From: Chrysophaeum taylorii
Lineage: Eukaryota > Sar > Pelagophyceae > Pelagomonadales > Pelagomonadaceae
NCBI GenBank assembly: GCA_029834535.1
Contig: JAQMWT010000650.1
Span: 1-64,000 of the forward strand
Length of the DNA stretch: 64,000 bases
Reading direction: 5' to 3'
The translations under genes were made by a program, and so were the position numbers. Below are positions 1-64,000 of the stretch, one piece after another (position 1 is the first letter of the stretch; each line of letters begins with the position of its first letter). The notes beneath the pieces are model-generated. The model saw nothing but the letters and a program-made list of their open reading frames with translations, searched no databases and had not been told where the DNA came from.

Positions 1-275
1 GGCCTAATGGTAGCTGTGACCGCAAGGTTCGTAAACGCGAGCGTAGAGCTCCAAAAACCCAAATTATATTGGTGCCGGTCTCCGTCGTATTCGTCGTCGC
101 GCGATCGGCGTCGTCTGTGCCGGCGCGAACTTCGACTGGGGCTCTTGTTATCTTTGTCTCTCTGGCGTCAGTTCAGCACGGTCCAGTAGTCACCCCTGGA
201 TCGTCCCTGTAGGTGACTGGTGCTCCCAAGCCTATCCGAACTGTCTCTAATCGTCTCGTCTATCGAAACATCGAC

Positions 276-2333
276 TCATGCGTCGTCTTCTTGCCAAAAC
301 TCCGACCAAACGTAAATTAACTCTCCGTTGGCGAATAAATCCATGCCTCGGGGTCGGAATCGCACTTCTTTCCGCTCTGGCGGTTTCTTCCTCAGGAAAC
401 AGTGAGCTCGCATCCATATCGTCGGGACGCTCATCTTCCTCTTATCCATGCTGATCGTCCCATCCGAATTCGATTCTGGGCGGCAGCCATACTCATCCCT
501 CATAGTATGTTCGGGATCCTTCTTTATCACATAGCCAACATCATATGCAGGCTGAAAATCTTTGAACTCTTCGTTCGTGAGTAATACGCCAGGGCTTTCA
601 CAGAGCTCCAAAAAGGCGGTTCATGCGTTGTAAGGTTCTTCACCTCTTCCGCTTTCATATTCATTTTCTCGGCCGTTTCAGTCGGCCTATCATCCACTCC
701 ATCGCTTAGAATATCGGCAATCGCCCCGTCTAAAAATGTCGGCACACGAAATGTCTGCCATCGTCAAAAAGAACAAAACATATGCAAAAACGTCTGCAAA
801 AACGTCTGCAGTCGGTTCGTCGGGGGGGGGGGCTGCAGAAGAAGAAGGCGTCGTCCTCGATGTCATATCTGTCAAGAAATGGCCACCAAAGGGCACGTGA
901 CGTTCGATGGCGTGTAAACAGGTGCGCGCTTGTCATTCGAGATAATCCTCTGCGACGCATCGTCGATCGATCGTGGAGACGAAGTGTCATCCACTTGAAT
1001 GTCCGGAGGTAGACTCATAGCATCGTGCGTAGCAGCGGCGGGTCCCTTCCTTTGGGCGTCATCGGCTGCACGGGGCTCGTAAATCGGATTCACACATAAC
1101 TCCGGCGCGTCGTCAAAACCATGGGTTGTGTCCGCCGACGACAAATCATATCGTGCCACCAACGGTGACACCGGATCAGAAGCGGTTGTTGGCTTCGGCC
1201 CGTAGTTTAACGATGTTTCGGTCAGATTCTCCGATCCTGTGGGGATTTTGGTTTGGGTGAGCTCCTTCGACTTGGATTGCTCTTGCTCGTAGTTTAACGA
1301 CGTTTCGGTCATCTCGGACGAGTCGTCGTCGTCGTCGCGCGGATTCCTAACTTTCGCTCGCGTTCGCGGCGGTACCTCCGAGGGTCGGAATTCTCCCTCA
1401 AGACTGCTCGCTCGCCTCGAGCGACTCGGCATAATTCATCCCTTTCGCGGGTCAACCATCGTACTTGCTCGTGTATCTTATCTAATCGAGCGTGTTCGCG
1501 CCGCAGTTGCTCTTGCATTATTTCTATCTTCTTCTGGTGTCGCCATTCACGCCGTATCTCTTCTTCTTCTATCAGCTGGATGAGGATTTCTTCTGCGCGC
1601 TTATCTTCTCGGCACATCTCGCGTAAATGGGCTTGTGGGTTTCTTGCGCGCGCTTGTTTTCTCGGCGTACCTCGCGTAAATGGGCTTTGTGAATCTCTGC
1701 AACGTTCGGTGGTTCATCATCTCGAGCACGTTCTGGTTGGGCTGCCGGTTGTCTCGCCGGCGGCGCCCTCGGCGGTTCATCGCCGTTGTATTTCAGCTCT
1801 TCTTCCTCATCATCATCATCAGTATCATCATCATCAATATCATGCCGTTCGTTCGTCCCCTCGGGACGACTTGAAGGTTCATGTTCTCGTATCTGCTCGT
1901 CGGCAGCGTCATCATCCTCCATGTCGGCTTCGGCTCGCTCCAATCGGCCAAAGTCTGAACGGGTCCAAAATGGTTGAGTCGTCGTCGTTCTCGTGTTCCT
2001 TCGACTCTGGGACTTCGACTCGTCCACGACACGCGTAATATCGTCGTCGCGTGCATCTTCCACCGACCGATCTATCAGTCCGGTGGGCGGCAGAATTCGA
2101 CTCTGCCCGGCAATCAATGCCTCAGTGAGCTGCGATCTCACTCCGCTCGCCTGCGGCAGCGGTACCCGGGTTGCGCGTCGGCTAGAACCGAATCGCGCGT
2201 CGTCACCTCCGACGACTAACGTATCCGGCCGGGGAACTTCCCCAAGGCGATGGTCCCTCTGGAACTCTTCGTCGGCGCGCTTGATCAGGGCGCGCACGGC
2301 TTGTCCGGACCGTGTAGAGAATGCAAGATGCAC
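276..2333 (-). pseudogene. Ty3/gypsy-type Gag remnant, frameshifted
   Basis: The reading passes through several minus-strand frames: 2333-1572 (acidic, Asp/Glu-rich), 1617-1309 (long charged coiled coil with IEEEEIRREW and heptad leucines), 1432-872, then 745-527 and 611-276. It starts about 30 nt after an LTR plus tRNA-type primer site, which is where Gag of an LTR element belongs. No zinc knuckle, protease or polymerase is visible before the window edge. The 1432-872 segment carries the heptapeptide TETSLNY twice (coding 1309-1289 and 1222-1202), 22 residues apart. The gypsy assignment rests on the LTR termini (TGTGGCG...CGCCACA), shared with other gypsy pieces here, not on a Gag domain match. 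At least three frame changes make it non-functional as read. Confidence 0.5.
1289..1309 (-). other. TETSLNY motif copy in gypsy Gag
   Basis: The 21-nt sequence ACCGAAACGTCGTTAAACTA plus C, in frame as T-E-T-S-L-N-Y. A second copy with one base change is at 1202-1222. Other copies: 8197-8217, 11274-11294, 13357-13377, 16339-16359 (minus, copia-1) and 21180-21200, 22441-22461 (plus, copia-2). Confidence 0.85.
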
Positions 2334-2383
2334 TCGTCCGCTGCGACCGATATGGTCGCTCGAATCTCATATCCTCCACCACC

Positions 2384-2697
2384 TGTGGCGTTGGGAGAAA
2401 TTATGCCTACCTGGCGCGCCTTCGAATCCTGGCTCGCCGCTCGCGTCCGTGCCCTTGATGGACTCACTGGACGAGGAAGGCCGTTCTCTCGCCACACAAC
2501 CACAAACAACTTCCGTGCCTGGTCCTCTCAACTTGAGGATCGGCTGTTGCTTTATGATTAAGAACACTTGAATCGCAGAAGTCAGGGAAGATGATGTCAT
2601 AGAGAAAACGGACACCATCAGAACGGAGTAGGGTGCCCCTGATAAGGGGGGGGCCTAAAGGAGGGGTAAGCCTTAGGAGGCGGGAGTTGCCGCCACA
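2384..2697 (-). repeat. Gypsy 5' LTR with adjacent tRNA primer-binding site
   Basis: The 314-bp segment is bounded by TGTGGCG and CGCCACA. Its right half (2532-2697) is repeated at about 24475-24658. On the minus strand, two bases beyond the LTR, lies TGGTGGAGGATATGAGAT (plus 2364-2381), which has the form of a primer-binding site complementary to a tRNA 3' end with its CCA. The donor tRNA is not identified. The Gag remnant starts just downstream. Confidence 0.65.
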
Positions 2698-2739
2698 GTT
2701 CATCTCGTCGACGGTCCTCTCTCCCACGAATTCGTCTCC

Positions 2740-3914
2740 ATGGGCGCCCTCGTCGACCCCACCATTTCGCCACCCGTGCTCATACCCCAACTCCAGCGTG
2801 CTCTAACCGCCCAGCATGAGACAGCTCGGGCCACTGCACGCACTCCAGCGACTTGCGGCCGCACTTCCCATCACCGATGCACTTCGAGTATCGGCGTCCT
2901 CATGGGATCGCTTCTCGACCACGTTCATCAGCTCGTGGCCCAGCTCCTCCCTTCAAATCCCCAACCGCTGCTGGGCCGAGATGTGTGCCCAGTACTTTGG
3001 CTACCCCTCTCCAGCTTGTTCGGGCCTCGTGGGCACTCGCATTCTGGGCACTGACGTCGTTCTCGACGCTCACGGCAAGGTGCTTCTCACGCAGGCCAAC
3101 CTTGTCAACCGCGGAGGAGCGCGGACCACCTGGCACGACGGCCTGCTCGAGTGCGCCCTCTGCATCGTCAAAGATACCGGCATCCCCGCCCTGTCCGAGG
3201 TTTTCGGCATCTTTGCTGACGTCGTCGCCCCTACCATTCGCACGCGCCTCTACGGCCGGTACCGAGGCAATCTCGCCCGACGCCAAGTCGCCCAGACATC
3301 CTCACCACGCTCGACAACAAGGAGCAACTCTACGACCTCAAAACCCTCGCTTGCGGTTCGTTATACTCCGCCCACGCCCTCCATCCCTCCCGCCCGTCGC
3401 CTGTCGATCGGCGCGCAGCGCAAGTCCACTCCGAATACCTCGCTCACGCCCGCGGCATCGACGCCATCATCCCCCAGCCGGGGACAGCACCACCGCCTGG
3501 CTTCTTGGGCCCGTCGAACAGCGGCTACGTAGCTACGGCACTGTCGCCGGCCTCGTCTTTGGTGCCTTCGGTGAGGCCAGCGCGGCGTGCCACGCCCTCG
3601 CCCAAACATGCGCAGAGCGCATCGCTGCGCGAACCTGGGTGGCAAGCGGCTGCGCCAACTTCACAGAGGCAAAGGCGGCCCAAACTCGCCGCATCTACCG
3701 TGAGTGGGGGATCGCCGACGCATTGGGCCGGGCTCGCTGTGCCCTCACCGCCCTCACCCATGTCGCCGCCTCGGAGAGCCCCACCCAGGCCGCCCGATCC
3801 CAGCAGGACGTCGCCCTTCGTCGCACATACGTCCGGCGGCAGCATGCGTACGACCTACGGGCGGGGCCCGTCCTCTCTTCGCCTGCCCCACGACTCGGCG
3901 ATGACCCCGACTAG
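2740..3914 (+). pseudogene. LINE-type retroelement ORF, C-terminal nuclease-like part, frameshifted
   Basis: Frame one (from about 2816) holds a Cys-containing segment (AQYFGYPSPACSGL), then LDAHGK, then TWHDGL, then a Glu in SEVFG. After a frame change near 3270-3300 the text continues DILTTLDNKEQLYDLKTLACG and later GPVEQRLRSYGTVAGLVFGA, ending LGDDPD-stop. The order Cys, Asp-x-x-Gly, His-Asp, Glu, Asp...DLK resembles the PD-(D/E)XK-like endonuclease region at the C-terminus of many non-LTR retroelement proteins. Its last codons and 3' tail reappear at 30377-30545 without the upstream part, which looks like a 5'-truncated retrocopy. No reverse transcriptase is seen upstream, so this copy is also truncated. 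The family assignment is inference. Confidence 0.42.
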
Positions 3915-4040
3915 GTCCCGCATACGTATCTACGCCCGTCAGGCACATCCCTCTACCCCACAAAACCACACACATCCTTCATGCACCACACACACACACC
4001 CCTCTTAGCAGTCGACCTTTAGAGACAAACCACACACATC
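3915..4040 (+). repeat. 3' tail of the LINE-type element
   Basis: A pyrimidine/A-rich 3' UTR ends in CTCTTAGCAGTCGACCTTT followed by AGAGACAAAC. The same tail (consensus CTTAGCAGTCGACATTTAAA then GACAAACAAAC) recurs near 30340, 30525, 31000, 35310, 46941, 47030-47090, 48101 and 52921, on both strands and mostly without upstream coding sequence. That is the pattern of 5'-truncated retrotransposition. Confidence 0.55.
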
Positions 4041-4139
4041 CTTCATGCACCACACACACCCCCGCTGTGCGTCCCCTAGGTCTGAAACTAGGCCCTATAT
4101 TTGAAGTTCTGACTCGGTTCCCGACGAGCGTCACTGAAA

Positions 4140-4845
4140 AGCTTAATAAGTGTACAAGGTCAGTATATATCCTTCAACCAGTTCCCCCTCGACCCCCCCG
4201 ATAATTTCATCGAACTCAAGCCTCCATTGACCTCCGACAAAAACCACGCCTGGGCCGCTGAGGCGCGGGCCTCGGCGTCCCAGGCGCGCACCTCCGCCTC
4301 CGAGGCGCGGGCCTCGGCATCCGAACGCGCTCCTCTGACAAAATCTCGACTCGGCGTCGAGCTCCATCCGCAGCTCGACACAGCGCCTCGAGCTCGCACT
4401 CCTGCTTTTTTATCGTGCTGGCGTTGAAGGTCACGAGCTCTCGATGCCGGCGTACTTCGACTTGAAGATCGTCGACCGGGTGGTAGGCGGCTAGCTCTGC
4501 TGCAGCTTGGTCTTAACGTCCTCTTTCTCGTACTCGAGGTGCCTGACGCGCGCTCTCAGCCTCGCGATCTCCGTTGAGTGATCCTAGGCTTCGAGCTTGG
4601 GCTTTGCCATGATGGCCTCGGGTTGCCGGTACGGGGCTGGCCACGGCGTGTCGTCGTACTCCTCGTCCGACTTTGGCGGTGCTTTGCTCGGCGTCGACCG
4701 AGCCCGCCTCTTGTTCGTACTCGGCATTGGGTCTCGGTGGAGGCCAGGGCCGTGGCGAAGTCGGGGCCGCGGCGGGGACTGGGGCCTCCAGAGCACGCGG
4801 CTAGGGATAGCCGCCGGCGCCGGCGCCGTACTCCGAGAGGTGGCC
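4140..4845 (-). pseudogene. Gag-like coiled-coil ORF remnant
   Basis: Read leftward from the LTR at 4867, one frame gives a short basic segment (MPSTNKRRARSTPSKAP), an acidic DEEYDD patch, a stop, then IARLRARVRHLEYEKEDVK. A neighbouring frame continues with KKQECELEALCRAADGARR and an alanine-rich heptad tract with DAEARASEAEVRAWDAEA-type repeats (4240-4330). Position after an LTR and coiled-coil composition suggest the N-terminal Gag of a second gypsy copy that shares the LTR at 4867-5427. There is at least one internal stop and one frameshift. No enzymatic domain is present, so a non-transposon coiled-coil gene cannot be excluded. Confidence 0.35.
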
Positions 4846-4866
4846 CACGTCGTTGGAATCGGCCAG

Positions 4867-5427
4867 TGTAGTGGTTTTCTCAAATACCCGCCCCTCTTGG
4901 CCAGGCCAGAGGCCTCGACAACCCTTTCTCCCAACCCGAACCGCGGGTGAAACCACCACACTTTCCATGTTGAACGACGTCTTCTTCACACCAAATTGGC
5001 TAGTCTGCACCCTCGAGGATGGCCTCGACGCTCTCCAAGCCGTGGTCTCGAGGGCGCTCGACCTCCGATCCTTGACGATTGCTCGAGAGACGTCAGTTGC
5101 CCGCTGGTCGGGCATCGATAACTTCAAACACCGCGTTGCGTGGGCCGACGTCGCGCGCTTCTATCAAGGGGACGTGGCGCTATGGGAGCGCCCCGATCTC
5201 GGCGTAAACACCTCACGCCATCATAAAATCGGACAATCAAATGAGGGTAATAGCAAGACGACAGCAAGAAAGCAACACAAATGCCTGGTACATTGGGTTC
5301 AGTTGAAGCGCATGTGAGGATGTCAAGATGACTCCCCCCCCATAATTGCAAGGTCCGTACCAGAGCAACAATCAGGGTAAGTCAGGTGGCAGGCAGGCAA
5401 GTGGGGGGAATGGGGGTTACTGCCACA
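4867..5427 (-). repeat. Gypsy LTR (long variant)
   Basis: It is bounded by TGTAGTGG and CTGCCACA. The right part (about 5240-5427) aligns with the LTRs at 30648-30980 and 56558-56915, and the left part keeps their ACCCGCCCCTCTT block. The stretch between (about 4960-5200) is extra. A purine tract (minus strand AGTAGGGGGCTCC) sits just outside the right edge, as expected for the polypurine tract before a 3' LTR. At the other edge TGGCCGATTCCAACG could serve as a primer site for a following copy. Confidence 0.55.
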
Positions 5428-5462
5428 GGAGCCCCCTACTTGAGATGAAGTCGTCCTCGACT

Positions 5463-6827
5463 TCAAGGGTGACGAAGGTCACGCTCACGAATGGTACGAT
5501 AAGCTCGGTCAGCTACATCAGCAGGAACTTTGTTGCTGTGGAGGCCGAAGTTACTGACGAGGACGTCGATTTCATCCGGGCGAAAATCAGTCACACAGGG
5601 TTCACAGCCCTCCATGTTTGGTCGTAGGCATGTGAAACTACCTCCGGCAGGGTCCTTGTATTCTGGTCTTAAGCGTCGCTCAGCCAGAGGCTTAGTAGGA
5701 TCAAAAACACGAGGATCATCGCGCGGTCCCAAATCGGTATAATAGTGAAGCGCAACTGTATCATTGTCGTGATCATATTCTTCGTATACTTCGGCAACGT
5801 AAATACGCTTCTTCCACGCGTTGGATGGCCCTTTAACCCCGAAAATCACGAGCTTGCCATACTTGAAACGGTCGCGGTCTGAAGGTAATACAGAGGGGCT
5901 GAAGAAGTGTCGATGGTTGGCACTTTCAGAGGCACAATCTGTTGTACAGATACGACGGCCGACTCAGCATCATCGTCGTTGACGTCCCGAATTTCGTAAA
6001 CGACGGGAGAGAGAAAGATTTCTGGTAACTATGTAAGGCCCGCGCCAAATGGGCCGTAGCTTGTGGCGCGTCTTAGGCGCGAACGCCGAACATAATCACC
6101 TGGGGGAAACTGGATGTCAATTTGGTGGGCATCATAGTTGAGTTTTTGGCTCTCCTGTGCTTTGTGATGAGCTCGTGTAACGAGTCGACTATAAAATTCA
6201 AACTTGTTCTTAAAGTCCATCAAAATCTGCTGACGCGATTGCGGCAGATCGCGCTTTTCACTCAAAAGATTGTAATCGGGTGGTAACAGGGGTTGCTTGC
6301 CAGTACGCATCATGAAAGGTGAAATATTCGTTCCCGGAATGTACATCCCATTGTACATGAATGCGACATATGGGAGGAAATTCGACCAATCTGGCTGACG
6401 CTGTTCATCAATCGCAGCTCTCAAGAAGGCTATGATAAATCGGTTGACACGTTCACTGTGGTTACTCTGAAGGTGATACGGAAGGGTAGTACGATAACGT
6501 ACGTTGAATTGACGAACAAACGTGCGAAATAACCTGTTCGCGAACTCATTTTCCATTGTCCGTGACTATGCACCGTGGGAGACATCCCTCAAGTAAAATC
6601 TTGTCCACAAACGCGTTCAAAATTGAATAATCATGCTTGGTGTTGATCAGAGCCAATTTCAAGAAATGCGACGCTTCATCGTACATCGCGAGTATGTACG
6701 TGTACAAGTCAGCGCCTCGCAGAGGTCCAATCAGATCCATACCTAGGACACATCAGTCTCCGACGCGATTCGGTTGACAGAGCAAGCCATGACGCTTAGG
6801 CATGGTGGATCGAATCTTCTGGCAAAT
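5463..6827 (-). pseudogene. Ty3/gypsy integrase and C-terminal region, broken
   Basis: From the right: MDLIGPLRGADLYTYILAMY (first catalytic Asp), CIVTDNGK (second Asp), frame change, HLQSNHSERVNRF (catalytic Glu), a long helix-rich segment, a damaged GPY/F-like module, another frame change, then the distinctive C-terminal domain (AWKKRIYVAEVYEEYDHDND...) ending RDLRHP-stop. Protein and order match the cleaner copy at 56951-58573. It is cut at 6827 by the copia-1 3' LTR, and the missing N-terminal part is not found on the far side of the copia block. The integrase has D, D and E but is interrupted by frameshifts. Confidence 0.8.
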
Positions 6828-7142
6828 TGCAGAGCATTTAGCAAGCAGTGGTAAGTCACCTGGGAAACCATCCCGTCTCATCATGAACGTCTGGAAGTAT
6901 TTAATTCGGGGAATGGAAAGGTATGTTCCCCATATCCTCAGAACACGACAGGCGGCATCTAGAACTATACGAGAAAGGTAAAGTGTATAGTGCTACATAC
7001 CTCGGGACGCGCTAGACCATGATTATGAGCTTAAGCACAAATCAGAGGACTATTTGATTGTGTATAAAGGTAGAAGAAGAGTAAGGAAGAAATCACGTTC
7101 TCAACGGACGGATAATGGTAAGAGGCAGCAGACTTCTCTGCA
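6828..7142 (-). repeat. Copia-1 3' LTR
   Basis: The 315-bp repeat starts and ends with the inverted heptamer TGCAGAG/CTCTGCA. It aligns throughout with 18591-18912, differing by scattered substitutions and small indels, including a missing ACGTC near the left end. The minus-strand flank CTCGAGGGGG directly precedes it and is the likely polypurine tract. Confidence 0.85.
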
Positions 7143-7295
7143 CCCCCTCGAGATGTCTTAAGCGCAAGGTGCGACTATAGAGCATCTCTTGAGAAAGATG
7201 ATGATGAAGGAAAGAGAAGATAAAAGGAAAAAAGGGAGTGCAGTTTTGATGGTCACAGAGGTCACATACGAAGCATAAAGAGTGTAAGACATGTC

Positions 7296-8577
7296 TTAGG
7301 ACTTGGATTTGGTGGAACTGAGAGTCGACTTGACGCTTTTGAACAGAGCATTACGAAACACTGGTATAACAGACAGGGTGTTAGGGCTATCTGAGGTGGT
7401 GGACATCGTTACTGGTTCGAGAGTATCGGTATCGTCGTCGTCAGCTTCTGCAGTAAGGTGGTGAACACCAATAGCAGAATGGTGTGGTACCATGCGAAAT
7501 GTAAGTGCAGGTAAAGCATTCAGTATGGATGGCACCAATGAGTCAGGCTGTGGAGTATCCAGTTGTGTTTCCAATAAGTTGGACTCAGCGAACGGATATA
7601 ACTAACTAACTAACTTCAGACCTCTCCCGAGCATGGGAGCCAGGCCGGACCGACTGGAGCCAGTCCGGAATCACGGGCCTGTAGACGAGGAGCGCCGAAA
7701 GGTCGGTCGGCGGAGAGTGACCATCAAGCTTGTCGCAATGCGACGAGGAGACGAACGGATATGAGAAGATAGAAGGGTCTTCCGATTCACATGCTAAGGG
7801 AATGCTTTGAAGACACGAGAGCAGATTATCACGCAGATGATGGAGGTGATCGTCCGGGGAGGCGTGATTGGCGGCATATTGATCATAGGCTGTAAGCGTT
7901 AAACGAGACAGTAGCTCTGTGACCTTGTACAGTGTTATGAGTAACACGTGTGCATTGGCAGTAGGAGGAAAGAGCCGGTTCTCCAGGGAAGTGATTGAAG
8001 CAATGGCAGACTGTAGATCAGTGCGCAGAGATAGATTTTCAGCGCTGAGGGTGTTGATTTTGCGGATGTATAGGCGAAGAGTTTCCTGGAGTTGCTCGAC
8101 TTGCTGATGTAAGGCATCGACATCAACCGAGGCAGAAGAGGCAGGGTGAGTCGATGGCGAGGTTCTTTCCAGGGTAGGTTCTGATGTAGGAAGTGAGGAG
8201 TTTAACGACGTCTCGGTCAACACATGCTGTGTGAGTAGGGGGTATTTCGCGTTTAGAAAGCGCCGAAAGTCTTGATGTTCTGCCGGAGTATAAGTGGGGC
8301 CGAACATTACATCCAGGAGTGACGGCGGTTTTGTATCATCTGAGGATGATACGTAGTCGTCGAGATGTTGTACCCACGATTGGGCAGCAGTATTAATCAC
8401 ATGGTGGGATTTGGTGGGCTTGAACATAGCCTGAGCTTTACGACTCTGTGTTCGAACAAGAGTTACAAGAAAGTTAAGATGCTCAAGGTGCATTTGTGTA
8501 ATGCGCCGCATCATTGGGGGTGCTGTGAACAGAGAAGGGAATGTCGGGTGAAGGTGCGGGAGGTGGATGCTGTTCAT
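7296..8577 (-). CDS. Copia-1 ORF3: coiled-coil protein downstream of pol
   Basis: A 323-residue frame (8577-7606) plus its continuation (7574-7296) is split by a retroposon at 7600-7752. An N-terminal helical segment (HLEHLNFLVTLVRTQSRKAQ) is followed by a variant of the recurrent heptapeptide (LTETSLNSS, coding 8217-8197), then a clear heptad coiled coil (VDALHQQVEQLQETLRLYI) running into ENRLFPPTANAHVL. The acidic C-terminus contains EADDDDTD. The same architecture occurs downstream of RNase H in copia-2 (21180-23108), so it is a conserved extra ORF of this lineage. The N-terminal part with possible Cys pairs seen in copia-2 is missing here. I recognise no known domain; a structural or accessory role is a guess. 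Confidence 0.6.
7600..7752 (-). mobile_element. SINE-like retroposon copy 1, 5'-truncated, with target duplication
   Basis: It contains only the 3' part of the family, with the (CTAA)n tail at its left end. It is flanked by the exact 10-bp repeat GAACGGATAT at 7590-7599 and 7753-7762. Truncation at one end, a microsatellite tail at the other and a duplication of this size are the signature of target-primed retroposition. It interrupts ORF3 of copia-1. Confidence 0.75.
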
Positions 8578-10221
8578 AATCAGGAGGAGATTTAGAAATA
8601 AGATGAGGAAAAGTCAGTTTAGAAGAAACACGGACTTGCCCGTTTTCAGGATTAAGGACAACATCGGCTAAATGATTAACATGAGGTGTTATTAAAGGGT
8701 TTATAACGTTAGCACCACATAAGTAGATGTAGGGACGACATCGGGGTTCATATTTATGAAATTCGTTAGGTTCCAAACGCAGATAACAAACAGAACCAAA
8801 AGGTTTGAGGTAGTCCTGTTGGGGAACATTACATTGGTCTAACAAAACTTGTTTGGGGCTTAGGACTTTATTGTAAATACGTTCGAGGGAAACATTAGGG
8901 AGGAGATTATACGATTGGATGGCATGTATAACAGCCCACGGGTAGTGTGGTGCCGGGTCTGTTAGGGGGTGACCTTTATAGGATACATTAAGCATATGCC
9001 GGAGTCGTGTAGACGCGGCAGTGGCCATGTGACCAACAGCGGCTTCTACTTCATGATTAAAGACATGTAAGTAAGGGGGGAACGCGGACATGTTAATACC
9101 ATGTTCCACACGAAAGGGGGTTGTTACATGCTGAGATAAATAGGGTTTAAAGGAATCACAATAAATTTGTTTTAGTTGTACATGAACATAAGTAGAGCAA
9201 AAATTGCGGACAAACTCAAGTGCGTTACAAAATTCGCTGGAGTTAGTGCTACGACAAAAGTACACTAACAGAATTTTAGAAATTAGACACTTGAAGACAA
9301 TAATATGTCGAAAGGATCCCCATTCCGAGACCACAGAGACGCAACCACCGTCACATGCCCAAGCTTCACCAGGTCGAAAAATTTTTTCGAATGATGGTTG
9401 CTTGATAAGGTGGTGTGGGTGAGGAAAGCGTTTTTTATGAATCGTTCTTGCCCTTACCCTGATCGCCGACTGCGGTTGCGATGGAGGACGGTGCCTCCTG
9501 AATCCTGAGCCTTGTGAGGGCATCCGCCCTCCCGGCGTAGGCTGGCACCTATTCGCCTCCCGGGCGGGCCGGTTGGCAGCCGGAACGTTCGCAGTGGGAC
9601 GGGGTATGGCCGGGGGGCGAATACGGAAGGTTATCGACGAGTTGGTTGTCAGTCACATCGCGGTCTCCTCGTCGCATGGCGACAAGCTTGATGGTCACTC
9701 TCCGCCGACCGACCTTTCGGCGCTCCTCGTCTACAGGCCCGTGATTCCGGGCTGGCTCCTGTCGGTCCGGCCTGGCTCCCATGCTCGGGAGAGGTCTGAA
9801 GTTAGTTAGTTAGTTTATGAATCGTACAATCGACACAGAACTTACGGTAGGGTACGTCAGATGGGTGGTGTCCAGGACTGGCAATAACCCGAACAGATTT
9901 TATGGCTTGAGAATCACTGGAATGGTGAATGTTGTGAAAGTTAGTAGCTCGTTGTTGCGCATCTCGAAATGCAAGGGTGCCCCTGGCATGGACTTTCTTA
10001 TCGAAGGGCGCATGCTTTTCATGGAGCTGTCTTGGCGTTATGAAGGGTATTTGTTTTTCTTTATTAGGAGATGATATATCTGCGGATAGGATGTTAGAGA
10101 GGAAAGCATGAGCTACGGAATCAGTATGAAAAGAATTAAGTTCGTGGTTAGCAGTGATAGTATCACAACATGTGAGTTTTTTATTGGAGGTGTAGAACAT
10201 TGTTGCATACCACGCGAACAT
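8483..10221 (-). pseudogene. Copia integrase 2 (diverged second integrase inside copia-1)
   Basis: The upstream half (10221-9826) holds the zinc-binding region, with FHNIHHSSD and KFCVDCTIH providing the HH and CC. The downstream half (9433-8483) holds the catalytic core with WACDGG (first Asp), IYCDSFKPY (second Asp) and FNHEVEAAVGH (Glu), ending NPENGQVRVSSKL. The retroposon at 9446-9813 splits the two. It is visibly homologous to integrase 1 (11608-13371) but clearly diverged, so this is not a recent duplication. It occupies the place where RNase H should follow the reverse transcriptase, and its 3' end runs into ORF3. This suggests recombination or template switching between subfamilies. 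Confidence 0.75.
9446..9813 (+). mobile_element. SINE-like retroposon copy 2, full-length, with target duplication
   Basis: The 368-bp copy begins near CTTACCCTGATCGCCGACTG and ends in (GTTA)n. The 12-bp direct repeats TTTATGAATCGT at 9434-9445 and 9814-9825 flank it exactly, and removing one copy plus the insert rejoins the integrase-2 sequence. No polymerase III boxes or tRNA similarity could be recognised, so 'SINE-like' rests on size, tail and duplications. Open frames inside it on both strands are not credible genes. Confidence 0.75.
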
Positions 10222-11438
10222 CTGCCCAAGGCTTGCGAGAAGTCAGGTCTGCAGGCAACTTGCATGAACACCAGCTTGCCAAGGAGGGTGGCAAAGTGCG
10301 AATTGATGTACAACTCTGCTTCAGTGCTGGGAGTGCCATCTTTATACTTGAAGGACGATGACATAGGATATTTAAGCGGGGTCAGTTGCTGCAAGACTGG
10401 GTGATCAGCGAAGAGTTCATCCAGCTTGGCTTGCGCATCCAGAGAAATGGAGCCGTCAGATGTGTGACACACACGCATGCCTAGGAGGGTATGGACAGGT
10501 TCAAACTGCTCTACAGCATACCGTTTGCGGAGGGCATCCTGTAATTCAGTACGAAGAGGGTCGTCATTGGACACAATAACAATGTCGTCTACACACAGAC
10601 TGCATACGACGAACTTAGCATGTGCGGAAACTCGAGCATATAGGCAAGAGTCCGAATGCAGGCGTTTGTAGCCAAGGCTACGGAAGAAGCCGTCTATCTC
10701 TTTGTTCCAAAGGGATGGTGATTGCCTGAGTCCATAAAGTGACTTCAGCAGTTTCGGTAGACGTCGGCCCTTGTACTTAGCGTCATCGGGGTCGATAAGC
10801 TTGATGCCGTCTGGTAACTGAACATAGACATTGGCATCGATGTCAGTCTGAACGAAGGCGTTCGGGACGTCTGCATGGTAGACAGGCAATTGCTTGTATG
10901 CTGCAATAGCTAGTAGTACCCGGATTGCGGTCATGGTGGCCATGGGGCTGAAGGTACCAAAGAAATCGGCGCCAAGAGATGCTAGGAAGCCACGTAGTAC
11001 GAGGCGAGCCTTGTGCTTAACGTATTTGCCTGCAGAGTCTGTTTTAATCTTCAGCACCATCTTGCTGTCAATAGGACGAGAGACACCGTCGGGTAAGGAA
11101 AGTTTGAAGCAGCCAATGCGGATAATGTCGTGGAGTTCCTTGGCGATGGCCTTGAGGTAGGCGTGCCTGTTTTCATGCGACAAACCGTGGAGGCACTTAA
11201 GTTTGTATTCGTCAATGGAAACGTCCGCTTCTTGGACCTTATATTCGCCAGGACCAACAATGGCTGGTGAATTATAGTTTAGCGACGTTGCGGTCGAGGC
11301 AGTGTGCGCAACTTCGGGATAAGCGGAAACAGCGTCAGTAGGAGTAGTAGGGGCAGATTCCAGTTGGATATGGATAGTAGGGTCGGTACGTAAGACCAGG
11401 GTGATAAACTCTGTAGAGACCAGAAGGTATTCCTCCAA
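10200..11438 (-). CDS. Copia-1 reverse transcriptase domain
   Basis: The element's RNA-dependent DNA polymerase shows the copia signatures. The N-terminal palm reads LKIKTDSAGKYVKHKARLV, motif A YHADVPNAFVQTD carries the first catalytic Asp, the fingers/palm contain SLYGLRQSPSLWN, and motif C LCVDDIVIVSND carries the Asp pair. The C-terminal connection has LGKLVFMQVACRPD and ends at LGRCSRGM. The frame stays open into integrase-2 sequence, so no RNase H follows. Upstream, after a frame change in the integrase-reverse transcriptase linker, a copy of the recurrent motif (TATSLNY, coding 11294-11274) marks the domain junction. The polymerase core itself has no visible lesion. Confidence 0.9.
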
Positions 11439-11607
11439 GTCAGCCAGAGATGCAGAAGTAGCGCCAAACTCGGATGAGTTGTGATCAATAAAGCTGGTCG
11501 GCGCCAGGTACGTAAGTGCATATTGTAAGGAAGAAGTGCCGAAGGCAGCAGCGTGTTCAGTGAACGCAGATAAAAGGGGCTGAGGAATAGGGCACGCAGG
11601 TGAACCA

Positions 11608-13371
11608 TCAGCAGTTAAAAAGGCTGCAGCTGGGATGCTGGATGCGCACTTGGCGTGGGCGAAGTAACCATAGACGAGCTAACAACGCATGTTCCCCCTC
11701 TGTGCAGATAGCAGACCAGAGGATACCACCACGGATATGAAGGGTGGAGAGGGTGGGAGATTCGAACGTAAGAAAGTGGTGGCGAAGACCCCAGCGGAAA
11801 TCGGCGAGCTTGCCACCAGCGGCTTTGCAAGCACCAATAGTAGACGCTTGTAACCGGGCTCGGATAGTTTTCATAGAAGTGGCCTTGCGGGTGTTAGGCT
11901 GTTTGGAACCTGGGACAAGAATGAGGTCATCTTGTGCAAAAAGGTCTTTGTAAGAAGGAAGCAAGGGCGGCGGTGACATAGAGCCAGAATCGTCGGCGAG
12001 AGTGTTAGAAGAGGGAGAAGAGGCAGGAGTAGGGGACGAAGAAGGAGCTGAAGGAGGTGGGGAGTGCCCCCTCTGAGGATGAGGAGTCCTGGTCCCCCTC
12101 TGAATGACATGGTCTTGGATAGTGGTGTGGGGTGTGAGCGAGAAAGGCGCGGAAGGAGCATGATGCGGAGGAGCTAGTTCAGGATCAGGAGTAGGATGCT
12201 GCAACATGTAGAGGAATTGCAGCTTGGACGAGACACGAATTTGTCCGTTTTCAGGGTTGAGGACGACGTCTGCGAGATGGTCGACGCGTGGGGAGACGAG
12301 CGGGTTTTGCGCGTTGGCGCAACAGAGATACAGATATTGGCGTCGGCACGGTTCCCACTTGTGGTGTTCATGGGGCTCCAATAGGAGGTAACATTCAGCG
12401 TCAAAAATCTTGAGCATATCGTGTTGGGGAGTGTTGAGTTGGTTGTAGAGTAGCTGTTGCGGACTCAGAATAGCATGATGAATGCGCTCGAGCGTGGCGT
12501 TCGGGAGAAGGTTATAGCTTTGAACGGTGTGTATCACCGCCCATGGGAACATGATAGCGGGTTCCACGATCTTGGCGCCACGATAGTGAGCATTAAGGAG
12601 AGAACGAAGGCGAGTTGAGGAGGCGGAGGCGATGAAGCCGATGGCAGACTCAACTTCAAAGTTAAAGTGGTGCATGTACGGCGGGAAGGCAATGAGTTGA
12701 ATGCCCTTATCGACGCGGTACGGGGAGGTAATGTGCTGGCTAAAGTAGGGCTTGAATGCATCGGAGTAGAGGGTGCGCATGTGCACGTTGAGTTGTGTAC
12801 GACAGAAGTCATACACAAAATCCAGAGCTTGAGTGAACTCCGTGGCGTTGGTGGTGCGTGTAAAGTACACCAAGAGAAATTTCGAAATGAGTTCCTTGAA
12901 GACGATGATATGTGTGAAGCCTCCCCATTCGGATGGGATGGTCACATAGCCGCCGTCGCACGCCCAGACTTCGCCGGCTTTGTGAGTTTGCTCAAAAGAA
13001 GGCTTGGTCGCATTGAAATGCTTGTGCGGGTGGCGCTTGTTGTGTGCGATGCAGTCGGTGCATAAGTCGCGATATGGTATGTCAGAAGCAGAGAATCCAG
13101 GGCGAGCAAGTACGTTGGGGGCCTTGGCAGCGACGTTGTCGGGGCAGTGATGCACCCGGTGAAAGCGATTGGCACGTTCTTTGGCATTGAGATATTCGGT
13201 GGATCCGTGTGCGAGGGACTTACGAGGAATGGGATGAGCGGGAATGTGCCGTTTGCGCCGAACATCGAACTTGAGTTCGGTGTCTAAGGCAGGGTCACTT
13301 GGAGGTGCATCCTCATCATCACGAGAAACGAGAGTATCTTCGCAGGACGAAGATATATAGTTTAACGACAT
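11608..13371 (-). CDS. Copia-1 integrase 1
   Basis: 587 codons follow immediately in frame after the TAA ending the methyltransferase segment. The HHCC zinc region is HRVHHCP then RDLCTDCIAH. The catalytic core has WACDGGY (Asp), LYSDAFKPY (Asp) and FNFEVESAIGF (Glu), then the C-terminal region NPENGQIRVSSKLQF and a Pro/Ser-rich linker towards the reverse transcriptase. The second Asp motif lacks the usual DNGxEF form of copia integrases, so this is a diverged lineage. The first codon used is the ATG created within the recurrent motif (T-stop-M-S-L-N-Y); in the ancestral polyprotein this was probably internal. Confidence 0.85.
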   Translation of the reverse strand: MSLNYISSSCEDTLVSRDDEDAPPSDPALDTELKFDVRRKRHIPAHPIPRKSLAHGSTEYLNAKERANRFHRVHHCPDNVAAKAPNVLARPGFSASDIPYRDLCTDCIAHNKRHPHKHFNATKPSFEQTHKAGEVWACDGGYVTIPSEWGGFTHIIVFKELISKFLLVYFTRTTNATEFTQALDFVYDFCRTQLNVHMRTLYSDAFKPYFSQHITSPYRVDKGIQLIAFPPYMHHFNFEVESAIGFIASASSTRLRSLLNAHYRGAKIVEPAIMFPWAVIHTVQSYNLLPNATLERIHHAILSPQQLLYNQLNTPQHDMLKIFDAECYLLLEPHEHHKWEPCRRQYLYLCCANAQNPLVSPRVDHLADVVLNPENGQIRVSSKLQFLYMLQHPTPDPELAPPHHAPSAPFSLTPHTTIQDHVIQRGTRTPHPQRGHSPPPSAPSSSPTPASSPSSNTLADDSGSMSPPPLLPSYKDLFAQDDLILVPGSKQPNTRKATSMKTIRARLQASTIGACKAAGGKLADFRWGLRHHFLTFESPTLSTLHIRGGILWSAICTEGEHALLARLWLLRPRQVRIQHPSCSLFNC

Positions 13372-15282
13372 TTAGGTCAAGCAGTTGCTGGAAATAGACA
13401 TCATAAAAGCTTGTGCTAAAGACAAGGTATCTGTGCTGCACGTGGTGGAAGCTTGATTAATGGTCATGAAATTGGATACATAGGATTTCTTAGTCACTGC
13501 AGCAGTATGTTGGAAGGTAGGGTCCAACATAAGGGATTTAATATCGGCAACGAGGAGCGAAAGGTGCTTGTACAGAGTGCTGTACGTACCGGCAGGCAGA
13601 GCATTGCTGAGCATGTCACAGCAAAGGTCATGGCGTAGAGACAATAGGAAGGATTCCTGTTGTTTGGTGTGGTTGTTAGCACGAATCAACTCCGGTCGAG
13701 TGGGGTAGCGTAATTTTCCGTTGCGAGGGTCAAGTAAAATAATATTGGCATACCCTCGGACGGTTGGCAATGGAGCAAGCACTGAGTGGATTTTAGAGCC
13801 GAGTTTGCGGTCACTTCCACGAAGATACCCTATGTAGCGACTATGAGATAAGTGGTGATCTTCCAGAGCAAAATGAGAGTCCTTGTAATCGAAAAAGTTG
13901 TCGGTGGCCTTGTAGGTAAGGCGGCCAGGCATCACAAGAGAGCATCTGGACAAGAGTTTTTGTATGGCGGTGCCATAGGTGGCAACGGAGCCAACTTGGG
14001 GAAGGGCTTGGACTATCCACAAGTAACCCATAAACGGCTCCAAATATATGGACCTGTCCCGGTCGCGGGGGATGTCGGAAGCCGTGAACGTATACGTGCT
14101 TCCAAACGCTTTGATGGGAGTTTGATTTTCGGTGGTGGCGTTCTCTATGGTGAGGTTGCCGTCAGAGTGGTGGCCACCAGTTAAGAAGTAGGAGTTGTGT
14201 GATGTTGATGAGGTTGTAAGTAATAACCTGTGTGACGGTTGCTTAGTTTCGAAAACGGTTATGTAATAGGACACCGGCGTGGGTGAGTTAGTATGTAGGC
14301 TTGCAAACACGTTATAGAGGATTGTAAAAATCTTGACGTGTATAGGATGTGTTGCATTGGGTAATGGCTCCATAGAGGGGCGTTTAAAGCACAACTGATG
14401 ATAAGTACACTCGGATTGAACAGAGTGAGTACGTTGTTCGTGAGCCTGTTGTGAGTGAAGGCGAAGCAGTAACATATTGAGGGATGCAAGGTCAGCCATA
14501 GTAAGCTGAGCAGAACCTGTGCGAGAGTAAGGTGCAAAAGTTTTAGGAACGGGGACATATGGAGGATCGGGGAACACCCGGATCCAGTCTTTGGATACGT
14601 GGTTAGGTAGCCAAAGGCGCTTGGGAATAGCTTGTAGATCATCCACGATCTTTAGGAAGGGGCGTGGATGGAGGATGGGCCACGACAATAGTTTAATTGG
14701 CCCAGTAGAATATCTGCGTGCGATGCATATCCATCGTTCTCTAGATTGGTAGTCGCCACAGAGGTAGGTCGGGAACCTATCAACAACATCGACACAGTGA
14801 TCAAGCGTTGCATATATAAGGTTAGCCACTATGATGTGGTCTTGATGACAGTACTTATGAGGAGGCGTCATCTCAGCCAGTAGTACCAAGGGCTGGAGTA
14901 GCTTGATGACAGACAACCTGTTGTCGAAAAGAGTGTCGTCCAGCAGGCTGTGTAAGTCGTCTGTCTTATGCTGTTTTAGTAAATTCCTGTTTGTGCAGGG
15001 GGGAGTGATCTCAATTATATCACAATAGAATGTGCGCCTTTCCTCTGGTGAGATTAGGTGAAGGTGGTTAATAAAGGCGGGGAGAGATTCAAATAATAAT
15101 ACAGTAGGAAAACGGTGGCGTGACATACGAACAAGCGTATCATCAGACTCAACAACAACTTTTACATTGATATTTATGCCTAAGTCATTTGTGGCTTGAG
15201 ACAGGAACGCCGGAGTTGACAAACCAGAACAAAGTAACATGACAGAGGGTTTGCGGAGATTGGACTCTTGCGAGAGAAACAC
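13372..15282 (-). CDS. Cytosine-C5 DNA methyltransferase-like domain in copia-1
   Basis: 636 codons in the same frame as the protease segment before it and integrase 1 after it. The ordered C5-methyltransferase motifs are visible: motif I VMLLCSGLSTPAF (residues 14-26), motif II VVVESDD (42-48), motif IV ITPPCTNRN with the catalytic-type Pro-Cys (Cys96), motif VI LLAEMTP (ENV-type Glu137), motif VIII GDYQSRERWICIAR (QxRxR, 176-189), a variable region as target recognition domain, motif IX-like LRYPTRPELIR (about 524-534) and motif X-like MLSNALPAG (about 556-564). The family transfers a methyl group from S-adenosylmethionine to cytosine C5. Methyltransferase-bearing retrotransposons are known from dinoflagellates and charophytes. 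Activity here is inference; the C-terminus ends at the recurrent motif. Confidence 0.82.
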   Translation of the reverse strand: MFLSQESNLRKPSVMLLCSGLSTPAFLSQATNDLGININVKVVVESDDTLVRMSRHRFPTVLLFESLPAFINHLHLISPEERRTFYCDIIEITPPCTNRNLLKQHKTDDLHSLLDDTLFDNRLSVIKLLQPLVLLAEMTPPHKYCHQDHIIVANLIYATLDHCVDVVDRFPTYLCGDYQSRERWICIARRYSTGPIKLLSWPILHPRPFLKIVDDLQAIPKRLWLPNHVSKDWIRVFPDPPYVPVPKTFAPYSRTGSAQLTMADLASLNMLLLRLHSQQAHEQRTHSVQSECTYHQLCFKRPSMEPLPNATHPIHVKIFTILYNVFASLHTNSPTPVSYYITVFETKQPSHRLLLTTSSTSHNSYFLTGGHHSDGNLTIENATTENQTPIKAFGSTYTFTASDIPRDRDRSIYLEPFMGYLWIVQALPQVGSVATYGTAIQKLLSRCSLVMPGRLTYKATDNFFDYKDSHFALEDHHLSHSRYIGYLRGSDRKLGSKIHSVLAPLPTVRGYANIILLDPRNGKLRYPTRPELIRANNHTKQQESFLLSLRHDLCCDMLSNALPAGTYSTLYKHLSLLVADIKSLMLDPTFQHTAAVTKKSYVSNFMTINQASTTCSTDTLSLAQAFMMSISSNCLT

Positions 15283-15297
15283 TGGGCGCGAGAGTAG

Positions 15298-17001
15298 TCA
15301 AGTTAATGGCTGCGTATTTTCCTGAACAAACTTGTTCTGTTTCCGAAGATTGAGAACCAAAGGGCGAATCCACGGGCGATCTGGTAAAACTCTTTGGAGT
15401 AGGTAGTTGTAGTATGCCAGTAGATCCCTGTTTTTATGGTATCGCTTGAGGGGAAATGCGAGAGAGCGAAGTTTCAGCTGCTTGTCGCGCGCGATGTTGT
15501 AAGTGAGACAAGGGAGAGCGGGTAAATTAGCTGCTACGTAGTGTATGGGTATACGTACATCTTTGTCTATGCGGCTCGTGACAGCGCTGAGCTTTGGCTC
15601 AGCTCGATCATTGAACACGGTGGTAAGATTCGTCTGGTTCCACTCGAGCATGCTCAGGATAGCGAGATGTCGGTCATGCACTGGCTGAAGACATAAAGCG
15701 AAGTCGATCTTAACATAGCCAACTTGTGGATGATCTGGTAGGGGAACAACAATGTTACGTGTTAACATCATGCGTGATGCCCGTTGTTGTCCTGTAGCCG
15801 TCTGAATAACAATCGGCGCGTATTTGGAATCCAATGGAATTATATGATTGGGTATTGCAAAATCGTAAGTGGACATCAATGAGATGGTAGCACAAGAGTC
15901 AAAATATAGAAAAGAGCAATGTGGAGGGACACTGTTTACCTTCATGTAGTTGGTGAGGAAGGCGTTTTCCGAATGTGGGCAAGTAGTGGAGAGGCTGGCT
16001 GTGAAGAAGTTCTTCAGCAATAACAGATTCGTTGGAATAATAATCGGTTGAACAGGTGGTGATGGTTCGTCAGCCTCATCAGCCATGCCGTGCTTTTCAT
16101 CAAATGACGATAGCGAAGTATGATCGGCATTCCTTTTGGTTTCGGCTTGTGGTGGTGTGTTGAGGGCAGATTGGACCTGTGAAGATAGCGAGGACAATAA
16201 TGCTGGTGGTAAAGCCGAGATGGCGGAAGCGGTAAAGAGGTTAGACACAGTATTGGAAGGATTACCCTGTGTGTTTGTAGTAGGAGGAGTTGTCTTTGGG
16301 GTGGGAGCAGTAACAACAGTATGGTGTTGTGGCTCCACGTAGTTTAACGACTTTTCGGTCGAGGATAGATGAACGTCTACATCACAAATGATGTCTTCTG
16401 CAAACATGAGCTGTTCGTTTAGACGAAGTAAACTACTGTTGTCCTCAGTAGATGTCGTTGACAGAATGTCAGCTGATTGTAATAGAGTCTCAAATAACTT
16501 GTCGATATTGTGTTGTAGCTGAGCCGTGGTATCATTATCTGTCACATGCTTCGTGAGTTCGCTACACTGTTCTCGCAGGGTGTTTAAGGTGTGGTTTGTT
16601 CGATCTAATAATTTCATGTTAGACCGAGAGGACCTGTCAAAAGTGCGGGGGTAAATTGGACGGTCATGGGACTGTCCGGCAGTTTTCTTGGTGACGTAAG
16701 AATCACCAGGACGATAATACGATAAATCGCTGCGAGAGAAAGGCTGGCGAGCATCATTAGAGTTACGCAAGCGTCTAGCATTAAACGTGGAAGATGTACC
16801 AGGTTGGGACGAAGTGATGAAGGCGAGTGTGTTAGCAGTTTGAGTCAGACTTTTGTCTGATGAGTCCAAAGTGTGTGTAAGTAGTAACTTTGGCTTTGGT
16901 CGAGATGATAAACCTTCGACATAGGGTTGCCAAGAAACAGGGCGTTCTAAACGTCTTTGTTCGACCCATTTGATGCGACATTGTAAAGGTCTAATGCGCA
17001 T
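15298..17001 (-). CDS. Copia-1 protease region
   Basis: 567 codons. The N-terminal half is Arg/Ser/Thr-rich and contains the recurrent motif as STEKSLNYVEP (coding 16359-16339), followed by a Thr/Pro linker. The second half holds a retropepsin-like aspartic protease: LYFDSCATISLMS corresponds to the copia D-S-G-A-T-S motif with Cys replacing Gly, followed by IVIQTATGQQRASRMML. The frame ends in TGA (15298-15300), and the same frame reopens directly into the methyltransferase segment with only five codons before its first ATG. The stop may be decay or a readthrough point. The DSC variant is unusual but the Asp is present. Confidence 0.72.
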   Translation of the reverse strand: MRIRPLQCRIKWVEQRRLERPVSWQPYVEGLSSRPKPKLLLTHTLDSSDKSLTQTANTLAFITSSQPGTSSTFNARRLRNSNDARQPFSRSDLSYYRPGDSYVTKKTAGQSHDRPIYPRTFDRSSRSNMKLLDRTNHTLNTLREQCSELTKHVTDNDTTAQLQHNIDKLFETLLQSADILSTTSTEDNSSLLRLNEQLMFAEDIICDVDVHLSSTEKSLNYVEPQHHTVVTAPTPKTTPPTTNTQGNPSNTVSNLFTASAISALPPALLSSLSSQVQSALNTPPQAETKRNADHTSLSSFDEKHGMADEADEPSPPVQPIIIPTNLLLLKNFFTASLSTTCPHSENAFLTNYMKVNSVPPHCSFLYFDSCATISLMSTYDFAIPNHIIPLDSKYAPIVIQTATGQQRASRMMLTRNIVVPLPDHPQVGYVKIDFALCLQPVHDRHLAILSMLEWNQTNLTTVFNDRAEPKLSAVTSRIDKDVRIPIHYVAANLPALPCLTYNIARDKQLKLRSLAFPLKRYHKNRDLLAYYNYLLQRVLPDRPWIRPLVLNLRKQNKFVQENTQPLT

Positions 17002-17087
17002 TCTAAAATGTAGCTAGGGTTGGTAGGGTGACACAATCGTTTAGCTCTTGGCACAGGTCGAGATGAAGATCGGATTTCGTACATATA

Positions 17088-18161
17088 TCACCAATCTACC
17101 CAACCACGATCGTAACGGTTGTTGCTGGTATTATCGGCATAATGCCGATGTATCTCTTCATAGATTTCCCTGCAAAGAGTGCCAAAGTCGAATTGAAGGT
17201 CAGTCTCTTCCTGGTTAAGTTGGTAAGAGATTTGCCTAAATGCTAGGACAGCTTCGATAAATACATGGACATACCAGTTAGGATTATAAACAACAGAGTT
17301 AAATTGCTGTTTCAAATAAGACACATCAGTAGTCGTAACAGACTCGTAGTGACTAAAGGCGATGAGCATAATAGCTCGAGCCTTGTTGGGTAAATAACTT
17401 TTTTTGTATACCTCATTGATGGCGGGCCAGGCCGCAAGTGCCGGTTTTCCAACACTTTCAAGATTGAAGTAAGTATGCAAGAATGTAGCGTACGTGTTCT
17501 GGTAAGTGTGCCAGTCAGCTGCAGTTAACGAAAACATGGTAACCGGGGCACGAACACGGGTGTCGAAAGCTAGTGCCTTCGGGTGCGCGCGATTTAAGAT
17601 TCGTTCCTCTTCTAAGAAACGAGCATTGATTTCAGGACGTAATGCCTTGACTTCATAGTCGTAACAGACAGTAGTTAGCTGAGCTACTTCTGCATCAGGT
17701 AAGTGGGGGAAAGCTTCGTTGGTGAAATGCCATTCCTGATACTCAGGGGGCAGTTCATCAACAGCTAAACGGAGATCAGCAGCCCTATCGGTCTTCCATT
17801 CCAGGAAAACGCGATCGAGAATTTGATTCCGGAGGATCTCGTAGTCCTTGCATGACCGAGTATATGCTTCGTACGAGTCATACTCGAGGAAAGCATCGGC
17901 ATGACTGGACCGTAATAATTGCTTAGTGTGTTTGATTTGCAAGGATACCTTGCGGTTCTGAAGCTGAAATCGGTTTCCTTCATTAAGAAACTCAACTACA
18001 GGAGCTTCGAGCTTCAATATATCCGCACCTGTGATCGCCTTGGGTGCGGCTCGTGCTGCGTGTTCTGCCATAGCAGTTGACGGGGAACCTGTGGGTTCAG
18101 TCACGCAGTTGACACTGTCTAGACATTCTAAGGGGGTCTGTCTATCGGTGTCTATGTACAC
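17088..18161 (-). CDS. Copia-1 Gag
   Basis: 357 codons in the first large frame after the 5' LTR and leader. The protein is largely helical with no membrane segment; blocks include QLLRSSHADAFLEYDSYEAY, ILDRVFLEWKTD and MFSLTAADWHTYQNTY. No CCHC knuckle is seen, and Gag and protease are in different frames separated by about 90 nt, so expression of pol would need a frame change. It is called Gag by position and helical capsid-like character, not by a recognised motif. Confidence 0.6.
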   Translation of the reverse strand: MYIDTDRQTPLECLDSVNCVTEPTGSPSTAMAEHAARAAPKAITGADILKLEAPVVEFLNEGNRFQLQNRKVSLQIKHTKQLLRSSHADAFLEYDSYEAYTRSCKDYEILRNQILDRVFLEWKTDRAADLRLAVDELPPEYQEWHFTNEAFPHLPDAEVAQLTTVCYDYEVKALRPEINARFLEEERILNRAHPKALAFDTRVRAPVTMFSLTAADWHTYQNTYATFLHTYFNLESVGKPALAAWPAINEVYKKSYLPNKARAIMLIAFSHYESVTTTDVSYLKQQFNSVVYNPNWYVHVFIEAVLAFRQISYQLNQEETDLQFDFGTLCREIYEEIHRHYADNTSNNRYDRGWVDW

Positions 18162-18577
18162 TCATCGTTTTCGATGGACGGTGTCTATTTGACGACTGTG
18201 CAAGCTGTGAGTCCAGAATAGTGTCGCTAAGCGTAGTCACTCAGGCAGCTGGTTAGTTTTGGTGCTCTCAAGGAGCTTGTTAAGTGCATTGCCATGGAAT
18301 GTACGAGTGGACGTACCCAAAATATTCCATAACATGTGTGCAAGAGTACAGGTTAGCCAATTACACACACATCAACATTGACATGACAATACGATGCTAT
18401 GAACAGGTGCACACAAGGTTACACGATCACGTGTGCAAAAAATATTATATACAGCCCAATGGTAATGGCGTTGTATTTACAAGTGTGTTTTCGTGGCGAG
18501 GTTAGGTCGGCGCGGTAACGACCCAATACCCATAGGTTACGTGCACGTTTTAACACATGGTTTCTCAGGGACCCGCC
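18162..18577 (-). other. Copia-1 5' leader, no gene seen
   Basis: About 415 bases between the primer site and the Gag start. No credible coding potential; it is the expected untranslated leader of the retrotransposon. Confidence 0.5.
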
Positions 18578-18590
18578 TGGGCCCATAACC
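18578..18590 (-). promoter_or_regulatory. Primer-binding site for a half initiator tRNA
   Basis: Directly adjoining the 5' LTR, the minus strand reads GGTTATGGGCCCA. Its complement TGGGCCCATAACC is the anticodon-loop region of initiator tRNA-Met in plants and animals, not its 3' end. Drosophila copia primes from such an internal tRNA fragment. The match in position and sequence supports the copia assignment. Confidence 0.75.
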
Positions 18591-18912
18591 TGCAGAGCAT
18601 TAGCAAGCAGTGGTAAGTCACGTCACCTGGGAAACCACCCCGTCTCATCATGAAGGTCTGGAAGTATTTAATTCGGGGAATGAAAAGGTACGTTCCCCAT
18701 ATCCTCAGAACACGACAGGCGGCATCTAGAACAACACGAGAAAGGTAAAGTGTATAGTGCTACATACCCCGGGACGCGCTAGACCATGATGATATGAGCG
18801 TAGGCGCAAATCAGAGGACTATTTGATTGTGTAGAAAGGAAGAAGAAGGGTAAGGAAGAGATCGCGTTCTCAACGGACGGAATAAGGGTAGGCGCTAGCA
18901 GATTTCTCTGCA
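18591..18912 (-). repeat. Copia-1 5' LTR
   Basis: The 322-bp repeat runs TGCAGAG to CTCTGCA. It aligns with 6828-7142 over its whole length and with the copia-2 LTRs mainly over their first half. Its left end abuts the primer site, and its right end is five bases (GGGGG) from the inverted copia-2 LTR. Confidence 0.85.
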
Positions 18913-18917
18913 GGGGG

Positions 18918-19231
18918 TGCAGAGAAATCTGCTAACTCCTACCCTTATTCCGTCCGTTGAGAACGCGATCTCTTCCTTACCCTTCTTCTTCCTTTCTACA
19001 CAGTCAATTAGTCCTCTGATCTGTGCTCGCGCTCATCATCATGGTCTAGCGCGTCCCGGGGTATGTAGCAATTACACGTTACCCTGATGTGTTGCTATGT
19101 ATCGCCCGTCGTGTGAAGAGGCTAGGGGGACCACTGCCTGGGTTCCCTGAAACCTACAGATTGCCAGAATCACGCGGTGAGACGGGATGGTCTCTCAGTG
19201 ATCTAACCACTGCCTAGCGGAATACTCTGCA
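18918..19231 (+). repeat. Copia-2 5' LTR
   Basis: 314 bp. The first 150 bases are nearly the same as the copia-1 LTR, the rest diverges but matches the copia-2 3' LTR at 23339-23651. It stands head-to-head with the copia-1 5' LTR, forming an imperfect palindrome centred on GGGGG at 18913-18917. Confidence 0.82.
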
Positions 19232-20783
19232 GTTTCTTAGCCTCGCTCGGCGCCGACTTCTTTGGGACGTTTAGTCCCATGGCGACGATGACTGCTATAC
19301 GTGTCATCCTTGCCATTGCTGCTTACAAGAACCTCCCCGTGTACCACGCCGACGTGCCCAACGCGTTCGTCCAGTCCGACATCGACGCGCACGTCTACGT
19401 CCAGCTTCCCGATGGCATCAAGTTTTTTGATCCTCAAGACGACAAATATCGTGGTCGCCGCTTACCCAAGTTGCTTAAGTCTCTCTACGGACTCAGGCAA
19501 TCTCCCTGTCTCTGGAACGAGGAGATCGACAGCTTCTTTTGGAGTCTTGGGTACAATCGAATACATGCGGACACGTGTTTATATGTTCGCACCTCTACTC
19601 ACGCTCGATTCTTAATCTGTAGCCTATATTTGGACGATATCGTCATAGTTGCTAACGACGATACCCTGCGCACAGAGCCCCAATATGGCCTACACAAACG
19701 TTTCTCCGTGTAACAATTCGAACCAGTCCACACACTCCTGGGAATGCGCGTCTGCAGAACGTCGGATGGATCGGTATCTTTAGACGTCCAAGCCAAACTC
19801 GATTCTCTGTTCGACGATCACCCTATCCTGAAAACTCTCACCCCTTTGAAGTATCCTATGTCATCAACGTTTACCTACAAAGATGGCTCTCCTTCTACTG
19901 ACGTGGAAATCTACATCCACAACCACTTCGCTACACTACTTGGCAAATTGGTATTTATGCAAGTCGCCTGCCGCCCAGACTTATCTCAAGCTCTAGGACG
20001 TTGTTCCAGAGGTATGCACTCTCCTACTTATGTGCATGTTCAGGTGCCCTGCCACCTCCTAAGGTACATCAGCAAACCAGAAAACAGAGCTATTCGTCTT
20101 TGGTTTCACCCTAAAGGCAACGCTATCGAAAATCACCTGCGCATCATCTCCGCTAATCGAGTTGACTTATCGACCATAGTCGACTATCAGGATAAAGATG
20201 TTGCTACTGGCAAGTTCGACCCCCTGGTTGCTATGGTAGATGCTGACAATGCTCCTTCACTTGAACAGGAAGATAGGAAGTCCACTACTGGCTTTGTCTT
20301 CTACTTGTTCAACTGTCTCATCGCTTGGAAAAGCAAATTACAACCTATCGTCTCGTGTTCTACCCACGAAGCTCGTTGCACTAAGCATTTGCGCTGACGA
20401 AGCAGTCTGGCTCCGTAAACTACTTCTTGAGCTCTCGTTTGTGATTAATCCAACATTATACATCAACACGCAAGCTGATCCTCCATCCGATTTTGATGCA
20501 GACGACAATCCTATTGCAGAGAATATGCGCTTCATTAGGAGCCTACCTCTTTTGTATGACTGCCGCTGTCCACACTTCCAATAACCCTGACGGCTCTTCT
20601 CGTAGCAAAGCCCTGTCTACACGATGGTTCAAAATTCGCGAGTACGTCGCATTGCAAAAGATTCGCGTCCATCATGTTCCTGGCAAATTAAATGTTGCTG
20701 ATGGCTTTACAAAACCCCTTGCAGCCGACTTTGCTACGTTTCGCTCTCTTCTAGGTATGCATCATGCTACTGATTCAGACCAA
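19232..20783 (+). pseudogene. Copia-2 reverse transcriptase and RNase H, broken
   Basis: The reverse transcriptase retains YHADVPNAFVQSD, SLYGLRQSPCLWN and LYLDDIVIVAND, then an in-frame TAA at 19711-19713 followed by continuation in the same frame (LLGMRV, LGKLVFMQVACRPD). RNase H is recognisable: VAMVDADNAP, DRKSTTGFVFYL, SCSTHEA, then after frame changes at about 20390 and 20540 the end VHHVPGKLNVADGFTKPLA. This provides the RNase H that copia-1 lacks. Not functional as read. Confidence 0.85.
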
Positions 20784-20790
20784 GACAAGA

Positions 20791-21152
20791 CTAACTAACT
20801 AACTTCAGACCTCTCCCGAGCATGGGAGCCAGGCCGGACCGACAGGTGCCAGTCCGGAATCACGGGCCTGTAGACGAGGAGCGCCGAAAGGTCGGTCGGC
20901 GGAGAGTGACCATCAAGCTTGTCGCCATGCGACGAGGAGACCGCGATGTGACTGACAACCAACTCGTCGATAACCTTCCGTCTTCGCCCCCCGGCCATAC
21001 CCCGTCCCACTGCGAACGTTCCGGCTGCCAACCGGCCCGCCCGGGAGGCGAATAGGTGCCAACCTACGCCGGGAGGGCGGATGCCCTCGCAAGGCTCAGG
21101 ATTCATGAGGCACCGTCCTCCATCGCAACCGCAGTCGGCGATCAGGGTAAGG
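20791..21152 (-). mobile_element. SINE-like retroposon copy 3
   Basis: Full-length copy with the (CTAA)n tail on the left and CAGGGTAAG on the right. The 7-bp direct repeat GACAAGA flanks it (20784-20790 and 21153-21159). It lies between RNase H and ORF3 of copia-2. When it is ignored, the RNase H frame continues into the recurrent motif at 21180-21200. Confidence 0.72.
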
Positions 21153-21179
21153 GACAAGAACCAATCACTAACCCTGGCG

Positions 21180-23108
21180 ACCGCATTGTCGTTAAACTAG
21201 CCCTCATTTTTTTGCCACTGCCATTACTCGTACGTCGCCGATGCAGCATCAGCCCTGGCGAAGCTTTCCACGAGGAGTCACGCCCGCTCGTCGCGACCCT
21301 CCTCGCACGCTTGCTCCTGTGGAGTCTTCTGTCAACACTCCCCCTAGTCGCAGGAAGCCGAACCGCGAGGACATTACACGGTTACTGTCTACCTCCGCCT
21401 CTGCGATGCGTGCTGACTCAAGCTCACCAACTACACTCGCTGACGCCATCAACTTTAATAACAACCATTTAGAGCAAGGTCTACCTGTTGCAGACGAAAA
21501 GCTTCGTCCACCTCTAACCAACATTCTTTCCTCCTTTCTGCGCACCGATTTACAGGATGCAATTGACTCTGTGTGCGCATCACAGGATCATATAGACCAC
21601 CAGGTCTATATGGAGTTATGAAACGTTGTTTCCATTCGCACGCCTGTTATCTTACCCTTACCGTCCGCTCCCTTCATCCACGCTACCTTCTGCTATCGTG
21701 GTGCGAATAAAGATACACAGCAAGTTTCCATTCATTGTTTGCAGTGTCTCGACAAAGAAGGAAAGCCACATCAAAATTGTGTCACAGTTTACAAGAAGAA
21801 GATGGATGAAATTCCCGCCAGTGTTCTTGAACACTTAGCCAGTGCTATGCACGTCGGGAATGCATTCATACCTATCTCTGCCTCAACTCTTTCCTTATGC
21901 TGCGCTTGCCATAGCACTACAAGCTTCATATTCTTCGCAAGGAATGCGTCTATTACGGCCTTCCCTTGTGAGTCACCTCCGGCTGGTCATCTACGTGCTA
22001 CCATCCGCCGCGTTTGTTTCCTTCCTTCGGATATCCAAGCGCTGCTGCAAGAAATATCGAAACAACACACTTTACCTACCGACATTATTATGCCGTCTAT
22101 GCTTGTTACCGATCCTGACCAAACTCCTTATCCATCTGACTTGAAATACCTGTCCAGATTACATCTGGTGCATTTGTCGTTTATCGTGACGGTTGTGCGT
22201 ACACATGCGAAGAAACAATCGATTATCAAGACAACTGCTTACAAGCCATTTGTACGAGTGATTTCTCGCTCCCTCATTCGACACATTGCCGACTACAATT
22301 CACTTGTTGATGAAGAAAAGCCACCTTCGGTCTTTGAAGAGATTCAATCCGCTACTACGCTCACCGAGGCTGAACGCAAAGACTTTGCAAAACTGCTATC
22401 CTCCAAATACCATCAGCTTTATGCTGAACTTACCGCTGCGACCGAAACGTTGTTAAACTACCCGCCAACGGACCTACTGCCCCGGCACCAGCTACAACCT
22501 CCTCCTCAGACGTCGACATCTTATCATCCCACGTAAGGCGTCTTACACAGCAGGCTGAGACGCTTCAGATCTCACTTGACCAGCACACTCGACGACTTCA
22601 CGCCTTAACAACCGAGAATGCCGAACTACGATCTGACTTGCATAATGCTGTCACAAATATTAGTGACATGGAGAATCGGCTATTCCCAGCCACTCCCAAC
22701 ACCAATATTCGGCCGGTGACTCTATTCAAAGTGTGCGAGCTACTCAACAGGCTCACTCTCGCTCTGAATGACCGACATGACGTAATGTTTGGATTGCCCG
22801 ATGATGCTCTCATTCAACTCAGAAATGAGATAATTCGCACGACGCATCATCCATCCTTGCAACAAACTGAGTCACTTCAAGACCCTTTTACTACTCCTCA
22901 ATTCATTGAGGATCACCTCGATGAACTGCAATTGAGCAGTCTCATCCCACAGATCTTGAATCAACTACTCGCTCTTACTCACCGAATTATACCTCAACAT
23001 TATTCCGCAAAGAGCGTCAGTCCTTCTTCTGAACATCCTGAGGATGATGACGCTCCCGCTATATGTGAGATCCCTGAGGATCAAGCAATCTCCTCACGTC
23101 AACGTTGA
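21180..23108 (+). pseudogene. Copia-2 ORF3: Cys-pair and coiled-coil ORF, frameshifted
   Basis: The segment starts at a motif copy whose Tyr codon has become TAG (ACC GCA TTG TCG TTA AAC TAG). Frames 21241-21621, 21739-22536 and 22638-23108 together cover an N-terminal region, a possible zinc-binding stretch (HCLQCLDKEG and later LSLCCACHS), a helical block (LHLVHLSFIVTVVRTHAKK) matching copia-1 ORF3, a second motif copy TETLLNY (22441-22461), and the coiled-coil region leading to ENRLFPATPNTNI. The acidic tail (HPEDDDAP) is also shared. This copy shows the N-terminal part lost from copia-1. Function unknown. Confidence 0.6.
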
Positions 23109-23338
23109 CTTCTACCTCACATTCGCTTCCTTCTTTCAAAGCTTCTCTCGCCAGAAGCATTCAGAGTGTTACCTCTCTGACCAAGTCCAAGTCCGGACAC
23201 CTTCGTGTCTGATGATGAACCTGTTGTGCCACTTTATGTGACCTCTGAGGTGAACTTCTTCTTCATCCCGATCTCGTCCTTCTTATCACATTTCTCAAGA
23301 GACATCATGTTGCTCTGCCGGTTGACATCTCGAAGAGG

Positions 23339-23651
23339 TGCAGAGAAATCTGCTAACTCCTACCCTTATTCCGTCCGTTGAGAACGCGATCTCTTCCTTA
23401 CCCTTCACCTTCCCTTTCGCACAATCTATTAGTCCTCGGAATTGTGCTCTAGCTCATCATCATGGATTAGCGCGTCCCGTAGGGATGTAGGACCACATGT
23501 TAACCTAGGTGTGTTTCTATGTATCGTCTGTCGTGTGCTGAGGCTAGGGGAACCTAACCTTGTTCCCTGAACTCTACCCTGCCAGACTCACACGTTGAGA
23601 CGGGATGGTCCTTCAGTGACTTAATACCACTGCCCTGCGGAATACTCTGCA
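23339..23651 (+). repeat. Copia-2 3' LTR
   Basis: 313-bp LTR preceded by the purine tract CTCGAAGAGG (23329-23338). It matches 18918-19231 with moderate divergence. The 230 bases between the end of ORF3 and this LTR hold no recognisable gene. Confidence 0.82.
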
Positions 23652-24047
23652 AACTACCTAACTAACTTCAGACCTCGCCCGAGGCATGGGAGCCAGGCCG
23701 GACCGGCAGGAGCCGGTACGGAATCACAGAGGAAAATCACGCAGTTGGGGCAGAGGCGAGGGACGAGGACGGACTTGTTGATGGTGGACCGCCACTGCGC
23801 GCGGTCTTGTGCGAGGTCGTGCAAAAGCGTCGCAGGCCGCGGACGTGTTGGTCCACGAACAATCGACCTGTCCGTCGCGTTCTGCCCAACCGAGCGAACC
23901 CCATCCCAGCGCGGACTTCCCGGGTGCTAACCGGCCAGCTCGGAAGGCTAGCAGGCACCGTCTCACTCCGGGATGGCCGGGGCCGCCGCAGGGAGCAAGC
24001 GTGTTAGGCGCCGTCCTCCATCGCAACCAACGGCTGGCGATCGCAGG
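23652..24047 (-). mobile_element. SINE-like retroposon variant with a different core
   Basis: The left end (CTAACTAACTTCAGACCTC, then about 60 bases) and the right end (GCGCCGTCCTCCATCGCAACC...GGCGATC) match the retroposon family, but the roughly 280-bp core is different apart from short blocks. It looks like a diverged or recombinant subfamily. It starts at the very edge of the copia-2 LTR and no clear target duplication is seen. Confidence 0.55.
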
Positions 24048-24093
24048 GTTTACTCTGCAAAACCAAAGGGATATCCCCTCGGTTAAACTTTCT

Positions 24094-24658
24094 TGTGGCG
24101 GCTTCTCCGGATTAGCCTATTTGGACCATACACTTCTCGCTACATAAAGCTGTAGTAACCGCCACAGGCGCCCCCTTTTTAAGAAAGGGCGCCGACCCCG
24201 GCGGTATATTCTCTGATTCGATCGCTCGCCATAGGCGCTACCATGGCGCCGCCTCGGCGTAAATTTGAAGGCTGTTTCGTCCCGGCCAGAAACGTATTCC
24301 TCGCGGACGTTTTCGTCAACGCTTGACGGTCTGGACACGGGGGAACAGTAAGAAAATCGAGACATATAAGTCAGGGGTAGATTTGAACCAGGGACCATGA
24401 GTTCGGTCGCGAATCCTCCGCCATCTATAGCGGTATAAAAGTGTGTATGGGCGGCTTCTCCGGATTAGCCTATTTGAGGATCGGCTGTTGCTTTATGATC
24501 AAAGTATATTGAAACACAGAAATCAGGGTGACGCATGTCACGGAAAAGGAAGATGATGTCATAGAGAACACTGACATCATCAGAACGGAGTAGGGTGCCC
24601 CTGATAAGGGGGGCCCTAGAAGAGGGGTAAGCCTTAGGAGGCGGGAGTTGCCGCCACA
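24094..24658 (-). repeat. Degenerate gypsy LTR pair
   Basis: 24094-24166 is a 73-bp remnant starting TGTGGCGGCTTCTCC and ending CCGCCACA. 24450-24658 shares its first 30 bases and then the LTR body found at 2532-2697, also ending CCGCCACA. A hairpin-forming purine/pyrimidine tract (GGCGCCC...GGGCGCC, 24167-24192) adjoins the first piece like a polypurine tract. The 280 bases between contain GGTTCAAATC, reminiscent of a tRNA T-arm, but no cloverleaf could be folded. Confidence 0.45.
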
Positions 24659-25064
24659 CTTCTCTTCGAGAGGGCTAGTTTTCAACCAAAGGATTACCAG
24701 TAATGGGATTTAACTTTGGCGCCCCCCCCCGAAAATTGGCCGGCACTTGGCGCGCTCTCCTCTTCAGCATAATGAAGCCTCGGTCGGGGCTCCCGATCGG
24801 CGCCCTGACCCTCATCATCTATAGCGATTTTCACGCCGAACCCAAATTTCATGATATGGTGACAGCAGCTAGAAATCGCAAATGCGCCCCCCCACGGGGT
24901 GGGTCTGGGCTCGATCGACGCCCTGTTCGACCCTCTCAGAGGCTGGGCGCCTGGATGCGCTCGAGTGCGCAGGGGGGGGGCGATAAATTGTCGGGCGGAC
25001 ATCTTGGGGCTATGCTCGAATTCGCTTGTACCTGTGGCCTGCACTAGTCACCCAATAGTAGGTG
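24659..25064. other. Intergenic, nothing recognised
   Basis: About 400 bases with homopolymer G/C runs (24722-24730, 24971-24979). No credible gene or known repeat. Confidence 0.4.
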
Positions 25065-25072
25065 CTTGGTGT

Positions 25073-26534
25073 TATTGAACAGCTTAAAACGTTTTTTATA
25101 ACGGGCCAAAATATAATTTCGTTTTATATCGATATTATTTTAATATTATATCGTTTCGTTTGTATTTTTTCGATTTTCGCTTTGAAAACCCTCTCAACGC
25201 GTCAGTACTTGGTTGTCCAGTACTTTTGAGGGGCGGATGCGTCGATGGCGCCGAAGGTAGGTCGCAAAAAGAGCATCGTCTCGGACTACGTCGTCAAGGG
25301 ACCTACGAATTCCGAGAATCAAACGACCAATTCTTGTGCGGCGCATGGCTGCACCTATTCGAAGGAGACGCAGACATGGACGGCGTCGTACTGGGCGGAT
25401 CATATTGTTGGGTGCAAGTTTAATACTGATGAGGTCAAAATCGCCGTCGCCAAGTCCACCAGTACGACGAAGACGCGGGCCTTTTTGAGCACTATAGAGA
25501 AGATGGCCACGCAAATGGTGACATGCGCCATGTCTGAATCGATCCCCTCTAAGCGAACAGCCGAGTCTGAGCCAGCCGCGAGCAGTAAGAGTAAGCAGGC
25601 CCGGGTCACTGGCTGCTTTGACCGTTGTGGCGACGCGCGTGCACAGCGCATCACCGCGACGATCACCAAGTTCGTTGTCGGATGCGCTCTCCCGTTCTCC
25701 ATCGCGGCAGGTTGGTCTCCTGGACTCGCTGCATATCTTCGCCTGGCTGGTAGACCCATTCACAACGCCAACGTATGATGAGCTTCTTAATGTGACAGAC
25801 TGGGAAGACCACGGCATCAAGATAATCAAGCGGTTCTACCCAGACTCTACTGATCGCGAGGTGGCCTTCACCGAGCTCAAGCAGATTGTTCTCCGCCGGG
25901 GCCAGTGGGGCGTGCTCATTGAACGCAAGCAGTCCCTCATCAAACCGCCCGCCGACATGCGACTCAAGATGTCCACCGAGCGCGAGATCTTCAAGCAGTC
26001 GCGGATGATGTCCGTCGCCGACGACTGGCGACTCACCGGCATCATGCAATTCCCAAAGATCACCCGCATCGCCATCCGCATCGACGAGATGACTGTCCAG
26101 TCTGCCGACGTCGAGCGAGTCTGCAAGACCCACAAGCTCATCCTCACCAAGACGCGCAACCGCATCTACACCCTCACCTTCCATCGCCTTCTCTTTACCT
26201 ATGTCAACCTCCGCCTCCTCAACAAGTGCACTGAGGAGCTCGGCGACTTCCTCATGCAGACGCTGAGCAACTGCCACGACAAGGACGAGCCCCCTCTCGA
26301 GGCCGGGCGCTCCGACTACGAAGACCCAGCCGCAGTCGCCGATGACGCCTCCTTCGTCGCCGCAGTGCTCGACGACGAGAGCATTTCCGAGATCTAAAGT
26401 TCGGCTGTTGGCTGTTGGTTTGTCTAATTTAGTATAGGCGTTTTTTATTTTAAAATGGCATCTATATAATATCAATATAAAACGAAAAAAAACGATATTA
26501 TATTTTTGGTAATATTATATAGCGCTGTTCAATA
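25073..26534 (+). mobile_element. Non-autonomous hAT transposon with 8-bp target duplication
   Basis: The terminal inverted repeat starts TATTGAACAGC at both ends, and AT-rich subterminal blocks (CCAAAA(A)TATAAT, TCGTTTTATAT) are also inverted. Flanks are CTTGGTGT (25065-25072) and CTTGCTGT (26535-26542), an 8-bp duplication with one mismatch, the length expected for hAT. The 1462-bp element carries only the two ends of a transposase gene. It sits 64 bp upstream of the start codon of the TPR-GNAT gene. Confidence 0.85.
25245..26397 (+). pseudogene. hAT transposase with the catalytic core deleted
   Basis: The N-terminal frame has a BED-type zinc finger layout (AAHGCTYSKE..., ADHIVGCKF) and the hAT block KFVVGCALPFSI. 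After a one-base frame change near 25710 the text continues WLVDPFTTPTYDELL and then the C-terminal dimerisation region: WRLTGIMQFPKITRIAIR, QSADVERVCKTH, TKTRNRIYTL, NLRLLNKC. The RNase H-like DDE core (about 300-400 residues in full-length hAT) is absent. Both halves are otherwise open and stop is at 26397. A protein with DNA-binding and dimerisation parts only could act as a repressor, but the frameshift argues against it. Confidence 0.75.
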
Positions 26535-26606
26535 CTTGCTGTAGAGAAATGTTCTTTCGTCAACCACCGTGCTGACGACTTCCCACCACTAACTCGTATC
26601 GGTTGT

Positions 26607-27448
26607 ATGGATGATCACGGAGGGCTGAAGGAAATCGAGCTTGCAAAACGAGGTGTCGATGCTTTCGTTGACCGAGCCAATGAACTGCACCATCAAGGGC
26701 GCTATTCGGACGCTTTGAAGCAACTCGAGGTGCTTTGTATCGTGAATACAACTATTAATTATATGTTATACAGCGTGCACGAAGAATATGTGAAAAAAAG
26801 CTTGGCCCGTTACACAACAGTACGGTGAAAGTTCTTTTCATTTTGAGTTCGATGCGTGATCCCGATGGATCTAAGCGTGGGCCGACGGATGCAAACTTGC
26901 ATTTTGTATCATTTGATTCCAGTGCGACTGACGTGACGAATCGAGGGTATTTTGAGTTGGTGCGAATCGTACGTCGAAGAATATTCGTCGATGAGCTTGG
27001 CGTCCAGCAAGAAATTGAATTTGATGAATTTGATTCGTGTTCGCGACACATTTTAGGACTTCTTGGTGATGCCCCTATCAGCTATGCGCGATGGCATTTT
27101 GATGGCGCCATTGCGATTGTCGATCGTTTGTGCACTCTACAAGGATACCGAAACCGAAACGTAGCGCGTCAGTGCCTGGAAAACGTGGTGCATGATGTGA
27201 TCACATCTGTGACACATCTTAAGACATCCCTTCATTGTCTCGTCTTGTTAGTGCCGAAACAAGAGAGCTTGTTGCAGCGTAAACTTGCGGATGCCAAGTT
27301 TTTCCCAGTAGCGGAATACACAGCGCACCACATTCCGTCAGTTCAAATGTGTCTGTCGGCATCATCGCTAAGGTCATATATTCCATCATTTCACCAAGTT
27401 GTTCATGATCCTAGTTCTCACAGTGTTGCTTGTCTAAATCAGAAGTGA
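26607..27448 (+). CDS. TPR-GNAT N-acetyltransferase, two exons
   Basis: Exon 1 is 26607-26729 and exon 2 is 26774-27448, 265 residues in total. Splicing brings the frames together and completes a tetratricopeptide-like repeat (ANELHHQGRYSDALKQLE joined to RARRICEKKLGPLHNS), which strongly supports the intron. A GNAT domain follows: RRRIFVDELGVQQEIEFDEFD (entry strand and acidic loop), PISYARWH, the acetyl-CoA-binding region as LCTLQGYRNRNVARQCLENV in place of the usual R/QxxGxG/A, and the C-terminal LQRKLADAKFFPVAEYTAHH resembling the 'FYekLGF...ge' end. The family transfers acetyl groups from acetyl-CoA to amines; the substrate is unknown. The degenerate P-loop (YRNRNV) may weaken cofactor binding. 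It is the only gene here unlike transposon sequence. Confidence 0.72.
26730..26773 (+). other. 44-nt intron of the TPR-GNAT gene
   Basis: It starts GTGCTTTG and ends TTATACAG, is AT-rich in a less AT-rich context and contains CTATTAAT as a possible branch site. Removing it joins codon boundary to codon boundary (26729/26774) and restores the TPR consensus. Confidence 0.7.
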
Positions 27449-28633
27449 GCGCATGAATCCCACCAATTCGGCGTGTAGAGACCGGAACGAGCACTAATGG
27501 GACAAGGAATGTATGGAAGTCAATGAGGCAATCAAGCAATCATTGCTCGCAAAGTGTCACATGTGCGAATATCGCGTTCGCATTTTGCATGGCATGAGTT
27601 CAGCTAAGATGGGGTGGTCACACTTTTAGACGAACTCGGCGCTTGACCGTGTCGCAAGTTCAACCTGGGCGCGCCTTAAAGTCCGCACATCTGTGGGTGC
27701 TTTCTTAGTGTGGAGCCAGAGGGGTGCATTAGATGCCCCTGGCGATCTCACAATGACTGCAGCCAGCTATGTGGCCGCTCTAAATAGCACTCCGCTTATG
27801 CTCCACCTGAGATCTCTCCATAGCTGTGAGGAGAACAACGATGAACAAAACTCAGGTCGGAGTGGGGGGGGAGCCGAGCGCAATTTAACCGGCTTTTCGT
27901 TGTGCACTTACATGGGCGATGGTTACGAAGAAAGGCCGACCGACCCCCCGGTCTAAAGGTCAATTAATGTGGGCGCGCTTGAATCGAGAACGTTGAACAA
28001 TCGGGCATTGAACAATCGGGCTCCTGCATCCAAGGGGTGCCTCAGACTGACGAAGGACAGCACCCAAGGGGTGCCTCAGACTGATGAAGGACAGCACGTG
28101 GTGTTGAATACAAGGGCGAACGAAGCAGACCGATTCATAGTTATAGGTCCGAATTTGCGCGCTGGAGCCACAGACGAGTCAGAGTGCCCGCGAATCGCGC
28201 TTCCTGGATTCACGCTATAACAGCGGAGACAGACGAGCGTAGTTCCTCGGAGTGGCGTAGTCCAGCGTGTTTAGGGATAATTGTGCTCGAAGGTGAATCG
28301 CTTTGGTTGCGGGTTGGGTTGAGCACTGCGAGCCGACGGTGGGGTTGTGCTCCGAAGGAGGCGCGCAGAGCGCAATTTCCCCTCTGGACTTTTAGTGGCT
28401 AGAGGGCGGTGAGAGGTGATGGCCGCGGGACAGACCAAGTGTATCGATGCCAAGATAGAATACTATTTGGCCTGGAGCACGGTCTTTTACTATGCCGAGC
28501 TAGAGAGACCAAATTGTGGCTGGGGGTTTTAATTAGTCGAAGTTAGGCCCGTACTGAGGCAGTCTGAGCAAAAGTGGGCCAACCCCCCCCCCCACAGTGA
28601 AATAGGCTCAATGGATTCTCCTTACAATTTAGA
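27449..28633. other. Intergenic region with a short tandem duplication
   Basis: No credible gene. A 34-bp unit (CAAGGGGTGCCTCAGACTGA...) is duplicated in tandem at 28031-28064 and 28065-28098 with one internal mismatch, and (A)TTGAACAATCGGGC is doubled just before it. The rest shows no recognised element. Confidence 0.5.
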
Positions 28634-28650
28634 CAAGTGCAGGCCAGTAA

Positions 28651-29024
28651 GCCTTTCCCTTACCCTGATCGCCGACTGCGGTTGCGATGGAGGACGGTGC
28701 CTCATGAATCCTGAGCCTTGCGAGGGCATCCGCCCTCCCGGCGTAGGTTGGCACCTATTCGCCTCCCGGGCGGGCCGGTTGGCAGCCGGAACGTTCGCAG
28801 TGGGACGGGGTATGGCCGGGGGGCGAAGACGGAAGGTTATCGACGAGTTGGTTGTCAGTCACATCGCGGTCTCCTCGTCGCATGGCGACAAGCTTGATGG
28901 TCACTCTCCGCCGACCGACCTTTCGGCGCTCCTCGTCTACAGGCCCGTGATTCCGGACTGGCTCCTGTCGGTCCGGCCTGGCTCCCATGCTCGGGAGAGG
29001 TCTGAAGTTAGTTAGTTAGTTAGT
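28651..29024 (+). mobile_element. SINE-like retroposon copy 4
   Basis: Full-length family member from CTTACCCTGATCGCCG to GAAGTTAGTTAGTTAGTTAG. It is inserted after CCAGTAAG of a Helitron-A terminus, and the interrupted Helitron sequence resumes at GCGCCGAATTTACTG. Target duplication not clear. Confidence 0.65.
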
Positions 29025-29129
29025 TTGCGCCGAATTTACTGGGGTTAGAGATTGGGACTAGGTGAACTTAACGGGAACAGGTGAACTTGCTGGGGTTAGA
29101 GATTGGGTCTAGGTGAACTTACTGGCCTG

Positions 29130-29420
29130 CTAACTAACTAACTAACTAACTTCAGACCTCTCCCGAGCATGGGAGCCAGGCCGGACCGACAGGAGCCAGT
29201 CCGGAATCACGGGCCTGTAGACGAGGGGCGCCGAAAGGTGGGTCGGCGGAGAGTGATCATCAAGCTTGTCGCAATGCGACGAGGAGACCGCGATGTGACT
29301 GACAACCAACTCGTCGATAACCTTCCGTCTGCGCCCCGCGGCCATACCCCGTCCCACTGCGAACGTTCCGGCTGCCAACCGGCCCGCCCGGGAGGCGAAT
29401 AGGTGCCAACCTACGCCGGG
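29130..29420 (-). mobile_element. SINE-like retroposon copy 5, 5'-truncated
   Basis: The (CTAA)5 tail is on the left, and the family sequence ends at CTACGCCGGG, short of the full 5' end. No duplication was recognised. It lies in the same Helitron unit as the previous copy, in opposite orientation. Confidence 0.65.
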
Positions 29421-30314
29421 CGCAAACCCAATCTCTAACCCCAGTAAGTTCAGCGTAAACCCGCACCCACTCGCCCCACTCTCCTTCGAGCTCGTCGCTC
29501 TCACCCCCGCCAATCTAAGCTGCTTTCATCCGCACACGCCGCTAAGCTTTGAGTTTACTCTAAAAGCCCCAGTAAGTTCACACTTGGTCTCAGTAAGTTC
29601 ACCTGGTCACTAAGTTCGCCTAGTCCCAATCTCCAACCCCAGTAAGTTCACCTGGTTCCAGTAAGTTCACCTGGTCCCAGTAAGCTAACCTATAGTGCGC
29701 GTGTAGACGCCGGGAGGGCTTATCGGTATTGCGCGCACGTGGAGGTAGTGGAGTCTTCGACCAAGAAGAGGATATCCTCGGGGTTGCCGATCGACAGAGA
29801 GCCACGTAGAGCTGGACGTGGCAGAAGACGGGCTTCGACAAGACTCTTGGCAAGAGGACGCCGACCTCGCGGGGCGTCTGGCCCTGGCTCTTGGTGATCG
29901 CTTGGCGTCGGCGGGCCTTAAGGGATACAGGTTGAGGAGCCTCGGTGACAACGACGATCGATCCGTATCTGGCCGTTGCAGTGGCCGTGCGACGGGTCGA
30001 GGTTCAGACCTTAAGCTCGCGCTCAAAGTCAGCATCCCGTTGGTTGTCAGGGAGTTGAAAACTCTGTAAAGAGCAGGCGTCGTCTTCCGACCCAGCCTAG
30101 TCAGCCGAAAAGAACTCCGACGCTCTCTCCGGGAAAAAGGCCGCGGTCATGCGCGAGTTGTCAGCATTGACAACGTCGTTTCGACGGGGCGTGAGAAGGG
30201 CGCGCTGAAAGAGCCGCCGCGGGTCGTGGAAACGGTCTGCGAGGTCGCCGTAGCGGCGGAGGATCGGCGGCTGGCTGGCTCGCGGGCCTATCTGATCCTT
30301 ACCCTAAATCGAGG

Positions 30315-30647
30315 GACAAACAACATCATGCTCCCCACACACACCCCCCTCTTAGCAGTCGACATTTAAAGACAAACAACGGGGCCCGTCCTCTCTTCGC
30401 CTGCCCCACGCCTCGGCGATGACCCCGACTAGGTCCCGCGCACATCTCCGCCCGTCAGGCACATCCCTCATACCCCACAAACCCACCCACATCCTTCATG
30501 CGCCCCACACACACCCCCGTCTTAGCAGTCGACATTTAAAGACAAACAAACAAACTACTAGGTCCCGCGTACTTATCTCCGCCCGTCAGGCTCATCACTC
30601 ATACCCCACAAACCCACCCACATCCTTCATGCTCCCCCCACACACCC
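30315..30647 (+). repeat. Cluster of truncated LINE tails
   Basis: Successive tail copies end CTTAGCAGTCGACATTTAAA near 30370 and 30540, and a third is cut by the LTR at 30648. The middle one (from about 30377) also contains the last codons seen at 3864-3914 (SSPAPRLGDDPD), tying the tails to the LINE-type ORF. Each ends in GACAAAC-type repeats. Confidence 0.6.
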
Positions 30648-30980
30648 TGTGGTGGAAACTCCGCTCACCCGCCCCTCTTCGCCTAACCGTCGGTCACAAC
30701 GTGACCGCTCAACGGTCCTGAACCACGGGTGGTTCCACCACACGTCCAACCAAGCGCTCACACTCCGCTCACGCCATGCTGTCGAACATTTAATTGAGGG
30801 TAATTTCAAGAAGACAGCAAGAAAGCAATACAAATGCCCGGTACATAGGGTTCAGTGGAAGCGCAGGTGAGGGTGTCAAGATGACACCCCCCCCCATAAT
30901 TGCAAGGTCAGTACCAGGGCAACAACCAGGGTAAGTCATGTGGCAGGCACGCGAGTGGTGGAATGGGCGTTACTGCCACA
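30648..30980 (-). repeat. Solo gypsy LTR
   Basis: 333 bp from TGTGGTGG to CTGCCACA, closely related to the LTRs of the gypsy element at 56558-58932. No gypsy coding sequence adjoins. It interrupts a LINE tail, whose end TCTTAGCAGTCGAC resumes at 30990. No target duplication is visible. Confidence 0.7.
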
Positions 30981-31069
30981 TATATATATATCTTAGCAGT
31001 CGACATTTAAAGACAAAGAAAAAAACAGAAAAACGGACGTTCCCGGACCCCCCGTGCCGGAAACAAAGT

Positions 31070-31830
31070 ACCGGCGCCGGAGGCGCCGAAGAGGCGCCGA
31101 AGAGGCGCCGAAGAGGCGCCGAAGAGGCGCCGAAGAGGCGCCGAAGAGGCGCCGAAGAGGCGCCGAAGAGGCGCCGAAGAGGCGCCGAAGAGGCGCCGAA
31201 GAGGCGCCGAAGGCCCCGAAGGCGCGCCGAAGGCGCCGAAGGCGCCGAAGAGGCGCCGAAGGCGCCGAAGAGGCGCCGAAGGCGCCAAAGCGCCGAAGGC
31301 CCCAAAGCGCCGAAGGCCCCAAAGCGCCGAAGGCGCCAAAGCGCCGAAGGCGCCAAAGCGCCGAAGGCCCCAAAGCGCCGAAGGCCCCAAAGCGCCGAAG
31401 GCCCCAAAGCGCCGAAGGCCCCAAAGCGCCGAAGGCCCCAAAGCGCCGAAGGCCCCAAAGCGCCGAAGGCCCCAAAGCGCCGAAGGCCCCAAAGCGCCGA
31501 AGGCCCCAAAGCGCCGAAGGCCCCAAAGCGCCGAAGGCCCCAAAGCGCCGAAGGCCCCAAAGCGCCGAAGGCGCCGAAGCGCCGAAGGCGCCGAAGCGCC
31601 GAAGGCGCCGAAGGCCCCAAAGCGCCGAAGGCGCCGAAGGCCCCAAAGCGCCGAAGGCCCCGAAGGCCCCAAAGCGCCGAAGGCCCCAAAGCGCCGAAGG
31701 CGCCGAAGGCCCCAAAGCGCCGAAGGCGCCGAAGGCCCCAAAGCGCCGAAGGCGCCGAAGGCCCCAAAGCGCCGAAGGCGCCGAAGGCCCCAAAGCGCCG
31801 AAGGCGCCGAAGGCCCCAAAGCGCCGAAGC
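31070..31830. repeat. GC-rich minisatellite of 11-bp and 17-bp units
   Basis: The first part is GAGGCGCCGAA repeated about a dozen times. The second is mostly AAAGCGCCGAAGGCCCC (17 bp) and relatives with GGCGCCGAA insertions. Neither unit length is a multiple of three, and all frames on both strands stay open for over 250 codons, giving meaningless Arg/Lys/Ala/Pro text. The degenerate margin runs on to about 32000. Confidence 0.9.
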
Positions 31831-32184
31831 CTTCGGGGCCGGCGCTGGAGGCGCCAAAGGCGCCGAAGGCGCCAGCGGCTTTGGCGGCGCCGGTGACGCC
31901 GCCGCCGGAGGCCCCGGCGGCTTTGGCGGCGCCGAAGGCTTTAGTGGCGCCCTCCAGCGCCGTGGCGGCTTTTGTGGAGCCCTCCGGCGTCTCGGCACCT
32001 CCGCGCCGCTAAAGCCGCTTCTTCGACACCGGCGGCTCACGCCGCGTAGAAGGACCCTTTCGCGGCCTTCTGGCACGAGGCTACGGGGTCGGCCCGAGGT
32101 TGCTAACCGATGGGTGATGCTTTTCTTACTTGTTAATGTCAGCTTGTTCCCCCGGCCGCGGACGGCCGGCGGCTTAGGGGCGGT
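31831..32184. other. Decayed edge of the minisatellite
   Basis: GC-rich GGCGGCTTTGGCGGCGCC-like sequence grading into unique sequence. No gene seen. Confidence 0.4.
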
Positions 32185-32210
32185 TCCAGGGCGTGCTCGC
32201 GGTGTTCGGA

Positions 32211-33578
32211 TTAGTTGCTGCTCGCGATGCGCGGCCGTTTGGCAGCGGGGCGAAATCGGGGTCGAACGTGTCGTCGATCTCCTTTCGGAAATTGTGGAGT
32301 TTGCTCTTGAGATTGGGAAATTCCGGCGGGAGATTCCGGGAGTTTGGAGATCTGACTGACTCGGTCGTCGATGTAGTTGGCCTTCATGCCGCCCTTCGCT
32401 TCGAAGGCCTTGGGCATCGGATCCGATGGGTTCTTGTGCTTCATGTACAACATCGCAAGGTAGCGGCGTACGAAGCCGAGGAGTTTGGTGGCAAGTGCGC
32501 GCTTTGCCAATTTCCATGTTCGACGATGCCAATCCCTTGATTTCGGCGTCGGTTCCCATAAACCTGACATACTTGAAGATTCTCGTAGCGTGCTTGTCCT
32601 GGCGTCATGGTGGGAGGCAATTTATGTCCTAACCACCCGACAACGACATCCACGGCGGCGACGCCACTGAGTTTGTCGAGGTCGAATGAGGGTGCTGCGC
32701 TGGAACGCACGAGCATGTTGTTGACTGTTGGAGGAGCGGTCGCGTGAGTGCAGGCCGGGAAGACGGAGGGTGGGAGAGGGCCTCGAGATTGCATGACCAA
32801 AGGCGGCATGACTGCCGCCGGCGTGGGCGGGGGCACGACAACGGCTGTGGGCGCCGGTGCGGGGATTGGTGCATTCGCGATCCGCTCGGGCTGAGGCACG
32901 ACAGGGGCCGGGGCCAAGGCCGGGACCGACGCCGATGCCATCGCGGGAGGCGGCGGCGGTGGTGGAAGCGGAGCGACGGGGTTGTGCGCTGCTGGAGGCG
33001 GCAGCGCCGGTGGAGGCGGCAGGTGGCTGCTCCGGTGGCTCGATTGGCTGCAGTTGCGGTGGTTGGGCTGGCTGCGCGACTCCAAAGTTATCGAGCAGGC
33101 ACCCAACCATCATCTGCAGCTGATCGAACTTTCCGTGGAGTTGATCGAACTTCCCGTGGAGTTGATCGACCTTTCCGTGGAGCTCGCGGTTTTCGTTGCG
33201 CTGGCGAGCCATCTCACGATCCTCATCGCCCGAGATCCAGCGGCCTGTGAGGTGAAGGTTGGCCTCGTCGAACGCAGAGCGAATTTTGCGGCTCCATTGG
33301 CGAAGGACGGCGTCGGGCGCGCCGTACTGCGCACTAAAGATATGATTGACGGCGTCTCGAAGCTTAAGGTTAACGAACAGGAAATAATTGCCGTCCTGCC
33401 GCTCGGGGTAGTACATGACGATGCTGGCGAAGGCCGCCGTGATGAGGCTCCACAGCTTCCCGTCGCGTTGATATTCTTCGGGGTGCTGGGTGTCGATCTG
33501 AAGCACGGCTTTTATGACATCGACGAGCTTGTCGGGGTCAACGCCGAGGGCGAGGATGACGTCGATGGACGCCGGCAC
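32211..33578 (-). pseudogene. Crypton-associated coiled-coil ORF, frameshifted
   Basis: It begins 22 bases after the recombinase stop. The frame 33578-32900 has a helical domain (DPDKLVDVIKAVLQ, YYPERQDGNYFLFVNLKLRD), then a perfect heptad-like repeat HGKVDQLHGKFDQLHGKFDQ, then a Gln/Pro-rich tract. Frame changes follow: a long Pro/Ala linker (33000-32760), then LSGVAAVDVVVGWLGHKLPP and finally KSRDWHRRTWKLAKRALATK (about 32540-32480). The last part could be a GCR1_C-like DNA-binding module, which some Cryptons carry, but that is a guess. Order and spacing suggest the recombinase and this ORF were one protein or a two-gene unit. Confidence 0.4.
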
Positions 33579-33599
33579 GGGACCGCGGGGTATTTGGCC

Positions 33600-34721
33600 T
33601 CAAGCCGGCTTGCGCCAGCCCGCGAGGATGATAGCGCCCGGCATGACTTGGCAGTTCAACTTCCGGAAGTATTCGAAGAATGCTGAGACAGAGCGAAGCT
33701 CGTGTCCCGTCACCATTGCGCAGTGCTCGAGGGCCAGCGAGCCGGCAAGATACTCGCAGACACCGTGGCGGAAGCTAGCCGCGGAGGCGTTGTCGGGAGG
33801 CTTGTCGTCGCCGCCAGTAATTTCGACGGCTTCGAAGCTGCGAGCACGCGAGCCTCGGGCCGCCGTTGGGGAATGCGGCAACAGGTCCTTGGCGTATCGC
33901 CCGATCCTCTTCGCGGAGCTGTCGGTGTTGGCGAGGTCGGGGAAGAGCCAGCGAGTGCCGTCGTCCTCCTGGACTTCGAGGCGATTGAGGACCATGTTGT
34001 CGGCAAAGGACGTAAGAATGCAGCGTTCCCACCCGTTCCCCGCAATCCAGGCAGTGAGCTTGGTCTTCGAGACCTTGGACTGCGGCACCGTGATGAACCA
34101 CGCGTTGAACTGGACGTCGAAGCGTCCCACGTTTCCTAGCGCCATCCACCTGGGCTCGCTCGATCGAGCCCCTGCCATCCAGAGGCCGTGGATCGTGTGG
34201 ATGCGCTTGGCGGGTTCCTGGCTGCCCTTCCGAGCGTAGGCCCGGACAATGCGGTCAATTTGGCAAGGGTAGATAGCTGGAGCCGTGTGGTCCTCATCTT
34301 CGCCCGCCGCCATCGAGCGTTGAGACTTGATGCGCTGGATGTTGTGGCGTATACCACGACACCAGACGGCCCATTCCGTGCGCGAATCCGAGTTGAGACA
34401 CATGAGGAAGTCTTTAACGTCCGCCGCCGCTCCCCGAACGTCGAACCTGGTCTTGGCGGCCCGGAGGACGATGCCCAAAATGTCGAGGATGCTCGTCGTT
34501 CCGAGGCTCGTTTCCTCGACGAGATAGAAGGCGAAGCGTTCCCAAACCCTTGGCGCCGCCAAGACCGCAACGTCCACATCGCTGAAGGGGCCCCGGGGCC
34601 GGTCGCCTTTGCCGTTGGCGAAAGCATTGAAGTGCCGAATCGCGTTCGTTCGAGCTCGGTCGCGGTCTCCAGACATTCCTGCGCTCCCGATGGTTCCGCT
34701 GGGAACCGCGGCGCCGCTCAT
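33600..34721 (-). CDS. Crypton-type tyrosine recombinase
   Basis: 373 codons from ATG at 34721. It resembles a tyrosine recombinase: the N-terminal helical core-binding half, then GLWMAGARSSEPRWMALGN with the first catalytic Arg (Arg186), SFRHGVCEYLAG with the second Arg (Arg318), VTGHELRSVSAFFEYFR with His340 and the nucleophile candidate Tyr351. The His usually three residues before the second Arg is not evident. Such enzymes move Crypton elements by site-specific strand exchange rather than by DDE chemistry. No reverse transcriptase is nearby, which favours Crypton over DIRS/Ngaro. The frame is intact along the whole catalytic region. No termini could be defined. Confidence 0.6.
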   Translation of the reverse strand: MSGAAVPSGTIGSAGMSGDRDRARTNAIRHFNAFANGKGDRPRGPFSDVDVAVLAAPRVWERFAFYLVEETSLGTTSILDILGIVLRAAKTRFDVRGAAADVKDFLMCLNSDSRTEWAVWCRGIRHNIQRIKSQRSMAAGEDEDHTAPAIYPCQIDRIVRAYARKGSQEPAKRIHTIHGLWMAGARSSEPRWMALGNVGRFDVQFNAWFITVPQSKVSKTKLTAWIAGNGWERCILTSFADNMVLNRLEVQEDDGTRWLFPDLANTDSSAKRIGRYAKDLLPHSPTAARGSRARSFEAVEITGGDDKPPDNASAASFRHGVCEYLAGSLALEHCAMVTGHELRSVSAFFEYFRKLNCQVMPGAIILAGWRKPA

Positions 34722-34745
34722 GTTTTGTCGATCCGCGTATATATA

Positions 34746-35368
34746 TAGACTACGTCCGTCGACTCACCCCGCGTTCGACTTGGCGACCTCCTCGACTTGG
34801 TCGTCCACGACTTGGTCGCACCCCGCGTTCGACTTGGCGACCTCCTCGACTTGGTCGTCCACGACTTGGTCGTGTCCTACGACTTTGGGGCGTCGGACGT
34901 TTGGCTCGGCTTTGGCTTTGTCGTCGCATCTATATCCCCACCCTATACTTTGGTTTGAAAATGCCGCGAACGTTGGGCTTCGCGACTCTTCCCCCGGTCC
35001 TTCCCCTCTGGTCTTCCGCATAGGAAGCCACCACTTCTAACGTACCGTCCGGAAACGTCCGCCAACACAGACAGACAGACAGACAAACATCTGTCGATTA
35101 GTAGTAAGGATAATTTCTCTCTCTCTCTCTCTCTCCCTCTCTCTCTCTCTCCCTCTCTCTCTCTCTCTCTCCCTCTCTCTCTTCAACGGAACTAATGGGA
35201 GCTACATACTACAATAGTACAAAACACATACATCTAGACGGACACAGATATGCACATCCCTCATACCCCACAAACCCACCCACATCCTTCATGCTCCCCA
35301 CACACACCCCCCTCTTAGCAGTCGACATTTAAAGACACAGATATGCACGCTCAAAATCTCGTAAAAAG
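34746..35368. repeat. Tandem duplication, Helitron 5' end, CT-rich tract and LINE tail
   Basis: A 53-bp unit (CACCCCGCGTTCGACTTGGC...) is duplicated at about 34766-34871. A Helitron-A 5' terminus on the minus strand (TCCTTACTACTAATCGACAG) ends at 35110. A (CT)n tract with CCCT interruptions covers 35117-35182. A truncated LINE tail ending CTTAGCAGTCGACATTTAAA lies at 35250-35337. No gene. Confidence 0.6.
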
Positions 35369-35524
35369 CACCAGCCTGTCCCAGTGACACGCCACTGACA
35401 CACCACGCACGCGCCACGCACGCGCCACGCACGCGCCACGCACGCGCCACGCACGCGCCACGTCGCCTGTCCTGACACTAGGTCACATGCCACGTTCACT
35501 TCACACACACATGACACTCATGCG
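35369..35524 (+). repeat. Copia-3 5' LTR
   Basis: 156 bp including five tandem copies of an 11-bp unit (ACGCGCCACGC). The 3' LTR has three, which accounts for the 22-bp length difference; otherwise the two are nearly identical. Confidence 0.8.
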
Positions 35525-35583
35525 GTTATGAGGCCCATGTTGTTCGTGTTCTAGCACGACGCTACCACTTGCGCGCGAGTGTC

Positions 35584-36561
35584 ATGTCGGCCACCGAGCT
35601 CAAGGACGCACGGAAGCGCCTGCCGGACATCGTCAACCAGCTCCGCACTTTCAACCCCGACGGTGATGCGGTGGAGGACGCGACGCACCTGCGACACCTC
35701 GAACAGGACGTCGTGGACTACGCCCAGTTCCTGGCTGACGCCACCGGCCCCATCAGGCTCCCACCGTTGACGCCCGAAGCCGACCTGTTCCTGCTCTGCC
35801 TCCTGCGCCGCGGCACCGCGGCGGAGGCGCAGCGCATTGTCGACTGCTGGCAGACTGGTGCCGACGCTTTGGACCGCCTACGCCAGCGCTTCGCCTTCAA
35901 CAGCAAGACCGAACTCCGCCAGCATCTGCACGATCTGTCCTTCGTCTCGTTCGGCACGCCCGACCTTTACCTCGCGGCCTTCGAACGTAACATCACGGCC
36001 CTTGAGGCACTGGGCGACACATTCACCGACACGGATCGCATGCTCTACTTCCTCGAGGGCCTCAAGGGACCCAAAGGGGGGGGTGACCTGGCGGAATCCC
36101 ACCGTCTTCTCGCGATTGAATCCGCCCGGACAGGCACCTCGTACGACACCTTCATTAAGGTCTTCACCACGTACTGCCGCAACGCCGATATCAGCCGCGG
36201 CGGCTCTCGCGCACGCGCCCGCCAGACCGCCGCGCAAACTGCTGCCCCGCCCGGCCGCACCACGCTCAACTACGACTTCCGTCCGGACTGGACCCCAGTC
36301 CCGTTCTGCAGCAAGTGCTACGGGCTCTTTCACACCGCCCGCATATGCCCTGCCGACATCACGAGCCGTGTGCCGTGCGGAATCTGCCGCTTCCCCACCC
36401 ACACCACCGACAACTGCGCGCTCAAGACTCCCGGCTGGCAGCCCGGAGACGTCCTCTCGATCCGCGACCTCCGCAAGTTGAGGACTTTCCGCTCCCGGGA
36501 CGTGCCACCCGCCCGCCGCGCCGCCCCATCAGGCGCCCCCGCCGGCCCCGCAGGCACCTGA
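35584..36561 (+). CDS. Copia-3 Gag with two zinc knuckles
   Basis: 325 codons from the ATG at 35584, 60 nt after the 5' LTR. The helical N-terminal and capsid-like region contains LRQRFAFNSKTELRQHLHDL and FTDTDRMLYFLEGLKG, the latter typical of copia Gag (UBN2-type). Two CCHC knuckles follow: CSKCYGLFHTARIC and CGICRFPTHTTDNC. Just before them is TTLNYDFRP, an echo of the TETSLNY motif but not at nucleotide level. The stop is at 36559-36561, and pol continues in another frame. Confidence 0.85.
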   Translation: MSATELKDARKRLPDIVNQLRTFNPDGDAVEDATHLRHLEQDVVDYAQFLADATGPIRLPPLTPEADLFLLCLLRRGTAAEAQRIVDCWQTGADALDRLRQRFAFNSKTELRQHLHDLSFVSFGTPDLYLAAFERNITALEALGDTFTDTDRMLYFLEGLKGPKGGGDLAESHRLLAIESARTGTSYDTFIKVFTTYCRNADISRGGSRARARQTAAQTAAPPGRTTLNYDFRPDWTPVPFCSKCYGLFHTARICPADITSRVPCGICRFPTHTTDNCALKTPGWQPGDVLSIRDLRKLRTFRSRDVPPARRAAPSGAPAGPAGT

Positions 36562-39500
36562 GCCTGCGCCGACCTCTGCCGCGGCCGCCCGCCGCACCAC
36601 CGACGCCTGTCGGACCGGTTACACCATCTGCGCCTTTATGGCGCGTGGAATCGAGCCACCGTTGGTCTCTCCCGGCGCCCTTCACCTGACGTTGACGTTG
36701 CTCTTCGTGGCCGCCGGGGCTATGCTCGGTCTCTGCCTCGACGGCCGTGTTGCGCTGCCCGCTCTCCTCTCGTCCCCGGCCTTGCATGCGTCCTCCGCAC
36801 TGTCTCATTCCCGCTCCTGTGCAGCACTACGGCTCGGGCAGCCCGTGCCCGCGCGGCGCCACCAGACGACTACGAGGAGTGGCTCGTCGACTCCGCCTGC
36901 GACAACCACACGCGGCCCGAGTACAGCACGGTGGTCTCCTACACGAAGACGTGGCTGTCCTGGCTCCCGGGCGGCTTCTTCGACGGTGGACGCCACAGCC
37001 ACACTGTCAGTGGACGTCATCGAGAACGTCACGCTCCAGACTACGGACGGACACATCGACGTCACCATCGCTGCAGCCATTACGCCCTCGCTCCCGCGGC
37101 TCTTCTCGGTCGACCAGTTCGACAAGAGCGGGGGGCGCTTCATCAGCGGGTCGCGCCCTCGCCTCGAGACGAGCGACGGCAAGATCATCCCCCTCATCAA
37201 GCGAGGAAAGGACTACGTGCTCATCACCCGGCGCACGGGGACCGAACCGGCGACGGCCGGCACTGCGGCCGTCACCGCCGCGGCCCCCGCCGCCGCCGCC
37301 GTAGCCGCCGCCGCCGCCGCCGCTGCCGGACGCCGGCTCGCGCCGCGCGCTGTCTATGGCTCGGCTTTCGTCTCCTCCCTCGTCGCGACCGCGGTCTTGG
37401 CCGGCGCTATGGCTGCTGTGGCGTCGAGCCATGCCGTTGGGGCGGCAATGCTGCAGCACCCGAGCGCACGGCCGGTCGGCCCGGTCCTCATGCCGGGCCT
37501 CCGCCTCGACGACGTCAGCGCCCATCAGATGCTCGGCCACGCCAGCGATGACCGCCGGGACGCCGCCCTGAAGCGGCTCGGCCTTCCCGCTGTCGGGGAA
37601 AGCCGGCACCCCATCTGCTGCACCCTCGGCCGCTTACGCAAGGCGCCCACGCATTCCACGACGACGAGCGCGACCACGGCATCCGACGGGGCCGTCGTTG
37701 AGGTCGACTTGCAAGGCCCCTTCAACCCGCCGACACTCGGAGGGGCGCGGTATGGCCTCGACTTCGCCTTTCGGCGCCCGGCTCGCCTGGCGAGCTCGCT
37801 CATTGCCAAGAAAAACGACGCGGCGGGGGAGCTCCCCGTGCTCCTCGCGTCCGCGCGCGCGGCTGGGTTGCACCCAACTACCCTCCGCGCGGACTTGGGG
37901 GGCGAGCTCGACAACCCGCACTTCCGTTCTACGGCCGCCGCCTCCGGCCTCGCCGTCGAGTACGTCGTCCCCGAACGCCACGTCAACGCCGCCGAGAACG
38001 CCCACATCCGGATTCTGGACGTGGCGCGTGCCAACGACGTCTTGGTCCGGAACGTGCTCCATCCCAAATTATGGGGCTATTCCTACCTCTACGCCGTCCG
38101 TCACGTGAGCGTCGTCGGCGGCTACATCGGCGAGCACGAGGACATTAGCGGCATGGCGCCCTACGGCTCGCTCGTTGCCTACCGCGTCGACGCCGCGAAG
38201 AACACCGAACGCGCATTGATCGGGATATACCTAGGATGTCGGCCCGAGGCCGGTCCCGGGGCCGTCTACGTTGTTCCAGCGCCGCGATCGGGCTGCGTCC
38301 AGGACGACCTTCGCCTCGTGCGCACGACCGCGACCGTCCGCTTCCTCGCCGCACCGGGCACGCCTGCTACGACCGACTTGCTCCGCACCACTCTCAACAG
38401 CTTGTGTGCCGCGGCCACAGCCCCGCTCGCGGACGCCGGCGCCCCGACGCCGCCACCGCCCCCACCCCCTACCTTGACCCAAGCCTGCAAGATTGCGCAG
38501 GCGTACGCGACCGCGACGTCGGCGGGCGAACCCGCCCCCGACCACGCCCCGCTACCGGGCCCGGGCTTGTTCGACGACGATCAGGACCCTGCCCTTTGGC
38601 ACGAGGCGCTGCCCTCGACCTTCGTCTTCGACTACGGACCCCCCGACCCGACGGCTCCCCGATCCCTTCGGGAGGCCCGTGGCCGCCCGGACGCGCCTGG
38701 CTGGACGGCGGCCGTCCTCGAGGAACACGGCGCCTTCTTCCAATTCGAGGCCATCCGCGTTGTAGCCGCCCGTGACGTCTCTGATGACGCCGTGGTCGTC
38801 GGCTGCATTACCGCCCTCGCCGTCAAGCGCGATGGCACGCAGAAGGTTCGCTTCTGCTACGACGGGGCCCAAGCCAAACGGACCGAGACTGCGCATGCGC
38901 TCGCCGTCCCGGAGGACCACGAACATGCGCCTTGTACCGTCACTGCGGTTTCACCCTCGTGCGCGTCGCCATGCGCTGACAACAATGCCGTGCTCGTCTT
39001 CGTGGCCGTCTGCAACCGCTACGGCTATGTCGCCTGCGCTGGGGACGCTCGGTGCGCCTACCTCCAATCTCACCCACTCCTGCCTCATGAACGCCGCTAC
39101 ATGCGCCCGCCTCGCCACATCGGCGACTACATGGCAGACCTTCCTCCGGACCAACGATACGACCCGGCTCGGTCGCTGTGGCTCACGCTCAAGCCTGTCT
39201 ACGGCCAGCCCCATGCGGGCCGCAAGTGGTATGAGAGGTTCGTCGAGTACCTCGGCCTTCTTGGCTTCCTCGAATCGCCGTACCACCCCTGCTTCTTCTA
39301 CCGCTATGAAGATACTGGGCCGCCGACGGTACTCATCGGCGTTGTCGACAACATTCCGCTCGCGGGCCAACCGGACGCCGTGGCTGAAGTACGCGCTGCG
39401 CTCAGCGATCGTTTTGTGATGACGTGGGAAGACGTCGCTCACGACATCTGCGGCATCACCCTCGACTACCGTGCCGATGGCTCTGTCTTCGCCCACCAGC

Positions 39501-40343
39501 GCCCGTACATCGACAAGGTCCTCGGCCACCTCGGCTACGGCTCGATCACGGTCGGGCCTGCCACACCCATGCACCTGGACTTCAACGTCGACCCCAACGT
39601 CCCCGACAAGACTGCCGACGGCGGCGACGTCCGTGCCGCGCTCGCCATCAACCCACGCGAGGCCCTTGGTCTGCTCATGTTCACGCGGGCGACGTTGCCC
39701 ACCTTCGCGCGCATGGTTCGCGTCCTGGCCACCGTCGTCAACGTGTGGTCCGAGCGCCACGCTCGGGCCCTCGACCGTGCCCTGCGCTGGCTCGCGGCTC
39801 ACCGGGACCTTGGCATCCTGTTTTCTGCTGCCTACCGAGGCGCCTTCCACCTCTCTGCTTATGCGGACGAGAGTCTTGGCTGTGAGCTCGCTCGCGGTGC
39901 GCACGGCTCTGCCCTCTCGCGCCTCGGTGGTGCCGTTCTCCTCCAGGGGGCCTGCGTCTCCGGGGCCAGTCGGCGCGTCTCTGCGACATGCCACAGCACG
40001 CCTGAGATTGCCATCTTAGCCCTGTCTCACACTGTCCGTCGCCTTCTTGGCGTGCGCCACCTCATCCAGACCTCGAGGGGTCCGGCCGCCTCGCACCACG
40101 GTATGGTGTGATAACCAACCGGCACTGAAGATCGTCCGTCGCCGTCTTCTGTCGCCTAACTTGCGCCATCTGCGTATCGCCCTCAATGCCCTCATTTGCG
40201 CAGTTGATACGTACGACTGTGCCTACAAGTACGTCAAGACCAAGCTCAATTACGCCAACGTCTTCGTTTCCAACGAGGACGCTGACCTCTTCGACCGCGA
40301 TACTGCCTTCCTCACCGGTCATGTTACCCCTGACCTCTCCTAG
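36562..40343 (+). CDS. Copia-3 Pol: protease, integrase, reverse transcriptase, RNase H
   Basis: The protease core EEWLVDSACDNHTRP (about 36879-36923) lies in a different frame from the main 1157-codon frame, which becomes coherent from about 36990. Integrase: SAHQMLGHA, ICCTLGRL (zinc region), VEVDLQGPF, LRADLGGELDN and HVNAAENAH (D, D, E). Reverse transcriptase: AGDARCAYLQSH (motif A Asp), TLKPVYGQPHAGRKWYERF, IGVVDNIPLAG (motif C). RNase H: LSAYADESLG, CHSTPEIAILA, then after a frame change at about 40105 CDNQPALKIV. Motif C reads VVDN where copia has YVDD, so the second catalytic Asp is Asn. Two frame breaks and this substitution suggest an inactive copy. Confidence 0.82.
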
Positions 40344-40473
40344 ACTCCTGGGGAGGTCCTACCTCGCTCTGCTCTTGTTCTTTCTTTTTCGCGCCCTTCC
40401 GCTGCGCTTCGCTCCTTTCACGTGCCTCCTGCAGCCCTCTCTTCGCACCTGATCGCTTCGCTGGATGGGGAGG

Positions 40474-40607
40474 CACCAGCCTGTCCCAGTGACACGCCAC
40501 TGACACACCACGCACGCGCAACGCACGCGCCACGCACGCGCCACGTCGCCTGTCCTGACACTAGGTCACATGCCACGTTCACTTCACACACACATGACAC
40601 TCATGCG
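40474..40607 (+). repeat. Copia-3 3' LTR
   Basis: 134 bp, with three copies of the 11-bp unit. Preceded by GGATGGGGAGG and followed by the target duplication AAAAG. Confidence 0.8.
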
Positions 40608-40621
40608 AAAAGAGAAAAGTA

Positions 40622-42227
40622 CAGGCGGGTCGACACTAAAAATTACGTTTTGTTGCAAGGGCCGTACCATGGACGGAGCTCGACCAACGAGCGATGTGAG
40701 ACGCTCAGGAGTACTCAAGACCACTCTCCTTTCGGACCTGGGGTACGCCCTACCCCAGTTTAGCGTGATCGTGGCATGGTCTGGGGTAATGTCTCGCAGT
40801 ACCCGACACTAAAATTTACCAGGCATGAGGAAGGGGAGGATGGCTCACTAGGGGCACTAGGTGTCGAAATAAGCATGATCGTAGCTCCCGGAGTGTCGGT
40901 GGGGACCCTGGGAGCTGCTTTGGGGCGGGTCTCAGGTAGCTGGTTGGTTCGTGGCTGGGGTCGCCGGCGGCAGCGACGATCGTGACCGATCCCGCGCTCG
41001 AATTCGGCGTCGCTGTCCTCCTCCTCCTCTTCAGCATCAGCATCAGCATCATCCGGCACGGCAAATGCAAGATCCTCCAGCGCCTTTTTGCACGCCTTCT
41101 TACTGCACCGCTTCCGTTTGAGGTCCCCGCAGATCTCGCAGTAATTGAGATTGCTGGCGTCGCACACAGCGCCGTTGTCAAGGCCGCAGACGCAGCCGTC
41201 CTTGCAGCGCTGCCACGCCTCGAAGCATGCCGAGACAGCCGCGTCCATCGCGGCCCGCACAGGCCCCAGCACATCATGACAGTGTTGCACTCGCGGTAGT
41301 CATAGACCTCGGCCAAGCAGACGTCACCCTTGCCGGCCCCAAACTTGGTCTTGGCGTTCCCTTTGTTGTCGGCGTAGTCCACGAACTGGGGCGTCTCGTC
41401 GAGGTTCAGGACAAGGCGGGGGTCCGATATGGCGCCGTGCTCGTCCATAATCCCCGCGGCCTTGAGCTCGGCGCGAAGTCCGTGGATGCCCGCAATGTAC
41501 TCGTTGACCATCTCGTCGCAGTTCACGGCGGCACGCTTTGCCTCGATTATTTTGCTTGATGTTCGTGCTGATCCGGTGCGAGTTGCGGGCGAAGAAGCCT
41601 ATGAATAATTCTTCCGAGGGCGAATGGCCGCACACAAGTTTGTAGTTGGCGTTGTTGAAAGGACTTTCTTGCGTCCGCCGCAGCGGTTCTGAAGTCGACG
41701 ATTGAGTAAAATATGGCGCCACTTTGACTCCAATTTCTTTGCAGCTTGGCGCGGCGCGGGCTTTGTTGCTCTCAACAATCCATTTCACAGGCGCCTGCTC
41801 CTCCTTCGGCGTGAGCAACATCCGGACCGAGCGAGTGTGCGTCGCGGCTGTTTCATCACACAAAACACGCTCCTTCAGTCTATCGTCGGCTGCCTCCAGG
41901 TGATGAGCTCAATCCACTCTGGGTGGTCAGTCATGCACTTCTTGGCCCCTACTCCTTCCTTCTCGCAATACGCTAAGGCCTCCGCGAAGACTTTCTGCTG
42001 CTGGTGTTTCTTATCCGCGTCCAACGCAGCCGTTTTCTAGTTGAAAACTCGCTTCGGAGCCGTTTTTTCTCGCTGCCACTTCTCCCGGGCCGTCATAGGG
42101 GCCCGCCCAGGCTCCTTCCATGCCTTGGGGCGCTTCGCCACCTTCGGCTTGGCTCTGGTGGCCTTCCTAGCTGCGGAAGCTGAAGAGCGGGTAATTTTTA
42201 GTGTCGGGTGATTTTTGGTGTCGCCCG
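40622..42227 (-). mobile_element. Pogo/mariner-like DNA transposon, decayed
   Basis: Imperfect inverted ends: the left reads CAGGCGGGTCGACACTAAAA and the reverse complement of the right reads CGGGCGACACCAAAAATCAC. Both are flanked by TA (40620-40621, 42228-42229), the target of Tc1/mariner/pogo elements. An inner copy of GACACTAAAAATTAC is also present at 42190-42205. The left end lies 10 bases beyond the copia-3 duplication. Confidence 0.5.
40760..41863 (-). pseudogene. Pogo-like transposase remnant
   Basis: The first frame (41863 leftward) reads RSVRMLLTPKEEQAPVKWIV...SCKEIGVKVAPYF, a helix-turn-helix like the CENP-B/pogo DNA-binding region, and HISTNIKQNN. A second frame (41526-) continues DPRLVLNLDETPQFVDYAD, with the Asp-Glu-Thr typical of a first catalytic Asp block. 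A third (41290-) has a Cys-rich segment (CKDGCVCGLDNGAVC, NYCEICGDLKRKRC) and an acidic tract. The Cys-rich end is not usual in pogo. Two frame changes at least; not functional. Family assignment tentative. Confidence 0.45.
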
Positions 42228-42427
42228 TAATGTGAGGAAGCTATGACACTTACCCCTGCATCACGTATCTAGTACCCCTACGTCATTCCCTTATCGCTAG
42301 TCTCAAGCCCCATTCTAGTTGTCACATGGCAGCAGGTGTTCGCTACGATCGAGCCTCTGCTTGACTTCGTGGCGACTCCTCCTCGGCTTCAGTTCGCTGC
42401 TCCGTGTTCGGTTCGTTGTCATCTATC

Positions 42428-43329
42428 ATGTCCTCGATCGAAACTAAAGATAGCAAGCTTTCGCAAAAACTTGATACCTTCAGCGGCGAGCGACATCTTT
42501 TCCACCAATGGACACGTCGTCTTGAGAACATGATCATCTCCACCGGCGATCACATTATCCTGACCAACGAAACTTGGACTTACATCTCAGCATCTGGCTG
42601 CTCTGAAGAAGAATTTCGCGTCAAGCAACAACGCTGGTATTCCGCCCTCTTCATGGCCCTCCCGATGCATGATACTGATCGTGCGGATATCCGTGAAAAC
42701 CGCGATATGAACTTCACGCGGCTTTGCAAGCGTATTACCGATGTCCACATGGGCCATGGGGATCGCGTAGCTCAATCTGCCATTGCTTCCCTGCATTCAC
42801 TGGTGTGCAATAATATTGATGATCTTGAGACCTTTCTTAACAAGTTCATCAACGGAGTTCAAGTTGCTCGGCATCATCAAGATTTCTCTGACGCTCTTGC
42901 GTTGCAGTTGCTTCAAACCAAAATTCCAGGTTCCATCTTGTCTAAGGACCTCATTGCGCTTGATCCTAAACTGATGGTTTCGTTGATCGCCCCAATAGCC
43001 AAGTCTTCGATTATCTCCACACCAAGTCCCCGCTTGTCAACGTTGCTATACGTGAGGGCCCCCGCCATCGCGCTCGTGGTTCTCATCATCGCTATAATGA
43101 TTCCAATCCTATCTGTGACTTTTGTGGTGGCCGCAACCATCCCACTGTTAAATGCTTCCATCGCCTCCGTGGTTTGCGCTTCAATCCGCGTTCCCGCCTT
43201 CGCCCACCTTTCCGTTCCAGGCCCCAGCCTCCATTTTACCGTGGCTCTCCTAATCCCAAGCGCCCACGCCCTACTGACCTTTGTCACTTTTGTCGCATTC
43301 CTGGTCATTACAAGAAAGATTGTCGCTAG
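42428..43329 (+). pseudogene. Copia-4 Gag with two zinc knuckles, frameshifted
   Basis: From ATG at 42428: KLDTFSGERHLFHQWTRRLE, YSALFMALPMHDTDRADI and LHSLVCNNIDDLETFLNKFI are typical of copia Gag (UBN2-like). The frame is lost before about 43110. A second frame then shows CDFCGGRNHPTVKC (43114-43155) and CHFCRIPGHYKKDC (43282-43323), two CCHC knuckles, with stop at 43327. No pol follows. Codon use and sequence differ from copia-1 and copia-3. Confidence 0.75.
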
Positions 43330-44268
43330 CGCCAACGCTACTTACTCTCCCAAGCCGCACCGTATCGTAGACAACAAGGCGAAGGTTGTTGGAGTGAAGA
43401 TAGTCGCGCTCACGGGCGGTGAGCAGCGCGTTGAGTGAGTTGGTAGAAGACAAAACTAGGTGAATGGTCGGGGAGATGGAAAAAGGATGGAAATTGAAAG
43501 ACGGATATGTGGGTGCAGGAAAAGATAGGTCGGGAGGGGAAGACATGGCGGTTGAAGGCGGGACAGAGGGTGTGGTGGAGGGTGGCAACGCAAGAAGCGG
43601 CGGAGAGGGTTCAGAGGGAGGCAAGAGTGGTATGGGGGCGGAGAGATAGTTGTGGTAGACTGGTGGATTGGGCGAGGTGGGTATTGGGGATGAGAAAGAG
43701 GGCGGGCCTGTACTCGCCTAAGACCGCACGCGGTCTCTACCATGTACCCGGAGAGGGTCAAATCTCTCCAGGTTATGGGCCAGACGCGTAGGTGTGTCAG
43801 CCCAATTGTGTTGTGCGTATAATGAAGTGATCAGTTCACGCCTGATTACGAGTACGACATATCAATTTGTTTGGCGGTGGTCTACTGTACATATTTGTTG
43901 TGTGACGGTGCGCGTCCACCAGTTAAGTTGGTTCGTGACCGAGTTGGGTCGGTCATTCCTGCGGCAGGAAAGGATCATGCGCGCTGACTTCTTACCCTGC
44001 TTCGACTGTGCCCTCGACGTCTCGAGGGTGCCGAGCGGGTTGAGGAGCGCTTCCTTCCTGTCGATCAACCTTCAAACTGCCCACGAGCTTCAATCCGAAG
44101 ACTCGTGAATAGATTTATGGTTGAGGTTAGTCGATTTGAAAAAGTAGACGCTTGGCGGCGTAACAAATACGTGCGTCAGGGGTTGAAGTAGAGTCCAGTA
44201 AACAGGAATTGGGGTAGAGAACTCGATAGAACTAGGGGTAAGGATGGCGGTGTAAGGGTTACCGCCAC
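43330..44268. other. LTR debris between copia-4 and a gypsy fragment
   Basis: GGTTATGGGCC at about 43772 follows CTCTCTCCA and looks like another half-initiator-tRNA primer site after an LTR end, on the plus strand. The right edge (ending GTTACCGCCACA at 44269) is a gypsy LTR whose left limit is not resolved. Minus-strand frames across 43271-43761 are Ser/Pro-rich with no recognised domain. Confidence 0.4.
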
Positions 44269-44281
44269 AGGACTCCCCTGC

Positions 44282-45015
44282 TTTGATAGGAGCTGTCCTC
44301 AGCGACGGCGGTGGTGCGACTGACGAGAGTTTCGGCGCAGACCGTCGGGGGACGGGACTTGAGTGCGCGTCTGATGAGCGCGTTGTTGAGCTTGGAGTTG
44401 TTCTTGGCGCGCGCGATGCGCGAGAATATCTTTGACGCGCTGGATGATAGGAGGAACTAATTTCTCCTGGAGCTTGAACCGGGGAACCAGGACGTCGATC
44501 TCGTCCGGGGCGAAGTTGGTAACGCAAGGGGTGCACCGAGGTGCTAATTTATCGGTGCGGGTGAAGCTGCGACCGAGTGCCGTCTTGAATTCCGGGCTCA
44601 GCGTGCGACCTTCGAGCGGGGTGGTCGGGTCGAAATACGATGGGTCGTCGCGCGGGCACAGAACGGAGTAGAAGTGGAGGGCGACTCGGTCCTGAACATC
44701 ATCATAATCCTCAAAAACCTCGGCGACGTAGAGCTTCTTGCGCCAATGGGGGTCTCGGGCCGACGGGATGCGGAAGATGACGAGCTTGCCGCGCTCGTAC
44801 TCGTCGCGGAATCCGGGGCTCGGACGACGGATCGTGGCATCGAGCGTGGGAGGCATCGACACTGGGGTGATCTGTTGGACTGACACGATTCGCTCTTCGG
44901 CGGCTCCGTAAACCGATCGGATCTTGTACGAAACGGGCGACAGACGCTCGGTGATGAGGAAGGGGCCGCGCCACTCCGGTCGCAGCTTGTTTCGGGACTG
45001 CGGAATATACAGTAA
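44282..45015 (-). pseudogene. Gypsy integrase C-terminus fragment
   Basis: KLRPEWRGPFLITERLSPVS is the GPY/F-type module. It is followed by RGKLVIFRIPSARDPHWRKK and LYVAEVFEDYDDVQDRVALH, the same C-terminal domain as at 5463 and 56951, then a longer Gln/Arg-rich tail. It is cut on its N-terminal side at 45015/45016 by a Helitron-A end. The purine tract and LTR edge lie to the left. This is a different subfamily from the 56951 copy. Confidence 0.75.
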
Positions 45016-46935
45016 CAAGTGCAGGCCAGTAAGTTCACCTAGTCCCAATCTCTAACCCCAGAAAGTTCACCTTGCCCCAGTAAGTTTCATATAAGTTCAC
45101 CTGGTCAGTAAGCTCACCTAGCTCACACCCACTCCTTTGAGCTCGTCGCTCTCACCCCCGCCAATCCAAGCTGCTTTGATCTGTACGCGCCGCCAACCCT
45201 TGAGTTTCCTTTAAAAACCCCAGTAAGTTCACCTTGTCTCAGTAAGTTCACCCACAGTGCGCGTGTAGACGCCGTGAGGGGGCTTATCGGTATTGCGCAG
45301 CACGTGTGGGGTAGGGTGGAGTCGTCGACCCAGAAGAGCAAATCCTCGGGGTTGCCGATCGACAGAGAGCCACGTAGAGCTGGACGTGACAGAAGACGGG
45401 CTTGGGCAAGAGGACGCCGACCTCGCGGGGCGTCTGGCCCTGGCTCTTGTTGATCGTTTGGCGTAGGCGGGCCTTAAGGGATACAGGTTGGAGGAGCCTC
45501 GGTGACACGACACGATCGATCATGTATCTGGTACCGTTGCAGTGGCCGTGCGACGGGTCGAGGTTGCGAAGACTTTAAGCTCGCGATCAAAGTCAGCATG
45601 CCGTTGGTTGTCAGGGAGTTGAAAACTCGACTGTAAAGAGCGAGGCGTCGGCTTCCGACCCAACCTAGTCGGCCGAAAAGAACTCCGACGCCTCGTCTTC
45701 GGGAAAAAAGGCCGCGGTCATGCGCGCGTTGTCAGCATAGACAACATCGTTTCGACGGGGCGTGAGAATGGCGCGCTGAAAGAGCCGGCGCGGGTCGTGG
45801 AAACAGTCTGCAAGGTCGCCGTAGACGGCTTGGAGGATCACTGCCTGGCTCGCGCGCCTACCTGATCCTTACCCTAAATCGGGGGACAAACAAACAAGCA
45901 GACAAACAAACAGACAAACATCTGTCGATTAGTAGTTAGGACAAGTGCAGGCCAGTAAGTTCACCTAGTCCCAATCTCTAACCCCTGTAAGTTCACCTAA
46001 TCCCGCTAAGTTCACCTAGTCCCAATCTCTAACCCCAGTAAATTCGGCGTAAATCCACTCGTGCTCACATCCACTCACCCCACTCTCCTTTGAACTCGTC
46101 GCTCTCACCCCCGCCAATATAAGTGCTTTGATCCGCACACGCCGCTAAGCTTTGAGTTTACTCTAAAAGCCCCAGTAAGTTCACACTTGGTCTCAGTAAG
46201 TTCACCTGGTCACTTAGTTCACATTGTCCCAATCTCTAACCCTAGTAAGTTCACCTGGTTCCAGTAAGTTCACCTGGCCCAGTAAGCTCACCTGCAGTGC
46301 GCGTGTAGACGCCGGGAGGGGGCTTATCGGTATTGCGCAGCACGTGTGGGGTAGGGTGGAGTCGTCGACTCAGAAGAGCATATCCTCGGGGTTGCCGATC
46401 GACAGAGAGCCACGTAGAGCTGGATGTGGCAGAAGACGGGCTTGGGCAAGAGGACGCCGACCTTGCGGGGCGTCTGCCTCTGGCTCTTGTTGATCGTTTG
46501 GCGTCGGTGGGGCTTAAGGGATACAGGTTTGAGGAGCCTCGGTGACACGACACGATCGATGATGTATCGGGTGCCGTTGCAGTGGCCGTACGACGGGTCG
46601 AGGTTGCGAAGACTTTAAGCTCGAGATCAAAGTCAGCATGCCGTTGGTTGTCAGGGAGTTGAAAACTCGACTGTAAAGAGCGAGGCGTCGTCTTCCGACC
46701 CAACCTAGTCGGCCGAAAAGAACTCCGACGCCTCGTCTCCGGGGGAAAAAAGGCCGCGGTCATGCGCGCGTTGTCAGCATCGACAACATCGTTTCGACGG
46801 GGCGTGAGAATGGCGCGCTGAAAGAGCCGCCGCGGGTCGTGGAAATAGTCTGCGAGGTCGCCGTAGACGGCTTGGAGGATCAATGTCTGGCTCGCGGGCC
46901 TACCTGATCCTTACCCTAGATCGGGGGACAAACAC
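45016..46935 (-). mobile_element. Two tandem Helitron-A non-autonomous units
   Basis: Unit one is about 45016-45941 and unit two about 45942-46930. Each begins (3' end) with CAAGTGCAGGCCAGTAAG on the plus strand, has GTAAGTTCACCT-like repeats, then a degenerate helicase C-terminus (frame pieces with ALVDRL, AVRRVEV on the plus strand; GDLADYFHDPRRLF on the minus). Unit one ends with the 5' terminus CTGTCGATTAGTAGTTAGGA. Unit two lacks it and passes into a LINE tail. Confidence 0.65.
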
Positions 46936-46955
46936 ACACACCCCCCTCTTAGCAG

Positions 46956-48100
46956 TCCTTACTACTAATCGACAGATGTTTGTCTGTCTGTCTGTTTGTT
47001 TGTTTGTTTGTTTGTTTGTTTGTCTTTAAATGTCGACTGCTAAGTTTGTTTGTTTGTCTTTGAATGTCGACTGCTAAGAGGGGGGTGGGTGTGTGTGGGG
47101 AGCATGAAGGATGTGGGTTGTTTGTTTGTCCCCGATTCAGGGTAAGGATCAGGTAGGCCCGCGAGCCAGGCATTGATCCTCCAAGCCGTCTACGGCGACC
47201 TCGCAGACTATTTCCAAGACCCGCGGCGGCTCTTTCAGCGCGCCATTCTCACGCCCCGTCGAAACGATGTTGTCGATGCTGACAACGCGCGTATGACCGC
47301 GGACTTTTTTTCTCGGAGACGAGGCGTCGGAGTTCTTTTCGGCAGACTAGGTTGGGTTGGAAGACGCCGCCTCGCTCTTTACAGTCGAGTTTTCGACACC
47401 CTGACAACCAACGGCATGCTGACTTTGATCGCGAGCTTAAAGTCTTCGGAACCTCGACCCGTCGCACGGCCACTGCAACGGTACCAGATACATGATCGAT
47501 CGTGTCATGTCACCGAGGCTCCTCCAACCTGTATCCCTTAAGGCCCGCCGACGCCAAACGATCAACAAGAGCCAGGGCCAGACGCCCCGCGAGGTCGGCA
47601 TCCTCTTGCCCAAGCCCGTCTTCTGTCACGTCCAGCTCTACGTGGCTCTCTGTCGATCGGCAACCCCGAGGATGTGCTCTTCTGAGTCGACGACTCCACC
47701 CTACCCCACACGTGCTGCGCAATACCGATAAGCCCCCTCCCGGCGTCTACACGCGCACTGTAAGTGAACTTACTGGGACCAGGTGAACTTACTGGGGTTT
47801 GAGATTGGGACTAGGTGAACTGAGTGACCAGGTGAACTTACTGGGACCAGATGAGCTTACTGGGGGTTTTAGAGTAAACTCAAAGGTTAGCGGCGTGTGC
47901 GGATCAAGGCAGCTTAGATTGGCGGAGGCGAGAGCGACGAGCTCGAAGGAGTGGGTGTGAGCACGAGTGGGTTTACGCCGAACTTACTGGGGTTAGAGAT
48001 TTGGACTAGGTGAACTTACTGACCAGGTGAACTGACTGGGACCAGGTGAACTTACTGGGGTTAGAGATTGGGACTAGGTGAACTTACTGGCCTGCACTTG
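46956..48100 (+). mobile_element. Helitron-A non-autonomous element with both ends in a LINE tail
   Basis: The 5' end is TCCTTACTACTAATCGACAG and the 3' end is CTTACTGGCCTGCACTTG. The flanks CTTAGCAG (left) and TCGACATTTAAAGAC (right) together reconstitute the LINE tail CTTAGCAGTCGACATTTAAA with no duplication, as expected for Helitron insertion. Inside are inverted LINE-tail copies (about 47020-47130) and a helicase remnant (47173-47760: AVYGDLADYFQDPRRLFQRA, then frameshifts to [10 protein letters not shown]). Helitrons classically end CTRR and insert between A and T; here CTTG and G/T are seen. Confidence 0.72.
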
Positions 48101-48354
48101 TCGACATTTAAAGACAAGCAGACAAACAGACAGACAGACAAACATCTGTCGATTAGTAGTAAGGACAAGTGCAGGCCAGTAAGTTTGCTCAGATTTCTAA
48201 CCCCACATTCACCTTTGAGTTTACTCCTAAACCCCACATTCACTTGGTTCTCAAACCCCACAGTTTCGTGCTGCGCTGCTGCGCTGCTGCGCTGCTGCGC
48301 TGACTTCGACCCGGTCCCTCGCAAACAACACTCGTCCTAATAAGGGTAGTGCGG

Positions 48355-49560
48355 CTACCTGAGGACCTCGTGGTAAACCACGTTGCGCGTGTAGACGCCA
48401 GGGTGGCGTTGTCGGTATTGCGCTACGTGGGGTAGGGTGGAGTCGTCGACCCAGAAGACGATGTCCTCGGGCTTGCCAACTCGGCTGAGAGCCACGTAGA
48501 GCTGGCCGTGGCCGAAGACGGGCTTGGGCAAGAGGACACCGACCTCGCGAAGCGTCTGGCCCTGGCTCTTGTTGATCGTCATGGCGAACGCCGCCCTTAA
48601 CGGAAACTGGCGTCGGCGCAGCTCGAAGGGGAGGTCGCCCTGCTTCGTGGTGAGGGTGATGCGCGGGACCATGAGGGTTTTTTTCTCGCCGTCCACCCAA
48701 TGGGCGAGTTGGAGGAGCCTCGGCGAGACGATACGCTCGATGATGTATCGGGTGCCGTTGCAGTGGCCGTGCGACGGGTCGAGATTGCGAAGCAACGTCA
48801 CCGGCATGCCGACTTTGAGCGCGAGCTTGTGCGGCGGCATGCCGTTGATTGTCAGGGAGTTGAGAAACTCGACTGGAGAGAGCGAGGGGTCGTCGTCCTT
48901 CCCAACCTCGTCGGCCGAAAAGAACTCCGTCGCCTCGTCTCCGGGAAAGGCCGCGGTCATGCGCGCATTGACAGAATCGACAACATCGTTTCGGGGCGTA
49001 AGAATGGCGCGCTGGAAAAGCCACCGCGGGTCTTGGAAATTGTATGCGAGGTCGCCGTAGACGGCTTGGATCAACTCTGGCTCGCGCTCGACGCAGCGAA
49101 CGTAATCGTCGATCTTGATCCAGTCCCGTCCCAAGCTCGGGACAGTAGGAACCAAACCGTTTCCGACCTTGAGGAGAAAGTCGGAAAATTCAGCGAGCTG
49201 CCTGGCATCGAGGCCACCCGAAAGCTCGACGCGCATGTTCTTCGTAAGGTAGCGGATGCGGACGTGGGGCCAAATCCGTCGAGACTTCTTCAGCGTTTCG
49301 TCCACGATCTGGAACTGGCGGGCGTACTTGAGGACGGGCAGACATTGGCGAAAGTCGCCCAAAAAGACAACGACCTTGCCACCGAACGGCTGGGCGCACT
49401 CGAACACGCGCTGGAGCGTGCGGTCGAGGGCCTCGAAACAGAGCTTGTTCGTCATCGGAACCTCGTCCCAAAGCAGCAACTTGGCCTCGGCAATGACGGC
49501 CCGCTTCTGATCGTTTACTCGCTGCGTAATGTTACAGAACGACAACTCGTCGGGGTCGAG
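48355..49560 (-). CDS. Helitron-A helicase, C-terminal part (Pif1-like)
   Basis: 396 codons. AKLLLWDEVPMTNKLCFEAL carries the Walker B Asp-Glu, VVVFLGDFRQCLPVLKYA is motif III, RIRYLTKNMR is motif IV-like, and the end has [20 protein letters not shown] and [20 protein letters not shown], followed by HPGVYTRNVVYHEVLR-stop. The Walker A part lies in the next frame upstream (Helitron helicases are superfamily 1B, 5'-3'). Every degenerate unit in this window is a remnant of this region. The domain is intact from Walker B to the stop. Confidence 0.85.
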   Translation of the reverse strand, partial: LDPDELSFCNITQRVNDQKRAVIAEAKLLLWDEVPMTNKLCFEALDRTLQRVFECAQPFGGKVVVFLGDFRQCLPVLKYARQFQIVDETLKKSRRIWPHVRIRYLTKNMRVELSGGLDARQLAEFSDFLLKVGNGLVPTVPSLGRDWIKIDDYVRCVEREPELIQAVYGDLAYNFQDPRWLFQRAILTPRNDVVDSVNARMTAAFPGDEATEFFSADEVGKDDDPSLSPVEFLNSLTINGMPPHKLALKVGMPVTLLRNLDPSHGHCNGTRYIIERIVSPRLLQLAHWVDGEKKTLMVPRITLTTKQGDLPFELRRRQFPLRAAFAMTINKSQGQTLREVGVLLPKPVFGHGQLYVALSRVGKPEDIVFWVDDSTLPHVAQYRQRHPGVYTRNVVYHEVLR

Positions 49561-50480
49561 TGGAATTTTGTAACGCGAGTGCGATGTCCGTCCGCCGGGA
49601 AGAACCTGGCGCCCGCAGTCGCGAGCGCGACGTTTTGGCTCTTGCGGACGTACGCGAGCAGCGTCGTGCTCAAGAAGGTCTTTCCAGTGCCGGCGGGTGC
49701 GTCGACGAAGTACACTCGGCCGGTACCACTGTCGATGTCCCCACAGATCTCCTCATAGAGCCGAAATTGGTCTGGGTTCCTTTGCCGCATGCTGGCGACG
49801 TTCGCGATGACTTGGCTGCACAGCGCCTGCCTTTTCTCGGTCGAGTCGCTGAAGATGAGCTCGTCGACGACCTGTCGGCAAGTGACGTTCGCGACCTGTC
49901 GTCGCTCGGGAAATTCGTTCGGAAGCCTGCAGCCGACGGCGTCGAGCATCGACTCAACATCGAGCAGCGCCTCGTTCTCAATTTCGGCGTTGAGCTGGAG
50001 GTTCGGGTTCTGGTGGCTCATTCGATGCCTATGGAGAATGTCATCGCAGAGCGCCTCTGTGTGCGTCGCCCAAAGACCGAACGGATCCGAGGGCTCGCAG
50101 GTCGAGAGGATGATCGCGAAGAGCCGTCGCAACGACGCCCCACTAAGAAAGTTGGCAGCCTCGCGAAGGCACTCGTCCCACTCGTCGTCGTCTTGTGTGA
50201 GGCCTCGCGCGCGGCAGGCGGCAACATACGTTAGATAGACGATGCCTCCGAACTCGCGCAGATCTTCGAATGAGGTCGCGCCCTGGACGTGTGAGAGCAG
50301 GATCCGCAAGTAGAAGCACTCGAGGTCCTTGGGCGACACCGAGTAGACGCGTGCGACCTTGTCGCAGGAGAAGTCGTGGAGGTCCAAGCCGAGGCGCTCG
50401 CGGCGGCGGGTGTCGCCCTGCTTCCGAGGCTTCCACGTCGCTGTCGTCCCCGTCTTCTCGAAGGTAAAAATTTTCGGCAT
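49515..50480 (-). CDS. Helitron-A helicase, N-terminal part with Walker A
   Basis: 321 codons. FVDAPAGTGKTFLSTTLLAY holds the Walker A lysine, preceded by the helical Helitron linker (LRRLFAIILSTCEPSDPFGL, QVVDELIFSDSTEKRQAL). The frame is lost after Walker A, near 49560, where the C-terminal helicase frame takes over. A one-base indel or an intron could explain it; no convincing splice pair was identified. Confidence 0.75.
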   Translation of the reverse strand: MPKIFTFEKTGTTATWKPRKQGDTRRRERLGLDLHDFSCDKVARVYSVSPKDLECFYLRILLSHVQGATSFEDLREFGGIVYLTYVAACRARGLTQDDDEWDECLREAANFLSGASLRRLFAIILSTCEPSDPFGLWATHTEALCDDILHRHRMSHQNPNLQLNAEIENEALLDVESMLDAVGCRLPNEFPERRQVANVTCRQVVDELIFSDSTEKRQALCSQVIANVASMRQRNPDQFRLYEEICGDIDSGTGRVYFVDAPAGTGKTFLSTTLLAYVRKSQNVALATAGARFFPADGHRTRVTKFHSTPTSCRSVTLRSE

Positions 50481-50492
50481 CTCGTGGTAAAA

Positions 50493-51652
50493 TTATTTCC
50501 GTGAATCCCATTCGCCGCGAGCGAGGGATTCGTCGAAAACATCCTGGTCCCCCCCTGAGCGGAGCCAGAGATTCTTGTAGTGGCGGTTAATGTTGAACCA
50601 CGCCGCCAACGTCGTTTCCAGAGGTACCGCGGCCGCGATTCGCGCCCGCTCCGCTCTTACGACGGGGTCGTCCGAATCCTCCCAAACGATGCGCTGCCCA
50701 ATTTCCAGGTGCACGGCGAGGCGCTCGACCGGCGGATAATGACCGTGGGTCTCGAAGCCGTAGAGCCGCCTGCGAGGGATAGTCGTGAGCTCGTCAGCTG
50801 CGACACGAAGGGCGTGTGCGGACGCTGAAAAATGCCAGGCAGCCTCGGTCGCGCAAACGTACCGACCGTTGACGAACTCGTCGATCTCGTCCAATGCTTG
50901 GGGTTCTCGATGGACACGGTCGCCTCGTCGTGGCCCTTGTAGACGTACTTGTGGATGTACTTGACCGATTTCACGCTCGCGCAGAACTCGACGTTCATAT
51001 GAGCGTCGTACTTCTTCGCGAGGTAAGGGTTGTATGGGACAACCCAACGGTTATCCAACGTGACGTCTCGGCCGTGGATTTGCTTCGTAACAGTGCGGCC
51101 GCCCTGCTCGGGACTGCGGCGCCGATAGACCGCGTACCCGCCCTCTGGAACCGTGGTCTGCGGCTTAAAATCCTTGGGGAAGCTCTTCGAGCAGATGCCG
51201 TCCTTAATGCACGACGCTTGACGGTCGCCGTGCTCACAGCACGGGTTGTGGATGAGGTTGCTGACGACGATGCGGTGGAGTTCAGGCTGCGTGCGTGGGT
51301 CCGGGATCTCGGTGCACACGTACTTGTCTATGTCCTCGGGCGGTATCTTGGAGTCGCGATCCAGAATCAGCAAAATGTGCGCGTGCGGGAGCCCTCGTTT
51401 CTGATACTCGATCGAGTAGCTGTACGCCACGGCCTTGCCGAGAACGCCCTTGTCGAAGATGTCCGAGAGGAGCTCCTTGAGCTTGACGTGGAACACCCGA
51501 CAGACCAAATCCGGTCGGTCCTTCGCGCTCTGGTTCGGTTCGAGCTCGCGCTGGATCTCATCCCACTTGGGGTTGGTCGTGAACGTGATGAAGAAGTCCG
51601 GCTTGCCGTATTCGCGCACTATGGCCATGGAATCCTGGTACGCCGCCCGCAT
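50493..51652 (-). pseudogene. Helitron-A Rep (HUH) nuclease domain, frameshifted
   Basis: DFFITFTTNPKWDEI begins the Rep region. SIEYQKRGLPHAHILLILD contains the HUH-type histidine pair, and VKYIHKYVYKGHD contains the paired tyrosines (YxxxY) that cleave DNA in Helitron Rep. Near 50890 the frame changes to 51047-50493, which continues DEIDEFVNGRYVCATEAAWH and VERLAVHLEIGQRIV, conserved Helitron blocks. All catalytic residues are visible, but they are in two frames from the C-terminal Rep part. Confidence 0.78.
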
Positions 51653-52818
51653 TTCGCGCGGCCCACCCTTGAACGACGACGGCAGAAGGAAAACTTGCCG
51701 GCATCTCTTTCGTTGCCGCTCGCCACCGCATCTTCGAGTCCGTGGTAGAGATCGGCGCGGAGTTGGTGCTGGTTGTTACGAAGAAAGTCGAGGCGCGAGG
51801 CCTCCACCTTCGTGTGCGCGTCGAGGAGGTACTCCTGAAAGAGGAGCCTGCTGAGGTGCAAGGCCGAGAACTCGCGAGCTGGATGGTTGCGTTGATCGAC
51901 ATCCATGTCGTTCTCTCCTCCGCCAGCGCTGTCGTCAGCACGCACTTGGATCCTGTACGCGTAGAAGTCCATCTCGGTCACCTTCTTGTCGGTCGAAATG
52001 CCGTTCTCTGGATTGACGCGTCGAATCCCCAGGTGGAAGCCTTCCGTCGCGCCGTCGAGGTACAGGAGCACGTAGTGGAGAGGGTCGCGCCATCGATGCA
52101 AATTGCTGATGGTGACCAAGGAACCGCCATGGTCCGGCCGGTGCTTGACGACAATGTCCCTCGACTTGGCGACTGCGGTCGCATCGCCGTGATATACGAA
52201 GGCGACCTCTTCCGCCGTCGGCGCGTTCGCGCGGCGCTCGTGGACATTGCCGGCACGTTCCTTCGCATGGAACACAATCCGCGCGTCGGCGACATTCGCA
52301 TGGTTGATGCGAAAATCCCGGTCGAGCTGGACGAACTCACGGCAAAACCGGTTGCGTCGCAGAATGTAATCCTGAAGCACGCCGAGCACCTGTCGGTCGA
52401 GCCGCGCATTACGGGCGCGATGATCCAACTGTGATTGGGGGTCAAGCAGGTAGACCTGGGCACAGACTGGATCTGCTCCGTCGGCGGCGCGGATTGGACC
52501 GAGAAAGACGTTGACTTGGCCGGAGATGCGCAATGCGGAAATCGGGCAGCGGTGGTTCGCCTGCCCGCGGGCCATAAGGCGCTCGTCCGTGCATTTGAGC
52601 GACGCGAAGTTCAGCGCGCAGTTGTACGACCGGATGTTGGCGAGGAAGTTGGGGGACTGCGCCGTATTGCCTTTGAAGAGGGCTTGGATCTCATTAGGCG
52701 GCTCCGGAATCCGCGGCAGCACCACAGTGCCATTGGCGCAACACTTCGCGAACGCGCCGGCTTGAGTGGCCTCCCCTTCAAAGTACAGCGCGTTGCAGTG
52801 CGAACAGAGCTTGGACAT
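51619..52818 (-). CDS. Helitron-A N-terminal zinc-finger region
   Basis: 399 codons starting MSKLCSHCNALYFEGEA with a CxxC then CC and further Cys/His, then the Helitron_like_N-type region (LHYVLLYLDGATEGFHLGI, FYAYRIQVRADD, FSALHLSRLLFQEYLLDAH, NQHQLRADLYHGLEDAVASG). It continues in another frame at 51652 into the Rep domain. The start is likely true: upstream sequence soon reaches the LINE tail. Confidence 0.72.
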   Translation of the reverse strand: MSKLCSHCNALYFEGEATQAGAFAKCCANGTVVLPRIPEPPNEIQALFKGNTAQSPNFLANIRSYNCALNFASLKCTDERLMARGQANHRCPISALRISGQVNVFLGPIRAADGADPVCAQVYLLDPQSQLDHRARNARLDRQVLGVLQDYILRRNRFCREFVQLDRDFRINHANVADARIVFHAKERAGNVHERRANAPTAEEVAFVYHGDATAVAKSRDIVVKHRPDHGGSLVTISNLHRWRDPLHYVLLYLDGATEGFHLGIRRVNPENGISTDKKVTEMDFYAYRIQVRADDSAGGGENDMDVDQRNHPAREFSALHLSRLLFQEYLLDAHTKVEASRLDFLRNNQHQLRADLYHGLEDAVASGNERDAGKFSFCRRRSRVGRAKCGRRTRIPWP

Positions 52819-52920
52819 GTATCCGCAGTCGTGTTTCTCGACTTTGCCCTCGTCAAACTCGTCGATCGTGTGCTGGCCGGCGAGACTGACACTGCTTCGG
52901 CGTCGACGGTTGATTTGACC

Positions 52921-53542
52921 TTGTCTTTAAATGTCGACTGCTAAGAGGGGGGTGTGTGTGACCTTGTTTTACTTCAAAAAAGATCGGCCGAGGGTTTGCA
53001 TAGCAAAAAAAAAGGAAGAAGGGTAAGGGTTTTTTTTAGAAATACTAAGGGTTTTCTTCTTCGAAATACTCTCGATTTTCACGACTACCAGCGTCCAATT
53101 TACTACGGGATTCGAACTCGAAACCAGGGACCTAGGCGCACCACACATACCCGAAAATCGTCTTCACTCACACTCCCCAGACTACAACAACACTCAGCAT
53201 ACAAATCGACCACCAGGACCCGAACTCGAGACGTACGTACCGCACCCTCCCCAGATTCTCGCCCAAAGTTCTTCGGTCTCTCCCATACTACAACGCTCTC
53301 ACAGATGCCAAGAAGAAAACATTTTATAAACAGCAACGCTTTTGGCGCATACATTAGCAAAAGAACAGAAAGTAGGTCGCGGGTGAAGCGTTTTGAAATG
53401 AATCGGCTTCACAAAACGCAGATTTTCTCGGGCCGTTTCGAACATACATGCTCGAAAGAACAGAATGTATAGTTCCGTTAATGTGTCGGGACTGACAGAC
53501 ACACGTTTCCACAATAATTAATTCCCAATTAATTATTGTGGA
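52921..53542. repeat. LINE tail and Helitron-B-associated repeat
   Basis: 52921-52960 is an inverted LINE tail. From 52970 the sequence ACTTCAAAAAAGATCGGCCG...TAGAAATACTAAGGGTTTTC matches 54586-54664 and 63751-63880. 53100-53130 (GGGATTCGAACTCGAAACC) resembles a reversed tRNA T-arm or polymerase III B box, so a tRNA-derived repeat is possible. 53290-53540 is repeated at about 61680-61894. No gene. Confidence 0.45.
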
Positions 53543-54152
53543 CTAGTAAAGCCAAGTCGGGTTTTTTTCGGCCTTTTTCTCGGGGGGCAAGCCCCCCGAA
53601 CCCCCCGGGAATTGGGGGGCTCTGCCCCCCAAACCCCCCGCCGGGGGACACCCCCGGACCCCCCACCGCCTCGACGGCCGCCGCGTCTCGGGAGCCGACC
53701 AAAAACGCCGTCGCCACGCCGTGGAAATTGAGTGTTCGGTTCTTGAAGATTTCTTGGTAACTTTTTCGTTGTTGGGTTAGGGTGTGCACCGTTTTCGTTG
53801 CTTTCCGTTGCGCGACGCGCTGTGGGGGTTAGCATTATGCCTGTTTATTTTCGGCTTTGCGTTTTTTGCGGATGGACTATGTGATGGCCGAGGGCCGCTT
53901 TTATTGGAGTATTTCCTTATAGACAATGTTTTTGGTGTAGGCGCCGGGGTGGCGGCGGGCGTAGTCGCAGACGAAGGTGTTGTTGTGGGCGTAGAAGACG
54001 AAGTCATCACGGCGGCCGACGCGGCTAAGGGCGACGTATAGTTGGCCGTGGGAAAAGACGGGTTCGGGGAGGAGGAGGCCGACCTTTTTAAGGGTTTGGC
54101 CTTGGGATTTGTTGATGGTCATCGCGAATGCGACGTAGACGCCCGAACGCAT
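53543..54152 (-). pseudogene. Helitron-B 3' end with helicase C-terminus
   Basis: 54152-53901 encodes [20 protein letters not shown], then [20 protein letters not shown] and [16 protein letters not shown]-stop, the Pif1-like C-terminus of a second Helitron family. After the stop, about 350 bases lead to two GC hairpins (53581-53598 CGGGGGGCAAGCCCCCCG and 53613-53632) and then CTAG at 53543-53546, suitable as a Helitron 3' terminus on the minus strand. The second copy at 61895-62312 shows the same layout. Upstream of the fragment is unrelated GC-rich repeat. Confidence 0.62.
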
Positions 54153-54664
54153 CGTATCGAAGCGCTGGCAGACGCGTCGAGCGCCGGCGCGCCGCCCGTC
54201 GAGCGCGCCGCCGAGTTTTTATTCGGGTTGGTCGACTGGACGTCAACCCGCGGGCGAGTCCGAGTCCGCAGTCGGAAGAGCGAGTCGTGGCCGTGGAAGC
54301 GGGCTTTGACCGCAGACGCGAGCGCGGCAAGCCCTTCTCGATTTCGGTGGCCGGTCGCAGCGGCGACGAAGACACGCCGGCACGCATCGCGCGCGTACCG
54401 AAGAGTTCGCGCACAAAAAAGGCGAAATCGCGTCGCATTTTTGCGCGCGGCAGAAGCCCGAAAGAACATCGAAAGAAAAACGCCGGCATGCCATGCCGGC
54501 GTCGAGGCTCGCGTAGCGTCCCTGGCTCGAGCGCGTCGTCCCGTTTGCCGGGCGAAGGCTCCATCGCCGTCGCACGCGTCAACCTTACTTCAAAAAAAGA
54601 TCGGCCGAGGGTTTGCATAGCAAAAAAAAGAGGAAGAAGTGTAAGGATTTTCTTTTTAGAAATA
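54153..54664. repeat. GC-rich repeat block
   Basis: It is made of modules (GCGACGAAGACGCCGGCACG; TCGGAAGAGCGAGTCGTGGC...) that recur two or three times at 62810-63740. It contains the palindrome CGCCGGCATGCCATGCCGGC (from 54480). Open frames on both strands are composition artefacts. Confidence 0.55.
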
Positions 54665-56557
54665 CAAGTGCAGGCCAGTAAGTTCACCTAGTCCCAATCT
54701 CTAACCACAGCAAGTTCACCTGTTACCGTTAAGTTCACCTAGTCCCAATCTCTAACCCCAGTAAATTCGGCGTAACCCCAATCTATATAGTTCGGCGTAA
54801 ACCCACACCCACTCACCCCACTCTCCTTTGAGCTCGTCGCTCTCACCCCCGCCAATCTAAGCTGCTTTGATCCGTACACGCCGCTAAGCTTTGAGTTTAC
54901 TCTAAAAGCCCCAGTAAGTTCGCACTTGGTCTCAGTAAGTTCACCTGGTCACTTAGTTCACCTAGTCCCAATCTCTAACCCCAGTAAGTTCAACTGGTTC
55001 CAGTAAGTTCACCTGGTCCCAGTAAGTTCACCTATAGTGCGCGTGTAGACGCCGGGAGGGGGCTTATCGGTATTGCGCAGCACGTGTGGGGTAGGGCGGA
55101 GTCGTCGACTCAGAAGAGCATATTCTCGGGGTTGCCGATCGACAGAGAGCCACGTAGAGCTGGACGTGACAGAAGACGGGCTTGGGCAAGAGGACGCGGA
55201 CCTCGCGGGGCGTCTGGTCCTGGCTCTTATTGATCGTTTGGCGTAGGCGGGCCTTAAGGGATACAGGTTGGAGGAGCCTCGGTGACAACGACACGATCGA
55301 TCATGTAACTGGTACCGTTGCAGTGGCCGTGCGACGGGTCGAGGTTGCGAAGACTTTAAGCTCGCGATCAAAGTCAGCATGCCGTTGGTTGTCAGAGAGT
55401 TCAAAACTCGACTCTTGAGAGCGAGGCGTCGTCTTCCGACCCAACCTAGTCTGCCGAAAAGAGCTCCGACGCCTCGTCTCCGGGAAAAAAAGGCCGAAGT
55501 CATGCGCGCGTTGTCAGCATCGACAACATCGTTTCGACGGGGCGTGAGAATGGCGCGCCGAAAAAGCCGCCGCGGGTCGTGGAAATAGTCTGCGAGGTCG
55601 CCGTAGACGGCTTGGAGGATCACTGTCTGGCTCTCGCGCCTACCTGATCCTTACTCTCGCGCCTACCTGATCCTTACCCTAAATCGAGGGACAAACAAAC
55701 AAACAAACAAACAAACAGACAAACACAAGTGCAGGCCAGTAAGTTCACCTAGTCCCAATCTCTAAACCCAGTAAGTTCACCTAATCCCGTTAAGTTCACC
55801 TGGTCAGTAAGTTCACCTAGTCCAAATCTCCAACCCCAGTAAGTTCGACGTAAACACACTCGTGCTCACACCACTCCTTCGAGCTCGTCGCTCTCGCCTC
55901 CGCCAATCTAAGCTGCTTTGATCCGCACACGCCGCTAACCTTTGCGTTTACTCTAAAAACCCCAGTAAGTTCACCTGGTCCCAGTAAGTTCACCTGGTCA
56001 CTATATTCACCTAGTCCCAATCTCTAACCCCAGTAAGTTCACCTGGTCCCAGTAAGTTCACCTACAGTGCGCGCGTAGATGCCGGGAGGGGGCTTATCGG
56101 TATTGCGCAGCACGTGTGGAGTAGGGTGGAGTCGTCGACCAAGAAGAGGATATCCTCGGGGTTGCCGATCGACAGAGAGCCACGTAGAGCTGGACGTGGC
56201 AGAAGACGGGCTTCGCCAAGAGGACGCCGACCTCGCGGGGCGTCTGGCCCTGGCTCTTGGTGATCGTTTGGCGTCGGCGGGCCTTAAGGGATACAGGTTG
56301 GAGGTGCCTCGGTGACAACGACACGATCGATCATGTATCTGGTACCGTTGCAGTGGCCGTGCGACGGGTCGAGGTTGCGAAGACTTTAAGCTCGCGATCA
56401 AAATCAGCATGCCGTTGGTTGTCAGGGAGTTCAAAACTCGACTCTTGAGAGCGAGGCGTCGTCTTCCGACCCAACCTAGTCTGCCGAAAAGAACTCCGAC
56501 GCCTTGTCTCCGGGAAAAAAAGGCCATGGTCATGCGCGCGTTGTCAGCATCGACAAC

Positions 56558-58932
56558 TGTGGTGGAAACTCAGCTCACCCGCCCCTCTTCGCCTAACCGT
56601 CGGTCACAACGTGACCGCTCAACTGTCCTGGACCACGGGTGGTTCCACCACACGTCCAACCAAGCGCTCACACTCCGCTCACGCCATGCTGTCGAACATT
56701 TAATTGAGGGTAATTTCAAGAAACCAGCAAGAATCGATAGATTCCAATGGGAGATCCAGCAAGATATGCTAGATCGGCAAGAGCAACACAGGTCCTCGGT
56801 ACAGGAGTATCCTTGGAGAAGCAGGTGTGGGTGTCAAGCATGACACCGCCAAATTCAAGGTAACAGGCAGGTAACAGGCACATAAGTGGGGGGGGGATTG
56901 GTTATTACCGCCACAGGAGCCCCCTACTTAAGGTGAAGTCGTCCTCGACTTCAAGGGTGACGAAGGTCGCGCTCACGAATGAGACGATAAGCGCGTCCAG
57001 CGATGTCCGTAGGGACTTTGTTGCTATGGAGGCTGAAGTTAGTGACAAGGGTATCGATCTCCTCAGGGCGGAAATCGTTGACACAAGGTTCACAGCCATC
57101 CATGTTCGCTCGAAAACGAGTGAAACTGCATCCGTCACGATCTTTGTATTCTGGTCTGAGCTGTCGCTCAGTTAGAGGCTTGGTAGGGTCGAAAACACGG
57201 GGGTCATCGCGTGAACCTAGATCAGTATAATAGTGTAATGCCACAGTATCATTGTCGTGATCATAGTCTTCATAGACCTCGGCAACATAGATACGTTTCT
57301 TCCACGCATTACCTCGTGCTTTGACCCGAAAAATGACAAATTTGCCGTGCTTAAAGCGGTCGCGGTCTGAAGGCGTGTGCAGGGGGGCCGAAGAGGTGTC
57401 GATTATCGGCACTTTCAAAGGCACAATCTGCTGCACGGATACCACAACGGGTTCGGCATTGTCGTCGTGCACGTCTTTAATTTCGTAAACGACTGGAGAC
57501 TTCTTCTTGGTAACAATATATGGGCCACGCCAAATAGGCCGCAACTTGTGACGCGTCTTAGGCACAAAACGCAAGACATAATCGCCAGGAGAGAACTGGA
57601 TGTCGATCTGATGGGCGTCGTAGTTGATCTTCTGAGTCTCCTGGGCCTTTTGATGTGCCCGAGCGACGAGTTGACTGTAAAATTCAAACTTGTGCTTAAA
57701 GTCCGTCAGGATCTGTTGACGCGATTGAGGCAGACCACGCTGTTCGCCCAAGATGTTGTAATCAGGCGGTAACAGGGGTTGCTTGCCGGTACGCATCATA
57801 AACGGCGAGATCTTCGTTCCGGGGATGTACATCCGGTTGTACATGAAAGCCACGTACTGGACAAAAATAGACCAGTCCGTTTGGCGCTGCTCATCCATCG
57901 CGGCCCGGAGGAAGGCCTTGATGAACCGATTGACTCGCTCAGTATGATTACTCTGTGGGTGATAAGGAATGGTCGTGCGGTATCGAACGTTGAATTGACG
58001 AACGAACGTCCGGAACAACTTGTTCGCGAACTCACTACCATTATCCGTAACTATACACCGCGGGAGACATCCCTCGAGGACAATCTTGTCAACAAATGCA
58101 TTCAAGATCGCGTAGTCATGCTTGGTATTTATCAACGCCAGCTTGAGAAAATGCGACGCAGCATCGTACATCGCGAGGATATACGTGTGCAAGTCGGCTC
58201 CTCTCAGTGGTCCAAAGAGATCCATTCCTAGGACATAGCAATCACCAATGCGATTCGGTTGGCAAAGGAGGCCATAGCGCTTCGGCACAGTGGATCGAAC
58301 TTTCTGACAGATGATGCAGGCCTTGATGAAGTCGGTGACCGACGATATGACGTTGGGCCACCAGTATCGCTCCAAAATCTGGCTCGCTGTCGAATCTCGT
58401 CCCACATGGCCTCCGAACAGCCCTCGATTCGCCGGAACCGCACTCACAAACACGTCGGCTCTGCACTCGCCCAAAGCCCGAACACCGATTCGCCGCCGGG
58501 CGCGGGAGACTGACAGTCCGGGATTCGCGTAACAACAACCCCGGAAACTATCAGTTCCCGTTTCTGAGACCACCTGTGGTGGAAACTCAGCTCACCCGCC
58601 CCTCTTCGCCTAACCGTCGGTCACAACGTGACCGCTCAACTGTCCTGGACCACGGGTGGTTCCACCACACGTCCAACCAAGCGCTCACACTTCGCTCACG
58701 CCATGCTGTCGAACATTTAATTGAGGGTAATTTCAAGAAACCAGCAAGAATCGATAGATTCCAATGGGAGATCCAGCAAGATATGCTAGATCGGCAAGAG
58801 CAACACAGGTCCTCGGTACAGGAGTATCCTTGGAGAAGCAGGTGTGGGTGTCAAGCATGACACCGCCAAATTCAAGGTAACAGGCAGGTAACAGGCACAT
58901 AAGTGGGGGGGGGAATGGTTATTACCGCCACA
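56558..58932 (-). mobile_element. Young gypsy deletion derivative with target duplication
   Basis: The two 358-bp LTRs (56558-56915, 58575-58932) differ at only about two positions by eye. The 4-bp CAAC is present on both sides (56554-56557, 58933-58936), and the interrupted Helitron sequence CATCGACAACATCG is restored when it is removed. Only the integrase and C-terminal part lies inside; Gag, protease, reverse transcriptase and any primer site are absent. It must have moved with help from a full element. Confidence 0.88.
56951..58573 (-). CDS. Gypsy integrase with C-terminal domain
   Basis: 540 open codons. The zinc region has FGGHVGRDST and ACIICQK (the second His of HHCC is not obvious). 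The catalytic core has VLGMDLFGPLRGADLHTYIL (Asp), CIVTDNGSEFANKLFR (Asp) and YHPQSNHTERVNRFIKAFL (Glu). Then come the GPY/F module (LRPIWRGPYIVTKKKSPVVY) and a C-terminal domain KFVIFRVKARGNAWKKRIYV...DPTKPLTERQLRPEYKD, ending RDLRHP-stop. It is uninterrupted, unlike the copy at 5463-6827. The N-terminus is joined directly to the 5' LTR, so it has no natural start; GTG at 58573 is only where the frame opens. Confidence 0.88.
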   Translation of the reverse strand: MVSETGTDSFRGCCYANPGLSVSRARRRIGVRALGECRADVFVSAVPANRGLFGGHVGRDSTASQILERYWWPNVISSVTDFIKACIICQKVRSTVPKRYGLLCQPNRIGDCYVLGMDLFGPLRGADLHTYILAMYDAASHFLKLALINTKHDYAILNAFVDKIVLEGCLPRCIVTDNGSEFANKLFRTFVRQFNVRYRTTIPYHPQSNHTERVNRFIKAFLRAAMDEQRQTDWSIFVQYVAFMYNRMYIPGTKISPFMMRTGKQPLLPPDYNILGEQRGLPQSRQQILTDFKHKFEFYSQLVARAHQKAQETQKINYDAHQIDIQFSPGDYVLRFVPKTRHKLRPIWRGPYIVTKKKSPVVYEIKDVHDDNAEPVVVSVQQIVPLKVPIIDTSSAPLHTPSDRDRFKHGKFVIFRVKARGNAWKKRIYVAEVYEDYDHDNDTVALHYYTDLGSRDDPRVFDPTKPLTERQLRPEYKDRDGCSFTRFRANMDGCEPCVNDFRPEEIDTLVTNFSLHSNKVPTDIAGRAYRLIRERDLRHP

Positions 58933-61220
58933 CAACATCGTTTCGACGGGGCGTGAGAATGGCGCGCTGAAAGAGCCGCCGCGGGTCGTGGAAATAGTCT
59001 GCGAGGTCGCCGTAGACGGCTTGGAGGATCAATGTCTGGCTCTCGCGCCTACCTGATCCTTACTCTCGGGCCTACCTGATCCTTACCCTAAATCGAGGGA
59101 CAAACAAACAAACAGACAAACAAACAGACAAACAAACAAACATCTGTCGATTAGTAGTTAGGAAGACACAAGCGCAGGCCAGTAAGTCCACCTAGTCCCA
59201 ATCTCTAACCCCAGTAAGTTCACCTGGTCCCAGTAAGTTTCATATAAGTTCACCTGGTCAGTAAGTTCACCTAGCTCACACCAACTCCTTTGAGCTCGTC
59301 GCTCTCGCCTCCGCCAATCTAAGCTGCTTTGATCCGCACGCGCCGCCAACCTTTGAGTTTACTCTAAAAACTTTACTCTAAAAACCCCAGTATGTTCACC
59401 TGGTCCCAGTTTCACCTGGTCACTATATTCACCTAGTCCCAATCTCAAACCCCAGTAAGTTCACGTGGTCCCAGTAAGTTCACCTATAGTGCGCGTGTAG
59501 ACGCCGGGAGGGGGCTTATCGGTATTGCGCAGCACGTGTTGGGTAGGGTGGAGTCGTCGACCCAGATGAGTATATCCTCGGGATGCCGATCGACAGAGAG
59601 CCACGTAGAGCTGGACGTGGCAGAAGACGGGCTTGGGAAAGAGGACGCCGACCTCGCGGGGCGTCTGGCCCTGGCTCTTGTTGATCGTTTGGCGTAGGCG
59701 GGCCTTAAGGGATACAGGTTGGAGGAGCCTCGGTGACAACGACACGATCGATCATGTATCTGGTACCGTTGCAGTGGCCGTGCGACGGGTCGAGGTTTCG
59801 AAGACCTGAAGCTCGCGCTCAAAGTCAGCATCCCGTTGGTTGTCAGGGAGTTGAAAACTCTACTGTAAAGAGCGAGGCGTCGTCTTCCGACCCAGCCTAG
59901 TCAGCCGAAAAGAACTCCGACGCCTCGTCTCCTGGAAAAAAAGGCCGCGGTCATGCGCGCGTTGTCAGCATCGACAACATCGTTTCGACGGGGCGTGAGA
60001 ATGGCGCGCTGAAAGAGCCGCCGCGGCTCGTGGAAATAGTCTGCGAGGTCGCCGTAGACGGCTTGGAGGATCACTGTCTGGCCTCGCGCCTACCTGATCC
60101 TTACTCTCGGGCCTGCCTGATCCTTACCCTAAATCGAGGGACAAACAAACAAACAGACAAACATCTGTCGATTAGTAGTTACAAGTGCAGGCCAGTAAGT
60201 TCACCTACTCCCAATCTCTAACCCCAGCATTTTCACCCCGTTAAGTTCACCTAGTCCCAATCTCCAACCCCAGTAAATTCGGCGTAAACCCAATCTCTAT
60301 AGTTCGGCGTAAACCCACACCCACTCACCCCACTCTCCTTTGAGCTCGTCGCTCTCACCCCCGCCAATCTAAGCTGCTTTGATCCGCACACGCCGCTAAG
60401 CTTTGAGTTTATTCTAAAAGCCCCAGTAAGTTTGCACTTGGTCTCAGTAAGTTCACCTGGTCACTAAGTTCACCTAATCCCAATCTCTAACCCCAGTAAG
60501 CTCACCTGGTTCCAGTAAGTTCACCTATAGTGCGCGTGTAGACGCCGGGAGGGGGCTTATCGGTATTGCGCAGCACGTGTGGGGTAGGGCGGAGTCGTCG
60601 ACTCAGAAGAGGATATCCTCGGGGTTGCCGATCGACAGAGAGCCACGTAGAGCTGGACGTGGCAGAAGACGGGCTTCGCCAAGAGGACGCCGACCTCGCG
60701 GGGCGTCTGGCCCTGGCTCTTGGTGATCGTTTGGCGTCGGCGGGCCTTAAGGGATACAGGTTGGAGGAGCCTCGGTGACAACGACACGATCGATCATGTA
60801 TCTGGTACCGTTGCAGTGGCCGTGCGACGGGTCGAGGTTGCGAAGACTTTAAGCTCGCGATCAAAGTCAGCATGCCGTTGGTTGTCAGGGAGTTCAAAAC
60901 TCGACTCTTGAGAGCGAGGCGTCGTCTTCCGACCCAACCTAGTCGGCCGAAAAGAACTCCGACGCCTCGTCTCCGGGAAAAAAAGGCCGCGGTCATGCGC
61001 GCGTTGTCAGCATCGACAACATCGTTTCGACGGGGCGTGAGAATGGCGCGCTGAAAGAGCCGCCGCGGGTCGTGGAAATAGTCTGCGAGGTCGCCGTAGA
61101 CGGCTTGGAGGATCAATGTCTGGCTCGCGGGCCTACCTGATCCTTACCCTAAATCGAGGGACAGACAGACAGACAAACAGACAAACAGACAAACAAACAT
61201 CTGTCGATTAGTAGTTAGGA

Positions 61221-61894
61221 CTAAGGGTTTTCTTCTTCGAAATACGCTCGATTTTTACGACTACAACCTTACCCTGATCGCTGACTGCGGTTGCGATGGA
61301 GGACGGTGCCTCATGAATCCTGAGCTTTGCGAGGGCATCCCCGCCCTCCCGGCGTAGGTTGGCACCTATTCGCCTCCCGGGCGGGCCGGTTGGCAGCCGG
61401 AACGTTCGCAGTGGGACGGGGTATGGCCGGGGGGCGAAGACGGAAGGTTAGGGTTTTCTTCTTCGAATACTCTCGATCTACGACTACCAGCATACAAATC
61501 GACCACCACGAATACTACGGGTTTTCTTCGAAATACTCTCGACTAAGGGTTTTCTCCTTCGAAATACTAACAGGATCCGAACTCGAGACGTACGTACGGC
61601 GACCACCCCAGATTCTCGCTCAAACTTCTTCGCTCTCTCCGATACTACATACTACAAGGCTCTCGCCGCAGATGGCAAGAAGAAAACATTTTATAAATAG
61701 CAAGGCTTTTGGCTCATACATTTAGCAAAGAACAGAAAGTAGGCCGCGGGTGAAGCGTTTTGAAATAAATCGGCTTTACAAAACGCAGATTTTGTCGGCC
61801 CGTTTCGAGCATACATAGGCATTTGAACAGAAAGTAGAGTTCCGTTAATGTCCTGTGACTGACGGACTGACATCTCCCAATTAATTATTGTGGA
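61221..61894. repeat. Repeat block with truncated retroposon
   Basis: 61267-61448 is a 5' part of the SINE-like family (CTTACCCTGATCGCTGACTG...GGGGCGAAGACGGAAGG) lacking its tail. Around it, AAGGGTTTTCTTCTTCGAAA is repeated three times, as near 53038 and 63838. The right part matches 53290-53540. No gene. Confidence 0.5.
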
Positions 61895-62312
61895 CTAGTA
61901 AAGCCAAGTCGGGTTTTTTCCGGCCTTTTTCTCGGGGGGCAAGCCCCCCGAACCCCCCGGGAATTGGGGGGCTCTGCCCCCAACCCGCCAGGGGACACCC
62001 CGGACCCCCCACGGCCTCGAGGGCCGTCGCGTCTCGGGAGCCGACCAAAAACGCCGTCGCACGCCGTGGAAATTCTGTCTTCGGTTCTTGAAGATTTCTG
62101 CGTAATTTTTCGTTCTTGGGTTAGGGTGGGTACCGTTTTCCTTGCTTTCCGTTGCGCGAAGCGTTCTGGGGGTTAGCGTTATGCCTGTTTATTTTCGGCT
62201 TTGCGTTTTTTGCGGATGGACTATGTGATGGCGGATGGCCGCTTTCTTTATTGGAGTATTTCCTTATAGACAATATTTTTGGTGTAGGCGCCGGGGTGGC
62301 GGCGGGCGTAGT
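61895..62312 (-). pseudogene. Helitron-B 3' end, second copy
   Basis: It encodes only the last residues [20 protein letters not shown]-stop (62248-62312), followed by the same 3' region, the two GC hairpins (61933-61950 and about 61963-61983) and CTAG at 61895-61898. Upstream the helicase is replaced by GC-rich sequence. Confidence 0.55.
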
Positions 62313-64000
62313 GAGAAGGAGGGCGTGGCGCATAATCCATAGATAGCGGACGCGCCGTCGCGGTCGACGGTCCAGAGGTTCTCGCGGCGAGGACGGCCGC
62401 TGCGGGAAGAGCGAGGCGTGGCCGCGGAAGCGGACTTCGCCGTAGACGCGAGCGGGGAGGTCTTCGTCTTCTTCTTCTCCGTCGGCGATGGCCAGAGCGC
62501 GGCCACGGGCGGTCGTCGTGGGCGCGCGCGGGCGCGCGGCCGGTCGTCGGCGCGCGCGCGCGGCACGCTCGTCGCGGTCGTCGCCGCGTTTTTCGTGGTC
62601 TTCGATCCGTAGGCGCTCCAGCAGTAGGTCGCGAGGTTTGCGATGGCCAGAGCCCGGCCAGTCCCAGGACGTGGCGCGACCACCGTCGACCAAAGCGTAA
62701 TCGCGGTCGCGGACGCGTCGAGGTCGACGACGCCTCGACGAAGGCCGCGACTTTACGGCGAGCCGATGTCGCCCGCGGGGGAGAGTCCGAGGCCGCGGTC
62801 GGGACGGCGGTGGCCGCTGGCAGCGGCGACGAAGACGCCGGCACGCATCGTATCGAAGCGCCGGGCCCGGCGGCGCGGCGCGCCGCCCGTCGAGCGAGCC
62901 GCCGAGTTTTTTTTCGGGTTTGTCGACTGGACGTCAACCCGCGGGCGAGTCCGAGTCCGCGGGCGAGTCCGAGTCCGCGGTCGCGACGGCGGTGGCCGCT
63001 CGCAGCGGCGACGAAGCCGGCGGCACGCATCGTATCGAAGGTGAAACGATGTTCGATCCACCGAGTCGACGGTCGAGTCTCGTTCGCTCTCGCGCGTTCT
63101 CGAGGACGTCCCGTCGGAAGAGCGAGTCGTGGCCGTGGAAGCGGGCTTTGACCGCAGACGCGAGCGCGGCAAGCCGTTGTCGATTTCGGTGGCCGGTCGC
63201 AGCGGCGACGAAGACGCCGGCACGCATCGCGCGCGTACCGAAGAGTTCGCGCGTAAAAGAGGCGAAATCGCGTCGCATTTTTGCGCGCGCCAGAACCCCG
63301 AAAGAACATCGAAAGAAAAACCCCGGCGGTGGCCGCTCGCAGCGGCGACGAAGACGCCGGCACGCATCGTATCGAAGCGCTGGCAGACGCGTCGAGCGCC
63401 GGCGCGCCGCCCGTCGAGCGCGCCGCCGAGTTTTTATTCGGGTTGGTCGACTGGACGTCAACCCGCGGGCGAGTCCGAGTCCGCAGTCGGAAGAGCGAGT
63501 CGTGGCCGTGGAAGCGGGCTTTGACCGCAGACGCGAGCGCGGCAAGCCGTCCGGGCATCATCGCGCGTACCGAAGAGTTCGCGCGGAATAAAGGCGAAAT
63601 CGCGTCGCATTTTTGCGCGCGCCAGAACCCCGAAAGAACATCGAAAGAAACACCCCGGCATGCCATGCCGGCGTCGAGGCTCGCGTAGCGTCCCTGGCTC
63701 GAGCGCGTCGTCCCGTTTGCCGGGCGAAGGCTCCATCGCCGTCGCACGCGTCAACCTTACTTCAAAAAAGATCGGCCGAGGGTTTGCATAGCAAAAAAAA
63801 GAGGAAGAAGTGTAAGGATTTTCTTTTTAGAAATACTAAGGGTTTTCTTCTTCGAAATACTCTCGATTTTTACGACTACAACCTTACCCTGATCGCTGAC
63901 GCGGTTGCGATGGAGGACGGTGCCTCATGAATCCTGAGCTTTGCGAGGTCCCGTTTGCCGGGCGAAGGCTCCATCGCCGTCGCACGCGTCAACCTTACTT
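62313..64000. repeat. GC-rich modular repeats
   Basis: Modules of about 100-200 bp seen at 54153-54585 are repeated, in part, at about 62810-63000, 63112-63330 and 63330-63660. Motifs such as GGCGAGTCCGAGTCCGCGG are locally doubled. The end (63751-63960) repeats the 52970 sequence and a retroposon 5' fragment. Open frames up to 499 codons on the minus strand are Arg/Ala/Thr-rich text with no domain. Confidence 0.5.

Follow-up and report, generated by a model that had tools for sequence, protein, structure and literature searches.

A predicted cytosine-C5 methyltransferase at the head of Pol in copia retrotransposons of the alga Chrysophaeum taylorii

Methyltransferases carried by retrotransposons

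Retrotransposon-borne DNA methyltransferases (MTases) are known on LINE, DIRS and Gypsy elements, and a retrotransposon DNMT has been reported to methylate CG de novo (PMC5890265). A LINE-borne enzyme gave no DNA methylation in yeast, and RNA methylation was raised as a possibility (PMC5890265). The locus described here lies in the window, a 64,000-nucleotide stretch of contig JAQMWT010000650.1 from the pelagophyte Chrysophaeum taylorii. Like KnitGypsy-Dnmt3 of Klebsormidium nitens it is an LTR retrotransposon with a predicted C5-MTase within the Pol ORF and signs of purifying selection, and like SymbioDIRS-Dnmt3 and SymbioLINE-Dnmt of Symbiodinium, the latter with an MTase of orphan lineage, it is a many-copy element (PMC5890265).

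KnitGypsy-Dnmt3 is a Ty3/Gypsy element with a DNMT3, whereas the present element is of copia type (RVT_2), its predicted MTase forms the start of Pol after a conserved UGA, and the PDB matches include no DNMT3. The two Symbiodinium elements are a DIRS element (with tyrosine recombinase) and a LINE, and the copia elements of Symbiodinium are described as being without a DNMT domain (PMC5890265). The first-pass annotation of this DNA had pointed out that MTase-bearing retrotransposons were already described; that is so, but the carriers named in PMC5890265 are LINE, DIRS and Gypsy elements, not copia. One sentence in PMC12344493 does name LTR Copia, along with DIRS, as a retrotransposon structure in which DNMT3 is embedded; the 2018 paper that it cites for streptophytes and dinoflagellates has Gypsy as its LTR case, and the main text mentions 'copia' a single time. 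What appears to be new is a copia-borne MTase, not recognisably DNMT3 and predicted twice in one genome.

The window element and its predicted methyltransferase

The domain order can be read in locus L031, where one ORF of 1,691 aa comprises MTase, integrase and reverse transcriptase (RT), with rve at residues 784-866 and SH3 at 968-1007 (both below cut-off) and RVT_2 at 1431-1651 (well above it). The integrase precedes the copia-type RT, as in Ty1/copia, and we conclude from its predicted domains that the window element belongs to the Ty1/copia LTR retrotransposons and that this copy has decayed (Table 1). Its 5' boundary agrees within 3 bp in three other loci (L032, L033, L037), and the LTRs show TG...CA termini, with a purine tract. 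In the window copy, which is rearranged and is the one in which a target-site duplication was looked for, the two 5-bp flanks differ. The Gag part is out of frame with the protease part in the window copy and forms a single 960-aa ORF with it in L034. The RT is frame-shifted relative to the integrase and cut off near 10204, where the homology of most other long loci to the window copy also ends. A retropepsin-like active-site motif, DSCAT, is present at about 15886-15900 and in 24 of the 25 loci readable there, and a sense codon occupies the position of the TAA in 28 of 29 readable loci. Downstream, window positions 8185-8508 match L038 at 87%.

Table 1. Features of the window copy (window positions)
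Feature	Position	Strand	Remarks
5' LTR, about 320 bp, ends TGCAGAG...CTCTGCA	18591..18912	-	LTR pair aligned
Gag part of ORF1	17091..18161	-	assigned by position; without Pfam match
Protease part of ORF1	15301..17013	-	assigned by motif and position; without Pfam match
In-frame TGA between Gag-protease and MTase-Pol, then CTA	15298..15300	-	TGA in 26/27 readable loci
Predicted C5-cytosine methyltransferase (MTase)	13375..15297	-	641 codons; N-terminal part of Pol
Motif IV PPC, P99-P100-C101, putative catalytic cysteine	14995..15003	-	kept in 30/30 loci
Motif VI glutamate E142	14872..14874	-	kept in 30/30 loci; invariant in second family
Motif VIII QSRER, residues 184-188	14734..14748	-	Q184 and R188 in 30/30 loci, R186 in 29/30
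Motif IX-like RYPTRPE, residues 530-536	13690..13710	-	aligns with RYATLNE of second family
Motif X-like NALP, residues 565-568	13594..13605	-	aligns with NAVP of second family
TAA at MTase-integrase junction	13372..13374	-	private to window copy
Integrase, core and SH3-like domain	11611..13371	-	PF00665 (rve) E 0.003, PF25597 E 0.0048, both under curated cut-offs
Reverse transcriptase, copia type RVT_2	10116..11678	-	PF07727 E 1.6e-42
ORF3, function not assigned	7609..8613	-	counterpart directly after RNase H in L038
3' LTR with purine tract before it	6828..7142	-	90.7% identical to 5' LTR

An open segment on the minus strand lies between the protease on one side and the integrase and RT on the other. 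The first-pass annotation had placed an MTase of 636 codons (13372..15300) here; the position stands, and the extent is corrected to the 641 codons of Table 1. Its argument, that the segment is in frame with the flanking pol domains and hence part of the element, is flawed because two in-frame stops were overlooked, one of them conserved; the frame is indeed shared, but the ORF is interrupted by the TGA and the TAA at the two junctions.

The motif names (IV, VI, VIII and so on) are those usual for C5-MTases. The motif IV Pro-Cys, the motif VI Glu and the motif VIII Arg (the R188 column) occur in order and are invariant in an 8-row alignment of both families and the relative P0001; the whole PPC is unchanged in P0001, and Pro-Cys is invariant in the second family. 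In the 30 fetched loci, the window copy counted among them, R530, N565 and P568 are also unchanged, and T533 and E536 are kept in 29. The ordered motifs IV, VI and VIII that had been annotated are thereby confirmed, as are the IX-like and X-like ones, which align with the second family; the putative catalytic cysteine becomes C101 instead of Cys96, and motif I is degenerate (LLCSGLST). From the motif positions, some 340 residues separate motifs VIII and IX, the interval in which the target-recognition domain of DNA MTases sits.

The profile search against PF00145 that had been suggested as a check gives a divided answer. The window protein itself matches nothing in Pfam or NCBIfam, whereas its relative P0002 (37% identity) reaches 23.0 bits, above the curated cut-off of 22; P0001 (20.2 bits) and P0003 (17.7 bits) fall below it, and among the 11 members of A1 P0001 alone matches, under the cut-off. 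Two second-family loci score 38.6 (L042) and 32.1 bits (L049). Against the PDB, the window-family profile finds no MTase (its best match, E 0.87, is an unrelated protein) and the second family alone finds nothing, so that the link there depends on a joint profile, A3, of the window family, P0001 and the second family. This profile finds 13 distinct C5 MTase sequences, among them 8yf3 (E 2.3e-7), M.HhaI (1.3e-4) and M.HaeIII (4.9e-4); up to E 1, the 20 distinct sequences matched are these 13 HhaI, HaeIII or 'cytosine-specific' MTases, 3 DNMT1 and 4 unrelated proteins, with DNMT3 absent. AlphaFold models (mean pLDDT 35.4 from 4 sequences, 32.4 from 1) were both too poor for a fold search. We conclude that the segment encodes a predicted C5-cytosine MTase, the family link being significant through its relatives. 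The MTase appears to belong to no recognised DNMT class and is not recognisably DNMT3; the absence of DNMT3 from the PDB matches suggests an acquisition separate from that of the DNMT3-type retrotransposon MTases.

Copies, a second family and selection

A homologous MTase is also found, again between protease and integrase, in a second and distant copia family represented by 130 match rows; there DNA_methylase, integrase core (rve) and RVT_2 share a single ORF of 1,952 aa. The MTases of the two families share about 18% identity, and BLAST of element parts between the families finds a dispersed repeat alone in common. Global hhalign of the full-length MTases gave E 0.48. In local pairwise alignments tested by shuffling, none of 300 shuffles reached the score between the families; for the C-terminal half (z 5.6, 0 of 300), single-sequence hhalign was weak (E 0.077). 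From these shuffles and the joint-profile PDB matches we conclude that the match of the predicted MTase motifs is not due to chance. Since two very distant families have the order protease-MTase-integrase, the association of MTase and copia element would be either old or passed between elements. Two pattern scans of viral contigs (67 and 35 matching stretches) and one of prokaryote species genomes (11 stretches) confirmed no relative, and 7,911 candidates included no homologue of polyprotein length with E of 0.01 or less.

In the window family the MTase was found in 73 match rows, representing at least 69 places. Of 42 protease-integrase pairs picked independently of the MTase, 41 are spaced by at least 1,561 bp and 29 by 1,904-1,984 bp, which fits the presence of the MTase. 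A host MTase gene with an inserted retrotransposon, or one chance capture in a single copy, has as its only support the two stops that flank the segment in the window copy; it is ruled out by the number of places and the spacing, by MTase, integrase and RT sharing one ORF, and by the same order in the second family with its single ORF, and we give it practically no credence. The annotated assignment of the MTase to the element and not to the host is thereby upheld. The segment is present in further copies, with an intact MTase-integrase-RT frame in L031, and relatives provide a significant family link, so that neither of the two outcomes named beforehand as fatal to the idea, no family match and absence from other copies, is what was found.

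When all stop-free copies are compared pairwise, the median dN/dS of the catalytic part of the MTase is 0.16 (from 171 pairs, which are not independent); the protease region has 0.12 and the integrase 0.24. Medians by A/B subfamily run in the same direction (protease 0.10, catalytic part 0.12, C-terminal part 0.19, integrase 0.22), but the A/B labels are imperfect, L019 falling in B despite an A-like junction and L027 in A despite a B-like one, and the all-pairs medians are therefore preferred. We conclude from these ratios that the catalytic part is kept by purifying selection.

Translation across the stop, and a possible role

How might the MTase-Pol region be translated? In retroviruses of the murine leukaemia type, Gag and Pol lie in one frame with a single stop between them, which is read through. 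The copia element has the same layout of one frame and one stop, with putative readthrough, but its protease precedes the stop, where that of the viruses follows, and its Pol begins with the MTase. The frame is identical on either side of the TGA, and dN/dS is low on both sides. The codon after the stop is CTA in 16 of the 26 TGA copies and ATG in 6; UGA CUA is known from human cells as a context with high readthrough (PMC4359377), and the UGA-AUG copies do not have it. No stimulatory RNA structure or stem-loop was found 3' of the TGA in 4 copies (z +0.2 to +1.5). Readthrough does not always need such a structure. Use of TGA as a sense codon was rejected: of 150 cells in W columns 146 are TGG, and TGA terminates the DNMT2-like ORF of the host. 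The conserved UGA suggests that the dose of the MTase is coupled to that of integrase and RT, and a shared dose would point to a step of retrotransposition, not to host regulation.

We think it somewhat better than an even chance that this copia Pol starts with its own C5 DNA MTase, expressed by UGA bypass and methylating cDNA or the integration site to the benefit of the new copy. A few ribosomes would bypass the UGA, by readthrough in UGA-CUA copies and by readthrough or AUG re-initiation in UGA-AUG copies, and a low dose of MTase, integrase and RT would be packed into Gag particles. The MTase would then methylate cytosines of the new cDNA, either while still in the particle or where the cDNA integrates. 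The likeliest benefit would be arrival in the nucleus with the host's mark already in place, which might shield the new copy from attack on unmethylated DNA or keep its expression low enough for the host to tolerate; host DNMT5 could maintain the mark afterwards. Bypass itself has a serious competitor, which we nevertheless judge the less probable course, namely that the TGA is not bypassed and MTase-Pol is made from its own start (an AUG at the stop or at residue 20) or from a spliced or shorter RNA. The TGA-ATG copies, the Met with which P0001 begins at the place matching the junction, and the absence of an RNA structure favouring readthrough all speak for an own start; yet the TGA-CTA copies inspected have no in-frame ATG before residue 20, the ATG at residue 20 is itself missing in L021 and in P0001-P0003, and the frame shared across the stop also counts against it.

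The target of the enzyme could also be RNA, either the genomic RNA of the element or its tRNA primer, as for DNMT2. An MTase packaged with Pol would meet both, the CpG-decay signature is not clear, and RNA methylation has been raised as a possibility for the LINE-borne enzyme (PMC5890265). We regard this as unlikely, however: the joint profile matches DNA MTases such as HhaI and HaeIII, the host already has DNMT2 as a separate gene, and the long VIII-IX region lies where DNA MTases have their target-recognition domain. Less probable still is that the domain is no longer an enzyme and serves Pol as an AdoMet-fold part for nucleic-acid binding or particle assembly. The degenerate motif I and the lack of a direct Pfam match for the window protein would suit such a role, but Pro-Cys, Glu and Arg persist in all 30 loci, even in copies with stops, and in the very distant second family, and a purely structural role is not expected to preserve the catalytic cysteine.

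If the reading as a DNA MTase holds, retrotransposon-borne DNA MTases would extend from LINE, DIRS and Gypsy elements to copia, in what appears to be a chlorophyll-a/c alga, and a selfish element could itself lay down the chemical mark by which cells silence its kind. The C5 MTases detected in the host are one DNMT2, a separate gene that matches DNMT2 structures, and one DNMT5; DNMT1-RFD had no match in the host, where its control likewise matched nowhere. In Cryptococcus, DNMT5 maintains methylation but has no de novo activity. With DNMT2 and DNMT5 alone detected, de novo methylation might be supplied by the elements, which would place it on their own cDNA for host DNMT5 to propagate, so that the parasite would be the writer of a host silencing mark; this is a speculation that we would not expect to prove correct. 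Were the enzyme active, the source of de novo methylation in organisms whose only such enzyme is a maintenance-type DNMT5 would become testable.

Finally, a search for CpG decay in the elements was near-negative: synonymous third-position C/T differences stand at 0.187 for CpG, 0.161 for CHH and 0.102 for CHG (CpG 1.16-fold over CHH), and G/A differences, at 0.130 against 0.131, show no excess. The observed/expected CpG ratio is 0.96 for the window family (family 1) and 1.05 for the second (family 2), and 1.26 and 1.46 at the two host MTase loci, which differ in base composition. Together the two copia families have MTases in well over a hundred places; selection was computed, and seen, for that of family 1.

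A methyltransferase identified through its relatives

The 641-codon segment lying between protease and integrase in the minus-strand Ty1/copia element of the window (the window element) is, to judge by its relatives, a C5 METHYLTRANSFERASE, as the first-pass annotation had proposed. The link to the C5 family runs by way of those relatives; direct searches with the window protein gave nothing. The segment has no match in Pfam or NCBIfam, and the window-family profile found no methyltransferase in the PDB. Among 5.77 billion proteins the sole match was P0001, a 392-aa transcript product (39% identity, E 1.5e-68) from MMETSP, which we take to be a marine-protist collection; a second protein search with the enlarged alignment added P0002 and P0003. 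The suggested check against the PF00145 profile succeeded for a relative, P0002 (23.0 bits against a cut-off of 22), and failed for the window protein itself, with P0001 (20.2) and P0003 (17.7) under the cut-off. Structure predictions of the methyltransferase reached a mean pLDDT of only 35.4 and 32.4.

Searching the genome with PF00145 gave 57 matches (123 of 474 candidates scored), 53 of which coincide with match rows of a second copia family. The methyltransferase of this family scores 38.6 bits against PF00145 in locus L042, and matches the NCBIfam dcm model at E 8.7e-9, under that model's strict cut-off. Profile-profile comparison of the two families places motifs II to VIII in register at E 2.7e-4, with an hhalign probability of just 42%. 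The second-family profile alone found no methyltransferase in the PDB. The joint profile of both families returned 20 distinct sequences at E ≤1, ranked as 13 C5 methyltransferases (best E 2.3e-7), four unrelated sequences (0.26) and three DNMT1 sequences (0.32-0.34). Pairwise alignment of one member per family scored above all 300 shuffles, z being 9.1 in the N half, 5.6 in the C half and 11.4 over the full length. In the C half, the aligned pairs RYPTRPE/RYATLNE and NALP/NAVP stand at the expected sites of motifs IX and X, as generally named. Accordingly, all 641 residues can be read as one putative methyltransferase in which a long stretch separates motifs VIII and IX.

Membership of the element, selection and the conserved stop

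Protease-integrase spacing and further copies agree that the segment belongs to the element. The further genomic copies sought comprise at least 73 methyltransferase match rows at no fewer than 69 places, some perhaps on duplicate contigs. The genome spans 70.8 Mb, and these counts are minimum values, 69 of 1,628 candidates having been scored. Protease and integrase were also used as separate genome probes and their places compared, so that copies were chosen independently of the methyltransferase. Of 105 protease rows, 104 entered the comparison, the one removed being part of a split copy; of 149 integrase rows, 99 did, once later pieces and short N-terminal fragments belonging to places already represented had been set aside. 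At 42 protease places an integrase lies on the same strand no more than 6 kb away; the spacing is at least 1,561 bp in 41 of these pairs, and 1,904-1,984 bp in 29, the one short spacing being 566 bp. Among the matches listed, a methyltransferase row lies within 400 bp of the protease in 15 of the 42 pairs and at 29 of the 104 protease places; for the remaining pairs we infer its presence from the spacing.

PPC (residues 99-101), E142, R188, R259, R530, N565 and P568 are retained in all 30 fetched loci, the window copy counted. Copies with intact frames, also looked for, were found in part: 13 of the 30 loci have neither gaps nor stops across residues 5-637. For stop-free copies, median dN/dS, taken across non-independent pairs, is 0.16 in the catalytic part (all 171 pairs; 19 of 26 copies usable), 0.24 in the C-terminal part of the methyltransferase (25 of 29), 0.12 in the protease region (10 of 15) and 0.24 in the integrase (8 of 12). 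On such codon comparisons, the methyltransferase segment is evidently kept by selection.

How, then, is the methyltransferase made? Gag and protease form a single 960-aa ORF in copy L034, and methyltransferase, integrase and reverse transcriptase (RT) a single 1,691-aa ORF in copy L031. An in-frame TGA separates Gag-protease from methyltransferase-Pol in 26 of 30 loci (TGG in one, the codon missing in one, the site missing in two). Because selection is seen on both sides of a stop common to nearly all readable copies, methyltransferase-Pol must presumably be produced past the TGA, via readthrough or re-initiation. The following codon is CTA in 16 of the 26 and ATG in six, and PMC4359377 describes UGA CUA as the consensus context in which human cells show high basal readthrough. 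Nothing outstanding was found in RNA structure 3' of the TGA. A sense role for TGA in this genome was ruled out. In contrast to the conserved TGA, the TAA at 13372-13374 is confined to the window copy.

Features of the window element and of other elements in the window
Feature	Positions	Strand	Basis or remarks
LTR	18591-18912		TGCAGAG...CTCTGCA ends
Gag frame	17091-18161	-	stop-to-stop reading; assigned by position
Protease-bearing segment	15301-17013	-	stop-to-stop reading; protease by position and motif
Methyltransferase segment	13375-15297	-	stop-to-stop reading; 641 codons
Integrase	11611-13371	-	stop-to-stop reading; Pfam core 0.003 and SH3-like domain 0.0048, both under cut-offs
RT	10116-11678	-	stop-to-stop reading; Pfam copia RVT_2, E 1.6e-42
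Relative's integrase	8486-10242	-	59% identical; at RT-end/RNase H site
LTR	6828-7142		TGCAGAG...CTCTGCA ends; purine tract precedes
Related element	18918-23651	+	head-to-head with window element
LTRs of related element	18918-19235, 23339-23651		72-78% to those of window family
RT of related element	19207-20397		ORF3-like frames also present
Dispersed repeat	7599-7752, 9520-9815, 20790-21094, 28716-29025, 29132-29420	both	up to ~300 bp; MITE-like
GC-rich ORF	36482-40111	+	1,209 aa; weak RVT_2 match, E 3.1e-5, under cut-off
Helitron-type Rep and PIF1-like helicase frames	48355-52926	-
Integrase	56951-58591	-	H2C2 zinc-binding domain, p58-type C-terminus

The second family and known systems

Probing the genome with L041 gives 130 match rows for the second family and probing with L042 gives 79, pieces of split copies included. 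In its copy L049, one 1,952-aa ORF begins its series of domains with DNA_methylase at 32.1 bits (cut-off 22), followed by an integrase core under its cut-off and then by RVT_2 at 133 bits; a protease-like DGGAS motif, recognised by eye, lies upstream of DNA_methylase, with no stop from protease to methyltransferase. BLAST of the window element's parts against loci L039-L048 found only a dispersed repeat in common. Homologous methyltransferases thus occupy the same slot in two copia lineages of one genome that are very distant from each other. An upstream ORF of L049 (presumed Gag, no Pfam match) overlaps Pol by ~12 codons in a different frame, which suggests, from one copy, a possible frameshift in the second family where the window family uses a stop.

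PMC5890265 reports that LINE, DIRS and Gypsy elements carry DNMTs, that these are under purifying selection, and that retrotransposon DNMTs have de novo CG activity. One sentence in PMC12344493, citing that paper, describes DNMT3 members as lying inside LTR Copia and DIRS elements, and PMC6338049 places cytosine methylases in Ty3/Gypsy and DIRS. Passages of PMC9998398 and PMC3145265 mention no methyltransferase inside a retrotransposon, apart from citing the title of PMC5890265. Among the titles and abstract openings listed in literature searches, none describes a copia element with a methyltransferase between protease and integrase. Retrotransposon-borne methyltransferases are already known, and it is the copia arrangement that would be new.

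Host methyltransferases and other elements in the window

Two host genes were recognised among the PF00145 matches; rows C216 and C589 carry no assignment, and intron-split or unscored DNMTs may have escaped. L039 is a DNMT2 (PDB 1g55, E 3.9e-39); the light-harvesting gene adjoining it has nearest chains named VCPI, PCPI and FCP, which points to a chlorophyll-a/c type alga as host, perhaps an ochrophyte. L040 is a DNMT5, matching (E 3e-143) PDB entry 7r76, labelled Rad8, which we take to be Cryptococcus Dnmt5. In Cryptococcus, according to PMC9246332, DNMT5 maintains methylation but lacks de novo activity, and on this rests the candidate reading, which we consider improbable, that retrotransposons supply the host's de novo methylation. 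A test for CpG decay among element copies was near-negative, which would speak against heavy long-term CG methylation of the copies, or for efficient repair.

The window copy itself is damaged: Gag and protease, and likewise integrase and RT, are frame-shifted relative to each other. The 5-bp sequences flanking its LTRs do not match. Gag and protease are identified from position and motif alone. Homology to most of eight long loci ends at 10204, within RT, and where RT should finish and RNase H should lie there is instead a relative's integrase, as a chimaera or nested fragment. A third ORF with cysteine-rich stretches follows RNase H, in the env position (window 7609-8613; oriented L038 8538-9623 and L035 8962-9696).

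The head-to-head element, in which Gag and methyltransferase were not found, is apparently internally deleted. Four profiles found no methyltransferase in the GC-rich ORF. The dispersed repeat is ~98% identical to a copy in L032 and is present in further element copies, and the integrase at 56951-58591 is presumably Gypsy-like.
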